64,000 nt of DNA, from NCBI RefSeq assembly GCF_019059575.1, contig NW_024881626.1, positions 620,001 to 684,000 on the forward strand. Reading direction: 5' to 3'. How positions within the stretch are numbered: the first letter of the stretch is position 1; every line of letters starts with the position of its first letter. The stretch is from Amphibalanus amphitrite. Taxonomy: Eukaryota > Arthropoda > Thecostraca > Balanomorpha > Balanidae. A program made the translations under genes and the position numbers. The notes under the pieces were generated by a model. The model saw only the letters and a list, made by a program, of their open reading frames with translations. It was not told the origin of the DNA and did no database searches. This document shows, piece by piece, positions 1 to 64,000 of this stretch.

Positions 1-290
1 CGATTTTCTGCCGTCACACCGTCACATATTGTCACACATCGTCAGATACCGCCAAATACCGTCACAGCGTCATATATCGTCACACCGTCATATACCGTCA
101 CATACCGTCACAGAGTCACATACCGCCACGTAGCGTCACAGCGTCATACCTATATCACAGCGTCACATACCGTCACAGCATCACGACACATACTCTCACC
201 TACCGCCACAGCATTATATACCGTCACATACCAACACATGCCGTCACGACGACACATGCAGCGACACACACCGTCACAGTGTCACATACC
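1..290. repeat. Degenerate short tandem repeat (CCGTCACATA-like)
   Basis: Imperfect units of about 10-12 bases built on CCGTCACATA (with CAGCGTCATA variants) run from the window edge. The array probably continues outside the window. No gene is seen from here to 802; 290-800 is plain AT-richer sequence. Confidence 0.7.
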
Positions 291-801
291 ACGCCATAGG
301 CATCGCCACTGCATCGTCTCGGTTAGCAGATATCGTGCTGACAGCGTTGAAGTCAATGTCCCATCGCCACGACCGGAGAATGCAGCGGGGAGTAGAAACG
401 TAACACCATGAGTCTGAACGGTAACTGCAATGACTCACAGCAGAGTAACCAGAACTCTTCACCCGAGAAATGAACGCCGAATAACTCAGCGGTCAAAACT
501 TGCTTGGAATGAAATTTTAGCGCAATTTAGCGCAATATTTACAGATTGCATTAAGTTATATATAAATGTGTCTTACGAGTATAGTTGTATGATATCGGAC
601 ACTGGTAAATGGCACTTAGGTACTATGTAAATAGGATTCACTAAATGCAAATTTTAGTTTAATAACGGACACTAAATTTCCCACTCCAAGCTTAATGTAA
701 ATGTGTGATACGTGACATTTCACTGGCAGTTCTTACTATAAAAAGCACTTGTCTCGCTTATAAAGTATTCAGGAAACACGCCGACCGTACAAAGGATTAT
801 A

Positions 802-2081
802 CCGTAAACGGGGGTGACTTTGCCATGTTTTCAACTTTAGACGCTTGTATTCTTCACACTTCTTAACTTGTTGGGATGACTCTATGTTCAAAACACGGAT
901 GAAGGTTAACTAGCTCTTTTGGTTTTGCTATTATCGTATTTATATCTTGCCAAAAAATATAATTTTTAAAGAAAATGAGTCGTGGCAAAGTTAAACTGAA
1001 AAAGGGGTGACTTTGCCACTATGTCAAAAAATGGTTTTTTAACGCTTGCAAATAATTTCTAAGCATTTTTGTTCCATTGTATGGGGGAGGGCAACCATCT
1101 TTAATTGTTTAATAGGAAAAAAATGAAGCAATTCAAAGTTTTTTGCTCTTAAATGATGTACAAAAAAGGAGAGATACATTACTTTTATAATACATTATAT
1201 TTGTTGAAAATTATTGACATTGATAGTAAATAGAAACTGAAAAATGGTTCAGAATAGAAAAATAAGAAAAATATGATTGTATCGGTACTCTAGGACCGTG
1301 CCACATTCCTCCAGCGGCATTGAGAGGAACAGAAAGAAGATGTTCTTGCGGCAACTTACCGGCACCCTTATTATCAGCGTTTTGATCTATAAAATGATAC
1401 CGATTTCTTCAGCTAGTCTTACTGGCAAACTCAGGAGTTGTAGATGATCATGACTGTGCTGAAAAGTTGGGTCCAGCTTCATTCATTTTTTGAGTTTGGT
1501 AATTTTTGCCTTTCTATACTCCCACTGTGCATTCCTGTGCTAATTGTAAACGTATAAACTCTCACTTTTTTAAAAACCAGTTTGGATGTCAAAATGATGC
1601 TACATTAAAAATTATTTTGAATTGCATCGGATAAGTATTCAATTTTTGCATAAATAACATGGTGGCAAAGTCACCCCATGTGGCCTGCTATTCAGCTGGA
1701 AAAATCGCCACCAAAAATTTTAGCTAAATGAAGTGACAAATGCCAGTTTTGTTGGATATGCTAACTTAACAGCCTTGTCATGATCAACCATACCAAGCTT
1801 CAGCATCGCAGGTGGTCTAAGACATGGTTAGATAATAAAAAGTTTGGAGCTCTTCAAATTTGACCATTTCAATGACTCTAATAAAATGGAGCCCAGTTAG
1901 GTATTTAGTGGTAACTTACATACCTATCAGTGTTAGTTATATTGGGAGGCCCATCAATTACCTTTCATTTGTGCATAAAACATCACTACATTCCTCGTAA
2001 AATATCATGGGAGATCTCCCTAAAGCATTTTTCGAGAAGCATGGCAAAGTCACCCGGCGAGGCAGTCACCCCCGTTTACGG
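802..2081. mobile_element. Non-autonomous DNA transposon with TA target duplication
   Basis: Terminal inverted repeats CCGTAAACGGGGGTGACT... face each other and are flanked by TA on both sides (800-801, 2082-2083). The motif GGGGTGACTTTGCCA recurs inside in both orientations (about 1003 and 1665) and again next to the right end, like subterminal transposase sites. No transposase reading frame is visible in the 1.28 kb, so this looks like an internally derived, TA-targeting (Tc1/mariner-like or other IS630-type) element. The superfamily is inferred only from the TA duplication. Confidence 0.7.
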
Positions 2082-2723
2082 TACCATGTTTCCAATCAGA
2101 CAGCGAACCAAGCCCACCCGCGTCCCAGACCTCTGAGAACAAAACCAGCACGCGTCTGGCCTTCTGCTACACTCGAACACGACGTGTAGCATTGTGTCAC
2201 ATTCGCTCACCTAGTCACGACCAGTAAGCGATAGCATCTAGTGCCCGTTGGTCATGCATGAATGAGACAGTGGGCTGCTGAGGCCTCGCAACACATCCGT
2301 CCGCGGTAGCTTTTATGACGGCCATCTAGTGAGAGTATCGGCACGGAGTTGGGCCTGGAAAGGTCGACGAGGACATGCTTCCCCGTCGCCGTATTGTTAG
2401 ATTCCAATTACCGACTCGATTGTGTCCATGAGACGTCATGCCATTGTGACGACTCGTCCTTTTAATTGTGAACGCAGTTCGGCAATGACAATATTGGCTA
2501 CATGTGTCCTCTGTACACAAGACAACATCTGAGTGTTGTGAAACAAAAGCATACACAACTATACAAAAGCACAAATGGAATGTACGAGTAGATCGAATGT
2601 CCTCGCATTGTTGATCATGAAAAATGAATGTGATTTCCTCTGCGTGAAATAGGCAATCCTGGAAAATATTAGTACCTTACGTGTATTGCTAAGCTTGGAA
2701 CACGTCGTGCGCCTCTTTCTTCT

Positions 2724-2760
2724 TTCTCTCTCTCTCCTTTTCTCGCCTTCTCTTTCTCAC

Positions 2761-2806
<46 letters not shown>

Positions 2807-2808
2807 AA
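2724..2808. repeat. (CT)n microsatellite
   Basis: A nearly pure CT run at about 2765-2806 is preceded by imperfect CT-rich sequence. It lies in a gene-poor stretch (2090-4690). The GC-rich part, 2890-3420, has runs of GGGGCGGGG and could be a CpG-rich promoter or UTR, but no gene could be supported there. Confidence 0.85.
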
Positions 2809-4690
2809 ATGACATATCATCCGTTCCTCCCCTCTATCACACTTTTTTCTTTCTCTTTTTCACTTATCTCGTGTCTATCCTCCCCATCTCTGCCATCTTC
2901 AGACGGCCCTCCTGACGGCGTTTCTCGGGATGGCCGAGGCGGGAGGGGAGGGGCGGGGCGGGAGGCGAGGGGAGGAGAGATGGCACGCAGGGGCGTCTCC
3001 CCAACTGACATCAGATCAGCATCGGACCTCGCCAGTAGCTCCGACACAAGGCGCGGCGTCCAGCCTTGACCCAGATGGCTGCCACCTCCTCCGGCGGCGG
3101 CGGGACGCCAATGGACGATCCGGCGCCGCCCGCCACTCCGGAACAGACGCTCCGGGATCGCTTTATGGGCCCAGCGACAGCGGCGCGGCGGCCTCGGCGC
3201 TATCGGGATATCGGCTGCTCACGGGACCCGGCCAGGTGCCAGCCGGTGGACAGGAAACTCGGCGGATGGGCGGGGACGGGGGCGGGGCCAGCGCTCCGGA
3301 GCCGACCGGAAGTCATGAGACGTTAACTCTCCCCAGATACTTCCAGGAGGACGGACAAGGCCGGGCGGTGAGCGGCTCCGTGTCGCTGGGTCAGCTGTCG
3401 ATCTGATTACTGCCGGAGAGTGGCGGGTGATACTATCAGAACCAGTCGACCAGTTATATGGCATTGATTTCGCCGCCTAGAATATCGAAGCCGTCAAATG
3501 AACAAAGGGGTTACTCCAGAAAGTTGAATTCAGAAGAGCAAGCGAGCCGCAATTCCAATCTGATAACCAAAGGTTGGCAAATGGCGTCTTCAACATTTCT
3601 CAACCTTTTACCTGGATATGCCAAAATCATTTGGCTATAACTAAGAATAAAGTAGCGAATGGTTAGGGATGCAATACAGATTAGTCTAGCATGAGCATTG
3701 TGGTCATAAGAATGCGAGGCCGAGTTCCATTAAATTTCATATCGGGAATCATGTGTATGTAATGGTTTTTGAATGCATATACATGTTTATATGTTTATGT
3801 TTATGTACACATGTTCCGGCTTCCGTGAATTAGTGGGTCAAATTTCCGCGGCTACTGTTCTTCCAGACGACATGCAGAGCGAGGACGTGTCCGATGTAAG
3901 TACTAAGGTGAACATAGGAGCACGAGCGGGCTCCCGGACTGTTAGTGCTGCACCTGAGCTCAAATCGCCCCCGGCCCCGGTTCGTGAGTCAATCCGCTGC
4001 ATCCGCCGCCCCTGTCCCGACCTCCCGCTGTCCGCACCCTCCACTCGTGCTGTCCACCGTCCCTTTCCCCGGCATCACCTGTCCACCCAGTTCGCCCCCA
4101 GGGCCATCACGAATGTCCCCGTTCGTGCGACGCCCGTGTCCCCTCGCTACCGTTAGCGGGCTCACTACCAGCTGACCACCGGCCGCTGCCGCCACCGGGG
4201 AGCCCCCCGACCCAGCCACACCGCGACCTCCGCGGCACCTGCCAAGGCCTCCTCTGGTGGCCGACTAACGCTACGGGCACCACTCACAACCGGTGCGGCC
4301 TATTGGAACCAGATTGGTGCGGTCAACATGCCGTGTGCATGCAACAGGACCATATCAGGAATCAACTCTATAAAAATAAACCTCATCTAGGTTAGGCCAC
4401 TCAGTGACGTATAACGAAAGCACGTGGCGCGCCGACGTTCAGCATTAAGTGTTATTTGAATGATATCAGTGACCCAAATTCAGCGCCATTGTTTCGCGAC
4501 ACCCACACACCAGACTGCGACATATCAATTTGTGATTTCCTTCAGTCTGCTTAGAATTGACTCTTCCCGGCTTTGTACCGTGGTATGTGGTAAGTTCTTA
4601 TCAGCTACACGATTCCGCGTGTTATCCATCTAATCGGCGATCACCGTCATCACGCAGCGCCTCGCAGTGCGGCCGGGCCGGTCGACTGAC

Positions 4691-6456
4691 CTTGAGTATT
4701 TTGTAGATGGACTCGCCCTCGTAGCCGCCGCCCCAGCGCAGACAGCGCGCCAGGTCGTTGCCCGTGCCCAGCGGAATGATGCCCACGCACGGCGGGTGCG
4801 CCAGCTGCACCTTGTCTGTCGGAGACACAGCACAACTGTGACAGACAGATGCACAACTGTGACAGACACAGCACAACTGTGACAGACAGATGCACAACTG
4901 TGACAGACGGATGCACAACTGTGACAGACAGATGCACAACTGTGACAGACAGATGCACAACTGTGACAGACAGATGCACAACTGTGACAGACGGATGCAC
5001 AACTGTGACAGACAGATGCACAACTGTGACAGACAGATGCACAACTGTGACAGACAGATGCATGACAGCAAGGTGGGTCAGCCGAAAGATGCGGGCAGAC
5101 GGTCGGGCTGCAATGGTAGAATAAGATAGAGCTACATAGAAGTAAACAGGGAATTAGCAGCACAGACCAGAAAGGGTCCCGGAGTTTCACAGACACATAC
5201 GAGTCGAGCTACACTGAGAGGCTGCAGCTCAGAATCGGGGACCATCAGGCTCCTCTGTAACATCGTGACACTAGTCTCTCCGACTAATAATGCAAATCGA
5301 AAAGAAAATCGGTTACAATTATGGTGGAATGTGAACTTGTTCAGATTAGAAAGGGGCCAATTGATCCCCTCTGCTGATTTGTAGCGCGTTTAACGAGCAG
5401 CACGGTAGAAAAATGACCCCAAAACGGGGCGGAGTGCCCCGACCAGCCGGCAGTTTCATCAGCCAAAACTGATGGGATTGCTCCACTGGCAGGACGGTCA
5501 GGCAGAGAACAGTCATCTGGAGACGACAAACGACAGGGGACAGCCACACAAAACGGCCGCTTTTCGTCACCACGATTTAGCGATGACCCAATGGCGTAAC
5601 ACGGGACTGATGTCAGTCGAAAAAAGGAGCTCCACGATGGAGCGTAATCTCAGCATGGCAAAAATCAGCGAAAAAAGACGGACGCGCGGACGGCTGCGGA
5701 CGAACGCTCCAGAAACCATCGCTCCATTCCTGATCGGCGCGAGCAGCGCGGCGAGTTGCGTCACAGTCGCTGTCTGAAAACGTACCCGTCTGAGTGATGG
5801 GGCGACCGCCGGAGCGATCTGACCCTAAACGATCACCGCAGGAGACGAACGGGGACGACCAGCGACGTCTCCGGGCGGGGCGGGACACGGAGCGGCCACG
5901 GGGCGGGGTGGGGTGCGCCCGGGCGCGCTGGGTGATCTGGGGTGGCTGGGGTGCTCTGGGGTCCGCGGGGGTGCGCCGAAGTGCTCTGGGGTGCGGTTGG
6001 GTGCTCTGTGATTCTCTAGTGGGATTGTGATTCTCTAGTGTGATTCTCTTTTCGGCTCTGAAGCAGAACCGACCCAGTTACAGTGGCGAGCCGAAGAGGG
6101 GAGGGGAGCCAAGCTGAATAGCCTTCAGTCTGGGTGCCGGGGAGGGAGGGAGAAGGGGCGAGTAATGGGTGACAAGCTGCAGCGTGTCGCCAGTGGAGCA
6201 GCTGCGGGGGCGGAACGGGCGCCCATTTGAACTGAGGGGCGGGATCAGATGCGATATTGGACCGGTGTGCCAGCTGAGGTCACCCCAAGAGAGGACTGAC
6301 AGACGGGGACGTACCCATCGAGTCCAAGATCCAGCCGATGGTGCCGTCGCCGCCGCAGCAGATGACTCGCAGGTCAGGCACGTCCTTGAAGAGCTGCAGG
6401 CCCTGCATCGGTCCGCCCTTGGTCAGGTTGTACACCTGGCGTGGGTTCAGCAGGTA
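4691..6456 (-). CDS. Type I diacylglycerol kinase, two catalytic-domain exons (partial gene)
   Basis: Two minus-strand exons are visible: 6456-6315 (142 nt) and 4815-4691 (125 nt). They join in phase as ...[14 protein letters not shown].... The first carries [13 protein letters not shown] and the nucleotide-binding CGGDGTIGW motif. The second carries [21 protein letters not shown], the signature of the DAG kinase catalytic domain. This wording is closest to the alpha/beta/gamma (type I) class rather than zeta, epsilon or delta/eta. The enzyme phosphorylates diacylglycerol to phosphatidic acid, ending DAG signalling at membranes. Splice sites are canonical: an acceptor after TTGCAG, donor GTACGT, an acceptor after CGACAG and donor GTCAGT. 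EF-hand, C1 and accessory-domain exons were not found, so they must lie beyond long introns or outside the window. The intron 4816-6314 carries a 21-bp tandem array close to the acceptor. Confidence 0.9.
4824..5061. repeat. 21-bp tandem repeat in the DAG kinase intron
   Basis: About eleven copies of a 21-bp unit, GACAGATGCACAACTGTGAC plus A, are head-to-tail with few substitutions. On the gene's strand the array ends only some ten bases before the 3' splice site of the next exon. All six frames stay open through it because the period is a multiple of three, which produces long spurious reading frames. The rest of the intron (5062-6314) shows no gene; 5880-6050 is rich in GGGGTGC-like runs. 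Confidence 0.95.
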
Positions 6457-8691
6457 CTGCAACAGACGGTTAGAAAGGGGCGGTTAGCGGTGCGGTGGGT
6501 GCAATCACCTGAGGGAATGGACGTGGAGAGGTGTAATCACCTGACGGGATGGACGTGGAGAGGTATAATCACCTGAGGGGATGGACGTGAAGAATAATAA
6601 CGTAGGAAAAGGGCAGAAGGTGGTACGCTATAAATGCCAAGTAGGCAAGCACAATGATGTCCTAGTGGACGGAAATATGGAAAGACCAGATGATCTTATC
6701 ACACAACGCTAGGAACTGGTTATAACATGCTGTAACCTAATGGCCAGCAAAACACTAATTTACTGTTCATCTATTATCATTAATAAATTCCCAAGCCCCA
6801 AACTACAGAAACTATGCCACCAAAGCTTTGAAGCAGAGCACTGAGCATGACACACGCTGATTCTGAAATGCGTTCGTGACTTGCGTAGCATTTGCATGGA
6901 GGGATGAACTGGCGACACTTGAATGATAAAAGAGCGGTCCGAATATCTCATTCACCATCCACTGCATCCATGAAAGTTAAAAAAAACGATGAGCTCATGT
7001 CAGAGTAGACTCAAAACTTCCATAGTTATTTGGTAGCATACGCTGCGCAAGAAAATCAACCTACGCTAACCACTTTGTTAACAATAGATTTTACTAGGGT
7101 TACCCGCGTGCTTCTTCGCGTGCTCCGCAACGCGAAGAAGGGTTGTTTTTGACCCGTGGGTATTGGATTGGTCTGTGTCGATTTGATTGGTATCCATTTC
7201 GTTCGATTGCTTTTTCACGGCCAAGCATTTTGTAATAAAACAACGATACATCGCATCGAGGTGCCCGTGTCGTATTATCATGCGTTCTGCTTAAGAATGA
7301 TTCGAAAACTGGCGTGAAGTCTTTTGAGGGCCATCGATGAATTTCGCTAAAAATGACAATGTAATGCTTTGGAGCATTAACATTTTAACAATACTGTTGC
7401 TCATCCTGCAAAAGTGAAGACTGAACCTTGGACAGAATTGAATGCTCTTTCCAACGGTGCCATTTTTAACTGCCGAAGATATCAGATTATGGAGTAAAAC
7501 CATTTTGATAAACAAAGTGGCACAAAATTGACAAACACCATTTTCTCCCGTGATTCGTATCCACCTTGAATTGGATCAATCAGCTTTTCACAATTTTTAT
7601 ATGATAGGCGGTACATTTCTCTTGCCAACAGGCGTTGTTCCAACTCGCTCTGTTAAACGGTCACCTAATAATAAAATCAATTCCAAAATCCGCCCAAAAC
7701 CGCAATTTTTCAACAAAAGTGCCCTCCCCGGTGCACGTGGCGCGTGCTATCCTCTATATCGCACACCATTCAATTGCCCATTCAATTATCTACACGATGC
7801 TGTTTTCCCCGTGCCGGTCGGACCCCTGGTCACCAAGATATTGCACCGGGACTGGACCCGTGTCGGCCAAAATTAGCCGTTTTCGCCCGATTTCGCACGC
7901 CGATTTATACATGTAAAGTCTATGACGCGAATTTGCACTTTTTGGACACGCGCCAAGCGCTCACTTACGACCCGATCGAGCTGAGACCCCTCAAAGGCAC
8001 GTCGCGCATCTTTGATCTATAAGTTGTGCAAATTTCACCGGGCTAGGTGCAACGGTCTGGCCTGTAGTCCACGCAAAGCACCAAGTCGGGACCTCGCTAA
8101 TGGACAGACGCACCCTCCTCAAATAGTAAGATAGATTTAATTTGATGACTTTAGTTATCAACACCACAATGATGATATGAAATAGGTATGAAGCATCCAC
8201 CATACCAGATACTTTCAGCTTCGTCCAGAAAATATGTTCCGACCTATTAGAGCTATTGGACGCCAGACACAGAAACAAAAGGAGCTGTACCACTGGCGGC
8301 AGGCAAGGGTTAAAGGACACAAATCCCTTCAACATTTCTACATACGTGCTTAACAAATCAAACATCTACGAACATCTGAAACATGTTGTAGAATCTCTTT
8401 TTGAATATCTAAGTCACCATGTATGATATGATTATATGGTGTTGGTTGGGCGGGCCGGTTTTTGCGCAGCAGCCTGCGCAGTGCCGGGGGCTGTCTGTCT
8501 ATCTGCGGTGAGCAGTGTTGTAACTGGCGATAGCCGAGCCACGGCGGCGGCATCCCTGACCCAAAGGCCGACCCGACCGCCAAGGTCGTCCTGCTACAAC
8601 AATACGGTCACGTCTGGCCGCCTGTCGCCGCCGATATGTCCACTGGAGGGTCGCGGTCGGCGTCTGACACCGGGCCGACACGGGAGAGGCT

Positions 8692-8747
<56 letters not shown>

Positions 8748-9390
8748 CGGTCAGCAGCGGGCTGCCGCGAGCTCCCACAGCTGAGCCCAGGCGGCCCGCA
8801 GCCCGCGACTCGAGCTCCCACAGCCGAGCCAGGCAGCTGGTACGTGGGAAGGACCGCCGGCGGCCGGGGCGGCGGCGGCAGACACCGGCCCGGCCTTGCC
8901 GCCATTGACGCGCTGCAGCCTGCAGGCACTGCGGCCGGCCGGCCACGCCAGGGCACGGCCCGCACCCCGCCGGGCGCGCCGCGACCGCGCTCTGTCAGCC
9001 AAGGTCGGGTCGGGGGCCCCGCTGACCCGCGGCCAGCTCAGCTCGGCGCTGATGTAACATCTCGCGGGTCGCCGCCAGCCACCAGCCGCCGTTCATCGGT
9101 CTCGCCGCCGCGGCCCACTGTCACGCCCATCTCGGCCACTTATCTGGGCTATTAGTGGGTGATAAACGCTCATCGGCGGAGGGGCGGCTCCGGAGGGTCC
9201 GTCCAGCGCGCGGCCACCCGTGAGTCACCGTCCCGTGACACAGCGCCAGCGGCGCGTGCAGACGGCACGGGATCACGACATGTTACGGCATCGCCGCTCG
9301 GCTGACTGCAGTACGTGGGATAATCCAAAAATAGCATGGAGAAAAGGCATACACTCCCGGGAGCGAAAGTTCAATGAAACCCACAGAGTC
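6457..9390. other. Gene-poor stretch with CpG-rich island
   Basis: No exon could be supported. 7085-7160 holds a short inverted repeat (CTTCTTCGCG ... CGCGAAGAAG). 7300-8050 looks like unrecognised repeat sequence. 8440-9220 is very GC- and CpG-rich and could be a promoter region, for instance of the minus-strand DAG kinase, but that is a guess. Confidence 0.4.
8694..8752. repeat. 7-bp tandem repeat (GGTCAGC)n
   Basis: About eight copies of GGTCAGC lie inside the CpG-rich stretch. Confidence 0.95.
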
Positions 9391-10190
9391 AATCATCATC
9401 ATCATCATTTATTTCGTTTGGAAGCTCCATGCACTCACGGCTTTTCAGTCCAAGTGTCATACAGTAAATAAGTAGGCTAGGCACATATATAAAGCTAAAA
9501 TAAACACTTAAGCTAAAAGTAAACCATGAAAAGCATGGGACTTAAAAAGTAAAATGCATATCGGTACAAATGACCGAAAGCTACGCGCACAGTGACTAGT
9601 CACCATTGAGTAATAGTCGACAACGCCTGCGACAAGTGGCCGACGTGCGTGACGACCGAATGTCTGCTGGCAGCGAGTTCCAAACGTCACAGGCGCGGTA
9701 ATAAAAGAACTTGCGAGCATGTTCGGTGCGGACCCTCGGCAGTTCGAGCTGCATATTATCAGTGGCTCGAGTCTGTCTGCTCGACACGTCGCTGCGTTGT
9801 ACAAACCGCTCAGAGAGGCACTTCGGTGCATGAACATTATTCAACAAGTAATGCACAGTACTGCAGTCATTCTCCGCCACCAGCCTGTCTATATGGGGCC
9901 AGCATAGCTCTGCCAACAGAGGCGTCACATGAGCCGAGCGTCGGACCCCCATGACGACCTGTGCACAGTGGTTTATCACCTTCTGAATACGGTGTCGCTG
10001 CACGACGCCACATCCCGACCACACAGACATACAGTATCGGATGTGGGGGAAAATTAACATCTCCACGATCATCTGCTTCACGTTTCGCGGCAGGCCGCGA
10101 GCGGATCTGGACAGTCCCCCTAGTGTGGCATAGCATCGGCGGATGACCGCGGTCACATGCGATTCAAAAGTCAGTCCGGAGTCGAACGAG
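9391..10190 (-). mobile_element. Non-LTR retrotransposon (LINE), 5'-truncated 3' end
   Basis: The minus-strand frame encodes the C-terminal part of a LINE reverse-transcriptase protein: ...FPHIRYCMSVWSGC..., ...HVTPLLAELCW... and ...YYRACDVWNSLP. Coding similarity continues a little upstream of the first Met (SGLTFESHVTA), and the copy is truncated there. The 3' end is a short (ATC)n microsatellite tail at 9391-9411, typical of Jockey/CR1/I-type elements. The frame is open for about 195 codons, so the copy is fairly young. The exact clade is not certain. Confidence 0.85.
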
Positions 10191-10194
10191 GTTC

Positions 10195-11960
10195 ACCCGA
10201 AATTGAATCGGAACTTTATTGTAAGGCGATCGATTCTTCCGTAGACCGTTATTGGAGCTATATGATCTAAGCATAAACTCATCAAAGAATGAAAAACTGA
10301 TGACAAGTTGCACCGACGCCTGATATGTCCTGAACTATGTAGTTACGCCGTCACCACAAATGAAATTTCAGCACGAATAAAAAATGTGTGAATGTGTGTG
10401 CAATCGTTTGGCATGTAGCCACGACTAATGATTCTCAGAGCGCAGGGAAATCTTCACATCGGTTGACAGCGCCATTCCGATGAAGGGCTATCGGAGCCGT
10501 TCGCCGCGCGCCCATTGTCTGGCGGCCGTCTGACCGGCTGACGAGTTGAGTCATCGTTCCGTCACTGGCCGGACGGTGGGCGGGCCGGGCGCAGCCGGCC
10601 GGCACCGCTGCGCGCCGGCACGAGCCGGCCGTTTCCTTGCCGACAGCGAGTCCTTGTCCATCGCTCGGAGCCGGACGGTCGGACGCCGCCCGGCGCGCCG
10701 CTCAGTCAAGGCTGCCGGCCGCGCAGCAGCAGCAGCCCCTTCCGTCCTTCTGGCCCGCTCGACCTTCCGTCCAGAGTCTGGAGAGCAGCGGCGACCCCTG
10801 CCTCTCCGTTCAGAGCGCGGGCCGATCGCCCCACCCCGTCAGCAGCCGGTGACCCAGCCGGCGGGCAGGGGCGGACCATGGCCCAGCTGCAGCCGAGGAT
10901 GACCCGTCGGACCCCTCCCTGACCTGGCGAAACTGGACCAGCCCTGCTGGCTGCCTGCCCTGGCCGTCCGTCGTGTCAGTGAGGCAACTGGGTGGGGGTG
11001 TCTGCTGCGTCACAGGTGGCCCGCCGGCACTGAGATTAGTCGCGCTGATAGTCGATCGTTCGGTCACTCAAAGGATTAGCCAGCAACCGACGATTAGGCA
11101 AGACGCTCTGCATATCATCATAAGTGCTCACTGAATACTCGATCTAATTAGGACAGCCAGATGAGCGGAGTGGTAGTGGGAGACATGGCTTAGCACGGGA
11201 TAAAAATACGACACCTATATTTCATAACTGCCTAACGTTAGATCGACAGTGTTTGTTCTTGACCACTCAATCAGTCACTTTGAAATATCAGTTTAAGTGA
11301 AAGCCGCAATGGGTTTAAAAGATTGCGTTTAAGGTGTGAGAGCCAGGCCCCTTCCTCTGCGAGCTGCCTCTGCACGCCTCGGTCCTTATTCATAACAAAT
11401 AACTGTGTGAGCTGAGGAGGTGTCGTTTACTGAAAACCCGAGTCCAGCCTGTGTGGCCCGTGGTTCACCACACCCGCTTAGTACACAAAACAAACAATGC
11501 TCATTCTTATGAGGCACTTTACATAGCGCTGAAGGAAATGTGGACGGTCAGCTTGTTTGTATCTGTTAGCACTTTGTTTTTCTGTACTTGAAGAGCCAAT
11601 TGCCAAATGCATGGTCGAAAGACGTTGAATGAAAGGATTGCAAATTAGCAATGCAAAGTCAATAGCCATCAAGTACGAAACGCATCACAAACCATATCAA
11701 TTTTGTTCAACTTCCTTATACCTAAATGTCACAATGTAGAACAATTGAGAATCAACGATTATTGTTTTGAACATGCTTATTGCTTACATGATTGTACAAG
11801 CTTACATGTGGTGTCTCACACCTTATATTTCAGAGCTTCCTTCATATCCAATTCTGAGTTTGCCTAAAGATATGCAACGGGAGATTCGAAAACAGATCAG
11901 GTTTGAAAGAGCGGTCAATGCAGTGATGAGCCTCAGGCTCGTCGTGGATTGGGTGATTAG
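10195..11960. other. Intergenic region with GC-rich patch
   Basis: 10490-11000 is GC-rich with many CpG and GCCGG words, while the rest is AT-richer. No exon, RNA gene or clear transposon ends were recognised. Confidence 0.4.
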
Positions 11961-11962
11961 TA

Positions 11963-13317
11963 CAGGGTGGAAAGTAATTACGCGAACATGTATTTTCTTA
12001 CAATTTCGCCTGTCAGTGGAGATTTTGCATGAGCGCGGGCTGTTATGGAACATGACTGGTCGTGTTTGTTGTCGCCTCATCTAACAAAAGTGACCTTACT
12101 TTGAAAAATGACTTGGAAGGTCTACAACACCTCTCGGCTTCGAGTGGTGCTGACGCCATACGCTGCTCAAGACCAAAATGGGCAAAGAGATCAATTTGAA
12201 GTTGCCAGGGAAAGCGTTTGTGATTATTTTGGCTGGATTGGTGCGGAAGGGACTCGGAACGGTCTCGGCACCAGCATTACTCAATTACACGTTTGGTTGA
12301 AGCATAATAAAACTTAAGAGGACTTAAAAAGCAAAGCCGTTGGCGGCAGTAAAACCTCGGCGAATTCAGGCGCCGAATGGGTGGTCACCATTTCCGCGAC
12401 CAAACGACAACAGTCGACCCGAAAACAGGCGAAATGGTTTACTTTGGCCGGGTACCCCATCTAAGATATCACGATTCATACATAAATCCGTGAAAATTCG
12501 AAAATCAAGCCGTACAAACAATCGAGATGGCCAAAATTCATGAATTAACAGCAGGATTGTCAATTTAAGTTTTCTTAAGACCGCCAAACCTGAACAGAGG
12601 ACAGGCAGCTGGCTTTGTGGTTGGGTGAGACATCTTCGAAGCCATTTCATCCGTCAAACCTGCAGAACAACGCGTTGGGGGCTGCTGATGCGTCCGACGT
12701 CCCGCCCGTCCCAACCTTCAAACATCCGGCAAAGGAACACACATCAGCGTGTTATGAGCGCCCGGATGGTGTCAGAATTGCATGTAGTGACCAACAAGGC
12801 CACAAAAAATAAAGTATACAACTAGTGGAACATCCTTCCAGACGAGTCTCTTTATCTAATCCATCAATGCACCAAAAGGGGCAAAATGATTGAGCGCACT
12901 TTTGTGCCCGACGCAAAGAAACTCTTCTTCATGATTGATAAAGTCCTTCCTCTCACGGCCAAAAAGACGCAAGACTGGTGCTTTGAGAACCCGTTCTTCT
13001 TCTGGGCATATAATGGTCAATCTGGGAATAGCCAAGACCTCAATTTGATCAAAAATATCCAGGCGACTCTTCAGGAGAGCGTCTAAGAGCTGCTAGTAGC
13101 CACTAACATCGATTGCCTCACCAGACAGCTCCAGGAGGCGTGGACTAAGCTTTAGCCAACAGTGCTTGACATGCTCATGTCAATTATGCCTGAACGCCTT
13201 TGTCAGTGTATCGCACATAAATAGGAATATATGAAAAGATGAAATTTTCATGTCACCGCCGCTTTTTCCATTGCTATAAGACGAAAAAGTATGTTCGCGT
13301 AATTACTTTCCACCCTG
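11963..13317 (+). mobile_element. Decayed Tc1/mariner transposon
   Basis: Inverted ends CAGGGTGGAAAGTAATTACG are followed by CGAACAT and flanked by TA at 11961-11962 and 13318-13319. This is the classic Tc1/mariner layout, 1355 bp long. Inside, plus-strand fragments resemble the end of a Tc1-type transposase: WCFENPFFFWAYNGQSGNSQDLNLIKNIQATLQESV recalls the SPDLNPIENLW region, and after stops AWTKL and MPERL follow. The catalytic region is interrupted by stops and frameshifts (for example TAA after QESV at 13084), so the gene is dead. The right end lies only about 120 bp before the TATA box of CPR-1. Confidence 0.85.
12886..13086 (+). pseudogene. Tc1-type transposase remnant
   Basis: A 66-codon fragment matches the last third of Tc1/mariner transposases, including the degraded DLNLIKNI motif, in place of DLNPIENL. 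It is followed by an in-frame stop and further recognisable but broken sequence. It lies inside the element at 11963-13317. Confidence 0.7.
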
Positions 13318-13435
13318 TAGGTACAGCACATGATCAGATCAGTAGCGGTCCTGTTACTGCTGGTGTGAGTCGGCAGTATCGGTCAGGGCCGCGGTGCAGC
13401 ACTGGGTGTGGCCGGAGCACCGGACCGCACCCGAC

Positions 13436-13442
13436 TATATAA
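13436..13442 (+). promoter_or_regulatory. TATA box of CPR-1
   Basis: TATATAA lies 63 bp before the ATG, the same spacing as in the other five cuticle genes. Confidence 0.8.
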
Positions 13443-13498
13443 CGTCAGCAGCCACCTCTCATGGCACCAGTTCTCCCAGCAACTGTCGCACTCACAAC

Positions 13499-14281
13499 AT
13501 GAAGGCCGTGAGTTACCCAGACTGTGTGAAACCGATCTAACGTTATCCTAGTGCTTATTCTTGTTTGTAAGGATCTAAGATCTTGTAAGGAACTTGCTGG
13601 TATGTAGGATTCACTTGACAATACGCTTTGTGCCGTTCATAGGGTGAGTGCAGCGAAGCATTCAGAAACATAAACGTTTTCTTTCAGTTCATCATTGCCG
13701 CTCTGGCGCTGGTGGCCGCCGCCGACCGGCCGGCGTACCCGACCCCGGCCTACGGCCCCCGGCCCGCCTACCCGGCCCCGGCTCACGGCAGCTACAAGCC
13801 CATCGCCATCCTCGAGGAGGAGAGCGTCCACCCCGGAGATGGCACCTACAACTTCCACTTCAGCACCGAGAACGGCATCTACAGGTCAGTAGTTACTGGA
13901 TATGCTTACATTTACAACTTGGTTGCCACGTTGCTCTGGTGTGGAATACCTGTTTCCATAACCAAAGTCACCGAGCTGGCCATGCAGTACTAAGGTTTTT
14001 CTCTACCGTACAGGTCTGAGAACGGCGTGCCTCTGCCCGGCTACGGCAAGAACGCCTACGGACAGCCCGAGGGCAGCTACCGCCAGGAGGGCTCCTGGAG
14101 CTACACCGACGGATACGGAAACCCCGTCAAGGTGACATTTGTCGCCGATGAGAACGGCTACCAGCCGTCCAGCGACATCCTGCCCACCCCGGTGCCCACC
14201 GAGTACCCGACCCCCGAGGTGGACCCCGCCTACGTCGAGCCTGCCTACGGCAGGCCCGCCTACCAGCCTGCCTACAACTAA
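13499..14281 (+). CDS. CPR-1: cuticle protein with Rebers-Riddiford chitin-binding domain
   Basis: Exons 13499-13507, 13688-13884 and 14014-14281 give 157 residues. Residues 1-15 (MKAFIIAALALVAAA) form a signal peptide split by a phase-0 intron after codon 3, with predicted cleavage before DRP. Residues 18-40 are a Pro/Ala/Tyr-rich spacer. The chitin-binding region spans about 57-120, from YNFHFSTENGIYR through GSWSYTDGYG to VTFVADENGYQP, and is cut by a phase-2 intron at Arg69. The tail is VEPAYGRPAYQPAYN, the shortest of the cluster. The product should be secreted and bind chitin fibres in the exoskeleton. The RR-1-like (soft or flexible cuticle) assignment is inferred from motif wording. 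It is the most divergent member in exon 2 (no APTY repeat). The upstream neighbour is a dead Tc1 transposon. Confidence 0.93.
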
Positions 14282-14754
14282 GTCATCCACACCTCAATCG
14301 AGATGTGTCTCGTGTGTGCATTGTGGCCCCAGCCGATCGACAGCCGCCCACCTAAGTTTCGGTGAAACGGTTAGAGATCGTCTCGCTGTGCGAGCAACAC
14401 CTCAGCCATAACTGGTGACAACTGAGCGTGAGTGGTGATCTTTGTATTTATTTGTGAGTGTTGAGTGTCCGAGTCAGTGAATACATGTGTACCTTATTCT
14501 TAGTGTACTGTATTATGTATACATCATATTTAGGTATTTTAATGATCCTTGAAACGATGAAATAATGAATGATGGAAGGGACAGAGTTAAAACTTCCATT
14601 TCGCTAACCAATAGCATCGGCGTTGCCCGGGGCTCATCGCTGCGCCCTTAATATACTCCATTTTTTCTTTTAACAATTTAGGCTTATGAAAATTCGGAGG
14701 ACACACAAATTATTGTTAGCAGCAACAAATACAAAATATATGGGCGTCTCCGCA

Positions 14755-15880
14755 CGGATAGATAGATAGATAATGTATTAGGATCCTCCACAAAGTGGAT
14801 TTTATGGTATCCACGTCAATACATAAATGCAAAACACTTTTGACAGACATTGCACAGACAAACCAACGTCAGACGCCTATCTATCAAACATACAATGTTA
14901 AAATTGCACAGTAACTAAACTGCTAAACTGTAACTACTCTAAAAATGAACACCCTATAAAAGTGGAAATATAGAAGGCACTGAAACAGGTGCATGACATC
15001 AGCATACAAGCTGATGGTAAAATATATAAATGGCTACAAAATAGATAGAAATCCTTAAAGAAAATAAGAACCACTAAAATGCATACATGTAGGTAGATAC
15101 TATATAGATAAAAAATAAAAGGCACGAGGACAGACCTATCACTTCAGAACACTGTTCCATGCAGCAACTGCTCTAAAAAGAAAACTGCGTCGCGCCACCT
15201 CTGTCTTGACGCGTGGCAACTGCAGCTGGCCACTCGCTGCTGCTCGGGTACCCTGGCCGGATATCTCAGAGCGATGCACGAGCTTCGCTCTCAGGATCTC
15301 CGATGCGTCTGACGCAGTGAGTAGTCGTTTTACAATCGAGATATCATGATCCTTCAGCATGTCATCCAGCTTTCCCCATCCGAGCTGCTGCAGCACCGGT
15401 GTAACATGTTCGCGGCGGCCGAGTCCAGTTACAATCCTAGCACCGAAGTTCACAGCCTTCTGGATCCGCTTCTTCTGCTCTACCGTGCAGCTACCCCAAA
15501 CACTGATACAATAGCGCACATGTGGAAGGACTAGCGCTTCAACGAGCAGGCGCTTGGTATCCTCTGGTAGTCGGTGACGCATCCTGGCCAGGCCTATCAA
15601 CACAGCGTAGCAGCGCTGCACAGCTGCTGATACATGTTTTTCCCACGTCAGATGCCGATCAATGATGACGCCCAGAACCTTGACACTTTGAGCTGGGAGA
15701 ATCGTATCTGTTCCAAATTTAACTGATAAATTTTCCTCAAAGATTTTCCGCTTCGATTTAATAATAACCATTTCCGTTTTGGATGGATTTATCCTCAGTC
15801 TGTTCTGAGTGAACCACTTAAATGCAGTGGAGAGGTTACGTTCGACTCGATTTTTAAGAATGTCACGGAAAATGCCCTTT
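14755..15880 (-). mobile_element. Non-LTR retrotransposon (LINE), 5'-truncated 3' end
   Basis: The minus-strand frame from about 15878 to 15142 encodes the end of a LINE reverse transcriptase: RLRINPSKTEMVIIKSKRK, LGVIIDRHLTWEKHV, LPHVRYCISVWGSC and ending AVAAWNSVLK. A stop immediately upstream marks the 5' truncation. After the coding end come about 370 bp of 3' UTR and a (TATC)n tail at 14755-14772 (GATA on the plus strand). It belongs to the same broad LINE group as the copy at 9391 but to a different family, since the tail unit and protein differ. Confidence 0.87.
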
Positions 15881-16269
15881 CACCTACAACCCGACCATGA
15901 ATGAGATGCATGGATCATATTTCGTGTTATCTATGGCAAGTAATATCACTTCGCATGAGATGAGTAAGTAACGTGTCAGTATCGGACAGCGGTCAGTAAC
16001 AAACAGTAACAAACTAACAGTAGCCAGAAACTGCCAATAAACAACTGCTCGCATTGTATCTCGACATCAACAAGGTATCATGGTACTCATCTCGAAATGG
16101 TATCATAGCAAGCAAAAACCGGAATCATTCAACTAAAAAAGCAATTATGTTCTCGTCGAGCGGGCTATTCAATAAAAAAGCTCTAATCTTTGAATGGACG
16201 GATTGACAGAGTCGGATCCACGTTAACCAGAGCTTCTAGCGCAGGTGCCAGCCCCTATCCTTCCAATCG

Positions 16270-16492
16270 TGCGCAATGCCGAATAACGGGAGAATCCGGA
16301 TGCCAAAGTTTAGCGTGCTCGTCAAGGCCGGACACGATCCGTTCCACTCAACTGACTTCAACTGGTTGCGGCTGCTCCCACCAACTGCAGACCATCCACG
16401 TCAGAATTTTCACAATCTAGCGCCGGAGCGTCTCGAACCCGGGCTCTCGCTACCGGAAGTCCAACGCCCTATCGACTGAGTCACGGGACATA
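16270..16492 (-). mobile_element. tRNA-derived SINE, copy 1
   Basis: On the minus strand the 5' end is tRNA-like. It has an A-box region GACTCAGTCGATAGGGCGTT and a B box GGTTCGAGAC, then a body containing CTGACGTGGATGGTC and CCAGTTGAAGTCAGTTGAGT that is shared with the copy at 54875-55090. It is not a functional tRNA because the stems do not pair over the full length. Confidence 0.75.
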
Positions 16493-16754
16493 CACATTAC
16501 AATCACAGTTGAGAGATGCAAAACCAACTGTGAGATTATTCAAGCTGCAATTACTGTTTGCTTCATACACCTTTTTGTCTTGATATGTTTTAATAATTCC
16601 AAAATTCGGAACAATATTCACTAAGACGGTTAACCAGTGAGAGAGCGAACAAAATCGTCATTTCTATCAATTGCGCTAAACCTGTTTTGCAGTAACCAGA
16701 TTGAAGACAATGGGACGTTAAAGATGGGCGATGTTCAGCGAGGACAGGGACGAC

Positions 16755-16761
16755 TATATAA
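16755..16761 (+). promoter_or_regulatory. TATA box of CPR-2
   Basis: TATATAA lies 62 bp upstream of the ATG. Confidence 0.85.
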
Positions 16762-16816
16762 TCACCACACTCGCCGGTCTACAGCATCAGTCGTGACACA
16801 CATCAATCCGATCAAC

Positions 16817-17735
16817 ATGAAGATCGTGAGTAGTAACTAACATACTGAGACGCATCTGGCCAGTGCGCCACCGATAGTTCAGCTGTGTAGTGGACATGTG
16901 GGACTCTAAGAACATTAACTTTCAAGCATGTAGGCTATTTGCTCTAAAAATACAACCTATTGCGCACGAAAAATCAGGGGTATCGCTGTTATTTATTCTT
17001 CTTCTTAATGAAACTCTGTTTTTCAGTTCATCGTCGCTGCTCTGGCCCTGGTGGCTGCTGCCGACCGGCCCCAGTCTTCCTACAGGCCCCGACCTGCCTA
17101 CTCTGCCCCGACCTACTCTGCCCCGACCTACGCTGCCCCGACATACTCTGCCCCGACCTACTCTGCCCCCACCTACTCTGCCCCGACATACACCGCCCAG
17201 CCCAGCTACAAGCCCATCGCTATCCTCGAGGAGAAGAACGTCCACCCCGGAGATGGCTCCTACAACTTCCACTTCAGCACCGAGAACGGCATCTACAGGT
17301 GAGAAATGATAGATCTCGAAATTCGGGTCAGAAAAAATCGAAAATATGCTCTTATCAATTAATGAACTGAATAAATTGTCAGCCACTTAAATAAAAAAGC
17401 AATGTAATTGACACAATGAAACCATTGCCAGGTCTGAGAGCGGCGTGCCTCTGCCCGGCTACGGCAAGAACGCCTACGGACAGCCGGAGGGCAGCTACCG
17501 CCAGGAGGGCTCCTGGAGCTACTCCGACGGATACGGCAATCCCATCAAGGTGACATTTGTCGCCGACAAGAACGGCTACCAGCCGTCCAGTGACATCCTG
17601 CCGACGCCGGTGCCCACCCAGTACCCGACCCCTGCTGTTGACCCCGCCTACGTCGAGCCCCAGCCCGCGTACCAGCCCGCCTACGTTGAGCCCCAGTCCG
17701 CATATCAGCCCGCCTACCAGCCCGCCTACAACTAA
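16817..17735 (+). CDS. CPR-2: cuticle protein with Rebers-Riddiford chitin-binding domain
   Basis: Exons 16817-16825, 17027-17298 and 17432-17735 give 194 residues. The signal peptide is MKI-FIVAALALVAAA, before DRPQ. Exon 2 then carries the longest APTY array of the cluster (seven S/A-APTY-like units, alternating with YSAP), followed by TAQPSYKPIAILEEKNVHPGDG. The chitin-binding domain again spans the second intron (phase 2, Arg AG-G) and contains GSWSYSDGYGNPIKVTFVAD-KNGYQP. The tail holds two AYVEPQ-AYQP units and ends PAYN. Repeat-rich flanks of this kind are thought to contribute to cuticle mechanics. The short second intron (133 bp) is nearly the same as that of CPR-5. Confidence 0.94.
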
Positions 17736-17893
17736 GCAACACGGCGATGTCATGGCGAGTGCTTCGCATCGAACAAAGCCATGTAAAGTTGACTACAGTC
17801 AGTGTCGGAACGGCACGGTCGTGACTTTGCGTGGAAGTCAGCTACAAATGGCCGCAGTGATGCTCATTGTATTTATATGGGTGCTGTTTGAAT

Positions 17894-17899
17894 AATAAA
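17894..17899 (+). terminator. Poly(A) signal of CPR-2
   Basis: AATAAA lies about 160 bp after the stop codon. Confidence 0.7.
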
Positions 17900-18719
17900 A
17901 TATTCCGTCTCTTATATATGTATAATGAACGTGGCGGAGGCATCTCAGAGCATACAAAACATCACAGATATATTTGAATCTTTCCGCATGTTCATGTACA
18001 GGTGGGAACTGTGTACATTAAGAACACAGGCATGAAGGATCCACACATCTGTATGCCTCTGTCATTCCTGCTTTCTGCAGGGAACGTTTCCCCTTCAGCT
18101 GATACATGGGGTCATCAAGGAATGAGTTTTTTTACAACTGCCGCTTTTATGAAGGCTATTGAAAACCTTAACCCACGCCATGGCTGGAGGCGTAAAAACA
18201 TTTCCTAAGGCTATTGGCAACCACCTAGAAACAACTCGGTGTGATCGGACCACCACTCCGCCAAGGGAGCTGTGGAAGTGAGCTTTAACTACATCAAAAA
18301 AAAAAAAAAACTTAGAATAAACCATTTATGCATGGCACAAACTTTATATACAAGCCCACGTTCCCGTTGCTCACTATTTAGTGTCGGTTTGAAATTTGAA
18401 CAATTTTTCCAGTCCCGATTTCCTGAGAATGGCAATATTTTCGAGAATGGCAAAAGTAACTCGTGAAAAGACAAACAAACATGGGTAGGTATAGTTGAAA
18501 CACAACCGACACACACAGCATACTTCACTGTACAAGAACTGGTACATTCTGGCCTTAGCGCTCACTCCCGTGCTTACCTCCCAGCGATGCATGTCATCCA
18601 TTTGGCCATTGGAGGCCTGCACAAGAAGGCGAAGTTCACATTTATAAAATATGTTTTCAGCTGAATACTCGACGCAGCGCTTTTCGAGGAGCGCTGTTGC
18701 CCGAAAATTTGGACTTTGA

Positions 18720-19335
18720 ATTGTGAAAAACGCCAGCCCGCCGCAAAACGCAAACACCGCAAAACGCGCAAAACGCACGCCCGAAACGCCAACGCAAATG
18801 TCGCAAAAAATAAACAATCGCCCGCCCGACGCAAACCGCAAAAAGAAACATAAAACCGCCGCAAAAATAAAACCGCCCGCATCGCGCGCCCGCTAACCGC
18901 CAACCGAAAACGCCAACCGAAAACTCCCGCCCGCCGCCAAATGCAAACACCGCAAAAGAATAAACGAAAAAGCGGTCGCCAACCGCAAACAAATTTAACA
19001 CCGCAAACGACGTAAAAAGAAAACCGCCCGCATCGCCGCCCACCCGCCGCCAAAGACAAACACCGCAAAAAAAAACACGAAACGCCCGCCCGCCGCAAAA
19101 CGTAAACACCGCAAAACGTGCAAAGCGCTCGCCCGAAACGCCAACGCAAACGTGGAAAAAATCGCCCGACCGCCGCAAACCACAAAAAACGCAGAAACGC
19201 CGAAAAAATAAAACCGCCCGCATCGCACGGTCGCTAACTGCCAACCGAAAACGCCTAAAAGTCGCCTGCCAGCCGCCAAACGCAAACACCGCAAAAAAAC
19301 AAACAAAAAAAAAAGCGCCCGGCCGCCGCCAGATA
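18720..19335. repeat. C/A-rich minisatellite-like array (CGCAAAACGCAAACACC)
   Basis: The plus strand is almost only A, C and G in CGCAAA/CGCCCG words, with very few T. Two long segments (from about 18728 and from about 19088) repeat each other at roughly 360 bp. Within them shorter words such as GCCCGCCGCAAAACG recur. Minus-strand reading frames of over 200 codons run through it only because stop codons need T-rich or AT-rich words that are absent; they encode Phe/Arg/Cys-rich nonsense. Confidence 0.75.
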
Positions 19336-19568
19336 ATAATTTATCAACGACTGGCATACCGCTAGCCGCTAGGATTCCAGAGATTCAGCTTTTCGGTCAT
19401 TTTCACAAATCAAAAAGATATCTCAAAAATTATCCTAGATGAAAACGCATGGGTAGTGCACCGAATGGTGGTTGATCCGCATGAAAGAAAATGGGGGGGG
19501 GGGGTTGTTTGGATCGTTTTCGAGCAATTTGCCGTGGAACGTCTTTTTTATTTTCCCCATTGGCTTGA

Positions 19569-21343
19569 CCCGCGCCCCGCTGGGCTATTCAGCCATACGC
19601 GCCCTGCTGGGGGGGGGGGGGGGCAGATTCTGCCCCCCATCTAACTTCCGAACCGATGGTCGAAGAAAGACGAGGAAAACGGCAATCGAAAGCTCTCAAC
19701 ATGGCAGATCTTAAAAGCCCAATTTTTTTTGCTTAAGTAGGTCAGAGGTCAGGTCAAAGTCAGGTCAAGGGTACAGCAGATGTGGTCTACTATAGGACCA
19801 GGCGGGCTCCGCCGGCCTGTGGCGAAAACCTGAGTTGCCAAGCATTGGGCCAGAATCTGCGGGCGGCGGGAGGCGCTCCGCCCGCCCCTATGACCCATCC
19901 GGGCCAACCTGAGTACCGGTCCCACTTGAAAGGGACCGGTCGGCCGGCCTGGCGGGCGGAGCGCCGGCCTGTCGGGTCGGGTCGGCGCTCCCCTCGCCCG
20001 GACTGTGGTTAGGGGGCACCCCCGGAAAGATGATTTTCCGGGGGTGCGGGCGGGGGCTCGCGGCCCGTCTGGAGCGCCGGGGAGGCATCCACTAGATCTC
20101 TCAGGCCCGGGGAGATATCCCACAGCTCTCCCCGGGGCCGGGACGGCATACTCGTATGCCATGGAACGGCACCGGCCACCGTACAAAGTTAGGGAGGAGG
20201 CCGCAGGCTGGCGGAGCGCGTGTGGTCCAGCTGTAGTGGTCGGAAGGTCTGTCGGGGCGGTGGGGTTGCGCGTGGGATCTGGTGTGTGCGTGTGTTTATT
20301 TCGGTGAAGCTCTGTTTCGTTTTGTTTTGTTGAAGAGGTGCCTCGTAATAAGTTAATGCTTTTGCACCAATTCAACTTTATTTATGTCCATTGTCCATGC
20401 CCATAATCATAAATAAACGACAAACAAACAAACAAACGCAATGCAAGTTTCTACAGTATCGGCCTTGCACCGTAGTTGCCGAGGAATGGACTGAAACTGA
20501 TTGCCCACAACGTGTTCTTAGGCTACCAAGACAATATTCGTTGCATACAATATCATTCAAAGGTCAAGGTCAAGGTCAGGTCAGGTCAGGTCACCAAAAA
20601 CAAAATATAGAAAAGGGTATGTGCGACACATGTTTTATGGGCCATTTTATCCATAGAATTCGATAGGCACACTCAATAAGTGATATGGACCACCTCTGGA
20701 TGAATTTCAGGTCGAGGTCAGGTCAAGGTCAGGTCAAGTGAGGTCAAATTTTGAAGTTGGTTGTTAAGGCCTAAAAAGGTGTCTATCTGATGCAGTTTTT
20801 CACGGCGAATCGAATGGTGCTATTTTTGCTTCCGCAAGAGGTCTAGAAAATCCAAAAAAATCATTTTTCAAAATTTTTGTGTGTCGTGACGTCATAAAAT
20901 TTTGAAAAAATCCCACATTTTTGAACCGATTCTTCTAAAAATTGGTATGTAGGTGCACATAGACCACTTTTCTGACATATATTCCGATTTGTTTTTTCTC
21001 GATACACTCAAAATTATGGATTTTATAATTATTTCCCCAAAAAAGTCAGTTTTTGGAGGTAAAAAATTGGGCAAAATCCAGAATTTTCAAAAACCGAGAG
21101 AGCCATTTAATAGACAAGGTAGAATCACGTATAAACTTTTTTGTTATGTCTTGATTCTTTAAAAATGAAGATGTTAGCGGCGTTTTCCGATGGATTTTGC
21201 TCAAATTTTCAGGAAACGTCTTGAATTGATGTATGATAAGGTACTGAACGTTTGACGTCTCTGGCGTAACGCGTTTAGAAGTAATTGGCGACAAACGGAA
21301 GGGGGGGGCAGATTCTGCCCCCCAGCGCCCAGCGGGGCGCAGG
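19569..21343. mobile_element. TTAA-type element E (piggyBac-like ends)
   Basis: The left end CCCGCGCCCCGCTGGGC and the right end GCCCAGCGGGGCGCAGG are inverted repeats with one mismatch in 17. TTAA follows the right end, and the left flank is TTGA, a one-base variant. A poly-G run facing CCCCCC lies just inside each end. The interior has dense AGGTCA words (19740-19770, 20560-20600, 20710-20750). No transposase was seen. Confidence 0.65.
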
Positions 21344-21347
21344 TTAA

Positions 21348-23060
21348 CCCGCGCCAGGCCGGTGCTCCGAGATTCCGCGCCGGGCAGGGGGGGGGGGTGT
21401 CTGAACATCCCCCCTTCTAACTCGGCTCCTGGGCCACGTAGCGACACGCGATAAGCGGCAATCGAAAGAACGTCCAAAATAAGGACGAAAACACTACAGT
21501 CATTTTTGGGGTCAGGTCAAAGGTCAGGTCACCAGAGGTCACCAAAGGTAAAATGTTGACTATTTCAACATTTTGGAAACTGCCGACGGCTATCTCGAGA
21601 ACCGATAGAGATACAGCGCCGCGGAAAAGCGCATTCGATAGCCCTTTTACAGACCTTTCTGAATATTGCTCTCATATTTGACCTCAGGTCAACGATTTAG
21701 CCTCCAGAGGGCAAAAACTCCAAAAATAGCCGTTTTTAAGCAAAGCGTTTTTTCGGCAATAACAAAAGAGCCATGACATTACTTTTGCCAGCATCGTGTT
21801 CCTCTTGTCGAGACGCGTCGAATGAACAATAATTTGACCTTGAAATGTCAGCTTGAAAATTTGACCTCAGGTCAAAATGACCTGACCGGAAAAGGTCATG
21901 TTGCATATCAGTCGATCCGCAACGTCGAGCCGAGCACATCTAGGCGTTTTCCGCGCTCTGACACGCCTCTATCAGAAGTTATTAGCGAAAAACTGTTAGA
22001 TTCTGTTCGTGACCTGAGATGACCTCGGGGACATAACGAGAGGTCACAATTGCCATTTTCCGGTTCAGTGTGCCAATTCTACCTACATCTCGATGTTTGA
22101 GAGTGTCTAGAATAGCGTTCGTACAAAACAGACGCTTTTCAAATTTCTTCCATTGAATTTTTTAAACATTTATTTCGTTCATATACGCACATATGATGTA
22201 TAGGTATACGTACATCGTGAATCACATGTCACTCATGCATATGGATGCACATTGCAAATGCACATATTGGGCATGTAACAATGCGAGCGCACCAAACGTT
22301 CACAAACCTCGCCCCGCCCCGCATCGCCCCGCGAATCCCACATGTACAGCCCTCAGCAGACTGCGTAGTAGGTATTCTTTTTTCGACAAAACCGGTAATA
22401 GCTCAAAGATTATGTTATCAGTCGGTCGGAACTCACTGCAAGTATGGCGCCTCGCCATGCTCCACTCCTTCGATTGGGTCTATCACTAAACAAAGTAGAT
22501 GCCTTGTGTGGCAACAAAATGCAAAAGTTTGTTTTTGGGGCAAATATAAACTTTTGGGTTTTGTTGCCAAACTGGATGGAAAATGAGGACGATGGTAATG
22601 CCAATCCAAAGTGCGAAGTCTCCCGCGTCTTGCTGTTACGATTTCCAAGTGACCGATAGCATAGTATCCGCGTTATTCTCGGTTTTGGCGAAAAAAGAAT
22701 ACCTACCACGCAGTTTGCAGAGGGCTGTACATACTCGTTCTCGCTGGGGCGATGCCCCAGGCCGCCGGCCGGGCCCGCGACCCGTCACCCTGCTAGGGTG
22801 GCGAGCCGCGCGCCCGGCCGGCCGGTTTAGTGGAAAACAGGAGGTTGATTTTTCCCCATTGACTTGTCATGGGGAGGTCAAGAAATTGACCGGACCTTAG
22901 ATCATCGATATCAAAATTCAGAGATTTGCACATTGTAGCTATCAATGACCTCATTACATCCTACGACTTTCAAAGGCCTCCGTCATCTACTGTAGCTCTG
23001 ACACGGTGACAAAGTTGCAAAAAAGTGATTTGAGGTTGGGTCATTCGAAGTGACTTGGTG
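21348..23060. mobile_element. TTAA-type element F, right end unclear
   Basis: The element starts CCCGCGCC directly after the TTAA that ends element E. Its interior matches element B (32416-34295) over long stretches: the AGGTCA-rich block from 21500, the GGTCATGTTGCATATCAGTC block and the ATCATCGATATCAAAATTC block near 22900. The right terminus is not recognisable. Other sequence, including a MITE at 22347-22727, interrupts it. Confidence 0.5.
22347..22727. mobile_element. Tc1/mariner-type MITE, 381 bp
   Basis: Long imperfect inverted ends start CAGCCCTC-GCA-ACTGCGT and run on through GGTAGGTATTCTTTTTTCG, about 90 bp in all. Both ends are flanked by TA (22345-22346, 22728-22729). There is no coding capacity. 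Confidence 0.75.
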
Positions 23061-23876
23061 GCCTGACCCTAAAAGGAAGGGGGTTCAAACTTGTACATAC
23101 ACAATGTTTAAAATTGATAAAAGAAAAGGCATGACAAATTTCGCGAAGCTATGCGCCTCCCCTATTACATATAGGGGGTCTCCTCTATTCACATACGTGT
23201 ATTCTGTATTCATGCCTTCAAATCGGTAAATCAGTTAATGTAGCATGGTTGAAGCAGATGCACCCAAAGGAAGCCGAATGCCTCTAGTGATTTATAAAAA
23301 CAACAAAAAGCTCTTATACGTTCGATGATAAAAATGGGGTCTATTTATAAACATGTTTCTATTGACTAATTTTTAGAAATCTCCTGTCATTGTAGCGGTA
23401 GTTTCGAACTCGAGCTAATGAAAAAAAACAACATATTTAATCACTTGTTTCAAAAACGCCCAGCATTGGTGAATGCGGAGAACGCTACCTAGTACTAAAA
23501 GTCACAAAAGCCTTTACTAGTCCTATCGCGAAAATAAATCTGTTTTCCTCGATTATTCATCATCAAAACCTTGTAGTATTAGCTCAGTTATATATTATTG
23601 ATTCTCCTCGCAGTCAAAAACAATGTTGACGTCACATTGACGGTACTTTATGCAGAATCCTGGTAATGGAGACCTATACGAGTATGTAAAGCAGTATGGC
23701 TGAACGCCCTCTTTGTGAAATGGGACATGCCAAGGTTGTTAAAAATGTCACTTTATTGAAACATTAAGTAACAGACCGGCGCGAGCTCGGTCAATCGTCA
23801 GAACAGGTTTTGCAGTGTGGTAAAATGCGAACAATGGATGGGTCGCGGGGCGCGGTTCGTCTATGTACCGCGTAAC

Positions 23877-23884
23877 TATTTAAA
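23877..23884 (+). promoter_or_regulatory. TATA-like box of CPR-3
   Basis: TATTTAAA lies 63 bp upstream of the ATG. The region 23060-23870 before it shows no other gene. Confidence 0.75.
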
Positions 23885-23939
23885 GACACCACAGACGAAA
23901 TCAGGGTATCATTTGGCTCACAGACCAAGTCTCTTCAAC

Positions 23940-25223
23940 ATGAAAATCGTGAGTAACTAGTAAATGAAACGTATTCGGTAGTGCAACTCATTCTATCGAT
24001 CACCGAGTGAACGAGAATTGAATGCAGCTTAGCATTTACAATAGTTAATTCTAGAAATACATTCTTGCAGAATACAATATAGAAGTAGCATACTCCATGG
24101 CACTTGGCAGGATATATTTCTAAGAACATGTGAATTCAAAACATGCTCACAGCATTACCAAAGGGAGAAATGTTTTGCCAGTCAGCACCATAGGCTGTCA
24201 GGAAAAAAACCTAAAACAAATGTTTATCATTTTCAGTTCATCGTCGCTGCTCTGGCCCTGGTGGCTGCTGCCGACCGGCCCCAGTCTTCCTACAGGCCCC
24301 GACCTGCCTATTCTGCCCCGACCTACTCTGCCCCGAACTACGCTGCCCCCACATATGCCGCTCCCAGCTACCAGGTCCAGTCTACCTACAAGCCGATCGC
24401 TATCCTTGAGCAGGAGGACGTCCACCCCGGAGACGGCACCTACAACTCCAAGTTCTCCACCGAGAACGGCATCTATAGGTGAGAAATGATAAATCTCGAG
24501 ATTTCGGCTAAGAATACTAAAACTTAACCTACTTGAAATTGAGTTGAGATGCGAGCAGTCTGGTTAGCGCTAAATCCGTGAAAATAAAGGCCGTGATATT
24601 CATTTCGCTCTCATTACCATGGCTTCACAGAACAAAGTTTCCTTCTATTGCCATGCGGGCCTTAATAAGGTCCCACCTCTACAACACGGTCGCTCCATTT
24701 TGAAGAAGGTCACCAAATAAAAGGCGCTTTTTAAATAAATATACTTGCTTACAAAGTCACAAAGTCAAACTTACAAAGTCAATATGTATGTTTGTGGTGA
24801 AAAAATGCGCATTTAATAATATAATAAGGAATGATTATGACATCCAGTGTAAAAAAGACAAAAAGATACGTTATTGACACAATAAAAACCATTCTCAGGT
24901 CTGAGAGCGGTGTTCCTCTGCCCGGCTACGGCAAGAACGCCTACGGACAGCCGGAGGGCAGCTACCGCCAGGAGGGCTCCTGGAGCTACTCCGACGGATA
25001 CGGCAACCCCGTCAAGGTGACCTTTGTCGCCGACAAGAACGGCTACCAGCCGTCCAGCGACATCCTACCGACGCCGGTGCCCACCCAGTACCCGACCCCT
25101 GCTGTTGACTCCGCCTACGTCGAGCCCCAGTCGGCCTACGTCGAGCCCCAGCCCACCTACGGCAAGCCCCAACCCGCCTACCAGCCCGCCTATCAGCCGG
25201 CCTACAGGCCTTCCTACAATTAA
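23940..25223 (+). CDS. CPR-3: cuticle protein with Rebers-Riddiford chitin-binding domain
   Basis: Exons 23940-23948, 24237-24478 and 24899-25223 give 191 residues. The signal peptide MKI-FIVAALALVAAA is followed by the CPR-2-like start DRPQSSYRPRPAYSAPTYSAP. From SYQVQSTYKPIAILEQEDV to NSKFSTENGIYR, however, exon 2 reads like CPR-4 rather than CPR-2 (EQEDV and SKF against EEKNV and HF). Exon 3 carries GSWSYSDGYGNPVKVTFVAD-KNGYQP and a tail with AYVEPQ, PTYGKPQ and AYRPSYN. Intron 2 (420 bp) begins and ends like those of CPR-2 and CPR-5 but holds about 290 bp of extra sequence. The 3' flank is homologous to that of CPR-5. The role is as for the other members: a secreted chitin-binding cuticle component. 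Confidence 0.94.
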
Positions 25224-25379
25224 GTAAATGCAATATTTGATGCTGAAAACGCGAGGTGAAATCACACAGTATATGACTGAAGTGATTTTGAAACCGATCG
25301 TTGTCATCATCTGAAATGTTGGAAGCATAATCTGTATTTATGTGTATCTGTTGTGTAAGCATTTGCAAAATATACCTTA

Positions 25380-25385
25380 AATAAA
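25380..25385 (+). terminator. Poly(A) signal of CPR-3
   Basis: AATAAA lies about 155 bp after the stop codon, at the position conserved in CPR-5. Confidence 0.75.
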
Positions 25386-25447
25386 TCACTTTCCGCACGT
25401 TTGCCATTCATCTCCCTGCAATGCATGCTTTCTATCGGATAGGTATC

Positions 25448-25512
25448 GATTGCCGGAGCGACTTGAACCCGGGAATCCAACGCTCTACCGAGATACGGAA
25501 CGGACGCCGAGG
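25448..25512 (-). mobile_element. tRNA-derived SINE head fragment
   Basis: On the minus strand TATCTCGGTAGAGCGTTGGA and a GGGTTCAAGTC B box recall the 5' end of the SINE at 54875-55090. The position relative to CPR-3 mirrors that of the SINE after CPR-5. 25512-26280 otherwise shows no gene. Confidence 0.55.
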
Positions 25513-26425
25513 CGAGGGTCCCTCCCACTGTCAAAAAACTTAAGGGGTGTCCGTGGTTCAGAAGGAGGAAACATGAATGTGCACCAAATCCCAACGAAAA
25601 CAATTAACCATTCATTTTTTTTTAGGAACTAGACTTTTATTCCTTTTAATTTTCATTTTGGGCCTCCGTTGTTCCTGTGACGTTATTTGGAACAATAGTT
25701 TTGTATCTTTAAAGTGTGACATATGTTACGCGCAAGTTAGTAGTTAGTACATATGTATATACCACCAAAGCAACAATTGTCTTTTACAAAGGCTTTAGTA
25801 TAAGATTTGAAAACTGTTAGAGATCTGCGCTGACGTCACAAAGTATAAGGGGACATTCAAAGGCATTAGCCCCTGAGTATCCGAAAAAATGCAGACTCTG
25901 AACTTAAATATCTCGGAATTAAAGCATTTCTCGATGTTGTTAGTGCCCTAACCGGTAATTGCAGGCCATGGACCCCAAGTTGGCTATCTCAACTCAAAAC
26001 TAATGTTAAGGAGGGACGGTCACTTTAGGTTGCACTACGCATCTGGGTCTCGTTCAAAAGATACGGTAAAAAGGCCGATGAAAGGTCAGGTTAGCGAACT
26101 CGCTTGAAAAAAAATGAAACGTCAAACACGCCCGCTAGGTAAGTACGGGGTTCTTCATTTCCTCAGTTGTCATCGCTGGTGAAGCGTCTAGGCTTTGGTC
26201 AAGCTGTTGGTCAAATACAGTAGCAAAATGTAGTAGCAATTTGTGAATACATTTAAGAGCTGCCACTCTGTCTTTCCTTACAGACCAGGGCCCCTGCAGG
26301 GTCGCGCCTGCTTCCACTGTAGCGCTTCTGTCCCGTACTCAGCGCCGTGTGTTGACCTCCGTCAGGGTCGGAAGGGGGGGGGGCGTGACCGGCCGCCGGG
26401 CCTCGTCCCGCCCCACACCGCCACC

Positions 26426-26433
26426 TACTTAAG
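26426..26433 (+). promoter_or_regulatory. TATA-position element of CPR-4 (TACTTAAG)
   Basis: TACTTAAG occupies the place of the TATA box, 62 bp before the ATG. It is a departure from the TATA consensus that is shared with CPR-6. Confidence 0.6.
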
Positions 26434-26487
26434 GCCGCACCGACCGTGGGAGAGCATCAGTTCCACACCGATCCCACTACAGTCAAC

Positions 26488-27730
26488 ATGAAGCTGGTGA
26501 GTAGCACTCGTATGAAATGGAGAGCATTGATATAGTTTAGCTTTTTATCAATCGGTCTGTGATTAGACTTTTGGATGCGAATGTGAAAAACATTTTCGTT
26601 GCACGTTTCCAGGATATGACCAAATAAGTACAATCCAAATAATTATAAGATAAGACAGGCCTCAATTCTTAATTTCATTCAACAGAAATTCAGCATCGCT
26701 GTCAGCAACGGTCTGCAGCTCAAAATATAGTTGTTAATTTCGATCAGGAGTAGCAAAACAGAAGTAGGATAGCAAGTACTTGTACTAGGCAAAGAAGTAA
26801 CAAACCATATTTTCATTGCAGTTCATCGTCGCTGCTCTGGCCCTGGTGGCCGTCGCCGACCGGCCCCAGCCTTCCTACAGGCCCCGTCCCACCTACGCTG
26901 CCCCGACCTACGCTGCCCCGACCTACGCCCCGGCCCCGACCTACAAGCCCCAGCCCAAGTACGCTCCTGCCCCGTCCTACGGCCACTCGAGCTACAAGCC
27001 GATCGCTATCCTGGAGCAGGAGGACGTCCACCCCGGAGATGGCACCTACAGCTCCAAGTTCTCCACCGAGAACGGCATCTACAGGTCAGTTAATTAATAT
27101 ACCACTTTTTAGTAACATCAGCTATAATGACCTTTCGCCTGTTATGTTAGAAATGTTTCATTTGAATGAGAACTGTTCGACTACACGAAACATCAATAGT
27201 CCATACGTGATGTATCTGTAGCCACGATTAGCCTGACTTATTGACAAGATTATAAGAGTATTCGATATTTTCGTAGAAACCAATTTTGTTGCATTCAAAT
27301 ATGGCAAAAAGCATAACACTGACCAGTGACCACGAGAACGAGAAGTACAAAGTCCACAATAAGATATCAAACAAACTGTGTGAGCACGGACGGACATTGA
27401 ATGTTGAATATATACAATACAATAATACGTTATTTATTTTTCAGGTCTGAGACTGGCGTGCCGGTGCCCGGCTACGGCAAGAGCGCCTACGGCGAGTCGG
27501 AGGACCTCTACCGCCAGGAGGGCTCCTGGAGCTATACCAACGGCTACGGCGAGGAGGTCAAGGTCGCATTTGTCGCCGACGAGAACGGCTACCAGCCGTC
27601 CAGCGACATCCTGCCCACCCCGGTACCCACCGAGTACCCGACCCCCGAGGTGGACCCCGCCTACGTCGAGCCCCAGCCCAGCTACGGCAAGCCCGCCTAC
27701 CAGCCGGCTTACAAGCCCGCCTACAACTAA
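26488..27730 (+). CDS. CPR-4: cuticle protein with Rebers-Riddiford chitin-binding domain
   Basis: Exons 26488-26496, 26822-27084 and 27445-27730 give 185 residues. The signal peptide is MKL-FIVAALALVAVA before DRPQPSYRPRP. Exon 2 then has APTYAAPTYAPAPTYKPQPKYAP and SYGHSSYKPIAILEQEDV. The chitin-binding domain includes ETGVPVPGYGKSAYGESEDLYRQEGSWSY in exon 3 (read as overlapping motifs) and VAFVADENGYQP, with NGYGEEVK replacing DGYGNPVK of the other group. The tail is VDPAYVEPQ-SYGKPAYQPAYKPAYN. CPR-4 and CPR-6 form a separate subgroup; exon 2 is the same in both and exon 3 differs at two residues. Intron 2 here is 360 bp and uninterrupted. Confidence 0.94.
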
Positions 27731-28289
27731 GTGATCTATGCTGAATGGTGTTCGCTGACCTTAATCTTATTTATTATGTCGATGTTGGCTATTTATGAAT
27801 CATATAACTCATCATCGTGTTTTATTTCTCATGCAAAATACATTGTTTCATAATGATGCAAACATTTTGTATTCATCTGGGTGTTTATTCTAATAGGAAC
27901 CTTTTGAAAAATAGACAATGGACATAGGTAACAGGTCATACGGGTGAATAAATCAGACAACATTCCATATGAACAATTACTGAGTCACTTTCAACTTGGT
28001 CCCGTCTTTGGGCTGTGAGCGCCCACCGGGAAACATGTTTCCGTGTGCGACAGTTGAGGTGCTACTATCTACACGTACACAGCGCAGAAACCGCTTTTGC
28101 ATCAGAGCGAAGGACCGTTCACAGCTCAAAGCCGACGACCACTGTCACGGACCAGCTACATGGAACCAGCTCTTCAAACCAGGCACTGTCGCGGACCAGC
28201 TCAATGAAAACTTAGCTGGGGTGACACTGACCGCATGTGCACGAGCATTCGCCACTTCTTGTGGACCCAAGAACGGATAGGATGATTGT

Positions 28290-29702
28290 GTTTAAGCTTG
28301 TGGCTAACAAGACTAGAATTGTGGCACACAAAGGCTGACCAGAAATATGCAACCAAATTATTGACGCGAGGATGACAAATCATCAAACAGCCTTCCTCAA
28401 CAGTACGAGGGCCAGCGACACAAGTGAATGTGTAATGCTGAATGCCGGATGACCGACTGGGGGCCACCAGCGGCCGCTGAGCCTCAGTGGGGGCCACGCG
28501 GCCGACCCGGGCCGGGCAGACGAGGCCCAGAGCGATATTTTGATACGCTCGGCTGGCGCGGCGGTTAGCCGGCGGAAAGGAGCCATCGGCGCCGGGCGGC
28601 CGCATGGCGTCCCCGGCCGGCGCCGCCAGCGGCGGACAGTGCCGGACACACCCCATCGCCGCGCGGCCGACGGCGAAACAGGCGAGCACCGGTCGATCCC
28701 AGACGGACAGTGGCGCGACCAACGGAGCGTGACGCCGGCGTCACGCCGCCCAGACAGAGGCGTCACAGCACCGTGCCACTGGCCCGCCGCAGCCGTTTGG
28801 GGCCATGGCCGGGCTTTCAAAGCCGGCTACTGGGCCGGCGATGGCGCCCTTACAGTCGTCTGGTTTGTGATGGGGGTACCAGCGAGCGTGACGGCCCCAT
28901 AGCGGCCGCTGCAGACGCCCACGGCCTGACGATGTCGTCCTGGCCGTCCCTCGAGACACGGTCGAGCAGGGCGCGGCCCGCGGCGCACACAGCACACTCC
29001 CCGTACAACAATACAGCACCGGTGCCATCCGTCAGTATCTGTGCGCGCTGACAACGGCTGCGGCACTACATCATGTGCCGTCACCGTCCAGAGAGGGCTG
29101 CGACACGGTGAGGTCTGCCGGCGCCGCCTCTATCACAGATGAGAGCGCGGCGCCGCCGATACCGGATAAGTAACAGTGCCGCGTCTTCAGACCAGCGAAC
29201 CGACAATTCACGGCACCTAGAACCTCGTCAGTTGGCCAATGGAGGCAAAAACGGCGTGAACGATCCCGCAGGACCGTGGTTGGCACATTTCTCCCCATTT
29301 CGGCGACCCGACAGGCTAACACCGTGACACGCGGCTCATATCCCTACAACGCACCCATAAATTTGGCCGATTCAGGCGGCATAAATTATCGCCAAGGGCC
29401 CACCGGCCGTGGAATGGAAATCTGATCGCCAATTGACGATATATTGCTTCCGACAAATTTATAATTAAACCTTTAAAAGTGTCGTTGTGATTGTATTTTA
29501 CTGCGGAGCCCTGTTCCTAATATCCCGGCGAGTGGTGGCAGCGAGTGTGTGAACTATTGGAGCGTTGGGCGAGACCAGCCAACGCGCCGGGGAGGGCGCC
29601 ACTAGCACTGGGAGAGGATAAATCGAATCCAGATTGACTGCTGAAACGCCGGAGGCAGGGAGATGCACAGCGAAGGACATATTGGGCTTAAAATGCACAT
29701 CA
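28290..29702. other. Gene-poor stretch, CpG-rich in the middle
   Basis: 28440-29060 is strongly GC- and CpG-rich. No supported exon was found. Around 29480-29560 a GTGGTGGCAGCGAGTG word resembles sequence that follows LTRs of some Ty3/gypsy elements, but no element could be outlined. Confidence 0.4.
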
Positions 29703-29705
29703 TTA

Positions 29706-29759
29706 CGGAGCGAGCGAAGCGAGCGTAGTCTTTACGGAGCGAGCGAAGCGAGCGGAGTC
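29706..29759 (+). repeat. R1 repeat, left piece (split by the Harbinger insertion)
   Basis: Two tandem copies of TTACGGAGCGAGCGAAGCGA form the left part of an R1 repeat. Its remainder continues after the Harbinger element, from 46579. Confidence 0.75.
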
Positions 29760-30190
29760 TTAAGGCTGAAACAGACTCTTTCCGCATCAATCGCTCGCTC
29801 GCATCGCTCGCACGACTCGGATCTGAAAATCGTATGTCCCGCAAACACTTCTCGCACGACTCGCTCGCCCGCATCACCCGCAGCTCTCGCATCGACTTTC
29901 GGCATCAATCGCACTGTCCGTACGGGAAGTATCAAGAACAATTTGGTAATAAATGTGTTCTTTACTTATACTATATAATACGTGTATTGTGTTCTTTTTT
30001 ATCAATAATCATCAAAAATAAGCCATATAAAATATCATGGTAATTAAAACACATTTTACAAATTTAAAACATGCATCTACCAGCGCAACGCATCAATAAA
30101 ATAATGCTTGTTGGTCACGTGCCATTATGAAAAACTAGCCAGTAAATAAAATAATGATGCAGACAGGCACAACCAGGGTATTTACCAGGG

Positions 30191-30370
30191 GCCGATTCGA
30201 GATGGCGCACTAGGAAGCTAGTAAGACTAGGCGGCCAAGTGACACTTGATGGTAGTGACACTAAGCGGCATTTTACACCAATCGGCTAGTGGCTCAGCGC
30301 AAACCGAAATCGTCTAGTGACACTTGAAATCAAGTGTCACTAGGGCCTTAGTGCGCCAACGCGAATCGGC
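30191..30370. mobile_element. Palindromic MITE, 180 bp
   Basis: The ends GCCGATTCGAGATGGCGCAC and, inverted, GCCGATTCGCGTTGGCGCAC pair, and an inner AGTGACACTTGA/TCAAGTGTCACT pair extends the fold. A target duplication could not be settled. Confidence 0.6.
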
Positions 30371-30522
30371 TGCAGGGCCTTGGGCATAAATATTGGTATT
30401 CATTGGCCATTGCTTATTATCGGATCAGTATAAGCAATATTTTTTTATATGTTTATTTACAATATTGCGCCCGTAGATTTGTTTGTGTCTAATTTTTAAG
30501 AAGACCTTCAATATAACGTACC

Positions 30523-33500
30523 ATGGCTCGAAGAAATCAGTTATTACAGCTTCGTTTGCTTCTCCTATGGCATCGTCTACGACGGTCTAGATATGAGCGA
30601 CAGCGTGAACAGGCGAGTACCTATCTGTAAAAACGTGCGGTCGAAATGTTTATTGTTACATGTGGTGGTAAGAACTGCCAAGTCGCCGTCCGACCATGTC
30701 CCCTTCGTAAGCCAGGCGCCCCAGTTGCGAGTTGATTACATTGATTTATACTATTTATACGACCCCTATACAGCATTGGGTCTATCATTCCCAACGGGGG
30801 GGGGGGGGGTAACTCATGCCGGGCCGGGGTGTTTCGCCACACCTTGCCATTTTCCGCAAATATCTTAAAATGGAGCGCAGCCATTTTGACACACCTTTTC
30901 TGCACCTACTGTGAAGAATTGAGACCAAGGCTGCTTCAGCTCAGGTCACCAGCTCACGTAACCTAAGAAGGGTTACCTAAGTAATGCTCACCATAGCTGC
31001 ACAGACGAAATGATCGCTTTTAAAACTTTCAGGTATTGAAAAGTGAATTACCTAATACCTACCTATGCGTAAAAAAGATATCCCGGATTTCGATATCGGA
31101 TAGCCAAGGTCAGGTCAATTTTGCAACCCTTCCATTACGAGTCAATGAGAGACAATTGAGATATGCTTCTTTAGGACGAAAGTCGTATTAAACACTCAAA
31201 CATCAGGTACCATTAAACATGACACATTGAATCGGAAAATGGTACCCACTGGCAGACATGTGCATGGATCCGATAAAATGGATCTGGGATCTGATCCCAC
31301 GGATCCTGATCTCGAATCCAACGGGATCATAGATCAAGCTCAGTAATTTATCGAGAGATCCGTAGGGATCACAGATCCGAGTCTCATTTTTTGCTTGAGA
31401 TCCAGTGAGATCATAGATCCTCACTTATTTTTTGTCAACACATATGTAAAAAAAAACACTTGTTTCAACTCACAAACGTTCTGTTTTAGTGATTTTATGT
31501 GATCGCACGTCATAATCCATAGTTATGTGCCACTTATTGGCATAAAAAAACCTTTAACACGCGCAGTGGAAGGGTTGCGAGTACTACGCCCAGTGGAAGG
31601 GGGGGGGGCGGATGTCGCCCCCCTAAGATCTCAGCTCCCACTGGAGCTAGAAAGACAAAATTTAGAGGGTAGGTGGGGGCCATGGGGAACTCTGTTGTGT
31701 GTGAATTTCATGACCCTAGGTCAATATCTTCAAGGTCAAATGAGGTCAAATGTGGTCAAATCTGCCATATGAGCGATTTTTTTTGCGTTTACACGCCGAT
31801 AACTCAAAAAGTTACTGGCCGATTTTCTTTTTTCTTTCACTATTCGAAAGAACAAACATTTGTGAGCATGTATGGTGAATTTCTAGATAATCCAACAATA
31901 AATATGGCAGTTAGAGGCCTGCTGAGGGTAAGATGTCGCCGGCTGAAGGGGGATCAGCCGACGCGGGAAACGCGGCAATCACAATTTTGTGTTTACACAC
32001 TCATAACTCAAGTTGTTACCGGCCGATTTTCAAAATTTTTTGACCATATGATTGCCCGTACATTTCTCAGTCTTCTCACCGAATTTGACGCGAATCTAAT
32101 GTAATCAGCGGTGAGGAGCGCGATGTAAAGACGGAACCGTCCCGCCCCGGCACAGTCTACAATTCAGGCGGCGCGTAACGGCTAGCGCCGGCGCGGCCGC
32201 CGCCCGCCGCGGCGGCAGGATGTTTGACTTTACACCGCTATTACTAGAAAAGTTGTGAACTGATTTTCATATTTCTTGCACGAGAAGTTCCGCAATTCAA
32301 TTCTGGACAGGTAGCCGAAATTTCACATTAATATTATGTTTGTGGCGCGAGTTATTGGCGAAAAACAGGAGGGGTGGGCGAAATCCGCCCCCCCCCCTTC
32401 CACTGCGCGTGTTAACCCGCGCCCAGCTGGGGGTCCTGGATTTCCACGCCATGCTGGGGGGGGGGGGTGTTTGAACACCCCCCCCCCCCTTGTAACTCGG
32501 CTCCTGGGCCACGTAGCGATACGCAGAAGGCGGCGTTCGAAAGAGCGTAAAAAAATAATGACGAAATCAGTTCGGTCAATTTTTTGGTCAGGTCAAAGGT
32601 CAGGTCACCAGAGGTCATTGAAGGCAAAATTTCGCCGATTTCCAGGTCGAATGTCGAAAATTTCCCAGAAGCCAATGCATAACTCGGGAACCAATAGAGC
32701 TACAGCGCCGCGGAAAAGTGCATTCGATAGCCCTATTAACGCCCTTTCTGAGTAATTATCTCAGATTTGACCTAACGTCAACGGTTTTGCCTGCAGGGGG
32801 CAAAAACTGCAAAAATAGCCGATTTTTTCGGAAACAGTTTTTCTGAAATAACTTTTGACCCAAGCCTTGTACGAGCTTACTTTCACCGGCATCGTGTTCC
32901 TCTCGTCAACACGCATCGAACGAACTATAACTTGACCTTGAAAGGTCAACTTGAAAATTTGACCTCAGGTCAAGGTCATGACCTGACCGGAAAGGGTCAT
33001 ATTGCATATCAGTCGATCCGTATCGTCGAGCTGAACATATATAAGGCGTTTTCATCGCTCTAGCATGCCTCTATCAAAAAGTTATTTGCGAAAAACGGTT
33101 AGATACCATTCGTGACCTAAGATGACCTCAGGGCATAAACAGGGGTCACGGACACCATTTTCATGTTCAGTGTGTCTAAACCACTTGTAATTCGGTGTTT
33201 GGGAGTGTTTATAATGTCCTCCGTCCAAAAGAGGCGCATTTCAATTTTCTCCCATTGACTTACCAGTATAGCGCCTTTTGGGGCGACTAACGGAGCGAGC
33301 GAGGGGGTGAGTCTTGCACGTGCGAAATTTCGAGGGGGTACCTCCAGCTGACTTGTGCACGGCACCCTACTGACCGGTTTCTAGCGATGTGCCAAATTTG
33401 AGCACAATCGGCCCAGCCGTTCTCGAGATCTGGGAGCGGCACCCTGCACGTGCGCACGTGCAAAATGGGTCCCAACTGACTTTTGCACGGCACCCTACTA

Positions 33501-36421
33501 ACTGGTCCCTAACCGTGTACCAAATTTGAGCGCCATCGGTCCAGCCGTTCTCGAGATCTGGAAACGACCCCTGCACGTGCGCACGTGCAGCAGCACCCCA
33601 ACTCTGGCACATGGATATGCAGTGCCTAGTGGGTGCCTACCTACATGCCAACTTTCAGCGCAATCGGCCAAGTAGTTACCGAGATATTGCAACAATTACA
33701 AAACTGACACCTCTTCGTTTTGCACGTGGCACGTGCATAAGGGGTCACCCACATGCATCGGGAATAGTCCAATACTTGGTAGAAGGAATGAAGCTACCCT
33801 ACAAAAATTACCGCGTGTAAATCGGTCAAGTGGTTGCTGAGATATAAGCCTCGCAAAAGCGTCCGCACGGCCGGCCGGCCGGCCGGCCGGCCGGCCGCTC
33901 ATACTCAGAAATTTCCGTTAATCTAAGGAAAGACTCCGCTCGCTTCGCTCGCTCCGTAATAATGGGGAGGTCGCAAAATTGACCTGACCTTAGGTCATCG
34001 ATATCAAAATTCTGAGATATACATTTTGTACATGCTATTGCTCTTAGCAATCGCTGAAAGTTTCAAAGCGATCGGTCACTCGGTGTAGCTATGACAGACA
34101 TTGAAACTTTTTATGAGGTGAGGTCACTTCAAGTGACCTGGTGACCTGACCTTGAATGACCTTGGTCTGAAATTTTCACAACATGTGTAGAATTGATGTA
34201 TGATAAGGTGTACCAAAAACCGTTTTTGAGATATTCGCGAAAAACCACAAGGGGGGGGGGGTGTTCAAACACCCCCCCCCCCAGCAGGGCGCGGGTTAAA
34301 ACATAGTTTCAACTGTGGTGCATGGTGGGATCCACTCAGATCATAGATCCATGTTCTCAATTTATCGTCAGATCATATGAGATCATAGATCCAAGATGTA
34401 TTTTTCACGCCGGATCCGGTGGGATCATAGACCCCAACCTGTAATTTGCTTCGAGATCCACTGAGATCATAGATTCATCACTCGGATCCATGCACATGTC
34501 TGCCCACTGGGCCACTACTAAAATTCATGCGTTTTTGGAGCTGTTTTGCCAGGCGTTCTTGCCAGTTTTCGGGGCGCTTCGCGCCGCCAATTCATACAAG
34601 TAAGAAAAGAGATACTGTGTCTAATAACGCCTTCACGCGGAAAGGACATGTGTATGCGTTACAAGTATTGCATACTGCATATAGGCCCAAAAAAGTAGGT
34701 ATGGCACCCGAAGGTTGTTTCTTCATTAGACAAACAGTATTCTTTAGAATTGTTTTTCTATTGAAAAACAAATAACCAACTTCTGGGTTTTTGGCCAGCC
34801 AATCCGTCTCCCTCCCGTTAAAAATTCGTGGCGACGCCCCTGTCATCATCCCCCCCCCCCCCAGCTGGGCGCGAGTTAACGCGACCCTAGGGCCTAGGTC
34901 GCATGTACAGTCTGTCTTAAAAGTACAGCGCAAAGTGACGGTGGATCCACCAAGCCTGACGGAGAAAGGGCCTGCTTTAATTTGAAAGTCACCGACCAAT
35001 TGACCTAGGAAATGGACGAGGATGTTAATTGCTTCGATGACCCAAATTTAGTAGGCCCTTCTTCAGTCAGGCTCGATGGATCCACCGTCACTTTGCGCGG
35101 TACTTTTAAGACAGACTGTACGTAATATAAATCCGAAACATACAAATTGTACGTGTCTACCTACACAATAAAGTTAAAGCAGTTCAAGCCAATCACGAAG
35201 AACGCGTTTTTTGTGGCGTATTGCGAGTTGTGACCCTCAGCCATCAAAGTTTCCACAACACCGCGTTACTTATTGTTGCAGGTGCGAGCAGCGCTGAGGC
35301 ACCGCAACACCCGCAGTGAATATTATCAGCTTCTGCTTGAGCTCAGACAGTCTGACCCTCAGCAATTTAGGAAGTACATGCGCATGTCACCTGAGCTGTT
35401 CGACGAGACTTTGACATCCATCCGACATCTCCTGACCAAAGACAACAGACGACGGACACCCATTTCCCCGGAAGAGCGCCTCGCCGTAACACTCAGGTTC
35501 TTGGCGACTGGAGACCAGATACCGTCCATCGCCCGCTCATTCCGGATGGGAACCAGCACCTGCAGGGACTGCATTTACCAGACCCTGGACGCCATCTGGA
35601 CCACGCTTGGTCCCATCCACATGTCCCATCCTATTGAGGACATGTGGAAAGACAGCGAAGAGGAGTTCCGCCTACGGTGGAATTTCCCAAACTGCATAGC
35701 TGCGGTAGACGGAAAGCACATTAACCTGATGTGTCCAAGGAACTCCGGCTCCACATACTTCAACTACAAGGGGCGGTTTTCGACTATCCTTTTGGCCGCC
35801 GTGGATGCCTTTTACTGTTTCCGGTGGATCTCGATCGGGAGTGCGGGCCGGGAGTCGGACGCCAGGGTGTTCATGACCTCAGATCTAGGGAAGGGACTCG
35901 AGGCAAACACTTTGGGCATACCGGGACCGAAAGCTCTGCCAGGAACAGAGGTCGTCGTACCACATGTCATGGTGGGCGATGAGGCCTTTCCCCTCAAGAC
36001 CTACATGATGCGCCCGTTCCCAGGTGCACAAGTATCCGACCAACAACAGGTCATCTTTAACTACAGACTGTCACGTGCCCGTCGCATCGTAGAAAATGCG
36101 TTTGGCATTCTTGCTCAACGATTCAGGTGCTTTCTGAAACCACTGCACATGGAGCCAGCTAACGCCATCCGCGTGGTGCGAGCAGCCTGTGTGCTACACA
36201 ATCTGCTTCGCCGTGACACCATGAGTGTAGGCGCAGAGCGCGTCATACCTGACGAGCCTGAGCCACTTCCTACCCTGTCAGCCTTTCAGCCTCTACACCA
36301 TCGCGTGGGTTCCAACAACCACTCTCAGGCAGCTGTGCACTGGCGCAATGTGTTTGCCAGCTACTTCCTTCACGAAGGGGCGGTGCCGTGGCAGAATAGC
36401 TACGCTGGTGTCAGAGAGTGA
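30523..36421 (+). CDS. PIF/Harbinger DDE transposase (two exons)
   Basis: The large exon 35282-36421 (379 residues) is a DDE_Tnp_4/HARBI1-type nuclease. The catalytic residues are visible: Asp in AAVDGKHINL (codon 35708), Asp in VMVGDEAFPL about 90 residues later, and Glu in RIVENAFGILAQRF 38 residues after that. The frame opens directly at a splice acceptor (TTGTTGCAG) with no ATG, so a 5' exon is needed. The best candidate is 30523-30612, starting ATGGCTCG and giving MARRNQLLQLRLLLLWHRLR plus ten more residues. This basic, Leu-rich start is typical of HARBI1-like proteins and ends in the right phase at ACAG|GCGAGT, a GC-AG intron of about 4.7 kb. The joined protein would be 409 residues. 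Family knowledge: the transposase cuts and joins DNA and needs its MADF/Myb partner for import and DNA binding. The large exon is certain; exon 1 is inferred. Confidence 0.88.
31558..32411. mobile_element. TTAA-type element A, 854 bp
   Basis: Inverted ends CACGCGCAGTGGAAGGG sit between TTAA at 31554-31557 and TTAA at 32412-32415. Poly-G/poly-C hairpins lie inside the ends, AGGTCA words follow the left hairpin, and no transposase is present. It is non-autonomous. Confidence 0.8.
32416..34295. mobile_element. TTAA-type element B, 1.88 kb
   Basis: The ends CCCGCGCCCAGCTGGGGG and, inverted, CCCGCGCCCTGCTGGGGG are flanked by TTAA (32412-32415 shared with element A, and 34296-34299). Each end has a poly-G/poly-C hairpin of the form Gn-TGTTTGAACA-Cn. 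The interior is AGGTCA-rich. A minus-strand R1 repeat (33291-33956) is inserted in it. Confidence 0.8.
33291..33956 (-). repeat. R1 repeat, minus-strand copy
   Basis: Ends CGGAGCGAGCGA...TCGCTCGCTCCG are flanked by TAA on both sides (33288-33290, 33957-33959). Internally it has a GGCCGGCCGG run and three related units of the form ATCTCGAGAACGGCTGG-CCGATT, separated by CACGTGCGCACGTG palindromes. The 3-bp TAA/TTA duplication and short inverted ends suggest a Harbinger-type MITE, which is an inference. Confidence 0.7.
34908..35118. mobile_element. Tc1/mariner-type MITE M1, 211 bp
   Basis: Inverted ends CAGTCTGTCTTAAAAGTAC extend for about 50 bp through AAGTGACGGTGGATCCA. They are flanked by TA (34906-34907, 35119-35120). 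The second copy of the same family, equal in length, is at 38140. Confidence 0.88.
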
Positions 36422-36769
36422 GTCAGTGACGCAGCCGTGCTTAGAGGGTTGGAACGCCCTGCCGTCCTTCCTCGCGCTGCGCCGATCCTCCGCCGTGGAG
36501 GCTGTGATGTCCGTGCGCCGTGTCGACTGTGTTCCTGTTGGGGCTGGGCTGTGATCGTGTCGCACCAAACTGCCGCGTCCGGACCTGTTGTGCATCAGCT
36601 GAAGGGCAATATACTCGACGTCATGGTGTTAAGAAAATCATCGCCTAACATTTCTACTAACATACCGTTACAAATTATTATTATGATCCCGGTAGCCGTC
36701 GGCCGTAGAGTCGAGATAAACATTAACGCACTTATATTGTGCAGCGAAGCAAACACAGGCGGAAACAAA

Positions 36770-37167
36770 CTAGCCTGGAAACATGTAAAACTCGAAAAAG
36801 TGAACCGAGGTCACCAAAGGTCAATGACCTGACCTGACCTTCAGGTGACCTTGACATCCACTCTAATGCATGGGAGCAACATCGAATCACATGTCTGAAC
36901 GTTTGAAACCACGAGAAGCTTGCAAACGCGCGGCAAATGTGAGCCGACATACGCCGAATCGCGATTCCGGTCAAACATGGGTTCGAGAAATAGGTCACAG
37001 GTCAAAGGTCACTTGGGTCAGGGTCATGAAATTTTCAGGGTAGGTGTAAAGTTGATCAATGCGAGGGTACTGAAAGTTTCGTCGCGATCAACCGCTTTTT
37101 GCGCGAGTTATTCGCGAAAAACCATGCGGAGGTCCATCCGACCCTCTACACATGCGAGGGTTAAGGT
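36770..37167. mobile_element. TTAA-type element, truncated copy related to element C
   Basis: From CTAGCCTGGAAACATGTAAA to ACACATGCGAGGGTTAA the sequence matches the right half of element C (43855-44267), including its TTAA flank. The left half and the poly-G run are missing. It lies between the two Harbinger genes. Confidence 0.7.
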
Positions 37168-37175
37168 GATAAAGA

Positions 37176-37210
37176 TGCAACGATTATAAAGATGCTTTAT
37201 AATCGTTGCA
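37176..37210. terminator. Perfect 16-bp stem, 3-base loop hairpin
   Basis: TGCAACGATTATAAAG and its exact complement are separated by ATG. It sits between the convergent transposase and MADF genes. A role in transcript ending is only a possibility. Confidence 0.5.
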
Positions 37211-37212
37211 AG

Positions 37213-37433
37213 AGCATAGCAGAACTCTGATCAATACACTGGTCTGCACGGCACCGGACAAAACAAAACTCAAAAGCATAGCAGATCTCTGATCAATACA
37301 CTGGTCTGCACGGCACCGGAAAAAAAAACTCAAACAGCACAGCCAATCCCTGATTAATGCACTGGTCTGCACGGTACCAGACAAAAAAAAAAAAAAACTC
37401 CAACACAGCCAAGCTCTCATCAAGCAACTGGTC
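37213..37433. repeat. Tandem repeat of about 62 bp, 3-4 copies
   Basis: The unit contains CATAGCAGA-CTCTGATCAATACACTGGTCTGCACGGCACCGGA (in pieces) and an A-run. The copies diverge toward the MADF stop codon at 37434, so the array forms the start of that gene's 3' UTR. Confidence 0.85.
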
Positions 37434-40400
37434 CTACTCCTGTCCTTCTGAAGGTGGGTAAGCGAGCGCTGTTAGCTCTGCCAACGCCTTCACCTTCCAG
37501 CGCGCACAGGCAGCCTCATCCATTTTGTCGAGGAGCTGAGAAGCGCTGCGCAAAAACGGTTCGTGCTTGTCGTTCTGCAGCTGCCGCACCTCAGCAACGG
37601 CATCGGCCACCTCCTGCTCAAGCCTGTCGGCGGCGGTAATCCGCCTCTTCTTCAGCGGCTGTCGTGCCTTCCGGCGCGGCGCGTCAGAAGGGGCGCCTAC
37701 CTGGGTGACGTTGTCTGGGTCGTCCGCTGTGGGCGGCAGACCGTCGCCGGTTGAGTCGTTGGTCTGGAGCTCCGATTCGAAAATGCTATCGAAGGAGTTC
37801 CCGGCCGTCGCCGCGGACTCGTCTGGCGTCAGCGGTGTAGCGCCGGGCTGCTGCAGGCTGGTGCACGTACTGCAACAGAGAACAGATGCGTCAACTAAAG
37901 AAGGATAACCTACCAGCTTTCTCAGACGATAAGTGTCCCTGCAGATGAATCGCTGATTTATCGATATAACAGTCGTGAACACTCCGACCAGCTATACCGT
38001 GCAGGAATCGTAGTGCTATCATAGGTAAAAACATCATATCCGTAACCGCTGGGGGAGCAGGGGGAGGCTGGCATCACGCTTGTGTAGAATTTTAAGAAAT
38101 GGCAATAATGGATCATAGCGCTCGTTTCATATCGGTGTACAGTCTGTCTTAAAAGTACCGCGCAAAGTGACGGTGGATCCATCAAGCCTGACCGATGAAG
38201 GACTGCCAAATTTGAGTCACCGAAGCAATGGACATCCTCGTCCATTCCCCAGCTCCATTGGTTCGGTGACTTTCAAATTATAGCAGGCCCTTCCTCGGTC
38301 AGGCTTGATGGATCCACCGTCACTTTGCGCGGTACTTTTAAGACAGACTGTACAAGTACACTTGACACGCTGACTGAACTGAAAAAACTGCACCCCTGAC
38401 CCTTCTTATGTTCCTGAGGCCATCTCAGGTAATGAAATGTTCCGAGCAGTTATGTGCAAATAACTTGATAGACATGCTAGAGCGATAATTACGAGCGAGC
38501 GAGCGCAGCGAGCGAAGCGAAGTCTTTTCAATATAACGGAAAAATCTCAGTATGAGCGGCCCGGCCCGGCCGGCCCGGCCTGTAACGCTTTTGAGAGGCT
38601 TATATCTCAGCAACCGCTGGACCGATTGGCCTGCGGTCTTTTTTGCTGGGTAGCCCATGCATCCCTTCTACCCCGTAATAGACTACTTTTGATGAGGTGC
38701 CCCCGAGGTCAATGAAATTGGAGTTCCTTCGACAAATTTGATAGGGCTTTCGAACGCCGTTTGATTTTTGCGGATCCGTCCAGTAGTTTCAGAGATACGA
38801 GGGGGGGGGGGGCAAAAAATAGCCCCCCCCCCCCCACCACCACCACGTCGCGTTATAAACAGACCCCACCAGGGCGCAGGTTAATCTGACCAAAAAATAA
38901 CCAGTGCTTATGTTATGATTTTTGACGTTCTTTCAAACACTGTTCACCGCGTGTCGCTACGTGGCTTAGGAGCCGAGTTTGGTAGGGGGGGGGGGTAACC
39001 GATACACCCCCTTCCCGGCCCAGCGCGGGTTAACGATACAAATTAATGCAGTGGATATACAAATTGAGGGAACAAAGCCAAACAGATATACTTACGTTTT
39101 AGCCTCCAGCACTGGATTGAGGAAGCTCAGGTACCTCATGTACCCCAGTTGGAGCGTAGTCAGCGGTGGAAGCGCAGCGCTGCCGCTGGGTGCCGCTCGG
39201 CTGTGGCGCAGCGAGCGATAATAATCGCGGATGTTGCGCCATCGCCTCTTTAACTCTTGCTCTGAAACAACAAGTTAATGCCAAATGAGATTGCCACTTT
39301 AAACTGTTGTCAGAGAGGTCAAGGGCGGTAACCAATACCTACAATACAATAAGGCAAATAATCAATCGACTTCAGAAGCGTGTCGACATAAGCATTTTTG
39401 AAATGTGATTGTGACACTCATCGTAATAAATAATATTTCTCACATTTTAGCGGGTTATTCAACCCGCGCACTGATGGATGTCTCAGCCAACTTCGGCCAT
39501 GATTACTAGGTGTGTGTGTGTGTGGGGGGGGGGGGGGGGCAGGGATATCTGGCCTCATACCGAGTAATCTCGGAGACTAAGAACTATAGATATCCAGCTT
39601 GCCCTGGTGACCTTATCTTATGTTACCCCCTTCTCCGCCCTCTCTCCCCTCCCCCCCCAACAGAAAAAATACGCATGTGTTACATACCATCCTTGTGCAG
39701 CTCTTCTGCTATTTCAGCCCACAGGTGTTGCTTTTGGATGGGCTTTAGACGATAGCCTTTGTCTCGTATGTCCCATAAAGCGATCCGCCGCTGCACCTGC
39801 TCTGCGAGCGCTATGTCCTCAGGACTGGAAACACAAGCGTACTTTAGTTATAGGTACAACAGTGAACAACCATCAGCCAAAAATTCTGCGAAAGGGAAAG
39901 AGCATGGAAAGGAGGAAGCACCAATTACCTAATTTTGAAAAAAAAAACATGAAAAGGCACAAGTAGGAATAGGCATAACAAAGTTCATTCATTACAAAAC
40001 CAGTTATCCATGCCTTGCTAGGCAAGATCCTTTTTCATAACGTAAATAAACAAGGTAGTGTTTCAGCTAGCGCTGAAAGTCAGTATACTGAAGTTTTTTT
40101 ATAACCTTTTCAGTTCACCTAGCTCGGTAGACGGTAGTTGCTAGGGTATTTCACCACCCGCCGTTTCCTGGGGGGGGGGGGGCATTAAAAGCCCCCAGCA
40201 CCAAAAAGAAGCACAACTTGCAATGCACTAAACAGACCTTGGACTTAGGATCTGGCATTTGGAATTTGATGTTCATAGCAAAAGAGGCTGATGCCTGACC
40301 TGCATTTGGTAGCAAAGTAGCGAGCTGACGACATAATAATCAATGACATAGTAAAACACAGGGGCGGATCCAAGGGGGGGGTCACATGGGTCATGGCCCC

Positions 40401-42410
40401 CCCCCTTGAGGCCCGGGGGCCCAAAGACCTTCCAGGGGCACCACCGGCCTATCAGGGGTATCACAGTCCTGACAGGGGCACCACAGGACCGCCAGGGGCA
40501 CCACAGGCCTAGCAGGGACACCACGGGCCTGGTGCCCCTGGGCCCTGACAGGACTGTAACGCCCCTGACAAGCCTGAAGTGTCCCAGGCAGGCACGTGGT
40601 GCCCCTGACAGGCCTGAGGCGCCCCTGCAAGGCCGGTGGTGCCCCTGGCAGGCCTGTGGTGTCCATGGCAGGCCTGTGGTGCCCCTGACAGGCTTGTAAT
40701 GCCCCTGGAAGGACTGTGGTGCCCCTGGGCCCTGACAAGCCTGAGGTGCCCCTGACAGGCCAGAGGTGCCCTTGCTAGGCCTGTGGTGCCCCTGGCAGGC
40801 CTCTGGTGCCCCTGACAGGCTTGCGGTGCCCTTGGAAGGACTGTGGTGTCCCTGGGCCCTGACAAGCCTGAGGTGCCCCTGACAGGCCCGTGGTGCCCTT
40901 GTTAGGCCTGTGGTGCCCCTGGCAGGCCTCTGGTGCCCTTGCTAGGCCGCTGGTGCCCCTGGCAGGCCTCTGGTGCCCCTGCGCCCGGAGAGGACTGGTG
41001 CCCCTGAAGAGTCTGAAGTGCCCCTCGGCAGGCCCGTCGTGCCCCTGACAGGCCCAAGGTGCCCCTGCGAGGCCGGTGGTGCCCCTGGCAGGCCTCTGGT
41101 GCCCCTGGCAGGTCTGTGGTGCCCCTGGCAGGTCTGTGGCGCCCCTGGCAGACCTGTGTTGACTGGTGCCCCTGCTAGGTCGCTGGTGCCCCTGGGCCTT
41201 GACAAGCCTGAGATGCCTGGCTATGACAGGCTCGTGGTGCCCCTGATAGACCAGTGGTGCCCTTGCTAGGCCTGTAGTGCCCCTGGCAGGCCTCTGGTGC
41301 CCCTGCTACCCCTGCGCCCTGAGAGGACTATGGTGCCCCTGAAAAGCCTGAAGTGCCTCTCGACAGGCCCGTGGTGCCCCTGGGCCCTGACAGGCCCAAG
41401 TTACCCCTGCGAGGTCGGTGGTGCTCCTGGCAGGCCTCTGGTGCCCCTGGCAGGTCTGTGGTGCCCCTGGCAGGCCTGTGTTGACTGGTGCCCCTGCTAG
41501 GCCGCTGGTGCCCCTCACAGGCCTGCGGTGCCCCTGGAAGGACTGTGGTGCCCCTGCCCCTAGGGGTGCTCATGGGCCCAACAGGCCCGTTGTGCCCCTG
41601 ACAGGCCTGTCATGTATACTTGCTAGACCTGTGCATGTGGTGCCCCTGCTTCCTGGCAGGCCTGTGGTGCCCCTGGCGGGCCTGTGGCGCCCCTACAAGG
41701 CCGTAGGTGCCCCTGACAGGTTTGTGGTGTCCCTGGAAGGACTTTGGTGCCCCTGACAAGCCTGAAGTGTCAAGGACAGACCCTTTAGACGCCAGGGTCA
41801 AGTTCGTCGGACTGACAACGATTTGCTTACCTGATAACGTTCCTGGTAAGTACTCATTACTCAGCGTCCACAACATATATACACATAGCACATTCATATA
41901 TACTTGCTTACAATTGGTAAATGTGGTTGTGGCTAAGAGGTAAGATACTGACTAAAAATAAAAAAATAAAAATAAAAAACCGAAAATGGGGGCACCACCA
42001 AAATGAAGTGGACGAAATCCGTTGAGTTTTTAATTTTGGGTATAGGTAGGGGCACCACTTCGATTCATGACCCTCCCCTTGGAGTTTTCCTGGATCCGCC
42101 CCTGGTAAAACATACAAGATATGCTCAGCCTGCATATTTTCTACACTGAGGTTCTTTAGGATGTCTGTGAAACGCCAAATTTTATGTCTGGGGAAGGTGT
42201 AAACTTTTTTTATACAGCACACAAAACATGGGTATCTAGCCATGTAAACATAGGTACATTGAATAAATGCAATTCTGATTCGGTACAATCAATCCACATA
42301 TTAAGCAATCAACGTCTATTCTTTCAGTAGGTGCTAGTAAATCAGGATAGCAAAACATGATTTGATTAGACTTGATAATCACTGACACTTGATTGTGATA
42401 CTCACTTCAT
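37434..42410 (-). CDS. MADF-domain DNA-binding protein of the Harbinger element
   Basis: Four minus-strand exons join in phase: 42410-42406 (ATGAA), 39824-39688, 39261-39096 and 37869-37434. They give 247 residues. All introns are GT-AG. The MADF domain spans about residues 8-100: EQVQRRIALWDIRDKGYRLK, HLWAEIAEELHKDEQELKRR, WRNIRDYYRSLRHSR and YMRYLSFLNPVL. A Pro/Ser/Thr-rich linker follows, then a basic stretch RRKARQPLKKRR (likely nuclear import signal), a coiled-coil-like helix and a BESS-like end FLRSASQLLDKMDEAACARW. In this superfamily such proteins recruit the transposase to the element ends. The frame has no stops. Intron 1 holds a complete hAT element, and intron 3 holds MITE M2 plus a partial R1/TTAA patch. 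The start codon split across the first intron is an inference; the other exons are clear. Confidence 0.88.
38140..38350. mobile_element. Tc1/mariner-type MITE M2, 211 bp
   Basis: It has the same ends and length as M1 (CAGTCTGTCTTAAAAGTACC), with TA at 38138-38139 and 38351-38352. It lies in MADF intron 3. Confidence 0.9.
38485..39035. repeat. Partial R1 repeat and TTAA-element ends
   Basis: 38487-38700 matches the start of R1 (GAGCGAGCGCAGCGAGCG, CAGTATGAGCGG, CTTATATCTCAGCAACC). Two poly-G/poly-C hairpins follow, with CAGGGCGCAGGTTAA (ends near 38883) and CAGCGCGGGTTAA (ends near 39033). These are right ends of TTAA-type elements whose left ends are not clear. All of it is in MADF intron 3. 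Confidence 0.55.
40359..42103. mobile_element. hAT element N2 with minisatellite core
   Basis: Inverted ends CAGGGGCGGATCC are flanked by the perfect 8-bp duplication GTAAAACA (40351-40358, 42104-42111). There is no transposase. Most of the interior is a 20-bp minisatellite. It is inserted in intron 1 of the Harbinger MADF gene. Confidence 0.93.
40433..41770. repeat. 20-bp minisatellite inside hAT N2
   Basis: About 60 variable copies of GGTGCCCCTGGCAGGCCTGT lie head-to-tail, with longer variants containing GGGCCCTGACA. Reading frames through it are repeat artefacts. Confidence 0.95.
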
Positions 42411-42908
42411 TTCGTCGCCCGCCCTTGTCCTCGGATCCGCTTCAAGTAGTCCACCACAGTAAAAAAAGATATATTTCTGTTACGATAAAATATGAAATGT
42501 AATAACAATAAACTTATAACAATGTCACATAGGTTAGTAAATGTCTACAACTCCACAACAACCTTGACAACAACTGCCGCATATACATAGGTCTTTGTTT
42601 ACATTCCAAGATGGCGGACGTGCTGCCCTCTGCAAAATCGCATCGCCCGCACGGAAAAGTTGACTGAACTTCAACTCTCTCGCATCCCGAAAAGATGTCG
42701 CTGCGGGCGATGCGAGCGAGAGGTGCGGGCGATGCTTGCGGGTGATGCGGGCGATGCGAGCGAGGCGTCAGGACGACGCGGGAAGACTCAGGGGCGGATC
42801 CAGGAATTTTCGAGAGGGGGGGCGGCAAGTCGAAATAGGGGCGACCTGGCAATCCGGGGGCGCTCCATACAAAGGGGGCGCCAAACCGTCAAAATCGGGA
42901 GCTAAAAG

Positions 42909-45017
42909 CCCGCGCCGTGCTAGGGGGCGTTATCGCGCTCCCCCTCAGGTTTTTTTCGCAAATATCTGAAAAACGGCTGCGCGCAGCGCCGCCATTTTCA
43001 GCATACCTTATCATGCATCTTTTTTGCACATGTTGTAAAAAATGTCTGACGCGGGTGATGGAAGGTCAGGTCACCAGGTTATGCCAAGTGACCTAGCCTA
43101 AGAAAAAGTTCAAATGCTTACCATTGCTATACCGACTGAACGATTGCTTTGAACCTTTCAGCGATTGATGAAAGCAACACTATTCATGAAATGTATATCT
43201 CGGAATTTCGATATCTGTGACCTAAGGTCAGGTCAGTTGTGCGACGGCTCCATTAGGTAGGTAGGTATAATTAAGTCTTTGGGAGAAAACTGAGAGGCAT
43301 CTCTTTTGGACGAGCGCCATTCTAGACAATATCAAGCATTGGGATACATATAAAATTAACCCTCGCATGTGTGCGGCGTTTTCCAGCTTCTAATGTGTAG
43401 GGGGGGGGGGGTCGGTTGGACCCCCCCCCCCTTGCCGTTTGGCCCCTGATCGAGCTAGAGCTTCGCGGAAAAAACGAGCGTGTTGCCCGTGACGAGAGGA
43501 AGCCGATGATACCAAATTTTAAGGTCCTAGGTCATTGGTTGACCTTCCAGGTCAGGTCAATGACCCAAAGTCGGGAAAATCGGGATCTATTAGAAAGTCG
43601 TAAAGTGTGGCTGCTAAGGGGTTTTTCGGGGTGCTGATCACGAAAATCGTGTTAGTTTTGATCACAGATGATGTCTTTAAGCATTTAGACCAGGTCAAGT
43701 CAGGTCAGGTCAGGTCAATCAGTAGGCGTCGTGACGGGTATTCGTTGTACGTGTCAACCGCCTCTGACAGCTTCGTAACATGTTACGAAGGCACCAAAAC
43801 TACTTCGTAAATGTTCAAATGGTTGCTAAATTCGAATTCAGCTCCAAAAACTAGCCTAGAAACATGTAAAACTCGAAAAAGTGAACCGAGGTCACCCAAG
43901 GTCACCCGAGGTCACCAAAGGTCAATGACCTGACCTGACCTTCAGGTGACCTTGACACACACCCTAATGCATGGGAGCAACATCAAATCACATGTTTGAA
44001 CGTTTGAAACCACGAAAAGCTTGCAAACGCGCGGCTAATGCGAGCCGACGTACGCCGAATCGCGATTCCGGCCAAACATGGTCTCGGAAAAGAGGTCACA
44101 GGTCAAAGGTCATTTGGGTCAGGGTCATAAAATTTTCAGGGTAGGTGTCAAATTGAAATGCGAGGGTATTGAAAGTTTCGTCGCGATCGGCCGCTTTTTA
44201 CGCGAGTTATTCGCGAAAAACCATGGGGGGGGGGTCCATCCGACCCCCCTACACATGCGAGGGTTAACACACTGAATAAGAACATTGCAGCTAGTGTGAC
44301 CACTCATTATGTCCCAGAGGTCATCCCATGTCATGAAAGGTCCGCAGCAGTTTTTTTTAATAACTTTTGATAGATTCAAGCTAGAGCGATAAAAACACCT
44401 CAGCTGTGTTCAGCTCGACGATACGCATCGACTGCTATGCAGCATGACCTTTCCCGGTCAGGTCATGACCTTGACCTGAGGTCAAATTCTTAAAACTACC
44501 CTTCATAAGGTCAACCTTTAGTTTGTTCGACGTGTCTCGACGACAGAAACGCAATGCTGGCAAACGTAATGTCGAGACTCTCTTGAGTCAAAAGTTATTG
44601 CAGGAAAACATTGTTCGTAAAAAGGCTATTTTTAGAGTTTTTTGCCCTCTGAAGGCTAAACCGTTGACCTGAGGTCAAATCTGAGCGCAGCTTTTGCAGA
44701 AACACCTTTAAAAGGGCTATCGAATGCGCTTTTCTGCGGCGCTATAGCTCTATTGGTTTCCGAGCTATGTGCCGCTGCTTCGAAAACGGAAAAATGTTGA
44801 AACAGGCAACACTTTACCTTTGATGACCTCTGGTGACCTGACATTCGACCTGACCTAAAAAATGACCGTTTTGTTTTCGTCCTGTTTTTTTGACGATCTT
44901 TCGAATGCCGCTTATCGCGTGTCACTACGCGGCCCAGGAGCCGAGTTAGACGAGGGAGTGTGCCCCCCCCCCTCCCCAGCAGGACACGGAAAGCTCAGAC
45001 CACCAGCACGGCACGGG
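42909..45017. mobile_element. TTAA-type element D (contains element C)
   Basis: The left end CCCGCGCCGTGCTAGGGGG and the right end CCAGCACGGCACGGG, inverted, are followed by TTAA at 45018. The left flank reads AAAG instead of TTAA, so that boundary is less sure. Its right half, read on the minus strand, matches the AGGTCA-rich core of elements B and F. Confidence 0.5.
43360..44263. mobile_element. TTAA-type element C, 904 bp
   Basis: Inverted ends CCCTCGCATGTGT...ACACATGCGAGGG lie between TTAA at 43356-43359 and 44264-44267. Long poly-G/poly-C hairpins (Gn-TCGGTTGGA-Cn and Gn-TCCATCCGA-Cn) sit just inside each end. AGGTCA words are dense at 43540-43720 and 43885-44130. It is non-autonomous. 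Confidence 0.82.
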
Positions 45018-45129
45018 TTAAAAGTCGTAGATGGGCACCGCTACCCTAGCAAAAGATATTAGCAAAAAGGTGACCTCCATTTACTGGTGCAGTCCTCCCT
45101 CCCTCCCCCTCCTTTTTCTGGAAGCGTCT

Positions 45130-46380
45130 CACTTATGCTGGTATGCCTCACTTCCCGGGGGCGCCCAACCTCTGCTTGGATCGCCGAATCCATTATGGAG
45201 AGACCCACTTTGCTTAAGTCGCCTCATTTCTTCCTTCTAAGAACGACCAATTTGCTGTAGGCGGCCCACTTATCTGGGACGCCCATCTTCTGCTAGAAGT
45301 GTCCCTCTTCTTCCTGATGCGTCCCACTTCTACTACGAGTGCACCTTTTCTGTTAGGGCGCCCCTTTGCTGCTGAGGAGTCTTTTCTACTGTGAATAGGG
45401 CGGCCCTCTCCTGTTTGGCGACCCCAAATTCTGCTGGAGGCGCCCCACTTCTGCCCAACTTTTGGTGGGGTGCCCCTCTCTTGCAGGGGGCACTTCTCTT
45501 TTGCTGGAGACGCCACTCTTGTGGGGGCGGCCTTCCGCTGCGGGGAACGTCTCTCTTCTGCCAGAGGCACCCCTTTTCTTCTTATGGGCTCCTGTTTTTT
45601 TTTTCTGGGGCGAGGCGACCCTCTGCTGCTCGGAACGGGGCACACCTCTCCTTTTACTGGGGCACCGCCCCTCTGCTGGGGTTGCCCTTCCGCTGTCGTC
45701 AGGGGCGCCCCTCTTGATAGAATATACTCCTTTTCTTTTTGTAATGGGGCGCCCCTCTTCTACCGGGGGCGCCCATCTGCTGCTGGGGCGTCTGTCTTCT
45801 GCCGGATATTGTCAATGGGGCGCCCATATCCTGTTTGGCGGGCCCAACCTCTGCTGGAGGCTGCCTATTTCTGATTAACTTTTGCTGTGGCGCCTCTCTT
45901 CTGCTGGGGCGCCCCTCTTCTGCTTGGGGCGCCCGTCTCCTACTGGAGACCCCTCTCTTCTGCTGGGGCGCCCCTCTTCTGCCAGTGGCACCCATTTTCT
46001 TATTATGGGGCTCCTTTTTTGCTGGGGCGCCCAGCTGCTGTCAGGGCGCCCCTCTTCTCGGAATGGGGGCGCCTCTCTCCTTTTGCTGGGGCGTCGCTCC
46101 TCTTCAGGGGGACACGTCTCCTGCTAAGGGTGCCCTTCCGCTGCCAGGGGCGCCCCTCTTGAACAGAAGGTATTTTATATTCTTGTAACGAGACGCCCTC
46201 TTCTGCTGGGGGCGCCCATCTGCTGCTGGGGCGACTCTCATCTGCTGGGAATAGGCGTCACTCTCCTGCTTGGTGAGCCCAACTTCTGCTGGAGGCGCCC
46301 TATTTCTGCTGAACCTTTGCTGTGTCGCCGCTCTTCTGCTCGGGGCGCCCTCTCTGCCGCGGGATATGGGCGCCTTTTTC
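45130..46380. repeat. 20-22-bp minisatellite inside hAT N3
   Basis: Variable copies of GGGCGCCCCTCTTCTGCTGG fill the right third of the element. The unit resembles that of N2 in its GG-GCCCCT core but is otherwise different. Confidence 0.9.
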
Positions 46381-46578
46381 GGATGGCGGGGGGGGGGGGG
46401 CGGCCGCCCCCGTCGCCCCCCCCTGGATCCGCGCCTGGGAAGACTGTCAGGGAGATACGATTTCCTGATGCGGGTAATGCGAGAGATGCGTGCGATCGAT
46501 GCGAGAGGAAACTAATGTATTTGAATAGGCTCTCGCATGCGATTTCCTGAACGCGGAAAGAGTCTGTTTCAGCCTTTA

Positions 46579-47195
46579 CGTAGAATAACGGAAATTTCTG
46601 AGTATGAGCGGCCGGCCGTGGTCACGCTTTTGCGAGGCTTATATCTCAGCAACCACTCGACCGATTTACATGCGGTAATTTTTGTGGGGTAGCTTCATTC
46701 CTTCTACCAAGTATTGGACTATTCCCGATGCATGTGGGTGACCCCTTATGCACGTGCCACGTGCAAAACGAAGAGGTGTCACTTTTGTAATTGTTGCAAT
46801 ATCTCGGTAACTACTTGGCCGATTGCGCTGAAAGTTGGCATGTAGGTAGGCACCCACTAGGCACTGCATATCCATGTGCCAGAGTTGGGGTGCTGCTGCA
46901 CGTGCGCACGTGCAGGGGTCGTTTCCAGATCTCGAGAACGGCTGGACCGATGGCGCTCAAATTTGGTACATGGTTAGGGACCGGTTAGTAGGGTGCCGTG
47001 CAAAAGTCAGTTGGGACCCATTTTGCACGTGCGCACGTGCAGGGTGCCGCTTCCAGATCTCGAGAACGGCTGGGCCGATTGTGCTCAAATTTGGCACATC
47101 GCTAGAGACCGGTTAGTAGGGTGCCGTGCACAAGTCAGCTGGAGGTACCCCCTCGAAATTTCGCACGTGCAAGGCTCACCCTCTCGCTCGCTCCG
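46579..47195 (+). repeat. R1 repeat, right piece of the copy split by Harbinger
   Basis: It begins CGTAGAATAACGGAAATTTC and ends CTCGCTCGCTCCG before TTA (47196-47198). Together with 29706-29759 it makes one full R1 of about 660 bp. Confidence 0.85.
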
Positions 47196-47224
47196 TTAGT
47201 CGCCCCAAAAGGCGCTATACTGGT

Positions 47225-47867
47225 TCCTTAGATTAACGGAAATTTCTGAGTATGAGCGGCCGGCCGGCCGGCCGGCCGGCCGGCCGGCCGTGGTCACGCT
47301 TTTGCGAGGCTTATATCTCAGCAACCACTTGACCGATTTACACGCGGTAATTTTTGTAGGGTAGCTTCATTCCTTCTACCAAGTATTGGACTATTCCCGA
47401 TGCATGTGGGTGACCCCTTATGCACGTGCCACGTGCAAAACGAAGAGGTGTCAGTTTTGTAATTGTTGCAATATCTCGGTAACTACTTGGCCGATTGCGC
47501 TGAAAGTTGGCATGTAGGTAGGCACCCACTAGGCACTGCATATACATGTGCCAGAGTTGGGGTGCTGCTGCACGTGCGCACGTGCAGGGGTCGTTTCCAG
47601 ATCTCGGGAACGGCTGGACCGATTGCGCTCAAATTTGGTACACGGTTAGGGACCGGTTAGTAGGGTGCCGTGCACAAGTCAGTTGGGACCCATTTTGCAC
47701 GTGCGCACGTGCAGGGTGCCGCTTCCAGATCTCGAGAACGGCTGGGCCAATTGTGCCCAAATTTGGCACATCGCTAGAGACTGGTTAGTAGGGTGCCGTG
47801 CACAAGTCAGTTGGAGGTACCCCCTCGCAATTTCGCACGTGCAAGGCCCACCCTCTCGCTCGCTCCG
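47225..47867 (+). repeat. R1 repeat, tandem second copy
   Basis: It lacks the first GGAGCGAGCG block but is otherwise complete, with a 30-bp GGCC run and the three CACGTGCGCACGTG palindromes. About 260 bp after it (47868-48125) also match the flank after the copy at 59372, so repeat and flank were duplicated together. Confidence 0.85.
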
Positions 47868-48129
47868 TTAGTCGCCGCAAAAGGCGTTATACTGGTGTTT
47901 AAGTTGGTAAGCTGTTAGAAACCGGTTAGATCGGTGGCTCCCACATTTTGCTCGGTCTCAACTATCACGTGCACACATGCACTGAGCAACACTAATTATT
48001 GAACTTGGTCTTTTGTCGACCCAAACGCTGCTTACAGGTTCATTGTTTCAGGTCCACTTGTGAGGAGTTCAACAAATTGGTCTGACCCGTGGCTACAGAC
48101 ATCAAATTGAGACGTGGGTAGGTACTGGG

Positions 48130-49205
48130 TATATTTCATGCATCTTGTCGTCTTTATAATCAACAACTTGAAGTTTCAAAACACATGTAATAGGTCGCTG
48201 TTGGTCTGTCCTGTGAGTGCTGGTTACTAACCCTTGTGGGCACAGGTTGGCTTGGAGCGATGTGATGTAACTCTCTTCCCTGTCCGTTTGTTGAGTAAAC
48301 ACGTAGGTAATAAGGCCCAGGCCATGTCATTACACGAACATCAACCACCTAAGATCGTCCCCAAATATGCCCAAAACACTTCGAAAAACAATGAGAAATT
48401 GGGCGTAGCTTTGATTTCCTATTCGTTTAAAAAACTCAAAAATTTTGCTTTCCTTTCCCGTCAAGACAGTGAGCAAAACGTCAGGTAAAAACGTCTGGCC
48501 AGGTCAGGTCAAGTCAGGCTATGTTCAGAAAAAGTCAGCGGTTTTGTAACCTCAGTGAGTTTTTCTGCCTTCTTTCACAGGCTTTTGCATTGCAATGGAA
48601 ATAATTGGTGTTCGCTGATACTCAGAGTCGTGAAAGGCTACATCGAGCTCAGGGGCATGGCAGAGGCAATGTAGATTGTAACATTGTAACTACACCTTCT
48701 TAGGCGCAATTTCAAAAAGTTTTAAAGACCAAATTCAAAAAGTTTACATTCGAAATGCACGTGAACGTTTTGAATTTGGTCTTTAAATTTTTTTGAAATT
48801 GCGCCTAAAATGCTGTAGAGGCATTTATATAGAGGCATTTATTTATTATTTTACGGATTCAACTAATTCTCTTTATTTCGTTGTCTTTATCAGTAGGTCC
48901 TTAGCCCCCATACCTATTGTATAGAGCAATATGCATCTTTCATTCGACATCACTGCCTGTGAATGCATCGTGTATGACACTATCATGTGTCACGGTCTTA
49001 CAAGGACATCTAAGGTCACCTGAGATGAATGCTAAGAAGTAAGCAATGCATGCACGTCATTTGAGAGGCCTTGCAGTTTTCCTATGCCCGTTTCTTTGGA
49101 AGCTTTTCGCCACACGATTTGTTTTTGTTTCCTGGACTGCGTTATGCGCCAGGCGCGGCCATAGCGCGGGACGCGACGCCAGCGCCGCCTATCGGCAACG
49201 CCAGA
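48130..49205. other. Gene-free stretch
   Basis: No exon or RNA gene was recognised apart from the palindrome at 48700-48808. Confidence 0.4.
48700..48808. mobile_element. Near-perfect palindromic MITE, 109 bp
   Basis: TTAGGCGCAATTTCAAAAAG pairs with its complement at the other end, and the pairing continues through TTTAAAGACCAAATTCAAAA. It is a short foldback element with no coding capacity. Confidence 0.75.
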
Positions 49206-49209
49206 GAAC

Positions 49210-49930
49210 TAAGGTCGGTGAGAGCACGGATTTTGATGGGTGATAGCGCAGTGTGAAAAAATAGGAAAGTTACATGAAAATGTCGCTATACTACGGTATA
49301 GTTCACCATCTGAGCGACATATTTATGTATTTTTATCCATGGCGGATAAAAATTGGACCCGGGATCTGGCCATGGAAGAAAAAAATGTTGGTCAGTGTAA
49401 GCACGGATTTTCGTGGAAATGAGCACAGTGTGAGAAAATAGGGAAGTTACATAAAAATGTCGCTATACTACGTTGTAGTTCGCTATCTGAGCAACATATC
49501 TATGTATTTGTTATCCATGACGGATAAAAATTGGACCTGGGATCTGGCCATGGAAGAGAAAAATGTTGGTCAGCGTAAGCACGGATTTTCGTGGAAATGA
49601 GCACAGTATGAAAAAATAGGGTAGTTACATAAAAATGTCGCTATACTACGCTGTAGATTACCATCTGAGCAACATATTTATGCATTTTTTATCCATAGCG
49701 GATAAAAATTGGACCTGGGATCTGGCCATGGAAGAAAAAAATATTGGTCAGTGTATGCACGGATTTTCGTGGAAACTAGCACAGTATGAAAAAATAGGCA
49801 GCTTACATAAAAATGTCGCTATACTACGCTGTAGCTCACTAACTGAGCAACACATCTCTGCACTTTTTATCCATAGGAGAGAAAAATTCGACCCGGGATC
49901 GGGACAAGGAAGAAAAAAATATTTGCACCA
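49210..49930. repeat. 178-bp satellite-like tandem repeat, four copies
   Basis: Units start at about 49246, 49423, 49601 and 49779. Conserved words include AAAATGTCGCTATACTACG, GGATAAAAATTGGAC, CTGGCCATGGAAGA and CACGGATTTTCGTGG. The last copy decays after 49880. 49990-50640 shows nothing else. Confidence 0.9.
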
Positions 49931-50657
49931 CCAAATAAAATTAAGATACATCACTCCCGTTATATTTGTATTGAGTCTTTCATGAAACAATTTCGCTATA
50001 CTACGGCAAACAGCATGACGTCTCGCATATATTGAGACATATTTTGACAATGCAATGTAGGTATAATACAATTTGGAATGTTCATAAACATTTTATCTTC
50101 TCCTGCCAAATCCCGGTGCCAATTCTCCCCGAATATTGGTAAAAAATACGTCAGGGTAAACGCATATTACTGAATTTAATTGCATTATATCGCATTTTTC
50201 AGTTTATCGTTAAGTCTCATCACAGGGACGTTTTCATCTGAAGTTTGGCCGCCGGAGCCACCGCGAGGCCTAGTTGCACGAGTAGCCGATAGTCGGCGCC
50301 ACCGTCGCACTCGGCCGCAGCCAGTATACTGCCAAAAATGGAGCTATTATGATATCGCTCGTTGGTAACTAAGTGTGGCGTGCTTCATAAATGATCGCCG
50401 CATAGAGAAACAACCGTTTAATGAAGAAAATGACTTATATTTTACTCATAATAACAATCTGAACCCCAATGTCCGCTTCTATATGGAGTTTGGCGCATAA
50501 CGTGGACTAGTTATTCGCATATTGTCAATAGACGAATAAGTAAATGATTAGGTCTGTCACTGCATGTGGGCATTTTATTATATATATGTACATAATAACA
50601 TCACATACTAACGTTGACACATGGCGCCACTTTTTTTAACCTGACCATGACCATTAA

Positions 50658-52919
50658 CCCTCGCCCCACTGGGTGGGGGGTGGGGGGTTGCCCCCCCCGT
50701 GGTTTTTCCTTGAATAGCGCCAAATTTTCAGTACCTTCCCGGGCATCCGTTTGACATCTTCACACAAATTTTCAAGTCTGAGGTCACCTTAGGTCAGGAG
50801 TTATTGAGGTCAAACTGAGGTCATGTTGGAGCAAAAATGAGCAAAAAAATTGAAATTTTGAAACGATCACAAAACCTACAGTTACCAAGCAATTTCAAAG
50901 TTCTTTATATGGTCTTGTAGGCAAAAAGTGGCGCTACAAATATGCTATCTCGGATGTTCTAAGTTGTGGGTTGTCGATCCCCAAAAATTCAAAAATTGAT
51001 TTGTTTAGTAAAACTTTAAAAAAAATCCCAAAATAATTTCGAATTTCGAAAAAACGGAATATATGTGATAGTACCTGCGCTTTTCTATATACATACCAAA
51101 TTTTAGATCGATGCCTTTTTTGGCCATGTTATAGCGAAAAAAAAACTGTTAAAAAGCCGGTCCCGTAGCCCAGTTGGTTAGAGCGTTGGACTCCGCGTGG
51201 TGAGAGCACGCGTTCCCGGTTATGACAGTCCGGGTTCGAAGCGCGACGGGCGCTCGACATTTATGGGCCTCCTGACAGGTATGGTTGCGGTTGGTGGCAG
51301 GCCGTAGCCAGGCAAAGTCAGCGAGGGGACCGGCTGTGCGCGGCTTTGTGCGCACGTTAAAGGTAGTGTGCCAGCTTTCTTGGACCATATGGAGTTAATG
51401 ACCCGGATAAGGAGAACCGGATTTTTAGAACTTATCCATACCTTCAAAACTTATGGAAACGTCTTAAATTCTTCAAATTTTGAGTACCCCAGTGCGAAAT
51501 TCGCCCCGACGGGTTGTCGGTCGTACCCCAACCACATTTCACACCACTATGAACAATAAACGCACACACTAAAATCGCTATTACCGATAGGCTCATCCAA
51601 TCAAGTTTCGATAAACCCGTTCATCATCATCTCCTGCGGTTTCGAACACGCCTGTTAGGTGGCTTCTGATGCTCGTCGAGGTCGGAATTTCCAAATACGC
51701 GTGGTGCGTCGGGCCGCGCGCTCTGACTTCGGCCAAGAAAAATGCGTCAGCTGATCATTGTCATTTCTGCCACTTGCGTGTGGTGTAATGGGGTCATAAC
51801 TTAAGAGACGGCTGTTTCATATCAATTATTTTACATAAAATCATATTTCAAACCACAAATTAATGTTCGACAGCCAAATTTAAGAAACAATACCAATACA
51901 GGCTTACAGTTTAAGGCTCGACATTGTGTTGTCTACGATTAGACAGCTGATAACTCATTCCCGTACGTCGTATGGTCGTAACACTATAATGACCTTTGCT
52001 TATTGTCACAAGTGCGCCGCATTCGCGATTGTTGCCCGACGCCTGTTTGCAGGTGAGCCCACTACAGTTGTTATACATATCTAAAAACCGATAAACTTTT
52101 AGGCGAAAAAGGCACTATTCCAGGCCCATTTTTGATTTTTTTTTTTTGCGATATTAGGTAAAAACAGAAGCTTCTTATCCTAGGAAAAATAAAACGGGAA
52201 ATCTTTCAAAGGTGGCACACTACCTTTAAACTTTGGACTCTAAATTCTGCCATAGAATCGGAATTGCGCGATCGGAGGGTAGAGGTAAGGGTCATCGCAA
52301 CAAGCTTTGCTTAGCGGTGGCTCTGTCCTCGTGAATCCTTCCCATCAAAAGGTTCGGACTAAATTAAAAAAAAAATGATGTCCAATTTTTGAACTCAATT
52401 TTTTAGCAATTCTAGACCACGTAGCGCAAAACAAACACCACCATTGAACTCCCTGTGACAAGCTGCATCCAATCGATACCCATTTTATGCAAAATATCAA
52501 CTTTGCAATTTGACCTAATTTGACTTGACCTTGAACTGACCTTCACCATAATCTAAACTATAATGTACCATAATCTAAACTGACCCCAAAGGCTGCCTGA
52601 CCCACATAATCGTATTTGACATATAAAATGAACCATAGAACATGCATCACATGATATTTTCATATTGCGTCCCTTAGTAACCTGACCTCTGTGACCTGGC
52701 CTGGTATCAGTGACATCAAAAAGAAAATATATGTTTGACGAACATTTTCCCATCGATGATTTTCAATGAAATGCATTTTACTCGATTTCACAACGAATTT
52801 CTTGAAATGCCTGTGAACGGTGAAAATTCGACGTTTGACCTGACCTGCGACGTCATCGGTTTGACCTAGGTCAATGAAATAGGGTCACACGAACTCCCCC
52901 TCCATGTTATTGCGCGGGT
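50658..52919. mobile_element. Possible TTAA-type element with inserted SINE
   Basis: The left end is clear: TTAA then CCCTCGCCCCACTGGG and a G-run facing CCCCCCCC. The right end GCGCGGGT-TTAA at 52920-52923 is plausible but matches weakly. The left part resembles the loop of the foldback in CPR-6 intron 2. Confidence 0.4.
51155..51380 (+). mobile_element. tRNA-derived SINE, second family
   Basis: The tRNA-like head has A box TAGCCCAGTTGGTTAGAGCG and B box GGTTCGAAGC, with an extra segment GGTGAGAGCACGCG. A GC-rich body follows, ending near GCGCACGTTAAAGGTAGTG. Its body differs from the SINE family at 16270 and 54875. Confidence 0.7.
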
Positions 52920-52939
52920 TTAAATACAAAGGCCTATAT

Positions 52940-53231
52940 TAGTGATGTCAATTACAGAAAATCAAAATACCGATACCAAACCAAATACCAACCAAATTCG
53001 TTAGGAAGTATGTACCAAAATCGAACCAAGTTGGAAACATGAAGGAAATACCAACTTTGTACCAATTTACCAGCCTCTTATACATCAATGAGGGTTCATA
53101 AGACCAAAAAAAAAAAAACACACACATCAGGATTGAGATGCCAAATACCAAGTAGGTATCGGTTTGGCGGTAGGTATACCTATATGGGTATGTAGGTATA
53201 CCAATAATTTGGTATCCGTTTGACTGCTCTA
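52940..53231. mobile_element. hAT-type MITE, 292 bp
   Basis: The ends TAGTGATGTCAAT and, inverted, TAGAGCAGTCAA are flanked by GCCTATAT and GCCTATAC (seven of eight bases). The interior is rich in AAATACCAA/TTGGTAT words. It is related to the MITE at 57462. Confidence 0.8.
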
Positions 53232-53581
53232 GCCTATACAATTTAAGGCAAGTCATGTCGTAGGAGAGATGCCTTCCATGCTTTCTGTATCAGCAATAAT
53301 AAAACACATCGAGGCAACGCTAAGTATGCGTTGTATGCCTTCTAAAAGCCATCATTGGCTCACCATCAGTATAAGTCTTTATATGAAAAAGAGAACCAAA
53401 ACAAAAATCACACCAACTCACAAAAAAAGATAAAATGGGTCGAAGTCATTTCTTGGAACACAGGCCATATTCGCCTGCCAAAGTGAATCATTATGCAATG
53501 CTATAGCAATCGGCAAGTCGAACAATGGGTTTTGCAACATGGAGAGGTCACAAAAGAGATACTATAGCGGCCTCGATTGGG

Positions 53582-53588
53582 TATAAAT
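53582..53588 (+). promoter_or_regulatory. TATA box of CPR-5
   Basis: TATAAAT lies 63 bp upstream of the ATG. Confidence 0.85.
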
Positions 53589-53644
53589 GTCAGATCGAGC
53601 TGGTGACACATTATCAGTTGGAGGAAGGACCAGCTCGCCTCAAC

Positions 53645-54563
53645 ATGAAGACCGTGAGTGGTGGCTCAATAGAGACCAATATCGACAAACACAAAGACCG
53701 CTGATGTTACAGAGACTCATTACTAGCTCATTTAATGCTCGAACACCATGATTATGCATACTTACGCACATACGTACATGCAGGATCGACTAAAACCACA
53801 TCAAACATTAAAAGAGCCTGGCACCAACGAATGCACCTCTGTATGTTTCAGTTCATCGTCGCTGCTCTGGCCCTGGTGGCTGCTGCCGATCGGCCCCAGT
53901 CTTCCTACAGGCCCCGACCTGCCTACTCTGCCCCGACCTACGCTGCCCCGACCTACGCTGCCCCGACATACACCGCCCAGCCGAGCTACAAGCCCATCGC
54001 TATCCTTGAGGAGAAGAACGTCCACCCCGGAGACGGCACCTACAACTTCCACTTCAGCACCGAGAACGGCATCTACCGGTGAGAAATGATAGATCTCGAA
54101 ATTTGGGTCAGAAAAAATTTGAAAATATGCTCTTATCAATCAAAGAGCTGAATAAATAGCAGTGTCAGCCACTGATATAAAAAAGCTATGTAATTGACAC
54201 AATGAAACCATTGTCAGATCTGAGAGCGGTGTTCCTCTGCCCGGCTACGGCAAGAACGCCTACGGACAGCCGGAGGGCAGCTACCGCCAGGAGGGCTCCT
54301 GGAGCTACTCCGACGGATACGGCAACCCCATCAAGGTGACCTTTGTCGCCGACGACAACGGCTACCAGCCGTCCAGCGACATCCTGCCGACGCCGGTGCC
54401 CACCCAGTACCCGACCCCTGCTGTTGGTCCCGCCTACGTCGAGCCCCAGCCCGCCTACGTCGAGCCCCAGGCGGCCTACGTCGAGCCCCAGCCCACCTAC
54501 GGCAAGCCCCAGACGGCCTACCAGCCCGCCTATCAGCCGGCCTACAGGCCTTCCTACAACTAA
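53645..54563 (+). CDS. CPR-5: cuticle protein with Rebers-Riddiford chitin-binding domain
   Basis: Exons 53645-53653, 53852-54078 and 54218-54563 give 193 residues. The signal peptide is MKT-FIVAALALVAAA. Exon 2 has a short APTY array, then TAQPSYKPIAILEEKNV and NFHFSTENGIYR as in CPR-2, and intron 2 is also close to that of CPR-2. Exon 3 ends like CPR-3, with AYVEPQ units, PTYGKPQ and AYRPSYN. The 3' flank also follows CPR-3, so the gene is a mosaic. The Arg codon split by intron 2 is CG|A here and AG|G in the other five genes. The chitin-binding core reads GSWSYSDGYGNPIKVTFVAD-DNGYQP. It is a secreted cuticle component. Confidence 0.94.
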
Positions 54564-54725
54564 GAGTAAATGCAACATATGGTACTGAAAACCTGAGGCT
54601 AAGGCATACAGTACATGACTGAAGTTATTTTCAAACCGACCGTTATCATCGTGTGAAATGTCCGGAGCACAATATGTATGTTTTTATATGCATCTGTTGT
54701 GTAAACGTTTGCAAGATATACTTTA

Positions 54726-54731
54726 AATAAA
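54726..54731 (+). terminator. Poly(A) signal of CPR-5
   Basis: AATAAA is in the context TTTAAATAAATGAC, matching that of CPR-3. Confidence 0.75.
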
Positions 54732-54874
54732 TGACATTACGCATGTTTACCATTCATCATACTGCAATATCTTCTGCAACAACACACACATGCTTTCCAT
54801 CAGCAAATCACAGTTAATGACAGTATTTGAATCTTGCAGTGAAGCCTAATAAACAGCGCTTTCTGCACAGCCGC

Positions 54875-55090
54875 AGCCCCGAATTTCGACCGAGCACATC
54901 CGGGTAACAGGGGAATTCATATACCAAAATTAAGCGTGCCGATCCAATTAGGTACGGTCCATCGCACTGAATCGACTTCAACTGGATGTTGAGCTGGTGA
55001 CCATGCACGTCAGGAGTTTCGAATGTCGAGCGCCGGGGGCGACTTCAAACCGGGAGACAAGCGCTCTACCGAGCTACGAGACGGACACTG
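54875..55090 (-). mobile_element. tRNA-derived SINE, copy 2
   Basis: On the minus strand the head CTCGTAGCTCGGTAGAGCG is followed by a B-box-like GGTTTGAAGTC. The body has CTGACGTGCATGGTCACCAG and CCAGTTGAAGTCGATTCAGT, as in the copy at 16270. Confidence 0.75.
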
Positions 55091-55514
55091 GCGTGGCACA
55101 ACGCCTCAGGGTCTCGTTCGATAGACACGGTAACAAGGCCGATGAAAGGTCAGCTAAGTGAACTCGCTTCATGGCAAAAAAAAAAGATGAAAAAAAGAAA
55201 CGCCAAACCCACCAACTAACTAGACAAGCATAGGAGTTCCTCAGATCCCCAGTTCTCATTACTCTGAAATGTCTTGTCTACCCTGGTCGGGCTGGTCATG
55301 CTTTTGATCAAATAAAACCGACTTTTGAATAGACGGGAGAGCCGTCACTCAATCGTCCCTTGCAGACCGGGACCCCTGCAGGGTCGCGCCTGCTTCCACT
55401 GTAGCGCTTCTGTCCCGTACTCAGCGCCGTGTGTTGACCTCCGTCAGGGTCGGGGGGGGGGGGGAAGGGAGGGCGTCACCGGCCGCCGGCTCCGTCCCGC
55501 CTCACACCGCCACC

Positions 55515-55522
55515 TACTTAAG
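55515..55522 (+). promoter_or_regulatory. TATA-position element of CPR-6 (TACTTAAG)
   Basis: It is the same as in CPR-4, 62 bp before the ATG. A G-run about 60 bp upstream differs in length between the two copies. Confidence 0.6.
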
Positions 55523-55576
55523 GCCGCACGGACCGTGGGAGATCATCAGTTTCACACCGATACCACTACACACAAC

Positions 55577-58500
55577 ATGAAGCTGGTGAGTAGCACTCGT
55601 ATGAAATGGAGAGCATTGATATAGTTTAGCTTTTTATCAATCGGTCTGTGATTAGACTTTTGGATGCGAACGTGAAAAACATTTTCGTTGCACGTTTCCA
55701 GGATATGACCAAATAAGTACAATCCAAATAATTATAAGATAAGACAGGCCTCATTTCTTAATTTCATTGAACAGAAATTCAGCATCGCTGTCAGCAACGG
55801 TCTGCAGCTCAAAATATAGTTGTTAATTTCGATCAGGAGTAGCAAGACAGAAGAAGGACAGCAAGTACTTGTACTAGGCAAAGAAGTAACAAACCATATT
55901 TTCATTGCAGTTCATCGTCGCTGCTCTGGCCCTGGTGGCCGTCGCCGACCGGCCCCAGCCTTCCTACAGGCCCCGTCCCACCTACGCTGCCCCGACCTAC
56001 GCTGCCCCGACCTACGCCCCGGCCCCGACCTACAAGCCCCAGCCCAAGTACGCTCCTGCCCCGTCCTACGGCCACTCGAGCTACAAGCCGATCGCTATCC
56101 TGGAGCAGGAGGACGTCCACCCCGGAGATGGCACCTACAGCTCCAAGTTCTCCACCGAGAACGGCATCTACAGGTCAGTTAATTAATATCCCACTTTTTA
56201 GTAACATCAGCTATAGTTAGTTTGCAAACTCCCTAGGGTTGTTGCAAACTACCTAGGTAAAATGCGAAAACGACGAAACAACAGCCATATACGAGTACAT
56301 ATGTAGATAAGACGCGATGAATTGGTTTAGAGCTCAGAATGAAGCTTGACAGCAATGGTGCATAGTGAGACGATGTGGTGTTTTGATGACGCTCTTTCGC
56401 AGCTTACTATTTATTTTTGTCTTGCTCGCAAATATCACCTTACAGATTAATGTCTGCTTTCTTTTCTTGTAGTCGACAACAACATGCTACTTTGCCATCC
56501 ACCTCCTATCCATTGGACGTCAGCGACCTCTCCTCCACCGGTCTGGCGTCCATCAGAAAGCGGATGACGTCGCCATGTTCGGCGTCTTCCACGACTCGAG
56601 AGTTAACTATTGCCGCTCAGCGCTTCCTCCCACTCCCGGAACCTCTGATCGAACAGTTCGTGAGACAGTGAGACATCCCCACAGAACCACAGAGCAACCA
56701 TAAAACAGAAATTGCGATCACTATGCTGCCTCTTCACACTCCGCTCAGCACTGATGCACTGAGCCAGCACTGAGCACCGTCCACCAGCCGTGACCCAACA
56801 GCGCCCTTCATCCGTATCCCGCAGGCACACACTGACCTGACCTGTCAAGCTCGGGGCAGTCGACTGCTGGCTACCAGGATCGGGTGGAAGCGGGGCGTTG
56901 GGTTGACTAAGATGACATCCTGATTTCTAACCCGCGCCCCGTAGGGGGGGGGGGGCGAAACGGCCCCCCTGTCCTTTTCCGTCAATATCTTCTAAACGGC
57001 TGCAGCTATCGCCATCAAACTTTCAGGACTTCTCCGGGCATCAATTTTACACATTGTGACCAAAAGTTTCCAGAGGCTATGATAGGTTGGCCATAAATGA
57101 CGTCAGAATAACTTAATGTTCTGCCTTTTTCGACCGAAAAAAAGTGTTTCGCGAGAAGAGCTGTCAGACCTACAGCTTTGAAGATATAGAAAAATTATCA
57201 AACATAAAAGGTGTGAAATCAACAGGGCTAAAAATTTACAATCTCGGATTTTTAAAATTTTTGATTTTTGACCCCCAAAAATGAAAAATGAATTTGGATA
57301 TATTACCCAAAAAATCAAAAAAGTTTTTTAAGTTTCGAAAAAACGGAAAATATATGATAGTACCTACCAGTCAACCCAACGCCCCGCTTCCACCCAATCC
57401 TGGTAGCCAGCAGTTGACTGCCCTGAGCTTGACAGGTCAGGTCAGTGTGTGCCTGCGGGATTAGAGATGTCAATCGGATACCAAGTTCTTGGTATACCGA
57501 TACCAAACCGATACCAACTTGGCTTTTGGTATTTGAATCGTAATGTGTTTGGTATTTCGTTGGTATCATGAACCCTCACTAATGTATAAGAGGCTAAGAA
57601 ATCGGTAAAAAAAAGTTGGTATTTCCCTCATTTTCCGAAGTCGGTTTGGTTTCGGTATTTCTTCGTGGTTTTGTTGGTATTTGGTTTGGTATCGATATTC
57701 TGATTTTCCGAAATTGACATCACTATGCGGGATATGGATGAAAGGCGCTGTTGGGTCACGGCTGGTGGACGGTGCACAGTGCTGGCGGGTCATCAGTGCT
57801 GAGCGGAGTGTGGAGAGGCAGCATAGTGATCGCAGTTTCTGTTTTATGGCTGCTCTGTGGTTCTGTGGGGATGTCTCACTGTCTCACGAACTGTTCGATC
57901 AGAAGCTCCGGGAGTGGGAGGAAGCGCTGAGCGGCAATAACTCTCGAGTCGTGGAAGACGCCGAACATGGCGACGTCATCCGCTTTCTGATGGAAGCCAG
58001 ACCGGTGGAGGAGAGGTCGCTGACGTCCAAGGAAAGGAGGTGGATGGCAAAGTAGCATGTTGTTGTCGACTACAAGAAAAGAAAGCAGACATTAATCTGT
58101 AAGGTGATATTTGCGAGCAAGACAAAAATAAATAGTAAGCTGCGAAAGAGCGTCATCAAAACACCACATCGTCTCATTATGCACCATTGCTGTCAAGCAA
58201 TTCATTCTGAGCTCTAAACCAATTCATCGCGTCTTATTTACATATGTACTCGTATATGGCTGTTGTTTCGTCGTTTTCGCATTTTACCTAGGTAGTTTGC
58301 AACAACCCTAGGGAGTTTGCAAACTAACTAGGGACTTTGCAAACTACCTAGGGAGTTTGCAAACTACCTGTTCGACCAGGTACTTTGCAAACTACCTAGG
58401 GAGTTTGCAAACTACCTGATTGTTCAGTTAGTTTGCAAACTCCCTAGATAGTTTGCAAACTAACTGATTTCTCATACTCCCTGTAACATATATACAATAC

Positions 58501-58810
58501 AATAATACGTTATTTATTTTTCAGGTCTGAGACTGGCGTGCCGGTGCCCGGCTACGGCAAGAACGCCTACGGCGAGGCGGAGGACCTCTACCGCCAGGAG
58601 GGCTCCTGGAGCTACACCAACGGCTACGGCGAGGAGGTCAAGGTCGCCTTTGTCGCCGACGAGAACGGCTACCAGCCGTCCAGCGACATCCTGCCCACCC
58701 CGGTGCCCACCGAGTACCCGACCCCCGAGGTGGACCCCGCCTACGTCGAGCCCCAGCCCAGCTACGGCAAGCCCGCCTACCAGCCGGCTTACAAGCCCGC
58801 CTACAACTAA
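55577..58810 (+). CDS. CPR-6: cuticle protein with Rebers-Riddiford chitin-binding domain
   Basis: Exons 55577-55585, 55911-56173 and 58525-58810 give 185 residues. Signal peptide and exon 2 have the same protein sequence as CPR-4. Exon 3 differs from it at two residues (GYGKNAYGEAED against GYGKSAYGESED). The chitin-binding domain has NGYGEEVKVAFVADENGYQP, and the tail is SYGKPAYQPAYKPAYN. Intron 2 is 2351 bp, against 360 bp in CPR-4. Its first 40 and last 45 bases are conserved, but the middle has been replaced by a foldback element with 690-bp arms and a short-repeat block that stops about 40 bp before the acceptor. Splice sites and frame are intact, so the gene is probably expressed if the intron is still removed efficiently. 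Confidence 0.93.
56215..58329. mobile_element. Foldback element with 690-bp inverted arms in CPR-6 intron 2
   Basis: The left arm 56215-56908 and the right arm 57369-58329 are near-perfect reverse complements, once a 264-bp hAT MITE and its 8-bp duplication are taken out of the right arm. The loop (56909-57368) holds a poly-G/poly-C hairpin and TTAA-element-like sequence. Each arm carries an open frame containing LWFCGDVSLSHELFDQ and EHGDVIRFLMEARPVEERSL. I do not recognise this protein; it may be a captured gene piece. Superfamily unknown. Confidence 0.85.
57462..57725. mobile_element. hAT-type MITE, 264 bp, inside one foldback arm
   Basis: The ends TAGAGATGTCAAT and, inverted, TAGTGATGTCAAT are flanked by TGCGGGAT on both sides (57454-57461, 57726-57733). 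The other arm has this site unoccupied. The interior has TTGGTAT/ATACCAA words, as in the MITE at 52940. Confidence 0.9.
58290..58480. repeat. Palindromic short repeats AGTTTGCAAACT
   Basis: About eight copies of the self-complementary AGTTTGCAAACT, mostly alternating with ACTACCTAGG/CCCTAGGG words, lie between the foldback arm and the CPR-6 acceptor. Single copies also occur at the outer tip of the left arm (56217). Confidence 0.85.
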
Positions 58811-59371
58811 GTGATCTATGCTGAATGGTGTTCGCTGACCTTAATCTTATTTATTATGTCGATGTTGGCTATTTATGAATCATATAACTCATCATCGTGT
58901 TTTATTTCTCATGCAAAATACATTGTTTCATAATGATGCAAACATTTTGTATTCATCTGGGTGTTTATTCTAATAGGGACCTTTTGAAAAATAGACAATG
59001 GACATAGGAAACGGGTCATACGGGTGAATAATTCAGACAACATTCCATATGAACAATTACTGAGTCACTTTCAACTTGGTCCCGTCTTTGGGCTGTGAGC
59101 GCCCACCGGGAAACATGTTTCCGTGTGCGACAGTTGAGGTGCTACTATCTACACGTACACAGCGCAGAAACCGCTTTTGCATCAGAGCGAAGGACCGTTC
59201 ACAGCTCAAAGCCGACGACCACTATCACGGACCAGCTACATGGAACCAGCTCTTCAAACCAGGCACTGTCGCGGACCAGCTCAATGAAAACTTAGCTGGG
59301 GTGACACTGACCGCATGTGCACGAGCATTCGCCACTTCTCGTGGACCCAAGAACGGATGGGATGATTGTTA

Positions 59372-60031
59372 CGGAGCGAGCGAAGCGAGCGTAGTCTTTC
59401 CTTAGATTAACGGAAATTTCTGAGTATGAGCGGCCGGCCGGCCGGCCGTGGTCACGCTTTTGCGAGGCTTATATCTCAGCAACCACTTGACCGATTTACA
59501 CGCGGTAATTTTTGTAGGGTAGCTTCATTCCTTCTACCAAGTATTGGACTATTCCTGATGCATGTGGGTGACCCCTTATGCACGTGCCACGTGCAAAACG
59601 AAGAGGTGTCCGTTTTGTAATTGTTGCAATATCTCGGTAACTACTTGGCCGATTGCGCTGAAAGTTGGCATGTAGGTTAAGGTAGGCACCCACTAGGCAC
59701 TGCATATCCATATGCCAGAGTTGGGGTGCTGCTGTACGTGCGCACGTGCAGGGGCCGTTTCCAGATCTCGAGAACGGCTCGACCGATTGCGCTCAAATTT
59801 GGTACACAGTTAGGGACCGGTTAGTAGGGTGCCGTGCACAAGTCAGTTGGGACCCATTTTGCACGTGCGCACGTGCAGGGTGCCGCTTCCAGATCTCGAG
59901 AACGGCTGGGCCGATTGTGCCCAAATTTGGCACGTCGCTAGAGATCGGTTAGTAGGGTGCCGTGCACAAGTCAGTTGGAGGTACCCCCTCGCAATTTCGC
60001 ACGTGCAAGGCCCACCCTCTCGCTCGCTCCG
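59372..60031 (+). repeat. R1 repeat, uninterrupted copy
   Basis: It is complete, from CGGAGCGAGCGAAGCGAGCG to CTCGCTCGCTCCG, with TTA on both sides. It serves as the unoccupied comparison for the Harbinger insertion site. The flank to about 60260 matches 47868-48125. Confidence 0.85.
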
Positions 60032-60368
60032 TTAGTCGCCGCAAAAGGCGTTATACTGGTGTTTAAGTTGGTAAGCTGTTAGAAACCGGTTAGATCGGTG
60101 GCTCCCACATTTCGCACGGTCTCAACTATCACGTGCGCAATTACACTGAGGAAGACTTGCTTACGTTCCTTACAGGTCTAATGTTTCAGGTCCACTTATG
60201 AGGAGTTCAACAAATTGCTGTGACCCCAGGCTACAGGCATAAAATTGAGATATGGGTATATATTTCACATACTAACACTAGAATGATGCACAAACGGTCA
60301 AGTTTTGTAATGGCCTCGTATGACTTTGGATGAACTTGACAAAAGGCAGGTCATTTATAGTGTCTTAA

Positions 60369-62414
60369 CCCTCGCTCGCACATGGGGGGGGGGGTGGGGT
60401 GGGGGTGGTTGCCATCCTCCCCAGGTAGTTTTTCTGCTATGCACTCAATATTTTTAAAGCTAGAAGCCTGATATTTCGTATAGCTGCTCTTCTATCCTTT
60501 CTTGATGTCCACTGAAAATTTCAAGTTGCTGTGGTGTTTGGTTTTGGAGATATGACCTTGGTTTTTAAGGTCATGTCAAGACCCAAATGACCAATTCTCA
60601 ACATCTTGCGTTGGCTTGTGAGCTTTTGACACCTCGATTTCGGCCTTTTTTGCCAGTCTAACCTCCCACCTATCATGGAACATGTTGTTCGACGATGTAC
60701 AGATGTCAAGGTCAGGGTCAAGGTCAACCTAGGTCATCTAAAATAATTGCGTTTTAGGCAAGTTGAATTGACTTTTCGTGAAGTTTTTTGGCTTCATTTT
60801 TGGTACAAGCTTCTCAGCTCATGATTTCATGTAATATGGACACATAAACAGCCGGTGCACATATGGGTTAAGGGTATGAGTTAAAATAATACTTTTAGTT
60901 TTAAGTTTTATTTGCAGTTAGAAACAAGACTTTTTGTATTTTGAAGTGATTCTGAATATCTAATCTTTTTTTACATTTTCGCTGAACCAAAATTACAATT
61001 ACACATACAGCACAAACTCAAGTATTGTGTGCACCTCCGCTCAGGGATGTGGGTCACCACAGGTACTTCCCCACCTAGAACGGAGTTACGTAGTGTGCTG
61101 ACATTGTGCCAATCAACGTAACACGTCACAGATAACACAATCTGAAAAAAATCACAACTACAGCATCGTTTTTCTGGGTTCCACCTCAGCTAAATATAGT
61201 CGCTGGATCCACTCTGAAACGAACCCTTCTTCCACTTCTGGTACGTGGTGACTCTGCTTCCGGCACGACCTCTGGAGGGACCGATTCTGCTGGACCGGGC
61301 TCAGCGGCACTGCTCGGCTGTGGCTGCTCCTGCTCCCTGTCCACCAGCCGCCGGGTGTCGTCATGTCGCGGGAAGTAGGCGGGCTTCAGTCGGTCCACTG
61401 ACACAGTGTCTATCACCCCAGACGGTAGTTCTATGCGAAAAGTCTGAGAGCCGCTGAGCTATACAGACCGATCACGGCTTGTTTCAGGTCATCGAATGAC
61501 GTTTTGGAGAGTACGTCTGGGTCGAGGCGGCTGACCGTATCAGGAGGAAGGGCCGCCAGAACATGGTAGAACTTGGACTGAGTGCTTGTGATGCGAGCCA
61601 GGTGAAATTGTGCATTCATTATGGCGAACCAACCTTCAACGGCTGTGTCCATGAACGCCGGCGGCTTTACGTTAGAAAGCATCACGGAACCTGCAACCTG
61701 TTCCGGTTCTCCTTCCATTGTTGCTGTTGTGGGAATACCTATTCACTATGAACTAGGAATAGTATTAGGCAATGTAGCAATGTAAAAATCACGTCGGGGT
61801 CACCAGTTTATGGGTTAAGGGTATGAGTTAAAATAATACTTTTAGTTTTAAGTTTTATTTGCAGTTAGAAACAAGACTTTTTGTATTTTGAAGTGATTCT
61901 GAATATCTAATCTTTTTTTACATTTTCGCTGAACCAAAATTACAATTACACATACAGCACAAACTCAAGTATTGTGTGCACCTCCGCTCAGGGATGTGGG
62001 TCACCACACACATGAGTATACACACAGACACACACAAACATACAAACACATATCATTGACCTTGACCTAACTTGACCTGAGATGACCTCAGCAGCAAAAA
62101 CCTGGTCGGGTAGTGTGACAAAGAGGTTCTAGCTGGCTTGGCACCAGAAAACGGCATCGTCATCGGTATATGCTAAGCAGCGCACTTGATATCCAACGGT
62201 GACCCAAAACAGCAACATTTTTTAGTTTGACCTGACCTGGAAGGTCAATGACTGCCCTGAAAAGGTAAAACTGGGTATTATTGGATTCGTCTCTTCCCAA
62301 AGAATCATTTTGGTCTTTACCGCGAAGCTCTATCTCCAACAGGAACGAAATGGCGCGGGGGGTGGCACCCCCATGTGCGTTCTAGGATGGGAGAATGGCA
62401 TGTGCGGGCGAGGG
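60369..62414. mobile_element. TTAA-type element H, split by an LTR element
   Basis: The ends CCCTCGCTCGCACATG and, inverted, CCCTCGCCCGCACATG are flanked by TTAA (60365-60368, 62415-62418). A G-run lies inside the left end. AGGTCA words occur at 60570-60740 and 62060-62250. The LTR element 60863-62008 is inserted in it. Confidence 0.78.
60863..62008 (-). mobile_element. Ty3/gypsy-like LTR retrotransposon, short broken copy
   Basis: Two direct repeats of 199 bp (60863-61061 and 61810-62008), the same by eye, start TGTGGTGACCC on the minus strand and are flanked by the 5-bp duplication CACAT. Between them are minus-strand remains of gag (61431-61718) and of the end of pol (61186-61416). The matching LTRs point to a recent insertion. 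The copy is broken: most of the coding region is absent, so it could only have moved with help from a full-length relative. Confidence 0.85.
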
Positions 62415-62441
62415 TTAACCCTTAACGGACTTAACCCTTAA

Positions 62442-63641
62442 CCCTCACGGACCCGGGGGGAGGGCGTTTTTCGCCCCCCACTGGCGAATATTTGCGATAG
62501 CTCCCGAACGCTTAAGGATGGAAAGCCTTTTTTCCCATCACTTTGACATCTTCTGAAGTAAAAAAAAATTGAGCCTAGCCCCCTTGATGACGTCACAGGG
62601 TCAATTTTTCTAGACCCCTGCACGGCGAACTTCGGCGTCACAGACGCGAACTTCAAATAGCTGCGAAAAATACAGTTTGGAGATAAGGACAACTTACGAG
62701 CACGGTTGTGTAGCGTTTGACCTAGAAAAAATAGACACAAAAATATTTTTGGTGACCTGAGGTCAGAGGTCAGGTCAACGACCCCCGAAATGTGGTTTTA
62801 GTTTTTCGCAAATAACTTCGATAAAAAAGGCCATAGAGCTACGGCAGTGGTAGGTAGGTACCATCGCATTCGCCTTGTCGAGACGCGTCGAATGATAAAT
62901 ATTTTGTTTGGAAAAGGTCAAGTTTTATGTTGACCTCATGTGACCTCGAATGACCTTTGGTTGACCGTGATATATGAAAGGTCGTTTCTGATGGATTCGT
63001 ACCCGCTGATCTCGAATCTGGCATCTATTTTCCTCAAATCCTTCATTTAGAGCCTCCGGATGACAAAATTGTCTTATTTATTATTACTAACTTGAACCAG
63101 TGAAATAGCCTCTAGCATGAGAAGCAAGGATACTCTTCTGTGACCTTGACATTTGAGCAGCCTTGTATCGTAAGAGTAACCACAAATAGGGACCTGATAA
63201 GCCTCAAAACATTTCAAAACATCTTAAAAGCTAGCACGCAAGATGTGCGAAAAAGTGCAAAGCTTGAGGACAGTGAGGTCAATTTTGAGCATGACCTTGA
63301 CCTTGACCATTGATTTTGAACACATTTTTGGAATCTTTAGATACTCTTCTTTCGTTTGACACCCAATTTTGCCGGTTTTATGCATCCTGCCGTCCCCTAA
63401 AACGCTTACTTTGAGATCACTACACATGTGCTGGTTTTTGCCTCTGGCCTTGACCTCTGACTTTGAAAATTGATCTGAGGTCAAAATTTTAGGTGCTTTA
63501 GAATCGTCTCGTAAAGACCTATCGTTTGGTATCGCTTTCTTTTCCGCAGCTACCTTATTTACGGAGTTAGACGGGGGGGGGGACGAAAAAAAACCACCCC
63601 CGGGCTGCGGTGGCCGGGATTGCCCCCCGGGCCCGGCCGGG
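62442..63641. mobile_element. Probable TTAA-type element I
   Basis: TTAA then CCCTCACGGACCCGGGGGG at the left, and a poly-G/poly-C hairpin plus CCCGGCCGGG then TTAA (63642-63645) at the right. The end similarity is limited. The interior has AGGTCA words (62750-62990, 63270-63320, 63470). Confidence 0.5.
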
Positions 63642-63645
63642 TTAA

Positions 63646-64000
63646 AACTGGCTCAAAAAGTATCTGACCTCATGTTGTTGTCTGTTTCTAGAATACCATC
63701 AGACACAGGAGTGTGGTACATGGCGTGGAACTGCAATGTCAGCGACCAGCTCCACTCAGTCACCGTTCAACCCTGCATTATTGTAGGTACCTGCGCACTG
63801 CTCGTTCGTCGCTTTTCTTTTGGCCACTACGAAGGACGGAAAGATTGAGCAAAGGTGTTGCATCAAATTTCTTCAGGAACTTGTGGACACTCAGTCAGGC
63901 ACCAAAAGCGATAATTAGCAAGTATTCAGTGATGAAACAGGCGGTTCACGAGTGGACTTCCAACTTTCCGACAAAGTCGACAACACGCCACTCCTTCACG
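63646..64000. other. Unassigned sequence at the window end
   Basis: No gene or repeat boundary could be supported. Confidence 0.3.

Follow-up and report, generated by a model that had tools for sequence, protein, structure and literature searches.

According to a superfamily survey, about 93% of the terminal repeats of PIF/Harbinger transposons are shorter than 60 bp and their first base is usually A or G, while the candidate autonomous consensus sequences have a mean length of about 4124 bp and 88 families were reported with both ORFs intact (PMC4482050). These transposons are flanked by a 3-bp target duplication, and among those described in Medicago truncatula MtPH-M-2-IIa measures 21,696 bp between its ends and subfamily A6-4 presents 60-bp tandem repeats (PMC2213677). 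The MADF protein has been described as bringing the transposase to the nucleus (PMC9710019), and a fish MADF gene is said to come from Harbinger (PMC11893794). In yeast, one report indicates that excision of PIF/Pong/Harbinger elements declines as they become larger within 430-5,166 bp, and that a 7,126-bp element was lost on excision more often than 2,258-bp ones (PMC10288884).

In the window, by which we mean the whole stretch of 64,000 nucleotides that was analysed, a PIF/Harbinger element with a total length of 16.8 kb spans positions 29763-46575. Elements of this superfamily duplicate a TWA target, and the ends found here are the following:

29760-29762, no strand: TTA target duplication, left
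29763-29785, + strand: left terminal inverted repeat, 23 bp
46553-46575, - strand: right terminal inverted repeat, 23 bp
46576-46578, no strand: TTA target duplication, right

The two ends are identical at 23/23 bp and their first bases are AGG. A search of the whole window with the 23-bp end, allowing up to 3 mismatches, gave two matches, both being the element's own termini, so that no further copy was seen within the 64-kb window at this threshold; two matches were reached in none of 100 shuffles. No exact match of the 23-bp end was found in viral contigs. When the flanks of the element are joined they form a near-continuous copy of a repeat, R1, and the insertion is therefore real; the joined site is not letter-perfect compared to other R1 copies, as there is a 1-bp gap and two of the seven private substitutions of this copy (alignment columns 41 and 46) adjoin the site.

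Two genes in convergent orientation lie between the ends:

30523-30612, + strand: transposase exon 1, 30 codons, GC donor next; reading frame and splice phase only
35282-36421, + strand: transposase exon 2, carries D-D-E and the stop codon; Pfam match and frame
42406-42410, - strand: MADF exon 1, coding part ATGAA, 5 coding bases; splice phase only
39688-39824, - strand: MADF exon 2; gene model
39096-39261, - strand: MADF exon 3; gene model
37434-37869, - strand: MADF exon 4, stop included; gene model

In both genes, exon 1 is predicted from reading frame and splice sites. Together, the transposase exons encode 409 aa with no internal stops and are separated by a GC-AG intron of 4669 bp (30613-35281), whose GC donor (30613-30614) is apparently used. 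The protein matched DDE_Tnp_4 (PF13359) over profile positions 1-158 of 158 (E=1.2e-30) and Plant_tran (E=2.8e-7), and D173, D263 and E301 form its D-D-E, which we take to be the catalytic residues. No relatives of transposase exon 2 were found in viral contigs, where one stretch fitted a pattern and none was confirmed; a comparison with solved structures returned four sequences, the best at chance level (E 0.89), and a single-sequence fold of this exon had an unusable mean pLDDT of 35.4. The four MADF exons are joined by three GT-AG introns with consistent phases and encode 247 aa, matching PF10545 over profile positions 1-84 of 84 (E=2e-12).

With its DDE_Tnp_4-type transposase carrying D-D-E, its MADF second gene, its TTA duplication and its short terminal inverted repeats, the element is a two-gene, potentially autonomous arthropod PIF/Harbinger transposon, which is a known kind of element. 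The original prediction, which had pointed to perfect 23-bp ends with a TTA duplication, an open 379-residue transposase exon with D-D-E, a MADF gene of four phase-consistent exons and a Harbinger identity with later insertions nested inside, was right on all these points.

We infer 14 insertions in the element. Insert C possibly sits within B/E, which would then be the older of the two, and therefore eight or nine of the 14 are counted as direct, the remainder being nested within those. The clean inserts are C, D, H, J and K, and A, B/E, F and I are less clean, with approximate borders:

30188-30375, no strand: insert A, MITE-like, with inverted ends and an unclear target duplication, approximate borders
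30795-34879, no strand: insert B/E, probable TTAA-type repeat remnant(s), with a decayed left end and a right end at 34875 followed by TTAA
31253-34502, no strand: insert C, presumed hAT-type, perfect 8-bp duplication CCCACTGG
31558-32411, no strand: TTAA-bounded element nested in insert C
32416-34295, no strand: second TTAA-bounded element nested in insert C
33262-33963, - strand: nested copy of R1, within 32416-34295 of insert C
34906-35120, no strand: insert D, 215-bp MITE, TA ends
36767-37164, no strand: insert F, related to 43360-44263, truncated on the left and bounded by TTAA on the right
38138-38352, no strand: insert H, another copy of the MITE of insert D, 215 bp, TA ends
38490-39033, no strand: insert I, composite remnant of an R1-like piece and a TTAA-type right end, approximate borders
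40359-42104, no strand: insert J, presumed hAT-type, perfect 8-bp duplication GTAAAACA, 20-bp minisatellite
42789-46437, no strand: insert K, presumed hAT-type, perfect 8-bp duplication GGAAGACT, minisatellite and nested repeats
about 42909-45017: nested repeat in insert K
43360-44263: TTAA element inside this nested repeat

Insert B/E may be one element holding insert C, or two elements. We assigned inserts C, J and K to the hAT type from their ends and duplication, and the element at 32416-34295 is presumably piggyBac-like, given its ends and TTAA; no transposase was identified within the inserts. Both CAGGGGCGGATCC hAT-type inserts contain a long minisatellite with ~20-bp units, of unlike sequences (40433-41764; about 45080-46400). 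The motif AGGTCA/TGACCT, presumably nuclear-receptor half-site-like, is crowded at 15-23 per kb in five of seven TTAA-type stretches (21280-22159, 32416-33261, 36767-37160, 43360-44263, 44264-45017), with 3.5 and 6.6 per kb in the other two (31558-32411 and 30795-31250, respectively), and totals 185 in the window, against the 28.3 (sd 4.4) that ten first-order Markov sequences contained on average.

None of the 1974 coding bases falls within an insert. The insert-free element is 5753-6064 bp long, with a coding share of 33-34%, and with only the five clean inserts removed it is 7710 bp long, with a coding share of 26%; the earlier estimate of an original size of about 8 kb or less agrees with both figures. 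Likewise, the claim of at least eight insertions, all intronic or in non-coding ends, holds for the eight or nine direct ones, none of which touches coding sequence. The further proposal, that exon hits were purged by selection or that the genes had become useful to the host, is not needed. Coding sequence accounts for roughly one third of the element once the inserts are removed and is poor in TA and TTAA targets, harbouring 60 of 324 TA sites and 3 of 16 TTAA sites against 34% of the length. We placed D and H on TA, the TTAA-type inserts on TTAA and the rest at random (200,000 draws each). Under this site-aware placement the probability of no coding hit was 0.101 for eight events and 0.066 for nine, and 0.188 for the five clean inserts or 0.287 for four without C. 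When splice sites and the 25-bp ends also counted as hits, these values became 0.088, 0.057, 0.164 and 0.261, respectively, and a separate site-aware run gave 0.07-0.30 for the absence of coding hits. Uniform placement gave 0.228 for the five clean inserts, 0.035 for eight events and 0.020 for ten, the last two values being the most favourable to the selection reading. Since the element was noticed for being intact, and one with an exonic insertion would not have been singled out as such, selection cannot be deduced from these figures; with site-aware chances of 0.06-0.30, exon avoidance was rejected as its proof. Among the literature matches listed, none dealt with inserts avoiding the exons of a Harbinger element.

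The age of the landing was approached through R1, of which the window contains four good copies, namely the nested copy listed above and the first three of the following, together with a weaker fragment:

46576-47226, + strand: R1-host, right part, the copy in which Harbinger landed
47224-47896: R1-down
59365-60060: R1-far
38504-38694: weaker R1 fragment

Two of the copies stand head to tail (46576-47896). R1 had been considered a MITE similar to Harbinger and duplicating TAA, which was dropped, as the repeat extends further, up to a hairpin with CTGG|T after it, present in 4/4 good copies (33263-33289 on the - strand, 47197-47223, 47869-47895 and 60033-60059) and presumably a Helitron-like 3' end. 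Elsewhere in the window, a Chitin_bind_4 (cuticle-protein) domain was matched in one of the six window reading frames scanned (E=1.9e-9) and, together with the spliced genes, indicates an arthropod, and a weak RVT_1 match at 15142-15879 on the - strand (E=0.0033, below the curated cut-off) is perhaps a non-LTR remnant.

Over 647 columns shared by the four copies, private substitutions numbered seven in R1-host, nine in the nested copy, nine in R1-far and four in R1-down. All eight clean two-to-two columns group the nested copy with R1-host, and the ninth varying column has three states. The divergence of R1-host is thus 7/647 or 1.1%, with a Poisson range of 0.4-2.2% and an upper limit of 1.8% once the two private sites next to the insertion are left out (5/647). 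As Harbinger is younger than R1-host, its landing would date back no further than about 1.1% divergence (2.2% as the upper limit), barring gene conversion, which could mislead this clock of four R1 copies. With assumed indel:substitution ratios of 0.15-0.05, the chance that both genes would still be open under neutrality is 0.21-0.47 at 0.5% divergence, 0.035-0.19 at 1.08% and 0.001-0.035 at 2.2%, and neutrality of both genes after the landing is possible. Fourteen insertions within 1.1% divergence correspond to about 1.1 per kb per 1%, or 0.56 if the divergence is 2.2% (assumed mean length 11.4 kb). This is dense, and some insertions may therefore predate the last jump: either the locus may be very insertion-dense, or part of the load may have arrived with Harbinger.

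Taken together, it seems likely that a two-gene Harbinger landed here recently and that the inserts piled up afterwards, its exons being insert-free by chance and through the choice of an intact copy, with neither selection nor host use required. The mechanism would follow that of the superfamily, and the subterminal regions of the element may be part of it:

29763-29930, no strand: left subterminal region, 4 GATGCG/CGCATC motifs, motif chosen after looking
42621-42788, no strand: right subterminal region, inner part, with GATGCG motifs, 8 together with 46446-46575, motif chosen after looking

The motif occurs four times in the 168 bp of the left region and eight times in the 298 bp of the right one, compared to 19 times in 47.1 kb outside the element, and among 2000 first-order Markov copies of each end the left count was reached in a fraction of 0.0015 (3 copies) and the right one in none, for a motif that was picked after the sequence was read. 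By analogy these motifs are likely to be binding sites of the MADF protein, which would bind the GATGCG-rich subterminal regions and carry the DDE transposase into the nucleus, while the transposase would cut at the 23-bp ends and insert at TTA. A recent arrival in R1 would then have been followed by hAT-type, TA and TTAA elements piling up in the introns, the intergenic gap and the right end.

An alternative that we hold possible, although clearly less probable than later accumulation, is that the loaded element stayed mobile: some or all of the inserts would have been gained in ancestors elsewhere, only copies with intact genes and ends would have propagated, and the enlarged form would have jumped here. 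In its favour, the landing looks recent by R1-host, yet B/E, F and I have apparently lost one end, which takes time; in addition, 14 insertions after the landing would be dense, and chance would predict about two coding hits (1.96 for eight events, 2.30 for nine) where none is observed. On the other hand, the age figures of the inserts only set an upper bound and an end can be lost quickly, no second copy was seen in the window, and a size penalty on PIF/Pong/Harbinger excision has been described in yeast (PMC10288884). The corresponding idea, that Harbinger kept jumping as a two-gene autonomous element while kilobases of other transposons sat in its introns as in a cargo hold, with all or much of the 16.8-kb form moving as a unit, appears rather doubtful.

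Domestication of the transposase and MADF genes by the host after the insertions would be consistent with both reading frames being open, and insects have repeatedly co-domesticated this gene pair according to PMC9710019; there, however, absence of terminal repeats and target duplication is a criterion for domestication, while here both are present and perfect and the landing looks recent, which makes this explanation very improbable. That introns are actively preferred as landing sites beyond their base composition is the least credible explanation, since target composition and chance suffice to explain why every inferred direct insertion is non-coding.

The locus clearly illustrates how transposons become nested, its history can be read, and it may provide an active arthropod Harbinger. 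Should the inserts recur in other copies, it would mean that a two-gene DNA transposon can remain mobile after growing to two to three times its original size, despite the size penalty reported for yeast (PMC10288884). Like other two-ORF PIF/Harbinger elements (PHIS superfamily), it combines a DDE transposase with a Myb/SANT-like protein, here MADF, and short terminal repeats starting with A, but its 16.8 kb, and even its insert-free core of 5.8-6.1 kb, exceed the mean of about 4124 bp given for candidate autonomous consensus sequences (PMC4482050). The co-domesticated insect pairs APLG-APM and LPLG2-LPM2 similarly have transposase and MADF genes side by side; as described in PMC9710019, they are devoid of terminal repeats and target duplications, whereas this Harbinger has both intact. 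The M. truncatula elements MtPH-M-2-IIa and MtPH-A6-4-IIa have likewise been enlarged by nested insertions, which there comprise Gypsy-like retrotransposons plus an unidentified element that has 15-bp ends (PMC2213677), while the inserts in the present element are DNA-transposon-like.
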